In this document: positions 1 through 64,000 of the stretch, one piece after another
Position numbering within the stretch: position 1 is the first letter of the stretch
Layout: the number at the start of each line of letters is the position of its first letter
Assembly (NCBI GenBank): GCA_030998225.1
Contig: JAPYXD010000308.1
Coordinates: 6,024,001 to 6,088,000, forward strand
Origin: Diplolepis rosae
Lineage: Eukaryota > Arthropoda > Insecta > Hymenoptera > Diplolepididae
Reading direction: 5' to 3'
DNA length: 64,000 bases
Position numbers and translations under genes: made by a program
Notes under the pieces: model-generated
Database searches by the model: none
Told to the model about the DNA's origin: nothing
The model's input: only the letters and a program-made list of their open reading frames with translations

Positions 1-788
1 ATAATATAAGTATAAAATTGCACAGGATTATTCATGAAAATTAGCTTAGAGTTGCTAATTTGAATTCTACACTCTAATATTCAACACTTTATAACTGAAA
101 AAAAAGAAATCAGAAATCAGTTTCGAAACTTTTGAAAGTATGAAACCTTCTGAGTTATTATTTCTTGAACCTAAACTAATTATTAACAAAATCGTATGAA
201 ATTATTATTTGAGGGTCGATACAAGTCCTATTTTATGAATATTGTTGAAAATATTATTGAAATTGATATACCAAAGACAATTTAATTTTAATACGGATAT
301 ATTCATATTTCAATAAACCTGTATATCAGCTGAAATCAATATTCCAAAATATTTGAATCTTCAGACTTATACATTTCAAGCTTAATTTGTTCATGATACA
401 TTTTATCAAACTTTAATAAACAGTTATACTTTTTTATGTTATTTTATGACAAGTTGCACGCATTTAATACATTTTTCATAATAATAATTGCCCAAATAAA
501 ATCCCATTTTACTGTTTGAAAGTTTACTCAACTGCTTCGGAATAATTTTTAATTTGCTATCGAATAATGAAACAAAATTATTGTAAAACTTCCTCATAAG
601 CCTTAATTTACTTTTGGCTAATCATTCGCAAATTACTGTTTTCAGTGTAATAAGTGAGGAAAGCATGCAATTACAGACAAGTGTGGTGTTTACGAGTTCT
701 GCAAACATCAGAAATTTCCGATTGGGACATACTTTTAGATATTTTATTCCTTTCTTTCCAGATTTGACTCACGTATAGTCGACTAAAA
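1..788. other. AT-rich stretch without a recognisable gene
   Basis: No convincing coding exon. The only point of interest is at about 641-740, where a TTTTCAG acceptor-like site is followed by a short cysteine- and histidine-rich reading interrupted by one TGA. It could be a decayed zinc-finger exon, or chance. The stretch leads directly into the broken transposase that starts at 789. Confidence 0.5.
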
Positions 789-3126
789 ATGAAGAGAACT
801 AAATCTACTTTAAGAATCAGTGCCCGGCATTGGAGGAGGATCAAAGCTAGCAGAGTGGCTGCTGAAATGCAAGAAATAATACATGGAAAACGGAAACTTA
901 CTGATCTCAGTGACGATGACTCATCTGATACGATTGATTACACCGAGCAAACTTTTTCACAAAAATCAATGGATGTTGATATTGCAGCAGGCACTGCGAC
1001 TCCTATACCCCAACCAGAAGATGACCTTATATTTCCGTCTAGGAACGATGATTTTTCACACTTTGATGGTCTTTTTCCTCATGATGCAGACACTGACACT
1101 AGCAGTGAACCTGATCCGAATAGTAAATTTGAAAATGATGTTGAATTGCAATGGTTCGACTGTCAGGAAAATTATAATGAGCTCTCTGTTGATAATGTAC
1201 CAGAATACGACGATACAACTTTCCCGGATTTCACGGAAGAAGATAGACGTTTAGATCGGTCAGATAAATTCAAACATCATCTCAGTTTGTGGTCTCTTGC
1301 TTTTGGAATACCACATATTGCTTTGAAAGTTCTTCTCGTCATTTTACGAAATTACACGGATCTCGTTTTGCCACGCGACAGTCGCACACTACTGAAAACT
1401 CCTCGGCATGTTGACATGATTGAAATGCCTGATGGTGCTCAGTACTGTCATTTTGGTCTGACGAAAGCAGTAGAAGAAATTGCACATAACTATCGGAAAC
1501 GTGGAATTCGTACTAGACACATTAGACTGATTTTTAACATAGACGGTTTGCCCATTTACAAGTCTTCAGAGAACTCACTTTGACTCATTTTATGTTCCGA
1601 AACAATATTAAAGAACGTTTACACCGTAGGGATTCATGTTGGTGCAGGAAAACCGAAATACCCAAATATTTTTCTCGATCGCTTTGTGAATAGAGCAGCG
1701 GAATTGTGTGGCTCTAGAAGAATTATGAATGATCATCAATTTGAAATACTCTTCCACGCTTTAGTGTGTGACGTTTCAGAAAAATCTATGGTTTTAAATA
1801 CTGCGGGACATAGTGGGTACAACAGATGCTCCAAATGTACTCAATGTGGAACGTGGCAAGTACCACAAGTTCGAAAGGTTCAAGGAAAAGGAAGAGTATG
1901 TTTTCCATTTGAGCAGAATCAACCAGAAGTTCGTTTACGCACTGACGAGGAGTTCGCAAATAATCTGTGTGATGGTTATCAACACGGAAACACCAGTCTT
2001 TTGAAAATACCTGTCTTTTGAAAATACCTGGATTCTTAGGAGTTACAAGAGTTCCCCTGGACTATATGCATTTGATTCTTCTGGGTGTGGTTAAACGTCT
2101 GATTCGCCTATGGTTGCAGGGTCCCAAGATTAATAGATTAGGTAAACAGGGCATTATGAGAATTACGTCAAGGCTACTGACATTATCTTCAAGTACCCCC
2201 AATGAATTCTCTAGACGCCCTGGTGCTATGAGCCAATTTCATATTTGGAAAGCTACACAATTTAGATCATTTCTCTTATACACAGGACCTGCAGTACTCA
2301 AAGGGGTTCTTAAAGAACACTTTACAAAAATTTCATTTTACTGCATTCAGCAGTCACAATATTGGTCGACAGTGATTTAGTAATGATTCCACAAAATGTT
2401 GAGTATGCTTACCAGTTACTTATCGCTTTTGTAATAACCTTTCAACATATCTATGGAAAAGTGCTTATGTCACACAATGTTCACAACTTATTGCACTTAG
2501 CAGCAGATGTGCGTTCATTCGGACCCCTAGATAATTTTAGTGCATTTCGTTACGAAAACCACATGATAGTAGTAAAGCGTCAAATTCGTAAGTATGACAA
2601 ACCTATACAGCAAATAAGTAAACGAAGTTATGAAATTAGAGCTGCTGATATACTGAACGAAGAAGACGAAAACTTTTCTCCTCTGGGAAATATTCATAGC
2701 AGCGGACCACTTTCCAATCTTCCAGCAGAAATTCTGCAACAGTACAAATCTTTCACAGGAAAGTTTTTCAGTATTGACTGCCAAAAAGAGAAGGACAATG
2801 CCGTTTGCCTGAAGGATGGAACTGCCGTAAATGTTTGTAACATTGTTAAATGCAATGATGAACAGATATTCATCATTGGGCGAGAGTATACTTCTGGAAG
2901 AAATTTATGCACGGAACCACCCATTGATTCCTCAGTACTTTCTATTGTTAATTACAACAACGCAAGTCTGTCAGAACTAAAATCATGCCTCTTTCTCAAG
3001 TTCATCGCAAGATGTGGAAAATGCCAATGGCTAACAATAGAACACTCTGTTTCCCAATGGCTCAATAATGTAAGTCAAGCGAAAATGCACGTATTTTTAT
3101 TTATTATAAATATGAATATAATATAA
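789..3126 (+). pseudogene. Broken transposase, CACTA/TNP2-like family common in insect genomes
   Basis: Four collinear coding pieces make one decayed protein. Frame 1 runs 789-1583 and stops at TGA 1581-1583. The same frame stays coding to 2021, and the context (a stop just before LILCSE) suggests a tryptophan codon turned into a stop. A 17-bp tandem duplication then shifts the frame to 2018-2340, and a second shift near the A/T run at 2327-2335 moves it to about 2345-3126. Recognisable parts are an acidic N-terminus, the segment with FNIDGLPIYKSS (about residue 245), a cysteine-rich CSKCTQCG segment, DYMHLILLGVVKRL, and a conserved C-terminal block around SFGPLDNFSAFRYENH. These match, from memory, the large insect proteins related to TNP2/Transposase_21; the superfamily name is less certain than the statement that it is a transposase. 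A donor-like GTAAGT at 3069 suggests the original gene continued in another exon. No terminal repeats were found. Confidence 0.72.
1996..2029 (+). repeat. 17-bp tandem duplication that breaks the transposase frame
   Basis: The 17-nt unit at 1996-2012 (starts GTCTTTTGAAAA) is repeated exactly at 2013-2029. Because 17 is not a multiple of 3, the reading frame shifts. Ignoring one copy makes the upstream frame run straight into the downstream one (from SLLKIP into GFLGVTRV). Confidence 0.9.
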
Positions 3127-3149
3127 ATCCGATTTAGAAAATCATAATT

Positions 3150-3288
3150 TGTCTCGGCTTTGCCTCAGCTACGCTTCGGCTACGCCTTTCCTGAGCCTCG
3201 ACTATGCCTTGTCTTCGATCACCTGCGAGAATTGTCGCTCGTCGCGTAATAATCCTCATTATGCGCCTAGGCACATAATATACTATTA
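3150..3288. repeat. GC-richer dispersed repeat, second copy at 5605-5720
   Basis: A run of degenerate CGGCTACGCCT-type units followed by a conserved tail (CCTGCGAG, TTGTCGCTCGTC, CCTCATT, GCGCC, AATATACTATT). The same order is seen at 5605-5720 inside the foldback element. Both stand out from AT-rich surroundings. Function unknown. Confidence 0.75.
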
Positions 3289-4132
3289 AAAAAAGGTTAC
3301 AATTGCGATTTCCAAATTATTATTGTCCCTAATAAATTTATGGGCAATCTAAATCCTGTGTAGATTTTTTAAATTTTATGTAATACACTTATCAAGACTT
3401 TTGCTTCTTAAATTTTTATGAAAACAATTTATTTTAAGAAACTTAAGTGAAAAGGAAAGAAGTAATTATAAATCAATTAAGAACAAATTTTGTATCACGA
3501 ATCTACTAAACTTACAGAATTTATATAACTAAATTATGTGAAACTTTTAAATAAATTATCAACACAATCAAACACGACTGCAGTGCGATGAATTTTTAAA
3601 ATCACTAGTTTATAAGTGTAATCCACTACCTTGGATTTAGAGAGTACTAAAATAAACTGTAATTGTATTTTGTATGTTTTTAATTGATTTTGATTATTAA
3701 ATATAATTTGGAACATCAGTATGCTGAAAATTCAACAGGTTTCTCAAATTAAAAATATTTTATGTATGCCCAAGGCGCAGATTACTTTTATTCGTTTCTG
3801 CGTGAATAGATATAGCTGGTGGAATAAGTCTTGCGATTCACGATTTACTCAACTCTCGATTGAAGCGTAGAGTAGAATGAACGGAAAGCTCTACTATTTT
3901 TGTGATTCAATAAAAGATTGGTTTTTTATAATTATACTACGAGTAATAATATATATATTTAAAAATTTTTAGTATACGCTTTCATAATTCACCCTACACT
4001 TCTGAATTTTACTCAACTTTTTAATTCATTTTTGAACATTTAATATATTACAAATAATTATAATGATACTAAATAACTTCTAACTTGTCCATATGTCCCA
4101 AATTTGATCGGAAGTTGAGTAAAATTTTTTTT
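3289..4132. other. AT-rich stretch, nothing recognised
   Basis: No exon, RNA gene or terminal repeat that I can support. Short open frames here have no coding character. Confidence 0.5.
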
Positions 4133-6081
4133 GAAAGGAAAGCTGTTATTCAAATTTTGACGGAAGTAGTACCTTCTTAAAGAAAATATGTACAGTAACT
4201 GATTCTAAAGAAGTCCAATAAATTATGGGACTTTCTATGGTCCATCAGCTTTCCGATAGATTATCAGAATAAAAACCTCAAGTGAGCAGTGCACTTGTGT
4301 GCGTGTGTATGCCATAGAAATATTATAGATAGAGGAGACAAGCCATAGGCCGCTCTGTAAGTGGCAACGTCAGTCTGCAAACTCGGTAAGAGCGAAAGAG
4401 AGAGACAATGGGAGGTTATTCTGTCTTTGTCTACGCGTACCGTGTTAGCGAGAAACAGCCTAACCCACAATTCACACTCTCTCTCGCCCGAGCTGACAGG
4501 TTTCAGGCTGGCTTGTCTCCTCTATCTATAATATTTCTACGGTGTATACAGACGTGCGTCAAGCTTGAATTGAATGCAGTAGTGTATTTTTGGCGCACAA
4601 AGTGACTTAGTGTACATGTGTACACACATGACGAAACACAACGAATCAGTGTGCTCAGATTGCAAACCGGGGTACCTACAGACACGATTGCACGCCGTGT
4701 CCGTGTGAAGCGAGTAGGGAGAGACGACGGGGCGCACTGCTTTTGTTTCTTCCTCGTCGTTCTTGCGTGCGAGAACGGCACCTCCAACTTCTCCTTATTC
4801 TCCTCGGTTCCTCCTTGCAATACTATTTTTAGATTTCATGCTGTCTGTTAGAGAGTCGAAATTGAGAATTGTATTTTTCTCGACTCCGTGCAAAAGAGGC
4901 GGGAAGCAGACGACAATTTCGAATTTACGAAATATGTAGTTATATAATTAATACTTCTTTTTTCAATATTTTTGAAAAATCTGCTTGATTTGAACATCTG
5001 AAATCTCCTACAAAATTGTATAAGGATTTTAACACTTGAAAAATAAAAAATTTAATACCAATCAATATTTACAATTTTAACCAATATAGAAATTGAATAG
5101 AATTTTAGGTTTTCAAATTAAATCTTAAATCATGAATTTCGGATTTCCATTCATATTACCCGTACATTTAAAAAAATTTTAATCAGAGAATTATTTTCTA
5201 TTAAAAACAATTTCTTAATAGAAAATTTAAATTTCTATTCAAGCTTAAAATTGGTATACTCAATTTCAGGTTAGAAATATTTTCATCTTACATTTTTTTA
5301 ACAAAAAATGAAATACTCTACGTAAAGGAAAAAATTTCTAATAGAAGTACATAAATTATATTTTTATATTTTAAACTCAAAATGTATGCTTAGGCTAAAA
5401 AAATTAAGATTAAAATAATTTTACTGTAGAATTGAATATATCGATTTTGAACGTGAATAGAAATTTAAATTTTCTATTAAGACATTCTTTTTAATAGAAA
5501 ATAATTCACTGATTAAATTTTTTTAATGAATGAATAGAAATCCGAAATTCATGATTTAAGATTTAATTTGAAAACCTAAAATTCTATTCAATTTTTATAT
5601 TATACGTCTCGACTTTGCATCGGCTACACCTCGACTACGCCTTGGCTCCGATCTCCTGCGAGCATTGTCGCTCGTCACGCAATAACCCTCATTGTGCGCC
5701 CAGGCATGTAATATACTATTTCAAGATCACTTCCTCAAATAGGTACACGTACACATGTACGCTAAGTCACCGTGTGAGCCAAAAACACATTACTACATTC
5801 GAGCATGACGCACGTCTGTATACACACGCACACAAGTACACTGCTCACGTGAGGACGCCGCACGCCAATGCACAGACTCGTGTATAGTTGATGCCATCAG
5901 TCCGAAAAAAACCAGTAAAATCTGCCTTGAACTTGAGGTTTTTATTTCGATAATTTATCGGAAATCTGACGGACCATAGAAAGTCTCATAATTTATCGGA
6001 CTTTTTGAGATTCAGTTACTGTACATATTTTCTTTAAGAAGGTACTATTTCCGTCAAAATTTGAATAACAACCTTCCTATA
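4133..6081. mobile_element. Foldback element with long imperfect inverted arms
   Basis: The outer 150 bp at 4133-4280 returns in inverse order at 5933-6081 (shared blocks include TGTACAGTA, GAAAATATGTAC, GACGGAA, GGACCATAGAAAGTC). Further inward, 4283-4310, 4540-4630 and 5085-5240 pair with 5820-5848, 5735-5825 and 5450-5600. The left arm carries extra sequence: a perfect 28-bp inverted pair (4317-4344 with 4510-4537) and a C/T-rich block at 4640-4930. That block resembles 38870-38960 of the larger foldback element. No transposase is encoded. No clear target-site duplication. Confidence 0.8.
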
Positions 6082-6487
6082 AAAAAGTAAATGCTTTCAT
6101 TTTTTGTCCTCTTATTTCACTTTCGCAATAGTATTATATACTTCTTTTCAACTAGCAAATTTTCCTCTTTTCTACCCCTTGAGGTAGAATTCCTATTAAA
6201 AACAGGAAAAATTCAGATGTATTTTTCTCAGTGTACGGTATACTGTAAATTAGTAAGTTATTGCTGTCAACAAGAAAATTCTACTCTGTTTTATAGAAAC
6301 ATGAAAATGCTCAAAATCAGTGAACGTAGATTCTCAAAATTAACTGATGCATCTTAATTTCTAGCATATCACTTCATAAAATTCAGCCTGGAGCATACTA
6401 AAATTCAGAGTAAGAGACTTGCTATTATTCAAGCATGAAAATTTTCAAGAGCAGCAAGCATGTTCTAATTTTTAGCATATGATATTA
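6082..6487. other. Short gene-free stretch
   Basis: AT-rich sequence between two mobile elements. The open frame at 6091-6357 has no recognisable protein features. Nothing else seen. Confidence 0.4.
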
Positions 6488-7777
6488 CAGGCCTCACAGA
6501 CCGGTCCCTATATCCCCTATTGTCCTCTATATTCAGTTGAGATCCCTAAAGTCCCCTATTTTCAAGATTTGATCCCTAAAGTACCTTATTTTCAGCCATT
6601 AGTGTACATTTTTTAAAATTTGTATAAAATTCTTCGTTTTCTTCGATTTTGATTCTCAGTTTTTGTAACACCATAAATGCTGGAAATTGTTTTAGGCTGT
6701 AGTAAATAATTACACAGGTCTGCAAATAATGGGTTTGTATTTGTCTTTGGAAAACAAAAGATCATTTCCGGGGTAATTTTTGACGTAGAATCCGAATCCG
6801 AAATCAGAATCAGCCTATCACGTCAGGATTTTGAGATATTTGAGGTTATGTGCTCGAAAAATGGGGTTTTTCGCTACTTTTGACTCTTTGGTGCATACCA
6901 TTTTGCATTCGAAAATTTATCTTGAAAATTTGTGCTTGCGGGTTTTGATGGTCTGTGAAAAAGGGATATGCCTTAAATTCAGTCTTCTTAGTTAGTCCCG
7001 GAAAGGTTTCTTTTCCATCTCCAATTTTAACACTTTTAATTGAGCCACTAGATTCTATAACGTCGCATAAAATTTTCCAAAGCGTTCAAGACATCCGAGA
7101 TGGACTATGATGCCTTGCAAATTGGCTTTAAAATTTCAAATATAAAAGCTACCTCTGTGCAGGAAAATTCATGGCGCATATTTTTCTTTTTTGCAAAAAG
7201 TTATTTCTTCTACCATTTCTGAGAAGGAAACTAAAAATTGGTTTTTTTTAAAGAAGTAAGTTTAATTAATATTTTAACTTCAACTCAGTCAATGTGAACC
7301 TTATGAACATTTTATAAAGTTTTCTATTTTTATAAAGAACTTTTTCTTATTAAAAGACTAAACTGAATAAAATTTTTGTATAGCTGACTTTACGAAAAGT
7401 CAGTATTTTTATGAGGATTCGTTTTTTTATAAAAAATAGCATTTCGTAAAAAGACCGGACTCTATAAAAAAAATTTAAGTTGACTTCATAAAAAGTCATT
7501 AATTTTATGGAGTTTTGTGTTTTCATATAAAGTAGCGTTTTATAAAAAAAAGCAAAAATTTATAAATTTTTTATTATTATATATTTATTACTTACTAAAA
7601 TAAAAAGTATTACGTCTTTATTTACCTTTTATTAAGAGTTTATTCTTTTCAATAACTCTCTTTCATATCTAATTTTTTTTTAAAAATGTACCCTATGAGC
7701 ATAAAGAAGGTCCCTATGAACGAGAAAAAAAGTCCCTATGCACCCTATTTTTTATCCCAAAGGGACTGTGAGGCCTG
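6488..7777. mobile_element. Non-autonomous hAT-like element
   Basis: The ends are inverted: CAGGCCTCACAG at 6488-6499 and its complement CTGTGAGGCCTG at 7766-7777. Just inside both ends lie several GGTCCCTA / TAGGGACT-like short repeats. CAG-initial ends and subterminal repeats are typical of hAT elements. GCATATGA flanks the right side directly and occurs on the left a few bases outside the end, so an exact 8-bp duplication is not clean. No transposase frame remains in the 1.3-kb interior. Confidence 0.62.
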
Positions 7778-7845
7778 CATATGACTTGCTAAAATCGGTG
7801 TGGATTTCATTCAGGAACCTCTAATCGTAAATTTTAAGATACGCA

Positions 7846-8480
7846 CACTGAGAAGAAAATGCTATTAAAAGCGTTTCTTTCCAAAAGCATTTATATCATG
7901 GATTCAAATCAATATGCTATATAATTAGTAACATAATTATTGGTTCTTATAGTTTATTTTTATGAATTAATAGTATTGGCAAAACAAACGTCCACCGCGG
8001 GCTTAGGGGCGCTGCTGCATGAAAACAATCATGGCTGCCGCAGGGCTTCGGCGGTCACGTATTTACTGTTGATCTGAATAGGAATTTTCAAATTACGTTT
8101 ATCTGTAAGTGCTAAAAGTGCTTTTGTTGTCGTTAAATACGTTACGCGAGTACGTACAAGCACTGCCTTTACGAGTAAAGTCCTTTCCTTTCCTGTGCTT
8201 CAGTGAGAATTCCATTTTCACGCTTATATTTATTTATGCACTTGTCACTTACTTTTTATGTTAACTATATATTTATTTGTCAAACAATTGATTAATTACT
8301 GCGTTACACCGTGAGCATCTGGCTTTACTATAGTATACACAATGCTGCGCGAAGCCCAACGGTAGCCATATTGATTAGTTCGCTTGTCGACCACCAGGTC
8401 TCGCATTGCAAGTTTGAATTGCCAATACATATGCTTTTGGAAAGAAATGCTTTTGATTCAATAGCATTTTTTTCTTAGTG
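7846..8480. mobile_element. Miniature inverted-repeat element with CACTGAG ends
   Basis: The left end reads CACTGAGAAGAAAATGCTAT and the right end is its near-complement (CACTAAGAAAAAAATGCTAT in reverse). The match continues about 45 bp to TTTCTTTCCAAAAGCAT. The dinucleotide CA is on both sides. The 635-bp interior is non-coding, with a GC-richer patch at about 7997-8060. Superfamily not assigned; TIRs of this kind recur at 60412-60795 with a TA duplication. Confidence 0.75.
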
Positions 8481-9608
8481 CAATTCACAGAAATTCCAAT
8501 AAATCGTTTCTTTTTTCCTGGGGAGATTTGTGATATCAATAATGCATAGATATCACTTTAATTATATGTCAAGGCAATATATAATACAATAACAAATTCA
8601 CTTTGCATCATTAATAATCTATTCGAGATTAGAATCGTACTCATCATTGGAAGAAAATTCTTCTTTGGTTAAACAAATTTTAACAGGCTTTTTTCGAGCC
8701 ATTTTTATTCTAATATTTGCAATATATACGTCACACGACGTTCATATTTCTAAAAGTTCATTTTCACTACATAAAACTATGAATGACAATTTTCTTTAAT
8801 TCTAAAAATTCTTACGTATGTCTATATTGTACAATCATTTTGTGAATGCGAAAGAAGGTCATATTTTCTTGATTATCTCGAAAACTAACAGAAACAACGT
8901 TTTTTTTCATAGGACTTAAAATGTGCGGGTTCAAATTTCCTATTGATATATGCAATTAAAAGTATTAAAATTTGAGATGGAAAAGAAACGTTGAAGGGGT
9001 TAACTAAAGCGACAGCGTTGTGGGTGTATCCCCTTTTGATCGCCTAAGATTCACTTTTTTAAATTGTGGAGTACAGGGTTTAATGAGGATCATGCAGTCT
9101 TAGGAATCCTTTGTAAAACTTAATTAATTACTACTTCAAAAAATGTATGTTGAAAAATTATATTTCAAGCGAAAAATCTTCAAAGTTTTTCGTCAAAGTT
9201 CAATGCAGTTCAATCCAAGTTTATTTTTTAAAAATGATCGGATTTTAAGAAATGATGGCTCTATTTCTTTTCTAAACAATTTTAAAACACTCCAGCGTCT
9301 TAACTTCTTAAATTGATCTCTCATTTTCTAACTACAGCTGTTCTTTTATAAAATCTATTTAATTTTCCAACTTTTTTGATCAGAAAAGAATTCATTAATA
9401 ATCCCGTGACAAATTTACGTTAATCTCATAGTATTTTAGAAACATCTTTGCTAATATAAAAATATTCACATAAAATTAAACTTAAAATTACTCCTCAAAT
9501 AACACACGAAAAAAAAGACATGTTACTTTTAATTTCTGTCCGTGAATGGACAGAATATTGTATGTAAGGAATTCTTCTAAACTGGAACAAATTGTTCCCT
9601 AACTGTAG
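8481..9608. other. Gene-free stretch with old repeat fragments
   Basis: Mostly unidentified AT-rich DNA. A 28-codon minus-strand frame starting at 8704 (MARKKPVK) ends at 8618 and is too short to judge. About 60 bp near 8945-9005 resembles, inverted, the interior of the hAT-like element near 6990-7040, so transposon debris is likely. Confidence 0.4.
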
Positions 9609-9841
9609 GAAAAAATTCCGAGGCAAAAGAATCGCGAAGAAGATCCGCAACTACCTGGTAGTGGAATTTGCAATGAGTATGGAAGTGTATGTCGTCCACT
9701 CATCTTGGTTGCAAAATAATAAATCGTGGTTTCCTCCTATGGAGTGGACCAAACGAGATATACAAAGTGCCATTAAAGCTGGGAGCTCGCCGACCACAAA
9801 TTATAACCAGTACGAGGTAAAGAAAGTAATCATGAGTTACG
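9609..9841 (+). CDS. First recognisable exon of a DUF4806-family gene (continues at 27884)
   Basis: This exon encodes the N-terminal module that precedes DUF4806 in many insect proteins: YLVVEFAMSMEVYVVHSSWL, then a WFPP motif, then YNQYEVKKVIMSY. I end it at 9841 because GGTAAGGA is a good donor and leaves phase 1, which fits the acceptor at 27881-27883; the join creates GAA and gives YETLEKAL, the expected family sequence. The start is uncertain: no ATG lies immediately before YLVVEF, so the initiator may be in an unseen upstream exon (a CTGTAG acceptor ends at 9608) or be the internal ATG at 9673. The following intron of about 18 kb is filled with nested transposons. Role unknown; DUF4806 proteins occur in insects as multicopy, poorly characterised genes. 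Confidence 0.66.
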
Positions 9842-11259
9842 GTAAGGAAAAAATTAAAGTTAATAATTTCAAAATGTGAATGTGAGTTAATATAAAATAA
9901 ACAATATGTTATATCATTTATTAAATAGAACATTCCAAAGAGAAACACAATCGGAATAAATTTATATCTTTTTCTTATTAAACCATTTTGTTGAATGAAC
10001 AACGGCCATGAATCAAGCAAAATATAGTTGTAAATTTTGTATGTTTGGAAAAAATTTCAGGAAAGACCCATAGCTAACCCTTACTTTTGTAATAAAACTT
10101 TTCTTCAACAGATGTCCAAGAAACACACGTTTTCTAACCGGCACAGTGGTTTCAACATTGTTCTTTTCAGACCTGAGAGAAAAACCAGGGAAAAGAAGTA
10201 TAACAAGGAATAAAGGAAACTTTTTTCCCTATTACCTGATTTCCGGTCTGATGAAAACAAGGCAACGTCTAGCCATATTTACACGCCCGAAAACATGCGT
10301 TATTTTTTCATTCGTTGAAGAAAATAGCAATTCTTGAAATATTGAATTCATTTGCATTATTTGCGATATAAGAGTTTGAAATTGTCTACGAGGACACCTG
10401 TCTGCAACGTATCCTATCTGATACTCGGCTAGTGGTCCTCCGATAATGTAGGCAGCGACAAAAATTTCAAACTCAACTAATTCATTTTAAATTATTATTT
10501 GTCTTCACTTCGTATTCCATCCTATAGTTTAGGTATTTTTTATAAAATTTATGAAATGAGGACTAAAGAAACTCTTTAATTTATTTCCGTATTCAATAAT
10601 ATGTAGATGAATAATGCGATAAAATAAGAATGTTAAAAAAGATTATTTTTTATCTTTATAAAAAATTATTTTAAACTAATTATCAGTGATAAATGTGGTA
10701 CATATAATTAATAAATACAAATAATTTACTGGGCGGTGAGAATAATTGTTATTAACAAACTTTATAGACAATAACTGTACTATGATTCCTAACTATAAAA
10801 AATGTTGATTTCCAAACGGTAATTGCTCAGATTTACGATTACAGATTATAAGAAAAATGACAAACATTAACTTTGTTAATATACAATTTATTTATAAGCA
10901 ATTTAATGAACAAAACATTTCATCGAGGTTTAAAATTAAGTTTTTTTACTTAATTTTGCTCCATATAACTACAATTAACAAAAATGTAATAATAATAATT
11001 ATATATATCTTGCATTATAATTATTCTTTTGATTAATCATCCCCTTCAAATTTTATTTTATCGAATAACATAGATTTCCACATTGGTAACAATTTAATAA
11101 TTCTGAAAATCTTCACATTTTAATTTATTGAAGTCGATATTATTGAGTAAAATGTAGTAAAAGATTTTCGCGTTGAGATGTTAAAGAAATGTTCATATTT
11201 ATAGAATGGTATGTTGATGGAAAATTGGCTTTAGGGTCCATAAAATGATTAAGTCAAAT

Positions 11260-11306
11260 TTAATCAAACGTTTCGGCTCTGATCGGAGCCCTCATCAGTG
11301 ATATTT
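11260..11306 (-). ncRNA. Hammerhead-ribozyme-like motif 1
   Basis: Minus strand: stem I strand ending ATCA, CTGATGA, an extra G, stem II GGCTC/GAGCC, GAAAC, GTT, then TGATT. Stem III would be the self-complementary ACGT, which can pair only between two copies. The cleavage triplet is GTT, not the optimal GTC. Confidence 0.5.
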
Positions 11307-11376
11307 ATTAAAATCTAGAAAATACAAAAAGGTTCATGTCGCTAATTTCACATATTTTCTCGGAGTTACTGGAGTA

Positions 11377-11714
11377 CACTGATAGAAATGGTTCGGGAGT
11401 TTTAGCCATTCGGTTGCAGGCTGGGAATTTATAATTGTATTTATAAAATAATATGTCTCTCTGAACAACGCAGGATGTTTAATACAGAAATCAAAATATT
11501 GTAAGTGAAACTGGTCGAATCAGAAATATAATATGGGAAGGCTAACAATACATTTTTCCATAGCAACCAATAATATGGTTGATTCGTTCATATTTATTCA
11601 GTTATATTCGGATGGTTAAAATACAAATCTCATATGGCTGTATCTATGCCAGCAATAAGGTAAGGTTAAATTAATCATAAATATCGTTGTAACAGCCATT
11701 CCTTTCTATCAGTG
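11377..11714. mobile_element. TA-flanked miniature element (Tc1/mariner-like ends), empty site visible at 33657
   Basis: Ends CACTGATAGAAATGG and CATTCCTTTCTATCAGTG are inverted. TA is present on both sides (11375-11376 and 11715-11716). The paralogous repeat at 33651-33662 has the uninterrupted sequence GGAGTACATAAAAT with a single TA, which is the pre-insertion state. Non-coding and 338 bp long. The TA duplication is what Tc1/mariner transposases produce. Confidence 0.88.
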
Positions 11715-11715
11715 T

Positions 11716-12389
11716 ACATAAAATACGGCACAAAAGGGGTACTTGATATATTAAATAAAAGAAGGAAAGTTTGGATATATTCTTTGGTGCAACACTGAAA
11801 ATGAGTAGCCTGGTATAGACAATTAAGGCTATCTTTTGACTAATTTTTTCCCAAACTATTTTAATACTATTTATAAGCTATGTATAAAAATATTCACATT
11901 TATGCATTTCTTGTAAATACCGGTGTCTACAAATAAGTTTCAGATAAACAGTTCAAATATATGTATGTATATATGTATATGTGTATGTGTATGTGTATGT
12001 ATATATATGTATGTGTGTGTATGTATGTATATATATATATATATGTATGTGTGTATATGTGTGTATGTGTATATATATATACATATTTTAACACAGTTTT
12101 AAAATCTTTTAGGAAAAATAGTTTAATCAAATCTCTAATAGCTTCAACAAATTCAGTTTAGCGAACTTATTTGTAGACACCGGTATTTACAAGAAATGCA
12201 TAAATGTGAATATTTTTATACATAGCTTATAAATAGTATTAAAATAGTTTGGGAAAAAATTAGTCAAAAGATAGCCTTAATTGTCTATTCCAGGCTATCC
12301 ATTTTCAGTGTTGCACCAGAGAATATATCCAAACTTTCCTTCTTTTATTTAATATATCAAGTACCCCTTTTGTGCCATATTTTATGCCA
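11716..12389. mobile_element. Foldback repeat with a microsatellite at its centre
   Basis: Arms 11716-11941 and 12164-12389 are almost perfect inverses (TTGTAGACACCGGT, ATTCACATTTATGCATTTC, AGCCTTAATTGTCTA and others occur in both). A related unexpanded version is found at about 33990-34175. No coding capacity. Confidence 0.85.
11958..12090. repeat. (TATG/TA)n microsatellite
   Basis: About 130 bp of TATG, TGTATG and TA units at the loop of the foldback above. The paralogue near 34010-34030 has only a short TATATGTATATACATAT core here, so the array expanded after the copies separated. Confidence 0.9.
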
Positions 12390-12394
12390 ATTTT

Positions 12395-13620
12395 TATTGC
12401 TGTAGTGTGAATATTCGTCAGTTAAGCTTTTTATAAGGGTTACCGTTCCTTAAGAAATTTCAAATTGAAATGAAAGCTGAAATTTTCACTTTGATTTCTG
12501 AGAGTGATTATAAATCTCCTCCAATTATCCCTATGATATTTTTCAATCAGACCAAAATTAACATACTTCAAATATTGTAAAACATGGACAAATCAATATT
12601 GAAATTCAATATTTAAAGAATTTGAAAATCTTTCTGTGGAAAAAAAGACGCTTTCGAATGCGCTGGGATTCAAGCCAAGGTCCTTCGATTGCCGTTTTCC
12701 GTTAAGGTCATGTGTGACGTCACCAAGTAATCAATTATTTTTTCGCCCATATAACTTTTTTTGTAATAAAAATAATATTCTAAAGCTTTGCACCCGGAAA
12801 ACAGTTTTTTGGCAGCTCGAAAACGGTTTCTTTCAATCAAAGAAACATTTTTTTGATATACAGTCGAAGAAAAATTCTTTGTATTGCAGAAAGTTTTGTT
12901 GATTTAATGAAATTTTCTTTAATGTAAACAAATCTATTTCTTTGGATCAAAGAAAATATTTTTTGAATTATCAAAACTTTTTTTAATTCAGACATTTTTT
13001 CTTTGACCGTATATCGAAGAAATATCAGTCAAAATTTGTAGATTATTGATAGAAACAAATTTGCATTCTTACTTTTCTTTTGTATTTCACATATTATGGT
13101 TAAAAAAATTGAATTTTTCTTGTAAAAAAATGTAATGATTTAAATTTGTAGATCTTTATGTAGTAAACAATTTTTTATCATAACTTTTTTCGTATTTCGA
13201 ATAATCCCACTGAAAAATGGAAATAACAGATATACAGAATCCAATTTGAGTTGAAACGTTTGAAAATATGAAACTTTGAGTTACTTTGAGTCATTTTACA
13301 TGACCTTAACGGAAAACGGCAATCGAAAGACCTTGGCTGGAATCCCAGTGCAGTCGAAAGCGTCTTTTTTCCACAGAAAGATTTTCAAATTCTTTAAATA
13401 TTGAATTTCAATATTGATTTTTTGAATGTTTTACAATATTTGAAGTATGTTAATTTTGGTCTGATTGAAAAATATCATAGGGATAATTGGAGGAGATTTA
13501 TAATCACTCTCAGAAATCAAAGTGAAAATTTCAGCTTTCATTTCAATTTGAAATTTCTTAAGGAACAGTAACCCTTATAAAAAGATTAACTGACGAATAT
13601 ATAAAATGCAGAAATAAAAA
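12395..13620. mobile_element. Third nested foldback element
   Basis: Arms about 12395-12712 and 13303-13620 are inverse copies (CCTTAAGAAATTTCAAATTG, CTCCTCCAATTATCCCTATG, CGCTTTCGA, TTTCCGTTAAGGTCATGT). The spacer holds TTTCTTTGATC-type palindromic units and a degenerate TTTGATATACAGTC motif at about 12850 with its inverse near 13005. No protein. Confidence 0.82.
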
Positions 13621-14890
13621 TTCATGTTCTCCTAGTGATTTTACATGTTTATGAGGGAATCGAGGAAAAGGATAATTATCAACATAGGAGATAGCTTTTT
13701 CGACGCAAACTACCTGCGTACTTTGTCTCTTCTACACGCAGCACAATAGTTGCCGTACTGCTGTCACCATTTCTTGCCAGCGTGGGGTCCATTGTACGCA
13801 ATAAAGGTGAAAATTCAACAAAAGAATTTTTTATTTTTTGCAAACTACTATTCAAAAATATCATATTTAAAATATATGGATTTTTGCGATTCTAACGACA
13901 TCATATTTTCATTAAGAAGTTAAAAATTAGAATAAATATGAACATTTCTGTAACATCTCAACGCGAAAATCTTTTACCACATTTTACTCAATAATTTCGA
14001 CTTCAATAAATTAAAATGTGAAGATTTTCAGAAATATTAAATTGTTACCAATGTGGAAATCTATGTTATAAGAATCTTCGATATTTTCTGAATCAAAATT
14101 TTAAAACTTTTAAAGTGAATCAAGCTACTGAATTTGGAAAATGTCTGTGTGCACCTCGCACAAGATTTAAATTTGGAGGGTGTGATGGATCAAAAGATTA
14201 ATTATAATGCAAGATATATATAATTATTATTTTTACATTTTTTGTTAATTGTAGTTATATGGAGCAAAATTAAGTAAAAAAACTTAATTTTAAACCTCCA
14301 TCAAATGTTTTGTTTTTTAAATTGTTTATAAATAAATTGCATATTAACAAAGTTAATGTTTATCATTTTTTCTTATAATCTGTAATCGTAAATCTGAGCA
14401 ATTACCGTTTGGAAATCAACATTTTTTATAGTTAGGAATCATAGTACAGTTATTGTCTATAAAGTTTGTTAATAACAATTATTCTCACCGCCCAGTAAAT
14501 TATTTGTATTTATTAATTATATGTACCACATTTATCACTGATAATTATTTTAAAATAATTTTTTATAAAGATAAAAAATAATCGTTTTTAACATGCTTAT
14601 TTTAACGCATTATTCATCTACATATTATTGAATACGGAAATAAATTAAAGAGTTTCTTTAGTCCTCATTTCATAAATTTTATAAAAAATACCTAAACTAT
14701 AGGATGGAATACGAAGTGAAGACAAATAATAATTTAAAATGAATTTGTTGAGTTTGAAATTTTTGTCGCTGCCTACATTATCGGAGGACCACTAGCCGCG
14801 TATCAGATAGGATACGTTGCAGACAGGCGTCCTCGTAGACAATTTCAAACTCTCATATCGCAAATAATGCAAATGTATTCAATATTTAAA

Positions 14891-15790
14891 GAATGGCGCA
14901 GTCGAAAACATCTTCTTTTCCAAAGAAAGATTTTCAAATTATTTATTTAATTCAAATAATCGAAATGTTATTCTTAACTTTCTGATTTCCAGGACCTTTT
15001 CATGCACAGCAGAAAATTTTTTTTGGGTTGCTTTTGCATTAGCACCCTCTATTAATGATCTCTGGTCGAAAATAAATAGATCATTCAATTTTTTTTTGCA
15101 AAAAAAGGTTACAAAATATGTTCGTTCATACATGTACGAACATGTACAATATATTGAAAAAAAAATCTTCAATTCAAAGAAGTTTTTTCTTTGACCGTAT
15201 ATCAAAGAAATTTTTCTTTAATTCAAAGAAAATATTTTCTCAGTGTGAAAAATGGTCCAGAATATAAATATGCAATCGTATTTTTCAAAATTGGAACAAA
15301 AGAAAATATACGTTTTATCAGAAACTGTGACAGACAAAATTTGTGGACTATTGATACAAACAAATTTGCATTTTAACTTTTCTTTTGTATTTCACATATT
15401 ATGGTTAAAAAAATTGAATTTAAAATAGTATTTTCGTAAATTAAAAATAAAAATATACATCTTATGAAAAAATTTTGCGATTCAAACTTGTAGACCTTTA
15501 TGCAGTAAACAATTTTTTATGCGTATTTGTACATGATTAAACAAATTTTATCTTCTTCCAAATATCTCAAAAAGGAAAAAAATTCGTAGACTGTTTTTAA
15601 GCAAACAGTTTTTTTTAACTCTTATTTTGTATCTCACATATTTTGGTTGAAAAATAGAATTTTTGATTTTCAATATTTAAAATAAAAACATAAAATATAT
15701 ATCTTTTCAAAATATGTCTTACTGAGAAAATGTAGACCTCATTTGGGTAATTAATTTTCCATCAACGTTTTTTGCATATCGATACCCACG
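14891..15790. other. Repeat debris between palindrome and transposon fragment
   Basis: Contains a partial palindromic repeat ending TTTTCTCAGTG at about 15243, with TTTGACCGTATATCAAAG at 15189, and units of the roughly 155-bp satellite-like family at 15360-15720. The minus-strand frame 14939-15205 overlaps this repeat and is not a gene. Confidence 0.6.
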
Positions 15791-15980
15791 TTCTAATATG
15801 TCGTATCCCACAAAATTTGAGAAATTGACTTTTTTTGAAAAATGGATTAATAATAATGTTTTACAGCTTATATTAAAATCTTGTGAGTCAAATTGGTTAT
15901 TTAATATTTTTAAATAAATAATCTAATATGTCGTATCCCACATGCCGATCTTCACGAATTCTAATATGTCGTATCCCACA
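15791..15980 (+). repeat. Three exact copies of a 20-bp motif upstream of a transposon ORF
   Basis: CTAATATGTCGTATCCCACA occurs at 15793-15812, 15923-15942 and 15961-15980, all in the same direction, in otherwise unique sequence. It ends about 90 bp before the ATG of the broken ORF at 16071. Clusters like this are often subterminal transposase-binding sites; that role is inferred. Confidence 0.8.
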
Positions 15981-16070
15981 TCCATTGGTTAAGTCAGCGC
16001 CAGCGATGTGACAGTCAATTTTTATTTTGTGATTAGTCTTAAGTTTATTTTGAGAAATTATTTAATAAAA

Positions 16071-16557
16071 TGAGTAAGAAGGTAATTACAAATAATATTT
16101 TTACAACTCCAATTAAATCTAGAGCATCCGCTGAAACCTTTGTTTGTAGATCGATTAAAAAGAACTAAAAGTAAATGGCAACAATTACAGGCACTAAAAA
16201 AAGTGTTGCTGAGAGATACACACTGCTTCTATGATAATATAAAATATATTGATGATACTGACTCTGCTTCTGACCAATCTCCATCAATAAAAAATTTGGA
16301 AGCCGAGAGTAAAAATATAGTTAAGGTAACTGAAAAGACTAAGTAAACTAAGTAAACGAAAAGCTAATCAAGTTAATCTTGGTGTTAAAAGCAAAGTACT
16401 GCGTACTAATAATAGATTTAAAAAACCTGAAGATAATGATATTAATTATAAAAAAAATTGTGATAATACCAGACGAAAGAGGACAAGAAATTTTCAACAA
16501 TCTCAGCAAAAAAATGTACATGAAGTAAAAAAAAAAAAAAAAATTAGGAGTACTTAA
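16071..16557 (+). pseudogene. Broken lysine-rich ORF, probable transposon protein N-terminus
   Basis: ATG at 16071 begins MSKKVITNNIFTTPIKSR and is frameshifted near 16135 into the frame of 16140-16346 (RLKRTKSKWQQLQALKKVLL). Coding character continues after TAA to about 16557 as a lysine/arginine-rich region ending in a poly-A run. I do not recognise the family. The basic composition, the upstream triple repeat and the surroundings suggest the N-terminal DNA-binding part of a transposase. The rest is missing. Confidence 0.42.
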
Positions 16558-16654
16558 AATGAAAAAAAAAATGTTTTAAGCAATATTAAAGATAGTCTAA
16601 ATAAAATGTATCAATAATGTTATATTATAATATAATTCATATTCTGGACTTACA

Positions 16655-16850
16655 TTGACCCTTAATTAATAATTGAAGATATATGTTGATGTTGGTAATT
16701 GGCTTTAGGGTCCAAGGTTGATAAAAACTCAGAGTTTTACATAATCAGACGTTTCGGCTCTGATCGGAGCCCTCATCAGTGATTTATTCAAATCTAAAAA
16801 TACAGAAAAAGGTTTTGCTAACATAGGATATTTTGTATAAAAAATTTTTT
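16655..16850 (-). mobile_element. Copy 2 of the ribozyme-type repeat
   Basis: Starts GGACTTACATTGACCCTTA, shared with the copy at 39986, followed by TTGGCTTTAGGGTCC and the hammerhead-like core. It is a single, non-palindromic copy, so it may be a solo end. Confidence 0.72.
16743..16786 (-). ncRNA. Hammerhead-ribozyme-like motif 2 (best copy)
   Basis: On the minus strand: AATCA, CTGATGA, extra G, stem GGCTC/GAGCC, GAAACGTC, TGATT. Stem I pairs AATCA with TGATT (5 bp), the cleavage triplet is the optimal GTC, and stem III is the minimal ACGT. All invariant core bases of a type I hammerhead are present. The single extra G beside stem II is the only deviation. Confidence 0.62.
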
Positions 16851-17099
16851 GTAAAAATTTAACAAGTAATTATCATTATGTTTTTACATGTAGGTAAATA
16901 AATTTTGATATTACTTTGAGGTAAATATTTCATTCACATAACCTAACAAACTAGATACCAGAAAGCATTTTTTGGAAGGTTGGAATTAAGTGTCTAAATA
17001 TAAAAAATATTTTTAATTGACATTCGTGCATGGAATTGTAGATTGAAATTTTTGTGGTGTAGTTTTTAATACAATATATATACATACATACATACACAA

Positions 17100-17250
<151 letters not shown>

Positions 17251-17857
17251 TCACGCATGCAATATATACACATATATATGTACAATATACAATGTACATA
17301 TACTATATAATATGCATACGTACATACACACATACATACATACATATGACATGCATATAACATTATATATACCACACATATAAAATATTTTCAAATTCTT
17401 TAAATATTATTTCTTTTGGTATGAAGTGCAATCTGTAAATTTTATTTAATTTAACATTTTTTTCTTTGGCATATTTTCCTTGGAAATTTGTCCGCTGTGA
17501 TACTTTTTTAGCAAGAAGAACTGAAAAATTGATAGTTTTTTTGCAATGACTTAGAACATAAAGAGTCCGTAGAGTTATACAAAAGGCTTTTCTCAATCGT
17601 GGGTATAGACAATGAGGCTGCTTATTCAGAATGTACACAAAAAGGCCATAAATTTTCATATAATATTGCACATAAAGTTTTCTTTGGTTTGAGTCTAGAT
17701 CTAAAATTACCTATGTAAATATTTCTTAGGTGTAAAGCAATGAGAATAGCACTGTGTAAAATCCAGTTTTTTGGGATTATTTTTCCGATTTTTTGTTTTG
17801 ACAAGTAGATGTAAGAAAAAATATTGTAAAAAATTATAAATTGTGTAAAGAAATTTA
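17251..17857. other. Gene-free stretch left of the Penelope-like element
   Basis: CATA-rich sequence followed by AT-rich DNA. Minus-strand frames at 17363-17671 and 17622-17804 read somewhat protein-like but match no family I know. Confidence 0.35.
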
Positions 17858-18897
17858 GATGCGATTGTACATAGAAAGAAAAAAATTTTTTTACATAAAT
17901 AAAGGTATGAAAAGACGTAGAGAGCCGCGAAAAAAAATTCTAGGAGTAATTTTATCGAAATCTAATAGTAATGTCTTAGTGTTTAATGTGTAGTACTTTC
18001 AAATGTGTAGGTATGGTATTTTTTATTATTAAATTTGTGCACAATTCTATCCAAATTTTTAAATCCTATCACAGACTATATATAGAGTAAAAAAGGAGGA
18101 CTAACCTTGATTAAAATTACGACTTTTTGTATAAATGTTATTATCCAGTTTTTTCTTTTTCCGTTTTTTGGGAAGACACATAACTTAGACTGCACACACT
18201 TCTCCCCTGGGAGGTTGACTCGTAAACTGAGTTATGTTTTGGTTTTTAGGCATGCATATTGGGATGAGAGTGGAGGGTAAGATTTTTTTCCCCTTTAGGG
18301 ATTTTTTTTTGGAGAAAGAAAAGGATGTGCTGGAGGTGGCTGGACTGTTAGGACAATGAGAAGACCATAAATTGTAACCGGAGACATAAAGGTTTCGTCG
18401 GCATATTTTGAGTGTTTCCAGAAAGTATGTGTATTTATGTATTTCAGGACTTTTAGGATTTTTTAATAATATGAATTTTGAATGGAGTTAAGCTTGGTTG
18501 TTTAAGAGAGGGAGATAAAAAACTGATAAATTTTCTGTATCAGTCCTTTGATTTACAGAATGTGAGGTACTGGCTATGTGGGTCATTTCTAGAATCATGC
18601 GTTTTTTGTAGTTATCTGATCTGTCTATTATTGTGACTTCATCAAAATTAAATTTGTGATCTTGGTGCCATGCGTGTTTCGTTAGGGCAGTCCATTTTTC
18701 TGGAGGGTTAAAGACATCTTTTTTATGCTCATGGATTCTGGTTTTTAAGGGGCGTTTGGTCGTGCCTATATAAGTAGCTTTACAATCTGAGCAAGGTATA
18801 TTGTAGACGACATCAGCGGCATCAAGCAACGGGATTGGGTCCTTGGCTGATTTGAAAAGGTGTGATAGGTCGTTGATATTACGGGGAGCTATTTTTA
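17858..18897 (-). repeat. Inverted 5' copy of the Penelope-like terminal repeat, with GIY-YIG coding
   Basis: Inverse copy of 25417-26456 with the same length (1,040 bp) and no gaps that I can see. It includes the C-terminal 113 codons of the element protein on the minus strand (18488-18829, TYIG motif). The near-identity implies recent formation or gene conversion. The breakpoint at 18897/18898 abuts the truncated start of the RT gene. Confidence 0.9.
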
Positions 18898-18909
18898 GTA
18901 CAGCTATGA

Positions 18910-20280
18910 GTAAAATACAACCAAAGGATTCTCTTACTTCGATGTAGAAGAGAAAAAGTACTACCTAAACATCTTCAACTTCACGCTCGCAACTTGGTTT
19001 TGTTCGACAACAATAATATCACACGTACTCATTTATCCGCGATAAATAAATTCAAATTCACCGTACTTAACTTAGAGATTAGAGATATCTGTATCACGAT
19101 TCACAGATTAGAAAAAGACTTTCAATTCCTTCAACAAAAAATTAAGCAAAAGTTTCCAGCACACATTTACAAACAGTTCTTTCTATACGAGTCCAATAAA
19201 GCACAAAAAATTTTCTCGGCACAAAAAAACATTTGTAAATCCAAGTTTGTAAACCTTATCAACGAAAAAAAACAATTTCTTGACAAATGACAACGCCTTT
19301 TGCCACGATCCCGTTGAATCCTGGTTCACTAACTTGACTGACACGCAGTTTCCACCTGCAGTGGCAAATACTCTTAGCCTGGGTAAAAATTTTGGTATCC
19401 CCTTTCGCCATAAAACAAGTCCCACAAAACACATAATCGCCGACTTTGAATCCAATATCCATAAAATTAATGAGGGAGACAGAAATGAAGCAAGACTAAA
19501 ACTTGTTAACTGCATCAACACCTATTCACATCAAATAAGAAACCCTACAAATAACTTCCAAAAACAAATTATTCATAATTCACAATTAACGAAAACTTTC
19601 CTGAAAAATAATCCAAACATATTAATCACAAAGGCGGATAAAAGTAACACAACCGTAGCTATAGAAAAAAACAAATATATTGATGACGTCCAGCTCATGT
19701 TATCAGATAAAAATACATACGAAACCCTTAAAAGAGACCCAACGAACACAACCCACAAAAAAGTCAACAATCTTGTAAAGCTGTGGAAGAATAAAAATTA
19801 TATCACTGAAAGCATGTCCAACTTACTGAAGTCAAGTAACCCCCTACCAGCAAGATTTTATGGCTTACCTAAACTCCACAAGCCTAACAACCCACTCAGA
19901 CCCATCGTCTCTTTCTGTGGCAGCCCTACCTATAATCTAGCATCCTTTTACAATAACATTATTTCAAAAAACATAACTCCTCCTATGTCACGAATTAAAA
20001 ACAGCTTTGATTTCATTGAAAAAGTCAAAAACACCAAAATTCCATCTGGTTACAAAATCATTTCGTTAGATGCTGTTTCACTTTTCACCAACGTTCAAAT
20101 TGGTCTTGCTATGTAAGGTATCAAGGCTAGGTGGTCCCAAATTCAACCACACGTTAACATGCCCTGGTACCAATTTGAAAAAGGTATCAGAACATGTTCC
20201 ACAAACTCAGCATTCAATTTCCAGGGTATGTTCTTCAAACAAAAATCTGGTTTTCCAATGGGTTCCCCACTCTCTCCTAT
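18910..20280 (+). pseudogene. Penelope-like reverse transcriptase, N-terminal and RT part, interrupted
   Basis: The reading opens at 18910 without an ATG until 18994, shifts frame at the eight-A run 19265-19272, and continues from 19280. RT landmarks in order: LITKADKSN, RFYGLPKLHK (about 19855), LRPIVSFCG, SLDAVSLFTNV (about 20068-20100), then after a TAA at 20114-20116 (same frame, probably from AAA) GFPMGSPLSPI at about 20250-20280. The ISL2EU element begins directly after this motif. The N-terminal end appears lost at the junction with the inverted terminal copy. Confidence 0.88.
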
Positions 20281-20424
20281 TGGCAGACTGCAGAAAGGCA
20301 GAGGGGATAAACAAAACGATGGAGGCGTTTATGGTGGTGAAAATGCTAAAAGGCGTCGTAGAAGCGTAGCATAGTCTGCATTGTAGACTGTTGTAAATAT
20401 TGAATATTATTGTTTATTTCTACA

Positions 20425-22174
20425 ATGGTTAGTAGTTGTTGTGTATTTAATTGTAAAAATACACACGAAAATAGTACGTGTGAATTTTACAAATTCCCTA
20501 GACATGCTTACAAAAAAAATCAAAAGGAAAAGTGGATTGCTGCTGTACAGCGAGTTCAGTAAGATACCATAACCAAACTTTTAGTCAGCGGCAATGCCTT
20601 CAATACAATACTTGTGTATTTACATTTAGACGTTTTTTTCTAGCCCGAATGGATCTAAATGGATTTTAAAACCACATCATGTTATATGCAGTGAGCATTT
20701 TGTCGGGTATAAAAAATCAGATTGTTATTTAAGCCCTAGCTACATTCCAACTGTATTCTCTTCTGAAGGTCGAGATGAAGTTAATGAAAAGCGCGTACTT
20801 AACAGGTATAAATATATTATTTGAGTGTATTTATAATGTAATATATTGTTTATTATAAAAAAATTATTTATTTTTAGACACAAACGATTTTTAAAACGGA
20901 GAATGTCAAACCAAATAACGAAAAATTTGAAAAAGGCTTGTGTTGTTTTGGAGCAACATCAAGTTAATTGCAATAAAAATCTGGACCAACGAGAGCAAAT
21001 TAGTGATGAAAATCATGAATTTGGTGAAAGTGTTTTTGAGCATAAAACTGCAGATCAAGGATGTCAAGTAGAAATGTTTGATTCAAAGAACCTCAAAACT
21101 AATTCATTCACTTGTATTAAGTACATTTACTCTGATAAAACTTATTGTGACGTGGAGATTCAAACAGATTTAACGCATTTAAATACATTTGGAATTAAAA
21201 AAAAAAAAGTAAAAAACCAATGTGTAGGTACGCCTTCAAAAAGTTATTCTGACCAAGAAGTTACGTGTAATTTAGAACATGAACACAAAAAGTTTTCTGG
21301 TTATGAATCAATTATTAATGAAAAGCAATTAAAACACACTGCAGGAATCACGATAGAAAATTTTGAATTTTTATCGAAAAGGGCTCGGTCAGCTGCTGTA
21401 GAAAACAAGTGCACAGTTTCGTTGAAAAATAGGCTATTTATATTTTTAATTATAATGAAAACAGGTTTAAGCTTTGCTGCATTAAGTGTTTTTTTTATCT
21501 GTAAACGAGACAACAATTTCAAGAATTTTTTTTCAATGTTGCATCATTTATCTTCCACTACAGCAAACTTAGTGTTTTGGCCTGATAAGAAAATGGTGCA
21601 AAGTACAATGCCAGAGTGTTTCAAGCCAGAATATGCAAACACTCGAGTTATAATTGATTGTACTGAGTTTAAAATTGAGATTCCTAGAGGTGTAAGTAAT
21701 AAAGTATTGACTTACTCTCATTATAAAAAAGGATTTACAGCAAAAGTTCTCATTGGAATATCTCCATCAGGATTCATTAGTTTCAAATCCAAAGTTGCTG
21801 GAGGAAGAAAATCAGATTCAAATATGACAATAGAGGCACAGCTTGTAGACTTACTTGAAGATGGAGATGAAGTTTTAGCTGATAAAGGTTTTCCGGAAAT
21901 CAAAGCGAAGATTGACGAGGCAGGCAAAAAAGTATTACTTGTTATGCCACCATTCTTGGAAAAAAGCGAGTTTAGTAAAGAAGAAACAGCTCTTACGTAC
22001 AGTGTAGCAAAAGTACGTATTCACGTAGAAAGGATAATGCAACGATTGAGGACATATAAAATTTTGCAATTCATACCAGAACACTTTTTCTCAAGTATTG
22101 ACGACGTATTACACATGGCCTGTGTATTGGTAAATCTGCAGCCCCCAATATTTTCAGGAATCGAAATTAAATAA
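20425..22174 (+). CDS. THAP-domain DDE transposase of the ISL2EU element
   Basis: Three exons: 20425-20558, 20644-20805 and 20878-22174, with GT-AG introns, joining to 530 codons plus stop in one frame. Exons 1-2 form a C2CH THAP zinc finger that binds transposon ends: CCVFNC near residue 6, FYKFPR, KWI, then CSEHF and the closing YIPTVF. The DDE_Tnp_4-type catalytic domain follows, with acidic residues at about D359 (IIDCTEF), D434 (LADKGF) and E483 (HVERI). The domain appears complete, so the enzyme could be functional. It would cut and rejoin the element's ends. The start ATG lies about 145 bp inside the left end. Confidence 0.9.
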
Positions 22175-22479
22175 TAAGAACCTTTTGTAGAATAATTCAG
22201 TAATTTATTTTTTCAATCACTGCATTAATTTTACACTTTTTGGTTTTTAATACCTTGTATTTTGTTCGGTAGTATATTATTTTTATTACTTGAATAAACT
22301 TATTTTTTTTACATTAAAACGATGTAACATTTTTCTTAACATGATACTGTAGAAATAATAATTAGTTACTTTATACTGTTTAAAACAGAAATGTTGTATT
22401 TAACATTAAAAACATTTTCATTAAAGAACTTAAAAAGAAACAAGCTTATAATTAAAATCAATAATCTTCAAAATAAATT

Positions 22480-24684
22480 TCAAATTTGATTTGAAATATC
22501 CTTTCCTGTGAAATTCGTTTTATCTTGTACTTGATTTTTGATTAATCTTGATTGTAGTGCAGGTAAATAACGGTTGAAATAAAATTCTTCGCTTTTAACA
22601 ATGACTTCTTGTAAAAATGCTTCATCTCGTTGAACTTCAACGCAGCACCATCCATTTTTAACTAGTGTGTAAATAAACAGATCACAAGTACATAGGCCAC
22701 TTATATACATTTGCACTTGACACTGAGTGTAGTATGCAGAACTTTTTTTAATTCAACTTCTGCTTCACTAAATTGTAAATATTTAACATTGCTAAGTTTA
22801 TTTTTATAATCTATAATTGCCACCTTTTCACAACTACTTGGACACTTGAACTCAACAATTTTATAGATACAACTATCTTTTACAACGACTCCATCAAGGC
22901 TTCCACACAACCATGGTTGCTTTTCGCTGACTAAAACTCCAAGTTTTATAACTTCCACTCCATACAGTTTCTCATACATCTCCTTGGCTTCTTTTTCATT
23001 TTTTGTACCATATAGGGTTGACTTACTCTTAATGTTTTTTGGATTTAGCATATCCATAACTAAGGATTCTTCAGTCTTCTTCTTTCTAATTTTAATAGAG
23101 TGTACGTTTTGACTAGCACTTATTCTTGATTGTCTAGCTTTAAACCATTTACTGCAATTAGATTGTTCTAAGGTTTCGCAACATAAATTTATTATATTTT
23201 CTCTGTCCATCACAACATTATTCAAATAAAACTGTTTATCATTTTCACTAATTTTACAATTACTTCTATAAATAGGATGATCCATTAAAAACATAAATAT
23301 TTCATTTACGCATGCTTGACAGTTCTCTGCACGTAATTCGATTTCAACTTTATCTAGAAGACTATTAACACAATTCTTGATTTCAAAATCAATTGCACTT
23401 TGTTGAGCTGCCATTATGATTAATTTTAATGATGAATTTCCCTTTAACTCTGATATTTCTACTTTCACTGGTTCAACATCCACACTTTTTGTGGTTTGAT
23501 ACATTTCATGAAAGTACTTTCCTTTAGAATAAACCTCTTGAGCAAATTTTTTAGCAGATACGTGCCCCCAAAGTTGCTGTTGATCAGTTTTAGTTAAGCT
23601 TTCGACATGATTAATATAATAGATCAAGGCAGCAATGTGCTTGCACTTTCCACTTTTATTGTATACACATGTGCAAGACACACTCGTTACTTCTCTTTTT
23701 AAATTGATCTGTAATAGTAAGAATATGCTCTTAATTTAAGGGCATGTAATACTTAGGAAATTAGTGAATTTTATTGATTTTAGCTTTTTGTATGTTTATG
23801 GCTAAAGTACATAAAATTTTCTTTTTAAAATTTGGAAAATAGTAGAGCACATAAAAACGTACGTATATAGGATACTTTTGGTATCAAAATTTTAAAAAAG
23901 TTAAATTTTATTAAAATATATCGGAGATTTTTTTCAATTTTCAAAATCAAAAGTAGTCTATCGACGTCCGTTTTTATCTTCTTTATCATTACTCAAATTT
24001 TAAAAACAAAAGTTTATATATTTTGGACACAAACATGGAAAAACTCGACCAAATTGTTCACATGAACTTGATACTTTCCTTAAGTATCACTTGCTCTTGA
24101 TTATACAATTTCAAGAAGAATAAATAATTGAACGTTTTAAAACTTTTTCTCACAATTAACTTCGTAGAGTATGGTGTCGAAGATACTGATGCTTGTCTAA
24201 TTATATTAGCAGAGATTGTATAATAATTTACATCAATTTTATGCTCTTCTTGCACAAATCGAGCATGTCCAGCTCCTACTAGAGCTTTACCTTTCGACAT
24301 TGTTTCAGGTTGGAACTGAATTTTATGAGATATTTTTTGAAACCCAGTTTTAATTATAACATTCATAATTCATCTAAAAGAGAAAAGGTTTCATTCATAT
24401 TACATTTTTTCAAATCAAGTTTTCATATGAAATGACAGATTAAGAATTATAAAACTATGAAAACATTAATATATTTTGCAATTTTTCATTTTATAAGTAT
24501 ATACTTATTACTTAGTCTAATATTTACATTTTAATAACCTAAAATGACGCAGTGAAAATTAATAGTTACACTAGAAAATTTTACTTACTTTCAGTTTTCT
24601 ATTCCCCACGTATTTAAAAACATTATTATTCTCTTTTTCAAACTTATTACTTTTATTTATACGAGCTTTTATTAAAAATCTCAT
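22480..24684 (-). CDS. SWIM zinc-finger and YqaJ-type nuclease of the ISL2EU element
   Basis: Minus strand, model of three exons: 24684-24589, 24315-24154 and 23708-22480. Exon 3 contains a SWIM motif (CTC, then GKCKH) followed by a YqaJ-like exonuclease domain: SASQ, the YGTKNEKEAKEMYE helix, GSLDGVV and VEFKCPSS, which supply the acidic and lysine residues of this fold. The frame breaks in a seven-T run (22743-22749): 23708-22750 reads up to VELKK and 22742-22480 continues as AYYTQCQVQM. This may be a real 1-nt deletion or a base-calling error. The exon 1-2 junction is tentative; an alternative start is ATG at 24300. YqaJ proteins accompany ISL2EU transposases; their role in transposition is not established. 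Confidence 0.78.
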
Positions 24685-24775
24685 AAAAGCTGAACCTTTA
24701 TCAATGTTATTCTTCCGACGCTTTCGAACGCTTTCACCGAGAGCGGCGCTACCTGTCTTTCTGCAGTCGGCCAAT

Positions 24776-25826
24776 AGCCGCCGATATCGTCATGGACGAC
24801 CTCGAGAAGAAATGCATAGATTCTCTCCCATTTCAAGTCCCATTTTATTTCAGATATGTGGACGACATATTAACAGCGGTACCAGTCAACGAAATCGACA
24901 CAATAAAAAATACATTCAACAGCCATAACCATAAAATACAATTCACAATAGAAGAAGAATCGGAAAACAAAATCTGTTTTCTTGATGTTCTCGTTATTAG
25001 AGACGGAGAAAACATAAAAGCAGACTGGTACCAGAAACCAACACGGTCCGGCCGCCTTCTCAATTTTCATTCACATCACCCGCTCAAATACAAAATCAAC
25101 ATAATTAATAATTTAGTCGACAGAGGCATTACTCTAGCACACAAAAGCTTTCACACAAAAAACATTCAAAAAATAAAAATGACTTTGATTAAAAATAATT
25201 ACCCACGAAAAATCATCAATTCAACGATTCAAAAAAGACTAAATTACCTCTCGAAAAAAGCCTCTGTTACAAACGCACACACACAAAAAGTACCCAAGAA
25301 CGACACAATCACAGACACACACTCCAACACGGCAGGTCAACTTTCAAAGTACATACCATTACCTTACGTACAAGGACTCACTGAAAAAATTTCGGGTATC
25401 TTAAAACCATTTAATATAAAAATAGCTCCCCGTAATATCAACGACCTATCACACCTTTTCAAATCAGCCAAGGACCCAATCCCGTTGCTTGATGCCGCTG
25501 ATGTCGTCTACAATATACCTTGCTCAGATTGTAAAGCTACTTATATAGGCACGACCAAACGCCCCTTAAAAACCAGAATCCATGAGCATAAAAAAGATGT
25601 CTTTAACCCTCCAGAAAAATGGACTGCCCTAACGAAACACGCATGGCACCAAGATCACAAATTTAATTTTGATGAAGTCACAATAATAGACAGATCAGAT
25701 AACTACAAAAAACGCATGATTCTAGAAATGACCCACATAGCCAGTACCTCACATTCTGTAAATCAAAGGACTGATACAGAAAATTTATCAGTTTTTTATC
25801 TCCCTCTCTTAAACAACCAAGCTTAA
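24776..25826 (+). pseudogene. Penelope-like RT C-terminal part with GIY-YIG endonuclease
   Basis: The downstream half of the protein interrupted at 20280. It opens AADIVMDDLEKKCID and carries the catalytic RT box FRYVDDILTAV (about 24850-24880), the thumb region and a GIY-YIG endonuclease domain (VYNIP at about 25507, TYIG at about 25540, then R and H residues). The frame is intact to TAA at 25824-25826. The endonuclease domain lies within the terminal repeat and therefore also exists inverted at 18488-18829. Confidence 0.9.
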
Positions 25827-26456
25827 CTCCATTCAAAATTCATATTATTAAAAAATCCTAAAAGTCCTGAAATACATAAATACACATACTTTCTGGAAAC
25901 ACTCAAAATATGCCGACGAAACCTTTATGTCTCCGGTTACAATTTATGGTCTTCTCATTGTCCTAACAGTCCAGCCACCTCCAGCACATCCTTTTCTTTC
26001 TCCAAAAAAAAAATCCCTAAAGGGGAAAAAAATCTTACCCTCCACTCTCATCCCAATATGCATGCCTAAAAACCAAAACATAACTCAGTTTACGAGTCAA
26101 CCTCCCAGGGGAGAAGTGTGTGCAGTCTAAGTTATGTGTCTTCCCAAAAAACGGAAAAAGAAAAACTGGATAATAACATTTATACAAAAAGTCGTAATTT
26201 TAATCAAGGTTAGTCCTCCTTTTTTACTCTATATATAGTCTGTGATAGGATTTAAAAATTTGGATAGAATTGTGCACAAATTTAATAATAAAAAATACCA
26301 TACCTACACATTTGAAAGTACTACACATTAAACACTAAGACATTACTATTAGATTTCGATAAAATTACTCCTAGAATTTTTTTTCGCGGCTCTCTACGTC
26401 TTTTCATACCTTTATTTATGTAAAAAAATTTTTTTCTTTCTATGTACAATCGCATC
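25417..26456 (+). repeat. 3' terminal repeat of the Penelope-like element
   Basis: 1,040 bp, inverted at 17858-18897. It holds the last 136 codons of the protein and about 630 bp of 3' untranslated sequence. I looked for a hammerhead core here, as in some Penelope elements, and found none. Confidence 0.9.
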
Positions 26457-27174
26457 ACATATTATTGTTAAAAAATTGAATTTTCAATAGCATTTTTATA
26501 AACTAAAAAGAAAAAGTATGCATCTTATGAAAAAATGTTACGATTCAAGCTTGTAGATCTGTATGTAGTAAACAATTTGTATCATAACTTTTTTTCGAAT
26601 TTCTTAAATTTAACTGAAAGTGGAATTTAGATATTGACTTTTTTCAAGTTTTAACATACTGCAAGTTTCATAATTTTAGTTTAATCGAAAAATTTTATAA
26701 GGATAATTATTAGAAATTTATGAGAAGTATCAAAAACCAGTATTCAACTTTTTGGAAATTTTCTTAGTTTTTTTCATACACCAAAATGCTCCTATTTTGA
26801 CAGTTTTTGTCGGATGTGGCTGGTTAATGAACTTATTCTCACTTTTTCGGCTCCGATAAAGTATGCCAAAGTTCAATTGAATCCGATAAATCTATCGAGA
26901 GTTATCGAGTATACAACCTGTATAGACAGACGATAGAAACTTTCGTAAAAACCATTTTTTCTGACTAAGGGGGTCTCAAAACGTAAAGATTTGATGAGAT
27001 TTTCGAGTCATTTTTCATATAAAACGAACACCTTCTCATTTATGATGAGAATGTAAGAAGGTCATTTTAGTTTCTGGGATTTATTTATTGAAGGCCATGA
27101 ATCAATCGGACCACGTGACAAAATTATACATCAATTCATTCATGTGGGATAACTTTTTCCTATCATACCAATAG
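26457..27174. other. Satellite-like and dispersed repeat fragments
   Basis: 26457-26740 matches the satellite-like family also seen near 13080 and 15390. 26805-27060 carries TCGGATGTGGCTGGTTA and the motif TTTCGTAAAAACC, TTTTTTCTGAC, GGGGGTCTC, also seen near 34260-34320. No gene. Confidence 0.6.
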
Positions 27175-27400
27175 CTGAGAAAAACAGTTTCTTTGAATCA
27201 AAGAAACATTTCTTTGATATACGGTCAATAAAAAAATGTCTTTCAATTAAAGAAAGTTTTTGATAATTCAAAAAAATTTTCTTTGATCCAACGAAATAGA
27301 TTTGTATACATTGAAGACAATTTTTTGAATCAACAAAACTTTCTTTATTTCAAAGAAATTTTTTGTTTGATCGTATATCAAAGAAACTATTTTCGGTTTG
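27175..27400. repeat. Palindromic miniature element copy (TTTGATATACGGTCAA family)
   Basis: Short inverted units rich in TTTCTTTGATCAAAG, with TTTGATATACGGTCAATAAA at about 27213 and its inverse TTTGATCGTATATCAAAG at 27366. Left end CTGAGAAAAACAG. Related copies: 12830-13015, 15160-15243 and 60412-60795. Confidence 0.65.
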
Positions 27401-27519
27401 TAATTCGATATGTAAACTGTTTTGGTAAAAAAACTAATTTTATAATTATAAAAATTCATGACCAGACACATCTGCTCAGTGCATTTCATTTACTCTCACG
27501 AATTTTCAACTTGTCAAAA

Positions 27520-27735
27520 ATCAATCCGACTTAACGCGATTCAATTCGCATCAATCCAAGGAATAAATCCGAATGAATCCTAACCAAGCTTTTAATCTTA
27601 ATGAATACGAATCAATCGGAGCTCGGATTGATGGAAACCAAATTTTCAATCCAAATAAAACCGAGGTCGGAAATATTTGGATTAATTTGGATTGAAACCT
27701 GGGTTTCAATCAATCCGAGCTGGGATTGAATGGGG
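27520..27735. repeat. Degenerate repeats of ATCCGAATNAATCC type
   Basis: About 215 bp of imperfect direct and inverted copies of a short AATCCGAATCAATCC motif (for example AATCAATCGGAGCTCGGATT). It lies about 150 bp before exon 2 of the DUF4806 gene. Function unknown. Confidence 0.7.
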
Positions 27736-27883
27736 TTGCCAACTAGGCAACTCTTCATATTATTTTTGAACAAGATTTACGCGGGAAAATCCGAAATTAA
27801 CATGAGCTTTTGCTTGATTGAAATGTTATTTGTGTGAACATATTTTATTTATTATTAAACAAATAATTATGTATTTTATGCAG

Positions 27884-29223
27884 AAACACTTGAAAAAGCT
27901 TTAGCAGGCTTAAGAATGATTGAGGAGTTATCAAGCACAGATTTGGAAAAAGAAAATTTTGAAGAGGTAACTAAGCGAACGAGATCCGAACGGAAGAGGA
28001 AGTGGTTCGACGACAGCGATGAAGATGAGGAAGTTGAAGAGAACAAGTCAGAGATGGATGTTTCGAGTCACGAAATCATGCAAAACTATGCCAGCAACTT
28101 CGCAACATTTTCGCCAGTAAAAAATAGTTTAGTAACAGATTATAAGAAACCGAAGCTGTTGTCGAATGAGAAAGTACAAATAGATCTTACAAAGATCATA
28201 GACTCATCACAACCTAAGCCCGGTCCATCAGGCGTTTCACAACCTAAAAATTCAGAGGGGAATAACTGTTCAGTCATGTTGGATTTTGACAATACACAAA
28301 AGGATGATGATTATTTACAATCTGTGGAGTTTCGAAGTGAATATCAAATTTTCTTTCATTCTGTTTGTAAATAGTGTAGTTATTTGCATACATTTATTCT
28401 TACTTTACAGGAGCAATAGAGACGGTTCTAAAAAATCAGAAGGAGCAAAGTAAGCGACTTGAAGAACTTCTAGCGCTTAGAACAGTGGGAAGGACCACAC
28501 AACCAGCATGGCAAAAAGTTGCCTCATTCAACGAAGACCCTATGCTGTCTAGCATGCCTTATAAGACGGATGAGGAGGTTAAAATTTTCAATACCCGTCT
28601 AGAAGATCAACAATTTCGAGACCTGGTGGTAAGTGCAGCATTTCGCATACGATAAAAGTATGAAAAAATGTAAATTGATTGATACGTAATAATACTTTTA
28701 CTATTGACACAGTACCATGCCTTTGACAGTATCGGCGCACAAGACGCACGGCGGTGCATCGAAGCAATGCTTAAAAAAATTTTCTCCAATCACTTAGCTG
28801 TTGGTTGGAGCTGGACAGGCCGTAAAAACGGCAAAACGCGCCTGTCAGATCAAAAATACATAGTTCGGACTCTGAAGTGTAAGAAAAAGTGCTCGAATAC
28901 TACACATTATGATAAGTTTATATATAGACGTAAGAAGAATTGCGATTCATTTTTTCTGTTTTCAGGTGTTGTGAGACATCAATATGGCCCTGAAATTAGA
29001 GAAAAGCAGGTACAACAATGGTCGTCGGACTGGTTAAAGCGCGCCAAAACTCGCCAACAACGGGAGAATGCGTGAGTAAAAAAAAAGTGCAGTTTTGTAA
29101 AAAGTTTAAAGCCAATGATAGTCTATAAGATGATACAATTTCTACAGAAAAAATCTGCATGATGCTAATAAGGCGCACAGGATGGAGGATATTGAATCGC
29201 AAGAATCTGATGTCGATAACTGA
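27884..29223 (+). CDS. DUF4806-domain protein, exons 2-6
   Basis: Exons 27884-28336, 28411-28628, 28713-28878, 28966-29071 and 29148-29223. All junctions are GT-AG and the phases agree; together with the last base of exon 1 they give 339 codons plus stop. Exon 2 is acidic and basic in turn (RSERKRKW, then DSDEDEEVEE). DUF4806 covers exons 3-5: PYKTDEEVKIFNTRLED, then ARRCIEAMLKKIF, WSWTGRKNGKTRL and VVRHQYGPEI, and ends in KRAKTR. The protein is probably nuclear judging by charge, but its role is unknown. No frameshift or internal stop is present, unlike the transposons around it. Exon 1 is assigned to 9609-9841. The alternative is that exons 2-6 belong to a shorter gene with a start at 27916. 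Confidence 0.82.
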
Positions 29224-29338
29224 AAATGGAAATATCTACGCGGGAAAATTCTATTTTCAAAGTATTGGCACTCATACTACTCAACTCAGTCGAGTAGTTT
29301 CAAAAAATAATTTTCTCCATGTAATTTAATTTCTAAAG

Positions 29339-29344
29339 AATAAA
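29339..29344 (+). promoter_or_regulatory. Poly(A) signal AATAAA for the DUF4806 gene
   Basis: AATAAA lies 116 bp after the stop codon on the coding strand, in AT-rich sequence. Confidence 0.5.
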
Positions 29345-30244
29345 CCTTGTTATCGCGCTAAAATTATAACCGTATTAACAATTTTATGAAAACGAATACT
29401 TACGTCAAAGACAATATTTTGCAGTATTCTCTTGCTTCTGAATTTATTCTTCACACTATTCCCCAATTCTAAAACAGTATTTGTTTAGCAGTCCTCCCAC
29501 AAAAGTGGTCGAGAGACTAAGGATAATATTGAAAATTTTTTATTTATAAATTGTCATAAAATATAAATATTCCTTATTCACAGCAAAAAAAAATGTCGGA
29601 ATCAATCCTTGTTTGAAGGGGATCAAGATCTTGAACTCATAGACAACTCGTAGACACTTTCACGTACGATTTGGTATTTATTTCGTAGTAGGTATAGATT
29701 TTTCCACAGCCTGAGTTTGTCACAAACTCAATTGACCACAAAATCACTGGGCTAGAAATCCAGGTAGATGGCTACTAGATGGGAATATGCCTTGATAAAA
29801 ATTTGCACACATAACGAGAGAATTTTTTGAAACGTTGCTTCAAATGATAATGTTTTCATTGAATGACCTATTAGTGAGTTATGTATTTTGTGATAAATTA
29901 AGACGGTAGCAAAATTAGACTATGGACAAATTAATATTATATAAGATTTGAAAGTATCCACGCCCTTCTAAACCTTAGACACAGGTATGTGCAAAAGTAG
30001 GCAAAATGGATTGTATAATCAAGTGTGTATTGAGTTCAATTACCAGTAGCGCAATGAAAAGTATTGGCCTCCAACAGTTCAATGCGAGATTTTTGTAAAG
30101 CAGAATTCATGATAGCATTTCATGAATAACAAATAATGTTTGCAGGTAAGTTATTTTCTGCAGGGCCGAAGATTAGATGTATATATATATGATTATAAAT
30201 TTCCGAAAAATTTAACTAAACCTTTATAATGAAAAAAAATTAAT
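29345..30244. other. Gene-free stretch
   Basis: No exon, terminal repeat or RNA gene that I can support. Confidence 0.45.
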
Positions 30245-31010
30245 ATAAATTAATCTTCATTTTGTATCCTAATAGCCCAGAAAATATTGATTTATTCACG
30301 TTGCTGATGATTAAGCGTTGATTGTTTAGCCTTTATGAAATAAGTTGATTATGTATACAGATATGCCAACCCAAAATTATCAAAAATCATGGAATATTCC
30401 GAGAAGTTTGACCTAAATTTTTTGGAATATTCTTTTTGACTACTTGATAAGCTGATGGAGAAGTCGAACCGCCTCTACGTGGCACTTGACTACGTCTTGC
30501 GTTAGTCCATGCTGCCATGCATGCAGTTCGACTAGAGTCTATCGCTGGTAAATCTTATACATTTAGAATTTATAAGATAAAGGAATTAATATCTAGCATA
30601 AAACGTGGTAATTTGATAAACGATAAGAAACTGAAGTGGATAAAATGATTATAATTAAATTAAAATTCATTTTGTATTCTACAAGCTCATAAAATATTAA
30701 TTTCATCATGTTGCTGATAATTAAGCTTTAATTGTTCAGCCTTTATGCAGTAAGTTTATTATGTATACAGATATGCCAACCCAAAATTATCAAAAATCAT
30801 GGAATATTCCAAGAAGTTTGACTTAAACTTTTTGGAATATTTTTTTTGACTACTTGATAAGCTGATGGAGAAGTCGAATCGCCTCTACGTGGCACTTGAC
30901 TACGTCTTGCGTTAGTCCATGCTGCCATGCATGCAGTTCGACTAGAGTCTATCGCTGGTAAATCTTATACATTTAGAATTTACATTATAAAAAAATTAAT
31001 ATTTTTCACG
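30245..31010. repeat. Tandem duplication, 410-bp unit, with a conserved core
   Basis: Unit 1 (30245-30650) and unit 2 (30655-31010) align at an offset of 410 bp. The core (30353-30572 and 30763-30982) differs at only about five positions, whereas the outer parts differ at roughly one base in five. The core contains GGAATATTCC and an inverted pair AGTCGAAC/GTTCGACT (30462-30469 with 30526-30533) around GCCATGCATGCA. On the minus strand GGTTCGACTTC resembles a pol III B box and TGGCAGCATGG an A box. A structured or pol III-derived element is possible. Confidence 0.75.
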
Positions 31011-31461
31011 AAAAGTATCAATTTAAAAAACAACGAAATTAATTAATTGTGTAAAAAAAAAGTGATTCTTCATAAATGATACCTTACATTATTTTCCCAA
31101 ATTATAAATAAATAGGTGAATCAAGACTCAACTGAAGTCTCCTCACTGGAGAGAGGAACGTGAAAAGAGTTTGACAGCTTTGTAACATTCCTTGGGAGAA
31201 AAAAGTCGTGTTCTTGAATTCTCTATAAGAGTGTATGTTTTGGAGAAACATTTTCTAAAAATTCTTAAGGTCATTGAGTGACCAAAAATATTAAAATAAT
31301 TTTAAGTGCCCTTTATGACGTGGCAGCTCAATTTAATAATCAACGTAATCTAATATACGGAGACGAAGGCTGGATGTAGAAAGAATGTAAAGCAAAATAT
31401 GTAAATATAATACCCAATAAAAGAATACATTTATTATACATAGAGTAGGCAAAACCCAGTG
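31011..31461. other. Gene-free stretch
   Basis: AT-rich; nothing recognised. Confidence 0.4.
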
Positions 31462-31653
31462 AACATTCACATTTGTTACGTCATTGTTACATAACAGTTC
31501 TATAAAAATGGCGTCCCATGCGGATCACAGTTACATAATAAGAATCGTTATATAGTTTTTCTATAACAATTACATAAAAAAATTTGTTATGTAACTGTGA
31601 TACGCATGGGACCAGAACAGTTATGCAATAATGACGTAACAAATGTGAATGTT
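31462..31653. mobile_element. 192-bp palindromic miniature element
   Basis: Ends AACATTCACATTTGTTACGT and its inverse ACGTAACAAATGTGAATGTT. The two halves pair almost throughout (GTTACATAAC, CCCATGCG, ATCACAGTTACATAA). Non-coding. No clear target-site duplication. Confidence 0.85.
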
Positions 31654-33481
31654 GAATTGAATCGAATTAGTCTATCCCTCTCTCTCTCTCTTCCATAACG
31701 CGATACGCATTCGCCAACGACTTGAAAAAAATACGCAACCTAACCTGACAGTCTTAAAAATGTAAACAAGAACTACGCTGTCGCTAGTAGAGTGAGAGGG
31801 TTTCACCAACCTCACCTTCTCTCTCTTTCTAACGACCGTACGCTTCCACTTTAACACGCCCAGAGATGAGTTGGGAGATTGCTAAAGTAATGGAATAAGA
31901 GAATTTCACAAAAGTGGGCTGATAAACGCGCCCTCTGAACGCGTTGCGCAAAAGGTGCACTTTGCGCGTCGGTAAATAATAAAAGTTAGAAAATCCAGAC
32001 ATGATTTACCATCAGAGTTGCTATGGGCAAAGTTATCATAAGCAGATTATGAGCACGAAATGCAAAAAGTGCATAATCATTTACTATGAGAATATTCATT
32101 ATTTAATACATACATAAATTTGTGTTCATAGTTACTTTTCGCTATTTATTGTATCTTCAACAATAATTTCATCGTATAGGCATATTAAATTTATACGCAA
32201 AATATAACTATTATACATTCAATATTTTGTAGCAGATTTTCAGGTTTTTTTTCAATTAAATTGAAATTGCATAATTCACATAGAGCGACATTATAAACGC
32301 GGGTAATTATTTTAACTTTAAGATAACTTTTTTCCTAAATTGTCTTGAATCGTTTTAAATTAAATTTTCTGAAATTACATTGTCTTGAAGTACCGCTTTG
32401 CCGAACAGTCAAATTATTTGTGAACCTACTTAACCCTTGTGAACAATATTGTTTAGTACAATTATTAAAAATTAATATTCACTTTTTCACTTTTTATTTA
32501 TTTACTAGAACATATTATCAAAGAACCCGAAACCAAAGCGCAGGACCGAACGGGATATCCTGCAATATCCCATTGCTGTGAGGGAATTAGGAGCGTATAT
32601 TTATACGTATATCTAAATAAATCGTTAAACGAATTTTTTTATTCCATGAAGCCTCACCCCCACATTTTGTATTATTCGATGAAGATAGATTTTGCTAATT
32701 TTTGCAGAGTTTTAATTATGTTTTTCGAGAAACATAGAGCGAGAGAGCAAGACTTGAAAACGCAAAAAGTTCTTGAAACACCTTTATGAACGTTGTACAA
32801 AAAATATACTTTAAAAAGAACTCGCTTCATTCTCACGTCAGTTTACCGAATTAACAAGTAATATTTTAAAGGTTTTTTTACCCTGTCTCAAAGAAACAAG
32901 CTTCAGATTTTTGCGGAGGCATATAACGCATTTTTCAAACTTGTCGGACATTTGTTTCTGTCTTTTTTCCAGAGTGAAAGAGACTATTTGGAAGAAAGTA
33001 TCAATACCGTGTAATTTAAATTTGAGGTAAGTAGCAAGATATTTTATATCAATATAATCGGGCTTGATTTTCTCTTAGTATTTCTATAATTCTTCAATGA
33101 ATTATATAGTTACATAAATCAATTGTTTTTCTAAATACCTCAAAAAGGGAAAGAATTCGTAGCATTGATTTAATCAAACGATTTTGCATTGCAATGTTTT
33201 TCCTATCTTACATATTTTGGCTAAAAAGTGGAATGTTTGATTTTCAATCTTTCCCTATTTTACATATTCTGGCTAAACAATTGAATTTTCGATTGTCAAT
33301 AGTATATATACTTTTTATGATAAAACTATGCAATTAAAATACGTATATATTTTTGAGGTAAACAATTTTGTATTGTAACATTTGTTTCATATTTCCTATA
33401 GTTTAGATGTTGAATGGAATATTTATATTGACTTCTTTCGAGTTGTAACATACTGTAAATTTTCTAATTTTAATTTAATTG
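31654..33481. other. Gene-free stretch with fragments of repeats
   Basis: CT-rich tracts at 31676-31692 and 31821-31836. A block at 31861-31892 (CAGAGATGAGTTGGGAGATT) recurs inverted at 54629-54658. 33080-33480 belongs to the satellite-like family. The open frame 32345-32581 has no recognisable features. Confidence 0.5.
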
Positions 33482-34175
33482 ATAGAATGGTATGTTGATG
33501 GAAAATTGGCTTTAGGGTCCATAAAATGATTAAGTCAAATTTAATCAAACGTTTCGGCTCTGATCGGAGCCCTCATCAGTGAGATTTATTAAAATCTAGA
33601 AAATACAAAAAAGGTTCATGTCGCTAATTTCACATATTTTCTCGGAGTTACTGGAGTACATAAAATATGGCACAAAAGGAGTACTTGATATATTAAATAA
33701 AAGAAGGAAAGTTTGGAAAGAAATGTGACTATTTTTCAGTTTTGTGAATTATATTGTTACAAATTGTTCAAGAATTTTATTTATTTTATTTTTATTTAAT
33801 ATTGTTTTAAAAAATTTTTAAGAATGCTTCCGAAATAGTTTCAGACGTATATTCAAAATATTTATATTCATATTTCAACGTAGCTTTTTTTAAAATATCT
33901 TAGGGAAAATAGTTCATACAAATCCCTAATAGCCTCAACCAATTTTGTTGTGAATTATATTGTTATAAATTGTTCAAGAATGCTTTCAAAATAGTTTCAG
34001 ATAAATAGTTCAAAAATATATATGTATATACATATTTTAACACAGTTTTAAAATCGTTTAGGAAAAATAGTTCAATCAAATCCCTATAATAGCCTCAACC
34101 AATTCAGTTTAGCGAATTTATTTGTAGACACCGGTATGTACAAGAAATGAATAAATGTGAATATTTTTATACAAA
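33482..34175 (-). mobile_element. Copy 3 of the ribozyme-type repeat
   Basis: Near-identical to 11211-11376 plus 11715-11780, without the miniature element present there. After about 33717 it diverges, then matches the right half of the foldback again at about 33990-34175 (CCAATTCAGTTTAGCGAA, GTAGACACCGGTAT). It holds the unexpanded form of the 12-kb microsatellite. Confidence 0.8.
33543..33590 (-). ncRNA. Hammerhead-ribozyme-like motif 3
   Basis: Minus strand CTGATGA, extra G, GGCTC/GAGCC, GAAACGTT, TGATT. Stem I is reduced to 3 bp because the 5' strand reads TCTCA instead of TATCA. Probably decayed. Confidence 0.45.
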
Positions 34176-34179
34176 GTTG

Positions 34180-34850
34180 ATCAAAGCCAAATTCAGTCCG
34201 ATAAAATCTATCGTGAATAATCGTACCTCCGACCCAATGCTACTAATACTACAGACAGATAGATAGACATACAGACACTTTCGTAAAAACCGTTTTTTCT
34301 GACTTAGGGGGTCTCGTACAGATGTGATAAAAATTTTGAAAGTCAATTTTCACATAAAACCAATACCATCTAATCGATGATAAGAACGTAAAGAAGAAAG
34401 AATTCGTAGTATTTATTAAGGCAAACGATTTTGCACTTAAACGCTTTTTCGTATCTCACATAATTGTTTAAAAAATGGAATTTTTAAAATGTTAATATTA
34501 TTTTTTTTAATAAATACGAAAAATATGCTTCTTATCAGAAACCGTGTAGGACCCAATTTTTAAACCTTATTGAAGCGAATAATTTTGCATTTTCACGTTT
34601 TTTTCCTACTTTACATATTCTGGCTGAAAAATTAAATTTTCGATAGTCAATAGTATTTCTTAAAATTAAAAATAAAAATATAAATCTCATAAAAAAATTA
34701 TGCAATTAAAATTTGTAGATCTTTTTGTAGTAAACAATTATGTATGATAAATTTTTTTCGTATCTCTTATGGTTTAACTGGAAAATGACATTTTAATATT
34801 GACTTTTTTCAAGTTTCCTATAGTTGATAAATGTTAGGTCTAGCAATACG
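34180..34850. repeat. Dispersed repeat followed by satellite-like units
   Basis: 34180-34390 contains GACAGATAGATAGACATACA, TTTCGTAAAAACCG and GGGGGTCTCG, shared with 26880-26990. From 34400, three units of a satellite-like repeat recur about every 155 bp (anchor TACATATTCTGGCT and variants at about 34456, 34611 and 34765). Confidence 0.65.
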
Positions 34851-35632
34851 TATTTCACATGTCATAAAGGAAATAAAAAATACAATTTTTAAGTATTATT
34901 TATAAAATTATTGTTAAATGGGGTAAATATGCCACAAAATATTGCATGATACACTTTATTTTAATTTTTTAGGCGCATGAAATATTAACAGTAGTTGTCG
35001 ATATAAGTTCCAGGCGCTTAAAAAAATTAAAATTAAGTGTAAATTAAGTGAGATATTTCGAGGCATGTTTATAAAATTTAACAATAATTTCAAATTAATA
35101 CTTAGAAAATAAAAAATGTATTTTTCACGCCCTTTTTGACGTGAAAAATACATATTTCTAGACATAACATCTTTTAATTGGGTTTAACATACTGTAAATT
35201 ATCAAATTTTAATTTAATCGAGAAATGTTATGAAGATAATTGGTAGAAATTAATGAACACCTTTAGAATCCAATATATTATATTAAATACCTCAAGAAAT
35301 TCTAACAGTTTAAAAGCTTTGTAAATTAAATAAGTTGTGAAGGAAATAGTTTTCAAGGTTTCATTTTTATTCCCCTTATTGTTTGGGTATATTTCTCGGA
35401 AAGTCTTCACCGCTAAGAGAAGGTGAAATAGAGGTGATAAGGCATGAGGATTCACTTTCGCCCCTCCACTATCATTTCGCGAACGTGGAATTAGTACGCT
35501 TTAAAAACAAAACAACACTTTGATTTCGAATGTTGTCAAAGAAGCACGCTTTATACTCGAGCAATTCTCTGGGAATTTGAGAGTTTAAAGCACTCTTGGC
35601 TTTCATCAAAATCTAAAGAAATTTTCTGTCAG
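34851..35632. other. Gene-free stretch
   Basis: Contains an inverted pair around 35130 (TTTTTCACG, CGTGAAAAATAC). The small minus-strand frames here show no protein features. Confidence 0.4.
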
Positions 35633-35993
35633 ACTTTAAAGCATTTATTGCTTGACTCAAAATCGCCGGAAAGTGTTCCGCGTAAAAAGTGCGCACAGTT
35701 TTATTGTGATTTTCGTGAGCAACTCTTTGGCAAACTTTAAAGCATTCATTGCTTGAACCAAAGTCGCCGGGAAGTGTTTCGCGTGAAAAGTGCGTACAGT
35801 TTGCGTGGTATTTACGTGAAAATCGCCTGTACTTTTTGTGCGGTTTTCGCGAGTGTGCTTTTGGAAGAAAAGATATATTTTTTGGAGTGGAAGAGAGAGA
35901 GTGTGTGTGTGTGCGTGTGTGAGAGAGAGTTGGGAGTGTGTGAAGTGTGCGTGTGGTTTGGGCGTGTGTTTTTTTAATTTTCAGGTTTTAAAA
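35633..35993 (+). promoter_or_regulatory. Probable promoter/5' UTR of the P-element-like gene with a 101-bp tandem duplication
   Basis: ACTTTAAAGCATT, TTGCTTGA, TCGCCGG, AAGTGTT, CGCGT and AAAAGTGCG occur in the same order at 35633-35733 and 35734-35830. The region is richer in CpG than its surroundings and is followed by a GA/GT-rich tract (35890-35970) and TTTTCAG just before the ATG at 35994, so the last part may be a short intron end. Promoter role is inferred from position. Confidence 0.45.
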
Positions 35994-36120
35994 ATGTTCA
36001 CTACTATCATCAATCGCTGCCAATACAAGGGTTGCCGAAATTTGAAATCGGAAGAAGTTAAACTTTTCCTTTTTCCTGCAAGTGAAGACAAAAGGCAGGA
36101 AATCTGGATTGCTCATTCAG
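35994..36120 (+). CDS. Exon 1 of a P-element-like (THAP9-type) gene: first half of the THAP finger
   Basis: ATG at 35994, 42 codons plus 1 nt, ending at GGTAAATG. It encodes the first cysteine pair of a THAP zinc finger (RCQYKGC), the FLFPAS segment and the invariant tryptophan (EIWIAHS). Phase 1 matches the acceptor at 44148-44149, and the joined sequence HSGRGPSLRML leads into ICGDHF, which supplies the missing Cys and His. The intron of 8,029 bp carries nested foldback elements. Confidence 0.85.
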
Positions 36121-37398
36121 GTAAATGTCAATTGAACTTTATCAGAGGCCAAAAAGTAAGGAAAATTTCGCTAACCAGCCACATCCAACCAAAATTGTGA
36201 AAATAAAAGCATTTTTGAGTTTTAAAAAAATTGCAATACAGCTTTCTAATAGCGCTCATAAATCTCTACTTATTATCCGAAAAACATTTTTCGATTAAAT
36301 CAAAATTAGGAAAGTTACAGTACATTACTGCTTGAAAAAAACCAGTATTGAACATCCATTTTTCAGTTAAACTATAGGTAATACGAAACAAACGTTATGA
36401 TACAAAATTATTTACCACAAGAAGATCTACGTATTTCAATTGCAAAATTTTATTATACGATGTATATTTTTCTTTATAATTTAAAGAAATATTATTGACG
36501 ATCGAAAATTACATTTTTTGGCTAGAATATGTAAAATACGGAAAAATCGTAAGAATGCAGAAATGTTTGCTTTAATGAGGTCTACAAATTCTGTTTAAAT
36601 TATTATTTTAATTGAAAAGTGGTCGTATTTAATTCATGTACGTCAGAGTCTACCATAAGGTCTTAAGAATGCAAAATTTAAAGATAATATATTTGCAATT
36701 TATTTCTGTCTTTATTTCAGCTCTCACATCCAAACTTTCGGTTGTTTCAACCAAAAGTTTTATTAAGAAAACTAAAATTTTGTTTGGACAGAAAAAAAAA
36801 TTTTGTAGGTTGCAACAATTTGGTTACCTAATACTGTAAATCTTTTTTCTCCATGCAGAACTGGACACGGTCGCACCAGCTACAATGTCTTAAATTCGTC
36901 CATTGGAAAAACAACTTATGGACATGTAATCTTGAGAAACGTAGCAAGTTCTTGTGAACAATTTGATCCACTTTCTACACGTTTGTGCCGAAAAAATATA
37001 TAAAATTTTGTTTTCAAAATTTGGTTAATGGTAAAGACGATACAAATTGATGTAGTTGGACTACTTGCGGTTTTGACAATAAAAAAAGATGTTCCGATTT
37101 ATTTTGCTAAAACTGAACTTTTTTTCAATTTCAAAACCAAAATTACTCTATCTATGTCCGTTTCATCTTTTCTATCATTTCCCAAATTTTGAAAAGAAAA
37201 TTGCATGGGCTTTTTAGGCATAAACATATAGAAACCTATAGAATAAATAAAATTTTCTAATTTCTCAAGTATCACATATCCTTAAAAACTACTTACATTA
37301 AGGCTAAGTATAAAATACCTCAGTGAATATTTCTTTGGTATAAGCAAATTTAAAATATAACATTGCTTTACATTAATATGCTTTCAGAAAAGTTTGAT
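36121..37398. other. Intron start with repeat fragments
   Basis: 36150-36620 includes CGCTAACCAGCCACATCC and satellite-like units, also found near 26810 (inverted) and 52030-52240. No gene. Confidence 0.55.
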
Positions 37399-38009
37399 GT
37401 CTGTAAAGTTGGCTCCACACTATCAACATTTTTCAAATTTTATGAGAGTTCTGACCTCATTTACAATAATTCTAGAGTTCCTGATAGGTTTTAGAAATAG
37501 TTCTGGCCTTTTAATGCATAAAAAATGCGATTTTCGAAATGCGGAGCTACCTTCACGCACCTCTACACTATCGAAAAAACAAATTTTTTCCTGAGTTCTG
37601 GGAAGATTTTGCATAGTTCTCGAGTTCCTGACAGTTTTTAGAAATAGTTCCGGTAAATGAAGGAAAATACGGCTACTCAGAGTTTCCACAATTTTTTTGA
37701 AAATCTCACTTTTAACAGTCCCAAGAGTTCTGTTTAGAGTTCTGTATTCTTCTCAAATAGTTCTACAAAAGTGTATCTGGACTTATTTGTAGAACTATTT
37801 CAGAAGAATACAGAACTCTAAACAGAACTCTTGGGACTTTTAAAAATGAGATTTTCAAAAAAATAGTGGAAACTCTGAGTAGCCATATTTTCCTTCATTT
37901 ACCGGAACTATTTCTGAAAACTATCATGAACTCTAGAACTATTTCAAACGAAGTCAGAACTTTCATAAAATTCCAAAAATGTTGATAGTGTGGAGTCAAC
38001 CTCACAGAC
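37399..38009. mobile_element. Foldback element rich in AGTTCT units
   Basis: Ends GTCTGTAAAGTTGGCTCCAC and inverse GTGGAGTCAACCTCACAGAC. The arms meet at about 37765 (AGAACTATTT pairs with AAATAGTTCT). Each arm also has an internal duplication with AGTTCCTGA and TTTTAGAAATAGTTC. Non-coding. Confidence 0.85.
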
Positions 38010-38738
38010 TTAAAAGCTTGACTAACAATTTTTGCGCAAATAAGTTAACGTAAAGTTCTGCTTGTCTTTATGTATGGAATTGCACATCAGAATTTCAATT
38101 TCAAACGAAACAAATTTTTTGACATTGGGATTTCTTGGGTATACAGTAACGTTTTGAAACGAATAAACTAATTAGAAAAAAATTTTGGGAAGAAAAGAGT
38201 GGCATTACGCAAAAGAGTGTACAAATTGTAAGTATATGGACGAATGAAGTTGATTTTGACAAATTTACCTGAAATTGTTTTTTTTTAAGTTTTTCTCAAA
38301 GCATATTTTTCTAAGTCGACAGTATTTTCAATTTGTTTTATACCAAAGAAATATTTACTAAGGTATTTTATGTTTAGCCTTATATTTAAAAAAGAACTTC
38401 GCGTGTCGAATTATACATTGATTTGAATTCAATTCATGCACATTTGCAAAAATAATTTATTTGTCCAAATTAACCATTTTTACAATCTTGGAGACGTATC
38501 TGCGCAATTTTCTGAAGTTTTTCTAATCAGTTATTCCCAACATTTTACTTTATACAAAAGGAATCCTAAAGGAAACAAACTATGTGCTTTTTCAAAAGAG
38601 AAAATGTTTTTTCGAAGTATTTTATTTTCACGTAATGTCGTTTAGATTTTCCTTATACCAGATAAACATTTACTGAGGTATTTTATACTTAGCCTCATAT
38701 GAAAGAATGAAAGAAGAGTTTATGCATCAAATGAAATC
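38010..38738. other. Intronic stretch with a recurring short motif
   Basis: AATATTTACTAAGGTATTTT at about 38347 and ACATTTACTGAGGTATTTTA at about 38667, both preceded by TATACCA; an inverted version lies at 37316-37336. No gene. Confidence 0.5.
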
Positions 38739-40082
38739 AGTGTCCAAGATCGTGAAACTTTTCGACCCCCACTACCGACCCGTGTAGAACCTTACGCAAA
38801 CAAATACGGCGAGTCGGCGGGTCTCCTGCCATTCTCTACCATTCTCCACTTCCTCGCTTCGATTTCAGGCTGTCGGCTGTTGAGCCAAAATCCAGAATTA
38901 TATTTCTCTCAAATTCGTAAAAAAGAGGCGTGAAGAAGACGGAAAATTCAAAATAACAAAATACACTTTTAAAATAATTACAATTCATTTTTAGATATTT
39001 TAAAAAATATTCACTTAAAACAAATATTTGAAATATTTCGTAAAATATTTAATTTTAGGATTATTTAAATACGTAAAAAATCATTTCCTAATGAAATTTA
39101 AAGTCAATAAATGTTAAAAGTTTCAAAACAAAATACGAATTTCAGTATTTTTTAGCCTCTTGAATTAAATACTTTAATTAGAAAATTTTGTGGAGAATAA
39201 TTTACATGTACTTACAGTTCTGAACGTTCATTGAACGATGGAACATATTCTTGTTTGAAAACTGAATGATTAGTTATTGTCCCAGAAAATTAAAAACATA
39301 GTGTATTGTTCATAAACGATTGTATATTTAAAGGGCCCTGAATATTAACATAATCATTAATTTTCTTCTAGAAAAAAAAGTTTGTTATCGTTCAAAATTG
39401 TAAGTACATAATTTACAACAAGATAGGATTCAACATGAGATACAAGTTTAAAAAATAAAGGGTTTGAATATTTAAACAATACGTGAATTTCATTATATAT
39501 CGTTGAATAAAAGGTTTCAGTATTTAATAAACAAAAGCTATACCTAAATTTGCAAACGAAATTACGCTTCGCAATTTCTGTAATATGACATAGAATTGAT
39601 AAATGTTTCTTTCGAATAAAATACTGCTGAAAAATTTGTATAATACGTAACATCTTGAACATAACAGTTTCACCTATTTCATTCATTATTGAAGCATCTG
39701 AATTTTAATAATAACAAATAATGTCAAAAAATGTGACACATTTAATACATTTTTCCAAAGTATTTTACTCTATAGCAATGGTTTGTCGAATTTACTTCAC
39801 ACCAAATTAATCTCAAAGTGCGAATTTGTATGCGAATTCAGATTTAATTTGTGCTGTTTTTAAATATACAAACCCTTCTTTTTATCAGAATCAGTCGGAA
39901 AGTAAACTCAGGTTACTTCTTCGCATAAATACTTTCTTAAGTTCACATTAAATTAAATATTGATTATTATTTTAAATAATAAACAGGACTTATATCGACC
40001 CTTAGTATTAAAATTTGAATATTTTTGTTGTGCTTAGTTGGCTTTAGGGTCCAGAAAAAATGTAAACTCAAGGTTTCATATT

Positions 40083-40126
40083 TTCAAACGTTTCGACTCA
40101 GGTTGGAGTCCTCATCAGTGAGATTT
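40083..40126 (-). ncRNA. Hammerhead-ribozyme-like motif 4
   Basis: Minus strand CTGATGA, extra G, stem II GACTC/GAGTC, GAAACGTT. Stem II differs in sequence from copies 1-3 but keeps base pairing, a compensatory change. Stem I is only 3 bp. Confidence 0.5.
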
Positions 40127-40599
40127 ATTTCTATAAAAAATACAAAGGAGGAAAAGTTATAAATTACCGTGATGCAAAGCCTTTTACCAGGTCTGTTTCC
40201 AAATGTAACTCAGTTTTATAGAAAAATCCGTAGTGAAAAGAGTTCCTTTAAAAAATTATGTGCTCATCTTGTTTGCGATGTAAGAAAAGAAAGAGAAAAA
40301 AAGGAATATTGTGTTTGTCGTCACTTGGATTAAATAAATTTTTTTCATCATCGTCTTCTACATCTATTGAACGTAATAACAGGTCAGTTTTTTTGTTTTG
40401 GCAATGTTTGGTGTGAGCTCGCAGTCCTTAAACCTTTTTCTGTATAGTTAATCTGTCACACGTACAATGGGCTAAGTTTTTTCAAGTTTCTTCTCTTTGT
40501 ATTCTTATAGTAAATATTTTTTATGGTACATTTTTATTTTTCTGTAAATTTTGGTCATTTATACCAGTTTTTAGTTTCATAAGTGTAGTTCCTTCATAT

Positions 40600-41630
40600 C
40601 AATTTTCCACAATGTTCATTGCTCACACATATAAAAAAAGTTTTTCGTTTCACTTTGTTATTTGCATATAAAACAATTTTGTGGCACGTTTTTGTATGAA
40701 AAATTTGTTTGTGGAAATTTGGTGTTGGACCAATTTCATGGTTTCACATGTACAAATCACTTATATCGTTTGTTTATATCGATTTACCACAATGTCACCC
40801 GTCACACGTGCTACTTTTAAGTTTCTATCTTTAGCAATTTTACAAATCAAGGTTTTATAGTTTTACCCCTTTTAGAAAATTTATTTATTTATACCATTTT
40901 TATAGTCTCAGTTTTGCAATTCTTTCACATAATTTTTTTTTTTCAACAGAATGTTCATCGGTCACACGTTCAAAATTGTTCAAGTTTTGTATTTGTATGG
41001 GAAAAAAAAAAAAAAATTTTTTTGTGTGTACAGTTCTTTTACATTTAGTTTATACAGATTTTACATTTCCACATGTACAATTTATTTAGATCGGTTTTAC
41101 CACAATGTTTTATCTTTCACACGTAGTTAGTTTCGATTGTGCAATTTGTTTATATCGATTTACCACAATGTTACCCGTCACACGTGCTACTTTTAAGTTT
41201 CTATCTTTAGCAATCTTACAAATCAAGGCTTTATAGTTTTACCCCTTTAGAAAATTTATTTATTTATACCATTCTTATAGTCTCAGATTTGCAATTCTTT
41301 TACATAATTTTTTTAACAAAATGTTCATCGGTCACACGTTCAAAATTGTTCAAAGTTTGTATTTGTATGGGGAAAAAAATTTTTTGTGTACAGTTCTTTT
41401 TACATTTAGTTTAGACAGATTTTACAGTTCCACATGTACAATTTATTTATATCGGTTTTACCACAATGTTTTGTCTTTCACACGTACTATTCTTTATGTT
41501 CTTTTCAGTAATTTTACAGAAAAAATTTTTGCACACTTATTGTACAGTCTTACTTTATCGCAATTTTAGTTTTTTAGTACAATTCTATTGTTTCACATAT
41601 TTTTACCACAATGTTTATCCGTCTCACGGT
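40600..41630. repeat. Internal tandem repeats with ACCACAATGTT and TCACACGT motifs
   Basis: Eight copies of an ACCACAATGTT-like block followed by TCACACGT, at about 40608, 40791, 40945, 41099, 41160, 41318, 41459 and 41608. A larger segment (40770-41095) is repeated about 370-376 bp downstream (41146-41465). Confidence 0.8.
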
Positions 41631-41666
41631 AATTTATAACTTTTCCTCCTTTGTATTTTTTATAGA

Positions 41667-41712
41667 AATAGATCTCACTGATGAGGACTCCAACCTGAGT
41701 CGAAACGTTTGA
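41667..41712 (+). ncRNA. Hammerhead-ribozyme-like motif 5
   Basis: Plus strand, mirror of motif 4: CTGATGA at 41679, extra G, stem II GACTC/GAGTC, GAAACGTT. Together with motif 4 it forms an outward-facing pair. Confidence 0.5.
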
Positions 41713-43332
41713 AAATATGAAACCTTGAGTTTACATTTTTTCTGGACCCTAAAGCCAACTAAGCACAACAAAAATATTATTTTAAATTTTAAATCAAATA
41801 TTTATAATATTTCCAAGGAAAATAAAATGCGCCTGAAAATATGGAAAGTTATTAACGTAATCACAAGCTTTCTCATAAACACTTTACAAAACCTTTGATG
41901 ACTTAATATATTTATCTCCTTACATTCTGCTCAGGATTCATCAAATAATTATTTACAGGAGAGAATTCTCACATCATAAATAGCCGATTTTGGGAAGGGT
42001 TTCTTTTATTATTATTTGAAAATTATTTTTTTTATATAAGTAAAAGGATTCTTCACAAAATTTGGATTTTTCACTCACCGAAAGTGACAATTATACTGAC
42101 AATTATCTTAAAGACAATTACACTGACAATTATATTATTTGTATAGTGTTCAATTTTTGTTTAATGGGACATTTCATTATTTTATAGCTATTGTTGTGTA
42201 ATGAAAGTAGTGAAAATATGTAGGAATAAATTATATATGTTAAACCACGATATATGGAACAACATAACAAATTTGCATGGTTATACATATTCGCACTTTG
42301 AGATTAATTTGGTGTGAAAGAAATTCGACAAACCATTACTATAAAGTAAAATACTTTGGAAAAAATGTATAAAATGCGTTACTTTTTTACATGACAATTT
42401 AAGTATATAAGTATAAATATAGAACTTAATTATTTAAAAAATACATGAAGTATACCTTAATTAACGATTAAGAAGAAAAATTAATAAAAATATAATATTA
42501 ATAAGATACTTCAACAATAGCTGAAATTACAAGTGAATCTGTAGTTTTTTATGCAAATTTAGATATAAGTTTTGTTTCTTACATACTGGAAACTTTTGTC
42601 GACATTTATATATTGAAATTGACATGTGGAAAATATTACGTATTTCAAAAATTTTCAAAGTATTTTATTCAAATGAAATGTTTTTCAATGTTGCCTTATA
42701 CCAGAGAGACCCTACTGTATATAATTTCGTGCGAGAACTAAGATATGATTTACGTATTGTTTAGATATCCAAATCCTTCATTTTTTAATTGAATTTCATG
42801 TTGAATCATATCTTCAAATAAAATAGCGACCACATAATGTTCCAATTAAAGTATTTAATTCAAGAAGCAAAAAAATAATGAAATTCATATTTTGTTTTGC
42901 AATTTTTAACATTTACTGACTTTGATTTTCCGTCTGCTTCGCACCGTTTTTAGACGAATTTGAGAGAAATATAATTCTCGATCTTGGCTCAACAGCCGAC
43001 AGCCTGAAATCAAAGGGAAGAAGCGAGGACACACCAACACGCCGTGTTTGGACTTTGGTTGCGCGAGGTTTCACACGTGTCAGTGGTGGGGGTCGAAAAA
43101 TTCTACGATCTGGGAACACTGGCTGTGCATTTTCAATAATCAATCTCATTTCTCCATACTCTGGTGTAAATGATCTGTAAAATTTCGAATACTTTAAAAC
43201 GCGGAGAATTCATTAAAAATTTAATACTATCTAATACTCAATAAACGCGAGGCATTTATACTTTATTTAATACGATTCAATAATTTTAAATGCGAAGCAC
43301 TCATTCTGTACTTAATGCGCCGTGAAGCTTAA

Positions 43333-43763
43333 GGGGGTATATACGTAAAATTTTCGATTTTTTTATTTCATTTTCTAATAATCGCATATTTCAAGAATAT
43401 TTTCGTTCATATTATATGAAAAAATCTTCAAAATTGTGGAAGATACAACCTCAAACATCGGAAAGGGTCCGCGCGCGGAGATATCCCGAGCTAAACTTCA
43501 AACACGCTTTTCTCGAAACAGCATTTTCAAAGTCGGTGAGGAAAATATTTCGAGAACGGCTTGACAGATTGCTTTGAAATTTTTATCAATTATTTATGAT
43601 ATAAAACTCGAGCTATTGAAGATCGAATTTTTTTTGTACAACCTAAAAAGAGCGTTTTTTTTTCACGAAAAATTAATCTTCAGTTTGAAAAAATAAATAA
43701 ATCTGTCTTTACAACGAACTCGTAAGAAAGAATTTTTTTTTGGTAAAAAAGGTATATACCCGC
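43333..43763. mobile_element. TTAA-flanked miniature element (piggyBac-type target)
   Basis: TTAA on both sides (43329-43332 and 43764-43767). Ends GGGGGTATATAC and GTATATACCCGC are inverted. The 431-bp interior with AATTTTCGATTTTTT and TCTCGAAACAGC resembles miniature elements I know to be widespread in arthropods. TTAA duplication is the hallmark of piggyBac transposases. Confidence 0.82.
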
Positions 43764-43776
43764 TTAATGCGAATGT

Positions 43777-43981
43777 ACTTAAAGTTCTGAACGGCCATTG
43801 AACAATGAAAAAAATGTATTTTCAGAACGAAATTTTTTCTTTCTATGTTCGGGAGCCTCGAATATACAATCTGTTACGAATCGTAGGTTACTTTTTAAGT
43901 TGCTTGGACAAAAAACAATTATTTTGTTTTGAAGACAAATATTTTTCATCGTTCAATGAACGTTCAGAACTGTAAGTACAT
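43777..43981. mobile_element. 205-bp palindromic miniature element; half copy at 39209
   Basis: Ends GTACTTAAAGTTCTGAACGG and inverse GTACTTACAGTTCTGAACGT, continuing as CATTGAACAATG. A related single end with GTACTTACAGTTCTGAACGT is at 39209 within the large foldback. Confidence 0.72.
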
Positions 43982-44149
43982 TAACAGGAGGAAGTGCTGT
44001 TTGGACGCTACTCAGCGATATTTTTTTTCTCAGTGGACTTTTATACTGAAATTATGCTAATAAAATTATTGAAAGGAGTCAAATACAATTTATTTGATCA
44101 ATGCAATTTTCATTTTTCATGTCAGTAACTATTGTAGTTCTATTTTTAG

Positions 44150-47115
44150 GAAGAGGACCATCATTGAGAATGTTGACTCCATCAACGCTTCGGAAAACAG
44201 GAATCTGTGGAGATCACTTTTTGCCTGAATCGTTTTGGAACGAAACTCGCAAAAAGTTGAGACCAAATCAGAATCCAATTCCGTATGCAGTTGCGGCAGA
44301 GGAAGATGAAGAAGTGCAGCAGAGGATGGAGGCCAGCAGTATCGTCGGCGAAAAAGAAGAGGAAACGCAAAGGAGGATAGAGGGAACCAATCGTGGGACC
44401 AGCAGTGAAGAAGAGGAAACATATAAGATGGAAGAAGAGGACGAAAGGGGAACTTGTGAAGAAAAAGAAGAAACAGAGACCGGAACTGTTCGTGAAGCTG
44501 AAAGAGATGTGAGGATGTTGGCAGAAACATCTCATAATGATGAAGATGACCTATGTGTGCATAAAGAAAAAGTGTTAAAAACTTATCCAGGTGCTATTAA
44601 AGCGAATGAGTTTGTTACCGTAGACGAAGAAAATGATGAAATGGAGTGGTGTAAGGTTGAACCTCCATTACCGAGTAGAAGCTCTAGCGTTGACCAAAAC
44701 TGTGATCGCCCTATTGAAGAAAAGGTTGTTAACATTACTAAAGGTTTAGCCAACAAGTTCAAAAAATTGAGAAAGGGGGATGAGAAAGCGAAACGGAAAT
44801 CGGCAAGAAAAATAAAAATTTTGCAGGAGACTTTAAAAGCTGAACGAACAAAACACAAAAGAGAGATGTCCGCACTCAAACAGAAGAAACTCAGCGTAAA
44901 GGAATTTCTGGATGCACATCATTGCACAAATTCTGTATCTCGTGCTATGGTTACACTTCAACTACGGAAAGGTAATAGACGTTTCACCAAGGATGAAAAG
45001 GATCTTGTAAAAAGGCTGAATTATTATTCTGCATCAGCGTACAGGCATATGCGAAAGGCTGGACTGAAGCTGCCTGCTATGTCTTCGATACGAAAATGGA
45101 TTGGTGAATATGACATAAAGCCTGGATTCAGTGACGCCATTTACGACAAATTGAAGGAGAAGATGAATGACTTGCCGCCGGAACAACGGATATGTGGATT
45201 AAAGTGGGACGAATTCAGCTGTAAAAAATTCGAAGAGTATTCTAAATACTGCGATTTAATTGAAGGCTTAGTGGATCTTGGTCCTTTGGGTCGGCAAAAC
45301 GCGCCAGCATCTACCGTTCTTGTGTTTTCTTTAGATAGCTTAGATGCTAAAAATCCATATTCCCAGCCAATTTCGTACTTTTTAACTGACAAAAGCACAA
45401 CCGGTGAGGTAATTGCGGAATTAGTTAAACGATGTCTGTCGAAACTGGCAGAATGTGGATCAGATGTGAGGCTTCTGACGTGCGATCAGGCATCAACAAA
45501 TCAGAATTGCATATGGAAGTCATTTGGAGCGACGGAAGAAAAACCTTATTTCGAGTACGAGGGGCGAAGGTACTTTTGCAGTTTCGATATCCCACATTTG
45601 ATAAAAAGGTTGTTGGCACAACTGCGAACACACCAATTTTTATATGATGTTGACGGAAACATAATAGCTAATTTTCAAGATTACGTAGCGGCCTGGAATT
45701 ATGACCGCAAGAGTCCAACAAGTAATTTACTTAGTCACATTACGGAAGCGCATATGGATCCAAACAACTGGGAAGTTATGAACGTTCTAAGAGCTTTCCA
45801 TTTTTTCAGTAAAAGATTTGCAACAGCAATAAGACTGGCTGGAGCAGATCCAAAAAGTGAGATTCACGGCACAAAGGAGCATCCTACTCAAACTTGGAAA
45901 CTCACTGCTGCTTTCGCAGAAGAAATGGACAAGTTTATTGATGCAACTAACGCTTACAAATTGGTGTTCCATAACCCGGCAAAGCGACCATTATCATCGA
46001 AAAATCCACACATTGAAGAAACGTTAAAAAACTTCCTACGTTGGTCATCAACTTGGACTATGAACCCAAAATCTAAGAGCAAAGCGCCATGCCTGAAAGG
46101 TCTACCTTTTACGGTAAATGCAATACTCTCTACGTATCACACAATTAGAAACGATTATCCAAACTTCGATTTAGCAGTTGGACTTTGCAACCAAGATTCT
46201 TTGGAACATTTATTTTCAAAAATTCGCCAACGAGGAGGTCACGTCAGCAACCCTACAGCAAGAATGGTCCGCTTAAGTTTGCGACACATACTCTGTAGTG
46301 GAAAGATCGAAGGTGGTTCAGGCGCCAACGTTCAAATAGAAGATAAAAACCTGCACATGTTGATAAACACCCCAAGTGATGTTGAGAAAGCATTTGGAAA
46401 AGACGGCGAAGAACTGCTTGCAGAAGAACTGAAACAAAGCGAAGAACAGGATGACATTCAACGCAAAGATATTGAGACGACTGTAGAAGCAATCGATAGG
46501 AACGAAGATTTGATCAGTAATGGAAGAGAAGGCCTCATCGAAGCAGACGTTGCACATTTCAACTTGCAGGTAAAGGAGGATTCCAGCCATTTACCAGAGG
46601 AAACTTCTTTTCATGAACGTAATGCGGTTACATATTTCGCTGGATATGTCGCTTCTAAACTTTTTCTCAGAAGTAAGTGTGAGAGTTGTCGAGACAATAT
46701 GATGAAAACACCAATGGAAAAATCAGAGGAGAATGAATATTACATTCGATTGAGAGAGTACCAAAATTTGGATGAAGATGCCCCAGAAGTTGAAAAATTG
46801 ACAAGACCAACCAATGAATTCACAAGAATAATTTACCATCAACTAAAATCGTTTGAGTCATCATGGGAAAATTACTGGGCTTCTAGCAACTTGCTGCAAC
46901 ATTTGTCTGACGAAGCTGAGAAGGAAACCAAAGAGCATTTCCCAGAATGGTTTAAGGCAGATTGTGACTGCTGTGAGCACCGTATAAGTGCTCTAAGATT
47001 CATGCTGCGTGTTAAAGTTCACGCGAAAAGCCGGGAACGAAATGGAGAACGACAAGCGCAAGTGATTCGCATGAAGAAAAGGGGCAGAAAAGTCAACATT
47101 GTGATGAATAATTAA
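44150..47115 (+). CDS. P-element-like (THAP9-type) transposase, exon 2
   Basis: Joined to exon 1 (35994-36120) it gives 1,030 codons plus TAA at 47113-47115. Order: THAP finger completed by ICGDHF with closing PNQNPIPY (about residues 1-85), a long acidic region (about 90-220), a lysine-rich coiled coil (about 240-290), then the P-element transposase core. Putative catalytic acids: D396 (LKWDEF), D488 (CDQASTN) and E728 (EHLFSKIRQRGG), the last in the GGH/NPT block typical of this family. A C-terminal CESC motif follows YFAGYVASKL. There are no stops or frameshifts over 3 kb, unlike most local transposons, so it is either recently active or kept by selection. The hydrophobic stretch upstream of 44150 in the same frame is intron, not a signal peptide. 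No P-type terminal repeats were recognised. Confidence 0.9.
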
Positions 47116-49127
47116 GGTAAAGAACATTTTGTGTATCATGTATGTTGTGCTAGAAGTGCATTTGTAACACAGGAATCAATAAATTCTTATTCACTGCACA
47201 TGACGACAATGCATTTTACATCTCCAGCCACAAATGACATCTTAAACATTAAATATTTGTGTTTTCAGATCTTTGGGAAGACCGTGAGTTTTATCCCTGA
47301 AAGATTTCAAGGAAATGAATCTCGTCAACAGAAATTGATTTCAAATTATAAGGTAAATAAAGAAAAGTACATTCATTATAAAAAATTAACTCAAATGTTT
47401 CTTTGGTAATTTCACTAATGGATGCAAATTTTAATTGATTACAGAATATAGGCGTTCCTATCCACGATGGATGTCTTTGGAATTTTTGGGGTGCAAACAG
47501 AAAAGGGCTTTACTGTTAATGAAGGTATGTGTAACATGTCGCTGATTTGAATTTCACTTTAAGGACTCACTGGCCATAATGATGGAATATGTTTAAAAAT
47601 ATATAATTTTGTTAGCAGCATCAAAAAGGATGTCATAAAGACAATCAGTTGTAATTACGGCAAAGAATTTAGAATACGAAACAGAGTCCTTATCAAGGCG
47701 TTTTGTTCCGTTAAGAGTGGTGGGTACTATTTAACCATCTTTTATTGGTAATTTCAACGTATTTAAAAATAATATCCAGTACAGCATTTACCATTGAGTG
47801 CAATTGTAGGTCTGGATTCAAGTCGTTAGAATATAATAAGAAAAGGCGGAGCAGATTTGATTGAAACTGAATATTCCGGTCATATTTTTGATGTTTCGGT
47901 ACTATTTACAGGTATTTCAAACATTTTGCGATTTAAATTTCCCTCAACAATAAAATGTAGCAGTTAATTATTTCATTACTGTGATTTTAGATTTTATAAC
48001 TAACTCTGCATCTTCAGCGAGTACGAGTGCCTCTTTTTTCATGAAGGTACGACTTATGTATACGCTTCAGAATGGAAATATTGATAAAATCTGATGTTAA
48101 TTTGTAATATTCTCCTTACAGGTGGGACCATGGTATTTCTTAACTTCAATCGTGGAAACATTGTAGTCAATGCAATGACCTCAACTAGAACAAAGGCGTG
48201 TAAACGTTTTACCTAAAATAATTGGAAGGCCTTAATTTGTATGTTCGGTAAAAGCTTACTGTTGCTTTTACTTTAATTAAAAAAATTCTTTCATTGTTAA
48301 CGGTGCACTTCCTTGGCTTTAACCTATATAGTTTCAGTAATTTTTATTTCTGCGAATATTTAATATGTTACTTCTTTAAAACTTCGAATTATAATTTAAA
48401 AATTTCCGAATATTAAAATAATATCAATGTCTTAATATCCATTTGTAATGCAATATTTTTATTTGCGATTTTCACGTACAAGAAAGTCGTCGTATATACT
48501 TCGAAAAGAGATTTGACGGAAGCCAGGAAAAGAATTTCTCTCAAAGCATTTGGTTTCTTTCACACAAAGTTTTATTTGAATCAAACAAATTTTCTTGTAA
48601 ATTAAGTAAATTATTTCAAAATTGCAATTCTTTCTTGAAAGCCAAAAAATAATATTTAAACTTAGTTTAAACTAATCACTTTCAGAAAACTCAGCTTAAA
48701 CGAGAAAAATCGAATTTAATTCATTAAAATTGATATTCGGGATATCCTCGAAAAAGGATATGTAGGGCAAATTTAAAATTAAAATAAAATGCAAATACTT
48801 TTTTTTTGTATTTCGAGACTTAAATCTTTATATTACAGAATAACTTGGCCACATTATTGTGAAAAAATAGGCCTCTCGAACAAGTTCATTTCCCTAATTC
48901 CAACAAATCTTTCTTTTGAGTATTGGTAACGCGCTTATGGTTTGTTATAATTTAGATTTATACTTGTATAATTCTAAATGTTTTCACTTTAAAAAAAATA
49001 CTTTTTCGTTTTGTTGTCTCGTTTAATATAATTGAACATAGTTTATCTTTTTTAAATTTATTTTATGTTTAATATTCTATTTATTATGTCCGTTATTCGT
49101 AATGATGTAATTTATAGATATATGAGG
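47116..49127. other. Downstream region of the P-like gene; exon-like fragments
   Basis: AATAAA at about 47178 could end the transcript. Several short segments bounded by AG and GT occur (47269-47349, 47446-47525, 47812 on, 48121 on), the first reading IFGKTVSFIPERFQG and the next NIGVPIHDGCLWNFWG in compatible phase. They might be extra 3' exons or chance. 48250-49127 shows nothing. Confidence 0.3.
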
Positions 49128-49171
49128 CTCCTCGCGGAGGTTTTTCCACAACGTGGTTTTTCCCGACCGGG
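49128..49171 (+). other. Three consecutive hairpins separated by T5 runs
   Basis: CCTCGCGGAGG (49130-49140), CCACAACGTGG (49146-49156) and CCCGACCGGG (49162-49171), each separated by TTTTT. AATAAA follows at about 49228. This resembles the R region of copia-type LTRs, where similar GG-TTTTT-CC blocks are found, but no TG...CA ends or primer-binding site were identified. Confidence 0.4.
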
Positions 49172-50198
49172 TTGTGCTGAAGCAGTGTAATGTTCACATG
49201 TCTGTTAGGCAAATCAAACTCATTCAATAAACATTACTTTCACTTTCATCTCTGCACATGAATATGGTCAGTGATTTCAAATCCTTCCCCTCTCTAATAG
49301 TGAACGTTCATTTATTATTGGTTGTGGAATTATGCAAGTAACTATCCCTTTAGTTTCGACAAAACGACATAAAATTATTACAGAAAAGTAACTACAGTCT
49401 CGGGTTGTAAGGGATGTTTCACCTGCATAAATTCATATGTTGTTTCTAAAATTAATGTAATCTCAAGCTTTATGAATGTTTAATAAGGTCAAAACACCAA
49501 TTACCAAGAGGGAACAATTTGTCGAGAAAATAGTTGATTTCTTATAATCTAAAACTGTAATCTGTTATTTTTTAGTAGAAGTCATTACATATAAGTCTCA
49601 TTTAAGCTACTGTATCAGAAAAATGAGGTTTGCATGCCAATCAAATGAAAATAGAAAATCTTATTTTCGACCTTGTACAATAAGTTCTCCCTCGGTAATT
49701 AGTGCCCGGTAATAAGGGCTGAATAGATAATAATTAAGAATTTAACGGGAGTGTATTAAAAAGAATTAATAAGCAGAAGAATGCAAAAGAAGGAATGGAA
49801 AGGCTTAAAGGAATTTCACTTTAAAAAATCCAGGTTGAATTTAAATGTATGAATAGTTTTCTCGTTAATAAATATTTTGTATTGAATTTTAATTTGTAAT
49901 TAGAATAGAAAAAATCTATCTGAATTGTATAAAAATTTTTTTATTAATATATTGAATGTATATTTGGTGTATTGCATTACAACCGCCATATATGATTCAT
50001 TAGAGGACACTGGATTAAATATGTAATATAAATATTTGTACCAGTGCTCCATTATAAATACTTGCAAAAAAATAAAAATAAAAATAAATAATTTTTGTAC
50101 AATATTACACTTTATTTCCCGTACTGAACTTTAATTTAATTTATTATCAATTATCATTGCTATTTAATTACTATCACATATTTATGAAGTATCTTATT
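49172..50198. other. Gene-free stretch
   Basis: AT-rich; no features beyond a possible LTR remnant at its left edge. Confidence 0.4.
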
Positions 50199-50293
50199 TA
50201 TAATGTTTGTTCATTTCTTTGGCATAGGGTCAGTTTCTTCTTATTTTCTTTGATTAAAATTATTATTACATTTAAAAATGCGCAAAAAGAAAG

Positions 50294-50338
50294 AAAGGCA
50301 AACGTTTCGGCCACATATGGGGGCCCTCTTCAGTGCCA
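50294..50338 (-). ncRNA. Hammerhead-ribozyme-like motif 6
   Basis: Minus strand: GGCA, CTGAAGA, extra G, stem II GGCC/GGCC, GAAACGTT, TGCC. Stem I pairs GGCA with TGCC (4 bp). The A in CTGAAGA falls at the variable core position 7. Confidence 0.52.
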
Positions 50339-50882
50339 TAAATTCAAAGATTAATTCAAAATTTATGTAAAGAATTACAATATAGAAGATAATCAAAAAA
50401 GAATTATAATAAAAATTAAAAACTTATCACATAGCTTGCAATTCAAAATGAAGTAGTCCAGTATGCAGCATCACGAATTGAAAAATTACGTGAAGTTCAC
50501 TATGAATAGTCGGTTTTTAAAACAGTTCAGATCATTCTGTGAGAGACGCCGGTATTAAAGTCTTCACGAGAAGTTTTCATTAATGTAAAACTTGTTCGCG
50601 TTTTGCCATTGTGAACAATTTGGCATCATTCATTAATAATAAACATTTTTTGAAAAAAATTCCGGTCGGTTCGTGTGCAAAATTTGTTATGTTTTTTAAT
50701 TTATCCGGTTTTTTATTCATAGTGAACTTCACGTAATTTTTCAATTCGTGATGCTGCATACTGGACTACTTCATTTTGAATTGCAAGCTATGTGATAAGT
50801 TTTTAATTTTTATTATAATTCTTTTTTGATTATCTTCTATATTGTAATTCTTTACATAAATTTTGAATTAATCTTTGAATTT

Positions 50883-50926
50883 ATGGCACTGAAGAGGGCC
50901 CCCATATGTGGCCGAAACGTTTGCTT
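50883..50926 (+). ncRNA. Hammerhead-ribozyme-like motif 7
   Basis: Plus-strand mirror of motif 6, CTGAAGA at 50889. Stem I GGCA/TGCT includes one G-T pair. Forms the outward-facing pair with motif 6. Confidence 0.5.
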
Positions 50927-51022
50927 TCTTTCTTTTTGCGCATTTTTAAATGTAATAATAATTTTAATCAAAGAAAATAAGAAGAAACTGACCCTATGCC
51001 AAAGAAATGAACAAACATTATA

Positions 51023-52251
51023 TGAATTTGGGTCAATACAATAATAGACATGTTACCAAATATGTCAATTTGATATCTTATTTATCCTAATTTTTTCATT
51101 ATTAAACCGATTTATAACTTGTACAGTTGGAAAATATTCAAATTTATATTTATTTATATTTAAGTAAATTGTTCAAAGGTGATAAAAAAACATTATTGAG
51201 GAGAATGTATTGCAGATGAAACCAATTCAAATATGCGAATTGAAATTATTTTAACTCTAGAGGTTCTGAGTCGAATTTATTATAATTGAAATTTCAAAAC
51301 TTATATTCTACAAGAATGAATTAAAACAGTTTAATACACATATTTCATGAACTGATTAGAAGGAATTAAATAAACTCAAAATGTGTCGACCTTTGCGGAA
51401 TACAAAACATCTCTTTGAGGTGTGCGTACTGCTACGATTAGAAGGAATTAAAAAAATCGGAAATACGTTTGCGTTTGTAGAATAGAATTGAGAATAGAAT
51501 TGAGAAATGCGGCGGTCGCTATGGAAATAGAAAGCAATTAGTTTTGGAGATATCCTATTCAAATGTTGTACACTTTAGGCTGATGAAAAAATCGCGCATT
51601 GAAAAGAAAAGAATAATCTTCTCTTTTACGCTAAAATCTAAAAATATTAATCTTTCTCTATTCAACCCTTATTGCCGGGTGCTTTACATTTATAAGACAA
51701 CAATTTATAGACCCTAAAAGTTTTTTAATTCATTTCATAAATAGTTTCTTGCAAATTCCAATCAATTATATTATATCAGGCTGCATTTTTACAGTCTCGT
51801 CACACATGAGAAGATATATCAATGTAAAATTTGACCCCTACATTTTTTAACGATTATCCACCTTTCATAATCTCCTGAATACGATGGAGGGTTTTTCAAT
51901 CTTGTCTGTCCGTCTGTCTCCGTCATTATCGTCATCGTCGTTGCCTGGGGACACAAAAACTTCCCAAAGAATCCTCTCAGATTGAAATGCGCTTTGGTAC
52001 ACTTAATTAGAGTCCCAGAAGTAAGGACAAGTTCGCTAACTAGCCACATCCGACCAAAATTGTGAAAATAAGATCATTTTTTCTGATTTGAAAACATAAA
52101 AAATTGCAATATTAATTTCTGACAGTGCTCATAAATTCCTACCAATTATCATTATGATAAAACTTATATTAAAACTTGAAAAAAGTCAATATCTAAATTC
52201 CATTTTCCAGTTAAATTACACGAAATACGAAAAAACTTTATAGTTCAAATT
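51023..52251. other. Gene-free stretch with dispersed repeats
   Basis: GATTAGAAGGAATTA occurs twice (51355 and 51438). 51890-52080 has TGTCTGTCCGTCTGTCTCCG followed by CTAACTAGCCACATCCGACC, part of the dispersed family at 26810 and 36155. No gene. Confidence 0.5.
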
Positions 52252-53092
52252 ACAAAGGGCCTAGCCAGGTTTCTATGTAAAAACGTCCCCCAACCCAAAT
52301 GAGATGTATAGTATCAAGTATTCGAAAGCATCTGCCCTAGGATTGTTTTGTGCAAATTTTCAACCCGATAGCCGCCATATTGGATGAGTTATCGTTGATT
52401 ATGCAAATTTCGTTTTTTGTATTTTTTACCTCAAATAATAGTTGGAAAATTCTGAAAAAATTCACAGCATTAATTCTTATTAAGAGAAATTTCTGTAAAT
52501 TTTTCGCGAATTTTGGCGTGTAAAATTCGCAAAGAAATAATATATTTCATGATAATTTTTTAATTCTATTATCGCTATATTGAGTCAATTTTCACTCATG
52601 ATTATGCAAATTTATATCATATAATATATGATATGAAACTATGATATAAATGATATTATCTAATTTATTCAGATTTTCCAACAATGTAGACAGTAAAGTA
52701 CACCATTTTATTCATGGTTATAATGAAACTTTTATTTTTATTTTATTGTGTTTTGAATTATAAAGAAATTGCATGTAGAAGTTTTTGCTATCTTATCCAA
52801 CACGAATTGCGGGTAGAAAAGTTGGCGAAAAAATGAACGCAGATGTCTCTAAATAAATCAGGGTTCAATCTTCCACATTTTTCCAATTATCAGTTCCACT
52901 AAAAAATGCGAAAAACAAAATTTGCATAATCATCAGTGAATATTGACTCAATATAGCGATAATAGAGTTAAAAAATTATCAAGAAAATTTGCACAAAACA
53001 ATCCTACGGAAAATGCTTTCGAATACTTGATATTATACATCTCATTTGGGTTGGGGGACGTTTTTACATGGAAATCCGGCTAGGCCCTTTGT
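52252..53092. mobile_element. Foldback element with ACAAAGGGCCTAGCC ends
   Basis: The left end ACAAAGGGCCTAGCCAGGTT and right end (inverted) ACAAAGGGCCTAGCCGGATT continue as inverses for about 150 bp (CGTCCCCCAACCCAAATGAG, TTGTTTTGTGCAAATTTTC). A second inverted block, TCTATTATCGCTATATTGAG, lies inside. Length 841 bp, non-coding, no clear duplication of the target. Confidence 0.85.
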
Positions 53093-54250
53093 CTGGAACA
53101 GTTTCTGATCGAATTCATATTTTCGTATCAATTAAAAAAAAGTACCATTAAAATTTAAAAATCTCATTTTTTAAACAAAAGATGTGAGATAAATAAAAAA
53201 TTTTGAGATAGAGAATTATTTGCCATATGAGGTGTAAAGTACAACTTCTCATTGGGACATTTTTTGACAAAATATATGTTTTGTTTTGATTTTAAAAAAC
53301 ACTATTGAAAATTCCATTTTATAACTAAAAAAATGAGTGTCAGAATACGAAATTGTTTGCTTCCGTAAGTTTTATAAATTTGCGTTCATAATTTTTTCGC
53401 AGGATGAATATTTTTTGCTTTGATTTAGGAAAAATTTTTTTTTTGAAAATCAAAAATTCAATTTTTCAAACAAAATATTAGTAATAATGCAAAATTTTTT
53501 GCTTATATAAGTCCCACAAATTTTCATACCCTTTTGTTAACCAAAATATTCGAGATATAGAAAAAAAATCATAATAGGAAATTTTTCGCTTAAAAAATAA
53601 GGTGAAAATATATAATACATTACAGAGGAATCAATATAGACTTAAATTGATTTTTTCCATTACATAACGAGTCTTAGTTTCTTGTTTTTGATTGTAAATA
53701 TAAAGGGTACCTTGCCTATGACCTTTCCTTGAATTTCGTTATGCTTCTAGAAAAAAATCAGGATAAAACTAATGTTTCTTATGCAAATTTTTATAATGCT
53801 TAAAAAGTGAAAATAATTTGTATAAGAAAAGGAAGTTTTGTCTAAATTTTTTTCTAGAATAATAGAGAAATAAATTTTTAATGTAATTAAAATTAAATAA
53901 ATTAAATTTTTATGATATTGACAATCAAAAATTTAATTTAGCAGTGGCAAAAATTCCGAATTCAACCACCTAGTTTTAAATAGAATATGTAAAATACGAA
54001 AAAACGTAAAAATATTCGTTTCAATAAGGTCTAAAAATGTTGTCTGACAGTTTTTGGTAAAGTGTATATTTTCCGTTTCAATTTACAAAATACCATTAAA
54101 ATTCGAAAATTCCACTTTTTAACAAAAATATACAAAATTGTGGAGAGAATGTTAGAATGAGAAATGGTTTGCTTAAATGGGTTCTACAAATTTGCATTCA
54201 CGCATTACATTTTTATAAATTTTATGAAAAGTAAAAAATTTTATAAACAT
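53093..54250. repeat. Long run of decayed satellite-like units
   Basis: Repeated blocks of the type AAAATTCCATTTTTNAACNAAAATAT, GTAAAATACGAAAAA and TTGCTT...AAGGTCTACAAAT, irregularly spaced. Same family as 13030-13200, 15360-15720, 26457-26740, 33080-33480, 34400-34800, 36200-36620 and 52080-52240. Confidence 0.6.
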
Positions 54251-55938
54251 CACTTTTTCTCATTCCACACTTCACTGTACGAAGAAGAAAGCATACATTA
54301 TTCCACAAAAAACATTTAAGATCGTGTATTTTACAAGATTTTAAAAATTGTATAACAACTTTTTACTACACCGGCTTTTATCCCATGACAATTACCACTA
54401 CGAATTTCTATACCGACTTTATGGGATCGATAAACTATAACAGCGCGGACCTTTAATTTTAGTTTGAAAAAGATCCGAAAAAGCTGTACGCAATTGGGGG
54501 CGCTGCAAAAGTGATAAACAGTAGCTCTGTTTTACCCTTCAAGTAGTAGAATGAACCTTTCATTTTAGTTCCCAAGAGCATTTCGCAATAGGGCGCGCTG
54601 CGGAAAATCACTCGAAATTAAATACATTACTTTAGCAATCTCCCAACTCATCTCTGACACGCCCCTATTGCGTGCCTACTCTATAATAACTGTATGAAAA
54701 AAAACCCATGAAACTTCCCTAGGGTGAACTATGTACTCATTTCTGTTGAGCATTCAGTTGACATCACTGACATCTAGCGGATAAATTCTCACTTCACAAA
54801 GTATCCAGCAATCATTAGCAGCGACATCTCCCGACAAAACTGCAACTTAACTTTCCTTTGCTCTGTGGGTAAGAGATACATTTTGTTACAAAAGTAGACA
54901 ATGTCTCCACCTCTCGGTTAAGTTTGGAACTATTTTTTGCTAATGAAATATGAATGTCCCAGAAATGTTTCGGTGGGACTTTCCGGTAACATCCCTTCGG
55001 AACGTCCCCGGAGTGCGGACATTTCGCACGTTCCAGGTATGTTCATGGAACGTTCCCTGGGGACGTTCCGAATGTCCCCACGGAACGTTCCATGAATGTT
55101 TATGGAATGTACTGTGCTATTAGGGAAGCTTTTAATTAATCACTTTTAAAAAGAAGTTATAGTCTTAAAAAAGCCTTTGAAAATTAAAAAAAATTTGAGT
55201 TCAAACGATTTTAAAACTCTTTTATTTTCAGATCATATATTGTATCATTAATTTATCTGATTGATATTGTACTTTTGTGACATCTTAATATCTGTAATTT
55301 ATTACCTAAAGTATAGTATAGGTAAGGAAGAATTAAAGAGTTATATATTGTCAGAAAATAGAATTATAAGAAAGTTAATAATGACAGAATTTATTAAATA
55401 AAAATGATTATTATTTTTAAAATGTACAAAAAAATACAATTAATTAACAATCTGAATTTACAATATTCAAAATCAATTGAGTGAAATCAAAGAAAGTTAA
55501 AATATAAAACTACTTGAATACAACAGGTTATGAAGTTAACCTCAAATTTTGCATTTAAATTCTACAAACAAGTAGTATCAAATAAATAGTCCTTGCTGGT
55601 CACACACTCGAAACAATTATTTAACATTTCCTGAAATTCATAAAATTTATGTCACGTCATCAACATTATTTAAGAGTTTTAACAAAATTTGTTAGCTGTC
55701 AAATTTTGTAAACAGAAGTCGCCGGGCGAGCAGATGACGAGATGCATGAGACATCGAATCGAAGAAATCGCAGAAACTCAGAAAGTTAGGGAACGCTTGC
55801 TTTTACTTCATTTCGTATATGCTATATATAGACGAAATAAGGAGAGAGCCGAAGTCTCCCGAAGATTTTCGGGCATCTCCGAGTTTTCGAATTCAGAAGA
55901 GGAGAAGTTGGTTGCGCGCGCAACCAAACTTACAGCTC
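54251..55938. other. Gene-free stretch downstream of the THAP gene
   Basis: 54440-54660 has two related blocks (CTTTAATTTTAGTTTG... and CTTTCATTTTAGTTCC..., each ending in GGGCGC(GC)TGC) and the inverse of 31861-31892. 54950-55134 is described separately. The plus-strand frame at 55689-55961 lies in a GC-richer patch and overlaps the last exon of the minus-strand THAP gene, so I do not call it a gene. Confidence 0.45.
54950..55134. repeat. Cluster of GGAACGTTCC palindromes
   Basis: GGAACGTTCC occurs perfectly at 55047-55056 and 55082-55091, with further CGGAACGTCC, GGACGTTCCG and GAATGTCCC variants between 54950 and 55112. It ends ACTGTGCTATTAGGGA. Probably the end of a DNA transposon; family unknown. 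Confidence 0.65.
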
Positions 55939-58900
55939 CTACTTTATTCTCACGCACGTAGCCTGTAATTGTGTGCGAATGGTTGGCGTGTCCGATCTGG
56001 GCACACTGATTCCTGACAGCATCGTTTGCACTTCATGGAGGTAAACCTGCAAAAAATTTTAATTGTTCAGCTTCATTTGTCTGACGTTCTGGTTTCTGTA
56101 TGCAAAAGCTCATGAATGATTGCATCATTATGATCAGTGAAACGTTCGTGATCACATTATTTATATACCTTTGCAGACATGTCCGTATCAATAAGCAACT
56201 TCTTTGGACTGGAGCCCAATTTATTCCACTGACCTAATATAACTTTAGATCGGTTACATGAAAATAACGACCAAGAATCATGTAATCTTTTCTCAACGTC
56301 ACGTTGCAACTTTTTGAATGAATATGCATTCGCCTTCTCTTCTTTCTGCAGAAATTAATATCAAGCATGAAAGATTCTAACACTTTAAACTTATTTACAT
56401 TCTAAAAAATTTTAAAACACTTGAAAACCTTAAATTAAGCATTAGTTAAACTACTCCTTTTTAAAAAAATCATACACTTAGAGCATATGCTCCAAAACAA
56501 CTTGCCTTTTCTTTTAAAGTCTGCTCACGACAACGGGATTCACGTTCAACATAATTGTTTGATTTAAGACATGCATTCTGAAAGAAAGAAATATATTAAA
56601 AAATAAATATTAAAAGATACGTATATATATGTAATATAAGGATTAAGATAAGTGGCGCCATACGTCCAAAAGAACAGGATAGTGCATATCGTCATCCTCT
56701 ACTAGGAGCACTGTAGAATCTTTGAGATTGTGGGCTCTAGCTGCAGAAGCTTGGAACGAATTTTCCGAGATAAAGACTGGATTCTGAAATAAATCAATAT
56801 TTCGCATTTTACGTCGAATGATAACTATTAAGGTAGTACGATCACGAAAATTAGACCTGAGGCAAAAATAGATAATTTTGCTTTCAAGAATAGCAATATT
56901 ATTATTGAAGGGCTAATTTGAAAGAGAAAAGATTATTTTTCATGAAAAAAATTTGAAACACAAAAAAATAATGTTATTAATAAATTTTATTTTTTCCCAA
57001 ACTTATTTTCTTATCGCTTCGAGTCAAATTTTTAAAAATGATGCGATTCTAATAAATCACGGTTCATTTTTTTAGGAAAAAGATTCTCTACAACTTGACC
57101 GTTTCTGATTTTTGAAAATGAATTCTTTAATGGCTGAAATTATAAAAAAACAAAATTTTTATAAACAAATTGCTGTATTTTGTAATAATTAATTCAATTT
57201 CAAAAATAGAAAACGGTCAAGTTGTAGAAAATCTTTTTTATAAAAAAATGAACCGTGATTTATTAGAATCGCATCATTTTTAAAAATTTGGCTCGAAGCG
57301 ATAAGAAAATAAGTTTGGGCAAAAATAAAATTTATTAATAACATTATTTTTTTGTGTTCAAATTTTTTTCTTAAAAGTAATCTTTTGTCTTTCAAATTAG
57401 CCCTTCAATAATAATATTGCTACTCTTGAAAGCAAAATTATCTATTTTTGCCTGAGGTCTAATTTTCGTGATCGTACTACCTTAAAGGTGGCCTATATTT
57501 ATGTTATATAAAATTGAAATGTATGGCGCCATACCTCCGAAGAAAAAGTCTCATGCATAACATTATCCTCTACTAGAAACGCTGTGAAATTTTCGACACT
57601 GAGATCTTGAACATCAGAAGCGTAGAAAGAGTTTTCCGAAACGGTGATTGGATTCTGAAATCAAGCAATATTTCATATTTTACATCGAATGGTGATAATT
57701 AAAATAGGCTTTATATTTATGCAATTTAAAATTTAAATAAGTGGCGCCATACTTCCGAATGTAAAATCTCGTGCATGCTGTAATCCTCTGTTGGAAGCAT
57801 TGTGGAATCTTCAAGATTGAGCCCCGCAACATCAGAAGCGGTGTAAGAGCTTTCCAAGTTAAAGTTAACATACTGAAAAAAATTAATAGTTCACTTTTTA
57901 TGTTGATATTGATAATGATTAAAAGAGGCCTAATAACTAAGGGTGGAAAGTTTATATTATACATTACCTTTGAAAAGAATGAAAAGTGATTATCGCTTTC
58001 CGTTACTGAATCTACAAGTGTCGGGCGATTCTCATGATCGAGGTTTCCAACATTCGCAGCGTTCAATATAGATGGTGCAAGCACCACATTGACTTTATCC
58101 CCACAATCAGGCATTCTCTTTTCACACGTTCCAATCTGCAATAAATTTCAAAGTGTAAATGCTATTGGGTACAATGTTTCTATATAAGTAAAAATATATA
58201 ACCTTTCTAGGAATAGCATTTGGTTTCAGTCTCATTCTCCCTTTTTTTATACGATTAATTGTCCCATCTGGCATTTTAGTTTCAAAATGCGAGTCAATAT
58301 CTTCTTCGCAAAAATGTGCTTCGCATATACAATCTAATTTGTTCAAGGATTGCGAAATGGCATCTTCCCAAATATTTCTGACCCTTTCATCCTGTAATAA
58401 TAATACTTTTTTATTAAAAATTCTCACGTAAAAACTTTCCCACGCAATTTTATGAGATTTAAAAAATGGGCATTCATTGTAAATTCTTTAATTTCCCAAA
58501 CATAATTTATTTATTTCATTTACTTCTCTGATAAGTAAAATCGAATAGTATAGCATCGGAAAGAAATTTGTTCAAAGACCATAAGGATTGTCATATATTT
58601 TTCTCCCGTAAAATATACTAAACAAGAGATGGTTTCTTTTTTTATATAGGTATAATGTCTTTAAGGTAGTTGCGCCAAAAATCAGTCTCTGGAAAAAGAA
58701 GTTTTTCTATGATTTCAAGACTGGTAATTATATCATCAGCCGTGTCATATGTAAGGAAAGACACTCTTTTTAATAAAAAAAATTTAGAAATTATGAAAAA
58801 TAATATTTTAATAATGTTTTTTGTAGTAGGATATTTCCTTATTATCGCTCCATACCAAATTTTCAAAAATGGTGCAATTCTGATAAATCATGAATCATTT

Positions 58901-59517
58901 TTTTAGGAAAAGGATTCTCTACAACTTTACCGTTTCCGATTTTTGAAAATGAATCAATTATTATCAAATTCAGCAATTTGTTTATAAAAATTTCGTTTTG
59001 GAAAATTGTTTTATAATGATTTCAACCATTAAAGAATTTATTTTCAAAAATCGGAAACGGTAAAGTTGTAGAGAATCCTTTTCCTAAAAAAATGATTCAT
59101 GATTTATCAGAATCGCACCATTTTTGAAAATTTGGTATGGAGCGATAATAAGGAAATATCCTATTACAAAAAACATTATTAAAATATTATTTTTTATAAT
59201 TTAAAAATTTTTTTTATTAAAAAGAGTGTCTTTCCTTACATATGACACGGCTGATGATATAATTACCAGTCTTGAAATCATAGAAAAACTTCTTTTTCCA
59301 GAGACACTATTATATATCATTCTTTCCCTACCTGTGCTACATTAAAAAAACTTCGACAGAGAATATTTTCTTTATTGCCTTTGTACCGTTTGAAACTGCA
59401 TAATGCGCATCTCCGATGCACATTCGTTTTCTTTGTACTAATCTGAAAAAAGTATTACATACATTATAATTATATATCATTCAAAATTAACGAAAGATAA
59501 ATAGAAGTACTTACCAT
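55939..59517 (-). CDS. Ten-exon THAP-domain protein, intact
   Basis: Minus strand, exons 59517-59515 (ATG only), 59442-59332, 58391-58203, 58135-57968, 57872-57753, 57654-57535, 56783-56664, 56577-56506, 56345-56169 and 56046-55939. Every exon length is a multiple of 3, all introns are phase 0, and there are no stops: 395 codons plus TAG. Exons 2-3 form a C2CH THAP finger: RRCALC, the tryptophan in NIWEDA, CEAHF, closing LKPNAIP. Exons 5-7 encode three homologous 40-residue acidic modules. Exon 9 is a basic/aromatic segment (KKLQRDVEKRLHDSW). No transposase domain follows, so this is probably a host DNA-binding protein rather than a transposon gene. Intron 8 has a GC-AG boundary (AAAAGGCAAGT). 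Two related foldback elements sit in introns 2 and 6. Confidence 0.87.
56664..57872 (-). repeat. Three tandemly duplicated 120-bp exons
   Basis: Exons at 57872-57753, 57654-57535 and 56783-56664 are each exactly 120 bp and phase 0. They share N-terminal ...ESSYTASDV, ENSFYASDV or ENSFQASAA, a middle NLEDST/SVENFT/NLKDST and an ending EDYSMHE/EDNVMHE/EDDDMHY. Each is followed by the same intron start, GTATGGCGCCA, so the duplication unit included intron. Confidence 0.9.
56832..57481. mobile_element. TTAA-flanked foldback element in intron 6 of the THAP gene
   Basis: TTAA on both sides (56828-56831 and 57482-57485). Ends GGTAGTACGATCACGAAAAT and inverse. The arms pair along most of the 650 bp. 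Confidence 0.85.
58665..59306. mobile_element. Related foldback element in intron 2 of the THAP gene
   Basis: Begins TTAAGGTAGT at 58661, arms pair (TCAGCCGTGTCATATGTAAG and inverse at 59238-59257). It shares the inner block AAGGATTCTCTACAACTT with the copy at 56832. The right end lacks about 25 bp of the terminal sequence. Confidence 0.8.
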
Positions 59518-59905
59518 TTCGATATTGCACAAAAATAAATATACGGTACACCGGTACACTGCGCTGCTAACGCGAGGAGATTGGACGGCGTAATATAATT
59601 TTTAAAGTTTATAATAAATACTTTGCACAATAATTTAATATATATTATTTAATTATTATTCGTTTGAGGTTAATTATTCTATTTTCGCGACAGCGGCCAA
59701 CATGGACGGCATGGACCATTTGTTCATACTAGCGCCACGCACGGGAAGTTCGGGCAAATACTTCCCGAAAAAACGTACTCGTTTTTCGTGACGTTGATGA
59801 TTTTATTATCATGCATAATTATGAAACAATGTTAGTAATTATATTAGGCAATTTGAACATTTATGTAATTCTGCCACTGATCTCTATAATACACTGGATG
59901 CACTG
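59518..59905 (-). promoter_or_regulatory. Upstream region of the THAP gene
   Basis: A CpG-containing block at 59548-59585 (CGCTGCTAACGCGAGGAGAT) and another at 59690-59790 (GCGCCACGCACGGGAAG) stand out from AT-rich DNA just upstream of the ATG. Promoter assignment rests on position and composition only. Confidence 0.35.
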
Positions 59906-60242
59906 GATTATAGTTTCTATGTAAAAAGTTTTCTCACCAGAGTGCGTTGCACGCGTCACGCTCTACAAAAGCATTGTGTTGAACGGGTGATTTTCTGAAA
60001 AAGTGTAATTAAATAACAATTTAAATAAATATACAATATATATAATAATATATATAATATAATATATATTTAATATGAATATAAATTAAATATCGCAGAA
60101 AGCACTTTTCTATTTTTTTCAAAATAGATTTGTATAAGAAATATAGTGTCGTTGATGTTGCATTTAAAATCCATTTAGTATTTCTTAAGTTTCCTTAATT
60201 TTAGAAAATTTAACTGAACAAGATAAAAATATTTTATCCAGT

Positions 60243-61463
60243 ATGAGATTTCGAAAGGAATATTATCAATACTGCATAAAAGTTTCACTAATTTTGTGTT
60301 CCTTTCTTTATGGAGGAACAGACGATCATCCTCGTACACCTACCTTCTTGCAAATATGCAAGATATTATCTGTCTTTAGCATTTTGAAACCTCCAAAGCT
60401 TGGAAATTGTACACTCAGAAAAAAAGATTTGATTGAATCGAATAAAATGATTAGTTTGAACAACTTTCTTTGATTTGAAGAAATGATTTGTTTAAATGAA
60501 ATAAAATTTGTTTGATTCAAACAAAATATATCTTTGAACCAAATAAATATTTGTTTGAATCAAATTAATTTTTCTTCAAAACAAAGAAATTAATGCAGTG
60601 ATATATGGTCAAAGATATAATTTGTTTCATTCAAAGCAGAAATTTATTTGATTTGAACAAATATTTATTCGATCCAAAGATATTTTGTTTGAATTAAAGA
60701 AATTTTGTTTCATTAAAATAAAACATTTCTTTACATCAAAGAAAGTGTTTTATACAATTAATTTTTTTGATTCAATCAAATATTTTTTCTGAGTGTAGTA
60801 CGTTCGATGGCAACCCTCCACAGCCCTTAATAACAATTTCAAAATTGAAAGAATTACATCAGTCGAATAGTAAAAGCGCAATTCAAGAAATTCGAGAAAA
60901 GTTGAAAGCAATAATCGATTGTGAAGACACTGATTTTAGTGATTTCGCAGATCCAGTAGCGCACGATTATGCTTTACCAGCTGTTAGAGATTGTTTGATT
61001 TTTTACACAACTGGTCGTATAACTGCTTACATTAAACAGCACACTCAGTGTTCGACATGCTCAAATGCATTTTTGACTACTTCTGAAATTCATTCAGATA
61101 CGATATCTTTTTCTTGTGATCAGTTACCTGAAAGTTTGAGTAGATTTGCAAAAATAAATAAAGATTTTATACATCTAAATGTCAAGTTAATTATACAAGC
61201 TTATCATAGTTGTCAAATATCTATTTAACAAACATTGCCGGTCTTGCAATTCTTTTGATCTAATTCTAGACGATTTAATTTCATCTGAAACAAAATTTAG
61301 TTTTCAATGCAAAGAACATGCCAATGAAGCTGTGGAGATGTTATCATATATGATTCACTTTTATCTTCAAATACGGATGAGACAAGTCATAAGACAGGAA
61401 ATGGCTGAGATTACAAAAGTTAGCGTCTTGAAGAAAAAAGCAGCCAAGCTTTGCGACACTTAA
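60243..61463 (+). pseudogene. C-terminal fragment of a P-element-like transposase
   Basis: Coding pieces 60243-60409 (GGTDDHPRTPTFLQ, LKPPKLGNC), then after a miniature-element insertion 60798-about 61200 (STFDGNPP, LIFYTTGRITAYI, CSTCSNAF), then a frameshift near 61200 into KHCRSCNSF and a C-terminal helix region ending TAA at 61461-61463. The GG-DDHP and CxxC motifs match the C-terminal half of P/THAP9 transposases. The THAP finger and most catalytic sequence are missing. It is only distantly similar to the intact gene at 44150. Confidence 0.8.
60412..60795. mobile_element. TA-flanked miniature element inserted in the P-like ORF
   Basis: Ends CACTCAGAAAAAAAGATTTG and inverse; TA at 60410-60411 and 60796-60797. 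Removing it with one TA joins GNC to STFDGN in frame, which proves both boundaries. The interior is made of TTTGATTCAAACAAA-type palindromes and holds the TGATATATGGTCAAAG motif at 60600. Confidence 0.92.
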
Positions 61464-62013
61464 CTATAGTCATCATCGATCTGTACGTGTTAAAAATATG
61501 TACTAGCAAATTTTATAGTAATGAATATTTTTTGTTACATTTACAAATTTTTAACAGAGTATATATTTCCCTTCACATGGTTTTTTATGTTAAACACAGG
61601 GCTTAACAAAATCTTTATTTTTCATTTCATTCGTTTGAAGCTAAAAAATAAAAATGGAAAATACTTCTATTTAGAACCTTAATCTTTTTATTTATTTTTA
61701 AATATATTTTCAGTTATATGGGGATAACATAAAAAAATTTTGTTCAGGGTCTCAAGAATTCTTCCTGCGTATCCACAGTATATATTTTACGAAGTTTAAT
61801 GTGTTCTTTTTTTTATTTTGTATTAATTGATTTATGGAAAATGTGTATTTTATGTCCTAGAATCATTTTAGGAACATTTTTTCATTTCATATTATTCCGA
61901 AACTTAATTATTCAAATGTTTTTAAATATTTGTCTATTAGTATAATGCTTTTGTAGAGCGTGACGCGTGCAACGCGCTCTGGTGAGAAAACTTCGCACAT
62001 ACAAACTATAATC

Positions 62014-62600
62014 ACTAAGGAACCGCCATTTTGTTTTTAGTTGGACAGGGCTGACCATGAGGGCAGTGTGCTCAGATCCAGGGTTGGGTGACGACACGTC
62101 AAAAACCCATGTAATTTACGTAGTTTTCTACACACAAGACATAATATACGTCGAATACGTGTCGCAAACTTGTTTTTGTGTAAATAAAGAATTCATTGTT
62201 TCATGAAACATTAGGAGAAGAGGGGGAAACATCTATCTACGCAGGCGCAAAGAAGTCAGATTAGGTTAGACAGTTAGATCATAAAATGTCCTTGAAATGT
62301 TTATTCAAATTATATATAGTTTGAATTTTCCCGCTTTTCTGTTTGAAACTTTGAAATATTTCATAAGACCCCCAATGTTTCATGAAACTTTACATTAGAT
62401 CAAAGTTTCATGAAATTTTACAACCCTATGGATGCACAATGCCAATGGGAAAGTCCGCAAAGTCGTGTGCCCAATTGAAGGCTCAGCCGCCATATTTACT
62501 TAGGTTGATTACAAAGAATGTTGCGGTAAGTTCAAATTTAGTAAAAAGGGAAAAGTGTAAATATTAAAGAAACAATATGAAATCCATGCTTTTTTACAGG
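62014..62600. other. Gene-free stretch
   Basis: Three GTTTCATGAAA palindromes (about 62199, 62376 and 62406). The frame 62382-62567 has no recognisable features. A GTAAGT donor-like site is absent. Confidence 0.4.
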
Positions 62601-64000
62601 TATTAGTATTGATAGTATACATAATTAAACTAATTAAATGAAATTTATTGAATAATACTAAAATATAACTCCGTAATATTTATTATTGTGGTATATAATG
62701 TTGTATATATTTAAAAAGGCATATGTATTTATTTCTTAACTATATAATTAAATATAAATATATTATAAATTTATCAAATATGGAATACAGAATTCAACAA
62801 GTAAACGTACCTTGGAGTAGTGTAAAAATTATCTCATGTTCTGAACGTGAACTATTAATAATAGTCACATATAATAACTATTTTTAGTATAAATTAATTC
62901 GCGTTTCATAATTCAACCCTTATGTACCTGTATATAAACGGTTTTAAAAACTGAAAAAAAGCTCCATCCCTTTCTTTTTTAAAAAATGTTGAATTACTCG
63001 ATCTTGTTGGCGTATTTCATCATACGTTTAAATTGCTCCCGAGTAATAAGTTGCTCCAACTGAAAGAAGTTATAGAAATAATTTTAAATATATACAAAAA
63101 TTATAAACTATTGTATTTTGGTCGTTTACAAACATTTTAATTTAACAGAAAATAATAAAATTGGAAAAGAAACAAACCCTAAAATGTAATTAATACCGAA
63201 TGCAGATATTACATGAAAATTAAGTATGTACATGCTGTGACTAGTATGTTACTAAATAATAGAATCCAGTTCTATAAAGACCTAAGTAATAATATAGAAG
63301 ATTATCACTAAATGGTACAAAACATCAGGTACGAAAGTACTTCACAAGCAGCAAATCACTTTATTAAAAATCACCAGAGTATCACAAGCAAGAAGTTTTA
63401 AATGTCAAACTAAAGTAGTGACTAATTCAACACCATAATTTTTAAACTACATGCAAAAGTAATAAATAAACAATTCTTAACATAAAACAATGATTTTATT
63501 TATTATTTTGTTTATTATTGTAATTATTATTGATTTTTTTATTTTAAGAATTGTGTATTTTTTACTTTTGCATGTAGTTTAAAAATTAAGGGGTTGAATT
63601 TGTCACTACTTTAGTTTGACACTTAAACTTCTTGTTTGTGATGCTCTGGAGATTTTTCATTAAGTGATTTGCTGCTTGTGAAGTACTTTTGTACCTGATG
63701 TTCTGTACTATTTAGTGAAAATCTTCTATATTATTACTTAGGTCTTTATAGAACTGGATTCTATTATTTAGTAACATACTAGTCACAGCATGTACATACT
63801 TAATTTTCATGTAATATCTGCATTCAGTATTAATTATATTTTAGGGTTTGTTATTATATGTGACTATTATTAATAGTTCACGTTCTGAACGTGAGATATA
63901 CAACATTATATACCATAATAATAAATATTACCGAGTTATATTTTAGTATTATTTAATAAATTTCATTTCATTAATTTAATTATGTATACTATCAATACTA
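62601..64000. mobile_element. Nested foldback element running off the window end
   Basis: 62601-62710 (TATTAGTATTGATAGTATAC) is the inverse of 63891-64000 (ends GTATACTATCAATACTA). Inside, 62836-62875 pairs with 63850-63890, and 63174-63490 with 63500-63846 (for example ACTAAATAATAGAATCCAGT). The true right end may lie beyond 64000. Confidence 0.85.

What the first reader, a model, noticed from the sequence alone, without database searches (positions are those of the whole stretch)
16743..16786. Hammerhead-ribozyme core with GTC cleavage site in a non-coding repeat
The minus strand has every invariant base of a type I hammerhead: CTGATGA, a 5-bp stem II, GAAA, a two-base stem III (AC/GT) and GTC, with stem I closed by AATCA/TGATT. 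Such minimal stems III are known from hammerheads of Penelope-like elements and work as dimers through ACGT pairing. An extra G beside stem II, present in all seven copies here, is unusual.
Basis: partly seen in the sequence, partly recalled or inferred. Interest (0 to 1): 0.85.

Follow-up and report, generated by a model that had tools for sequence, protein, structure and literature searches.

The report
Penelope retroelement hammerhead ribozyme in repeats
A self-cleaving-RNA motif of a kind already known from Penelope-type jumping genes sits in several short non-coding insertions of this animal-like DNA; it is a good example of a known thing, with one extra base that is unusual but has precedent.

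Summary
The hammerhead core at 16743-16784 (minus strand) is real. Seven copies occur in the window (five loci, three sequence types), against none in 200 shuffles. All seven keep the invariant core, the extra G and an ACGT in place of stem III. Stems I and II pair in all seven, with both-sided changes at three of their eight pairs. One detail does not hold for the repeat: only the focal copy has GTC; six have GTT, with 3-4 bp in stem I. The setting identifies it: two of five loci are head-to-head inverted repeats with 12- and 13-bp target duplications and a 3' 'tail' on one arm only, the published signature of Penelope pseudo-LTRs, and a Penelope-like RT/endonuclease element lies in the same window. 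That element carries no recognisable hammerhead, so the autonomous parent is not identified. Minimal type I hammerheads without helix III are already described from Penelope-like elements, and one unpaired base after A9 is known from a viroid hammerhead. New member of a known kind. Cleavage, dimerisation and dependence on the element's protein are inferred, not shown.

The parts
16743..16784 (-). Hammerhead-like motif, focal copy b (stem I, core, extra G, stem II, GAA, ACGT, C17); predicted cleavage 3' of 16748 on the minus strand
   Evidence: read from sequence; 0 in 200 shuffles
16772..16772 (-). extra G between A9 and helix II (or, in the other register, a bulge after pair 10.1-11.1)
   Evidence: present in 7 of 7 copies
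16646..16814 (-). pseudo-LTR fragment carrying copy b, with tail; 5' truncated about 35 nt before the motif
   Evidence: aligns to copies c and d; no target duplication found
16657..16712 (-). GACCC...GGGTC stem-loop downstream of the motif in copy b, A+C-rich loop
   Evidence: z -0.92, not significant alone
11197..11378 (-). copy a: repeat unit with hammerhead (core 11268-11298, GTT)
   Evidence: 98.4% identical to 33478-33660 over 183 alignment columns
33478..33660 (-). copy c: repeat unit with hammerhead (core 33549-33579, GTT)
39978..41774 (.). insertion d/e: head-to-head inverted pseudo-LTRs (arms 40018-40172 and 41624-41778, the last four bases shared with the target duplication) with hammerheads 40088-40118 (-) and 41678-41708 (+), tail on the d arm only; interior with a 376-bp tandem repeat and no frame of 150 codons
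39965..39977 (.). 13-bp target duplication, left of d/e (right copy 41775-41787)
   Evidence: a match of 13 or more in 0.00025 of random placements
50202..51073 (.). insertion f/g: head-to-head inverted pseudo-LTRs (arms 50199-50508 and 50714-51022, the first three bases shared with the target duplication) with hammerheads 50302-50333 (-) and 50889-50920 (+), tail on the g arm only
50190..50201 (.). 12-bp target duplication, left of f/g (right copy 51074-51085)
   Evidence: a match of 12 or more in 0.00135 of random placements
13202..13310 (+). decayed eighth copy, by its flank of the d/e type (best model match 13228-13267)
17858..26456 (.). Penelope-like element, head-to-head: inverted 3' part 17858-18958 (-), N-terminal and RT part 18922-20281 (+), interrupted, RT/GIY-YIG part 24690-25865 (+); no recognisable hammerhead

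Best explanation
The motif is the minimal type I hammerhead of a Penelope-like retroelement, kept in short, non-coding pseudo-LTR insertions. In an active parent, RNA reading through the pseudo-LTR would carry the motif just upstream of the A+C-rich stem-loop where reverse transcription starts; stems I and II form the core, and because AC/GU without a loop cannot close a hairpin, helix III must come from a second copy (ACGU with ACGU) or be replaced by help from the element's protein; RNA would then be cut 3' of C17 (or U17). Shown here: core, pairing with some covariation, insertion anatomy. Inferred: cleavage, dimer or protein help, timing. The focal copy itself is probably an inert 5'-truncated fragment. 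The confidence is for the identity; I put actual cleavage by the family's active sources at about 0.6.
For: Core invariant in 7 of 7 and absent from 200 shuffles. 70 of 70 cells paired, three pairs changed on both sides. Copy f resembles a-e in the motif (26-29 of 37 columns) and much less around it (11-13 of 30 upstream, 9-13 of 31-33 just downstream, 13-19 of 42-50 further on), so the motif is the conserved island. Two head-to-head insertions with target duplications and a one-armed tail match the published Penelope plan (PMC3846280, passages). Tail-less ends lie 65 and 99 nt after the cleavage site; in the anole element RT starts 111-118 nt into the ORF and the ribozyme cut is 26 nt in, i.e. 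85-92 nt (PMC11167929). A Penelope-like element is in the window.
Against: No copy is linked to an RT ORF, and the window's own Penelope-like element lacks the motif (best match inside it E 2.9). Sense frames from the core on close within 51 codons. Predicted minimum-energy folds: 5 of 7 monomers mispair the core (f and g form stems I and II), and in 7 of 7 the hammerhead dimer lies 11.3-15.5 kcal/mol above the best dimer. 6 of 7 copies have GTT. Rfam does not call it. The downstream stem-loop is not significant in b and d (z -0.92, -1.28), only in g (z -2.29). Target duplications at 2 of 5 loci. Covariation is thin: three types, 61 of 500 shuffles reach the number of both-sided pairs and 434 of 500 the number of further pair types; stem III never varies.
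Confidence: 0.8

Rival explanations
1. The motif is kept as an RNA structure of the pseudo-LTR (binding or start site for the element's RT protein, or 5' leader), not for cleavage. Compatible with the Penelope identity.
For: In the anole element, mutants that kill the ribozyme do not change insertion in vitro, and the RNA does not cleave without protein (PMC11167929). H17 = U in 6 of 7 copies, recalled to be a slow triplet.
Against: The catalytic letters (CTGANGA, GAA, ACGT) are unchanged in 7 of 7 while stem letters covary, which structure alone would not require.
Confidence: 0.2
2. A relic: the copies are dead fragments, and the extra G or the GTT marks loss of activity in their recent source elements. 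Compatible with the Penelope identity.
For: The motif-bearing insertions show no frame of 150 codons and no match to 115 Penelope-like proteins; an eighth copy is decayed.
Against: Three types keep the full core and the extra G although f differs from a-e in the flanks, so the extra G predates them and was propagated by mobile sources.
Confidence: 0.3
3. Animal retrozyme: short non-autonomous repeats whose tandem hammerheads yield small circular RNAs.
For: Type I hammerhead in non-coding repeats; a/c is a defined 183-nt unit.
Against: No direct tandem of 150-450 bp: same-strand spacings are 5481, 16800, 6539, 10214 and 9211 bp; two pairs are inverted.
Confidence: 0.05
4. Chance or an unrelated DNA palindrome.
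For: The element arms are palindromic at large scale.
Against: 0 in 200 shuffles; pairing falls when the 3' partners are slid by 1-3 columns, to 18.6-35.7% of cells from 100%.
Confidence: 0.01

Closest known systems
Minimal (small) type I hammerheads of Penelope-like elements (Cervera & de la Pena 2014; Lunse et al. 2017; neither held, known here through passages of PMC7229834, PMC7761336 and PMC6155905)
   Same: type I order, same core, helix III reduced to nothing stable, in pseudo-LTRs and as dispersed non-coding copies
   Different: one extra G after A9 in all seven copies; whether those papers list such an insertion could not be read
Poseidon element of Anolis carolinensis and its protein-assisted hammerhead (PMC11167929, section 'Main text' read)
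   Same: hammerhead a short way upstream of an A+C-rich stem-loop where copies end; optional tail
   Different: there the ribozyme overlaps the start of the ORF; here the sense frames from the core close within 51 codons
Penelope elements of Adineta vaga (PMC3846280, passages read)
   Same: head-to-head inverted pseudo-LTRs, short target duplications, tail on one arm, foreign sequence between pseudo-LTRs in one case
   Different: the tails here are about 44 and 53 nt against 31 bp; duplications 12-13 bp against 8-10 in the passages read; hammerheads are not mentioned there (0 occurrences)
CChMVd plus-strand hammerhead (PMC3705267, passages read)
   Same: one unpaired base directly after A9
   Different: A, not G; a viroid
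Animal retrozymes (PMC7229834, passages read)
   Same: type I hammerheads in non-coding repeats
   [quoted passage not shown] not so here

Membership tests
Hammerhead ribozyme, type I, minimal (Penelope kind) | CUGANGA ... GAAA ... NUH core in type I order | tested here: met
   7 of 7 copies
Hammerhead ribozyme, type I, minimal (Penelope kind) | helices I and II supported by covariation | tested here: met
   all cells paired, both-sided change at 3 of the 8 pairs of stems I and II; 0 of 500 shuffles reach the covariation score, 61 of 500 the number of such pairs, 434 of 500 the number of further pair types; few events
Hammerhead ribozyme, type I, minimal (Penelope kind) | helix III, or a palindrome that can make it in a dimer | tested here: inconclusive
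   ACGT invariant in 7 of 7, so no covariation; a loop-less 2-bp hairpin cannot form; the hammerhead dimer is not the minimum-energy form in any of 7
Hammerhead ribozyme, type I, minimal (Penelope kind) | self-cleavage | not testable with these tools
   needs RNA
Hammerhead families of Rfam | score at or above the gathering threshold | tested here: not met
   none at gathering in 64 kb; best hammerhead score 16.1 against 48.5 bits; so it is not filed under an Rfam family
Penelope-like element, pseudo-LTR | head-to-head inverted pseudo-LTRs | tested here: met
   d/e arms 99.4% over 155, f/g arms 99.7% over 310; a, b and c are single
Penelope-like element, pseudo-LTR | short target duplications | tested here: met
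   13 bp at d/e, 12 bp at f/g; none recognised at a, b, c
Penelope-like element, pseudo-LTR | optional tail on one arm | tested here: met
   d not e, g not f; b also has it
Penelope-like element, pseudo-LTR | RT + GIY-YIG ORF in the same element | tested here: not met
   tblastn of 115 proteins gives no hit in 39978-41774 or 50202-51073, no frame of 150 codons there; hence filed as non-autonomous pseudo-LTR insertions, not as a complete element
Animal retrozyme | direct tandem units of about 150-450 bp each with a hammerhead | tested here: not met
   same-strand spacings 5.5-16.8 kb
Dimer-cleaving small hammerhead | two motifs head to tail, close together | tested here: not met
   no such pair in the window; the parent elements could not be searched

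The most novel reading that the evidence does not exclude
The extra G after A9 defines a maintained subclass of Penelope hammerheads: it is fixed in all three types seen here although their flanks have diverged, and together with the missing helix III (and, in five of seven copies, a competing GAUG/CGUY or CUCA/UGAG pairing) it keeps the RNA silent as a naked monomer, so that cleavage happens only once the element's protein (or a second RNA) folds it, coupling RNA cutting to assembly of the insertion complex.
Probability: 0.15. Interest if true: 0.6.

Novelty: new member of a known kind. Interest (0 to 1): 0.33.

Why it matters
The role of hammerheads in Penelope-like elements is stated to be unknown (PMC7761336, passages), and the anole element needs its protein for cleavage in vitro and does not need cleavage to insert in vitro (PMC11167929). 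A family with complete insertions (target duplications, tails) and a consistent one-base core expansion gives a second, distinct test case, but the kind of thing is already described.

Tried and rejected
Retrozyme reading: rejected on spacing and orientation. Protein-coding explanation of the conserved core: the three sense frames from the core on close after 0-51 codons in the 7 copies (upstream frames not tested), and searches of PLE-like proteins for peptides that the motif would encode found none (whole sequences of 115 proteins; first 90 residues of 138 proteins with looser patterns). Linking the motif to the window's Penelope element: no match inside 17858-26456 better than E 2.9. Relatives elsewhere: three exact-pattern scans of viral contigs gave 0; one of genome contigs gave 3 bacterial contigs, which from their letters I judge to be chance (no control was run); a protein scan of viral contigs with P0012 gave 7 pattern matches and no relative. 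These collections are viral and prokaryotic, so the zeros say little. The host genome was never reached: the genome search 'own' did not answer in 8 tries. Host taxon: not determined; of 25 relatives named with an organism 19 are hymenopteran insects (4 rows are Anolis, 1 a fly, 1 a coral), and all 9 so named are ants (insect orders recalled); a tick THAP9 is a weak hit of another ORF.

Papers: Cervera & de la Pena 2014, Lunse et al. 2017 and Arkhipova et al. 2017 are not held (one search used a DOI recalled wrongly); they are cited only through others. Searches that could show an extra base in Penelope hammerheads; none of the titles, abstract starts or passages seen reports one, but the key papers were not readable, so I make no claim that it is unpublished. 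Passages of PMC4918200 and PMC6466107 added only references and background. That GUU is cut more slowly than GUC, and the numbering of the hammerhead, are recalled.

Full report
Observation. On the minus strand at 16743-16784 the sequence reads AATCA-CTGATGA-G-GGCTC-CGATCA-GAGCC-GAA-ACGT-C-TGATT. The same core occurs at seven places. A scan that asks for CTGANGA, GAAACGT followed by A, C or T, at least 4 bp in stem II (one extra base allowed) and at least 3 bp in stem I finds these seven and nothing in 200 dinucleotide shuffles; I set its conditions after seeing the copies. Without the pairing conditions, CTGATGA and GAAACGT at 5-25 bases give five matches against a mean of 0.01. The seven are five loci: 11268 and 33549 lie in copies of one 183-nt unit (98.4%), 40088/41678 are arms of one insertion (99.4%) and so are 50302/50889 (99.7%). 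There are three sequence types of the motif.

Where the finding needs correction. GTC is present only in the focal copy; six copies have GTT. Stem I is 5 bp in the focal copy, 4 bp at 11268, 50302 and 50889 (the last with a G-T pair), and 3 bp at 33549, 40088 and 41678. The extra G is in all seven. Because the base after it is also G and pairs with the same C, it can be read either as an unpaired G after A9 or as a bulge after the first pair of stem II.

Is it a hammerhead by sequence? On the alignment of the seven, stem I (3 pairs), stem II (5) and the AC/GT of stem III (2) pair in 70 of 70 cells; three pairs change on both sides, one in stem I and two in stem II. The percentage paired, the number of cells so changed (6) and the covariation score exceed all 500 shuffles; the number of such pairs (3) is reached by 61 of 500 and the number of further pair types (3) by 434 of 500. 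Sliding the 3' partners by 1-3 columns drops pairing to 18.6-35.7%. Only two of the three types depart from the commonest pairs, so the events are few. Copy f resembles a-e in the motif (26-29 of 37 columns) and much less around it (11-13 of 30 upstream; 9-13 of 31-33 just downstream; 13-19 of 42-50 further on; g was not compared). So the motif is the conserved island between otherwise diverged repeats. Rfam does not report it at gathering score; below threshold it gives Hammerhead_3 at 15.2 and 16.1 bits for two copies, behind unrelated snoRNA models, and no hammerhead for f and g; c, d and e were not scanned in that way. A model made from the copies finds the seven, by construction, and a decayed eighth at 13228-13267 (+), E 0.023.

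What carries it. The insertion 39978-41774 consists of two inverted arms, 5' ends inward and hammerheads reading outward, between 13-bp duplications TATTATTTTAAAT; the insertion 50202-51073 has the same plan between 12-bp duplications TATCTTATTTAT. Matches at least that long between such flanks occur in 0.00025 and 0.00135 of random placements in the window. In each, one arm stops 65 or 99 nt after the cleavage site and the other runs on to 109 or 152 nt, with a GGGTC that can pair with GACCC before it. Copy b also has this tail; it aligns with d to 39986, past the end shared by d and e. The GACCC/GGGTC stem-loop folds at -7.1 (b), -8.1 (d) and -9.7 (g) kcal/mol, z -0.92, -1.28 and -2.29, so it is convincing only in g on its own. 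Copies a, b and c show no target duplication.

This is the published plan of Penelope insertions: inverted pseudo-LTRs, most often head-to-head, short target duplications, and an optional tail of 31 bp at the 3' end of one inverted pseudo-LTR (PMC3846280, passages). In the anole Poseidon element RT starts in an A+C-rich stem-loop 111-118 nt into the ORF, the sequence between the two start sites is the tail, and the hammerhead cut lies 26 nt into the ORF (PMC11167929, main text), that is 85-92 nt upstream of the commonest start, close to the 65 and 99 nt here. A Penelope-like element also lies in the window, at 17858-26456: a search with its 3' frame found 115 related proteins, and tblastn with these gave 272 hits, all but a few in its RT and GIY-YIG parts (single weak hits at 3176, 5609 and 36167). 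It too has a head-to-head inverted 3' part, 99.8% identical over 1041 nt. Pfam finds GIY-YIG only in the inverted part and just under its cut-off (20.4 against 22.6 bits) and nothing in the two plus-strand frames; the identification rests on the related proteins, several of which carry RT and GIY-YIG Pfam domains. This element has no recognisable hammerhead. It is therefore evidence that such elements live in this genome, not that it is the parent.

How it most likely works. Shown: core, pairing, setting. Reported for relatives: minimal type I hammerheads without helix III sit in Penelope pseudo-LTRs and may cut as dimers, role unknown (PMC7761336, passages; PMC6155905, passages); the anole ribozyme cleaves in vitro only with its protein present, and insertion in vitro does not need the cut (PMC11167929). 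Inferred for this family: read-through RNA carries the motif upstream of the RT start; ACGU of one copy pairs with ACGU of another, or the protein holds the core, and the strand is cut after residue 17. Against easy activity: the predicted monomer folds mispair the core in five of seven (GAUG with CGUC or CGUU in b and a; CUCA with UGAG in c, d, e), while f and g form stems I and II; the hammerhead dimer lies 11.3-15.5 kcal/mol above the best dimer in all seven. In the inverted insertions a single transcript holds one sense and one antisense motif, which would pair with each other over the arms of 155 and 310 nt; no close head-to-tail pair exists in the window. The focal copy, truncated about 35 nt before the motif, is probably inert as an element.

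The extra base. [quoted passage not shown] So one extra G is within known limits. That it is fixed in three types is the most interesting feature, and whether it has been listed for Penelope hammerheads I could not check, since the two key papers are not held.

Verdict. A real motif, a real Penelope-type setting, a known kind of ribozyme; activity untested. Interest is modest.

Noticed in passing
window 20281-24690: The Penelope-like RT ORF is interrupted by a block holding a DDE_Tnp_4 transposase frame (20837-22171, E 8.6e-36) and a YqaJ-domain frame on the other strand (22704-23735, E 1.8e-13).
   Followed up: partly
window 44098-47112: An uninterrupted 1005-codon frame of the P-element/THAP9 kind (TNP-like RNase H, E 5.3e-25); a 99% identical protein is in the database without a name.
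   Followed up: partly
window 40769-41486: A 376-bp tandem duplication (1.9 copies) lies in the interior of the d/e insertion, perhaps cargo between the two pseudo-LTRs.
   Followed up: no
window 10330-14894: Large inverted repeat (arms 10330-11053 and 14169-14894, 96%; also 11065-11202 with 13932-14069, 97%) with nested inverted repeats inside; hammerhead copy a adjoins its left arm on the inside and the decayed eighth copy lies inside it too.
   Followed up: partly
hammerhead copies a-e: TCACT, named as an initiator-like sequence of a Penelope pseudo-LTR in PMC3846280, overlaps the start of the motif in 5 of 7 copies.
   Followed up: no
window 51047-51066: The tail of copy g holds a second hairpin (GACAUGUU/...AUGUC); the stretch 50988-51070 with it folds at z -3.11.
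   Followed up: no
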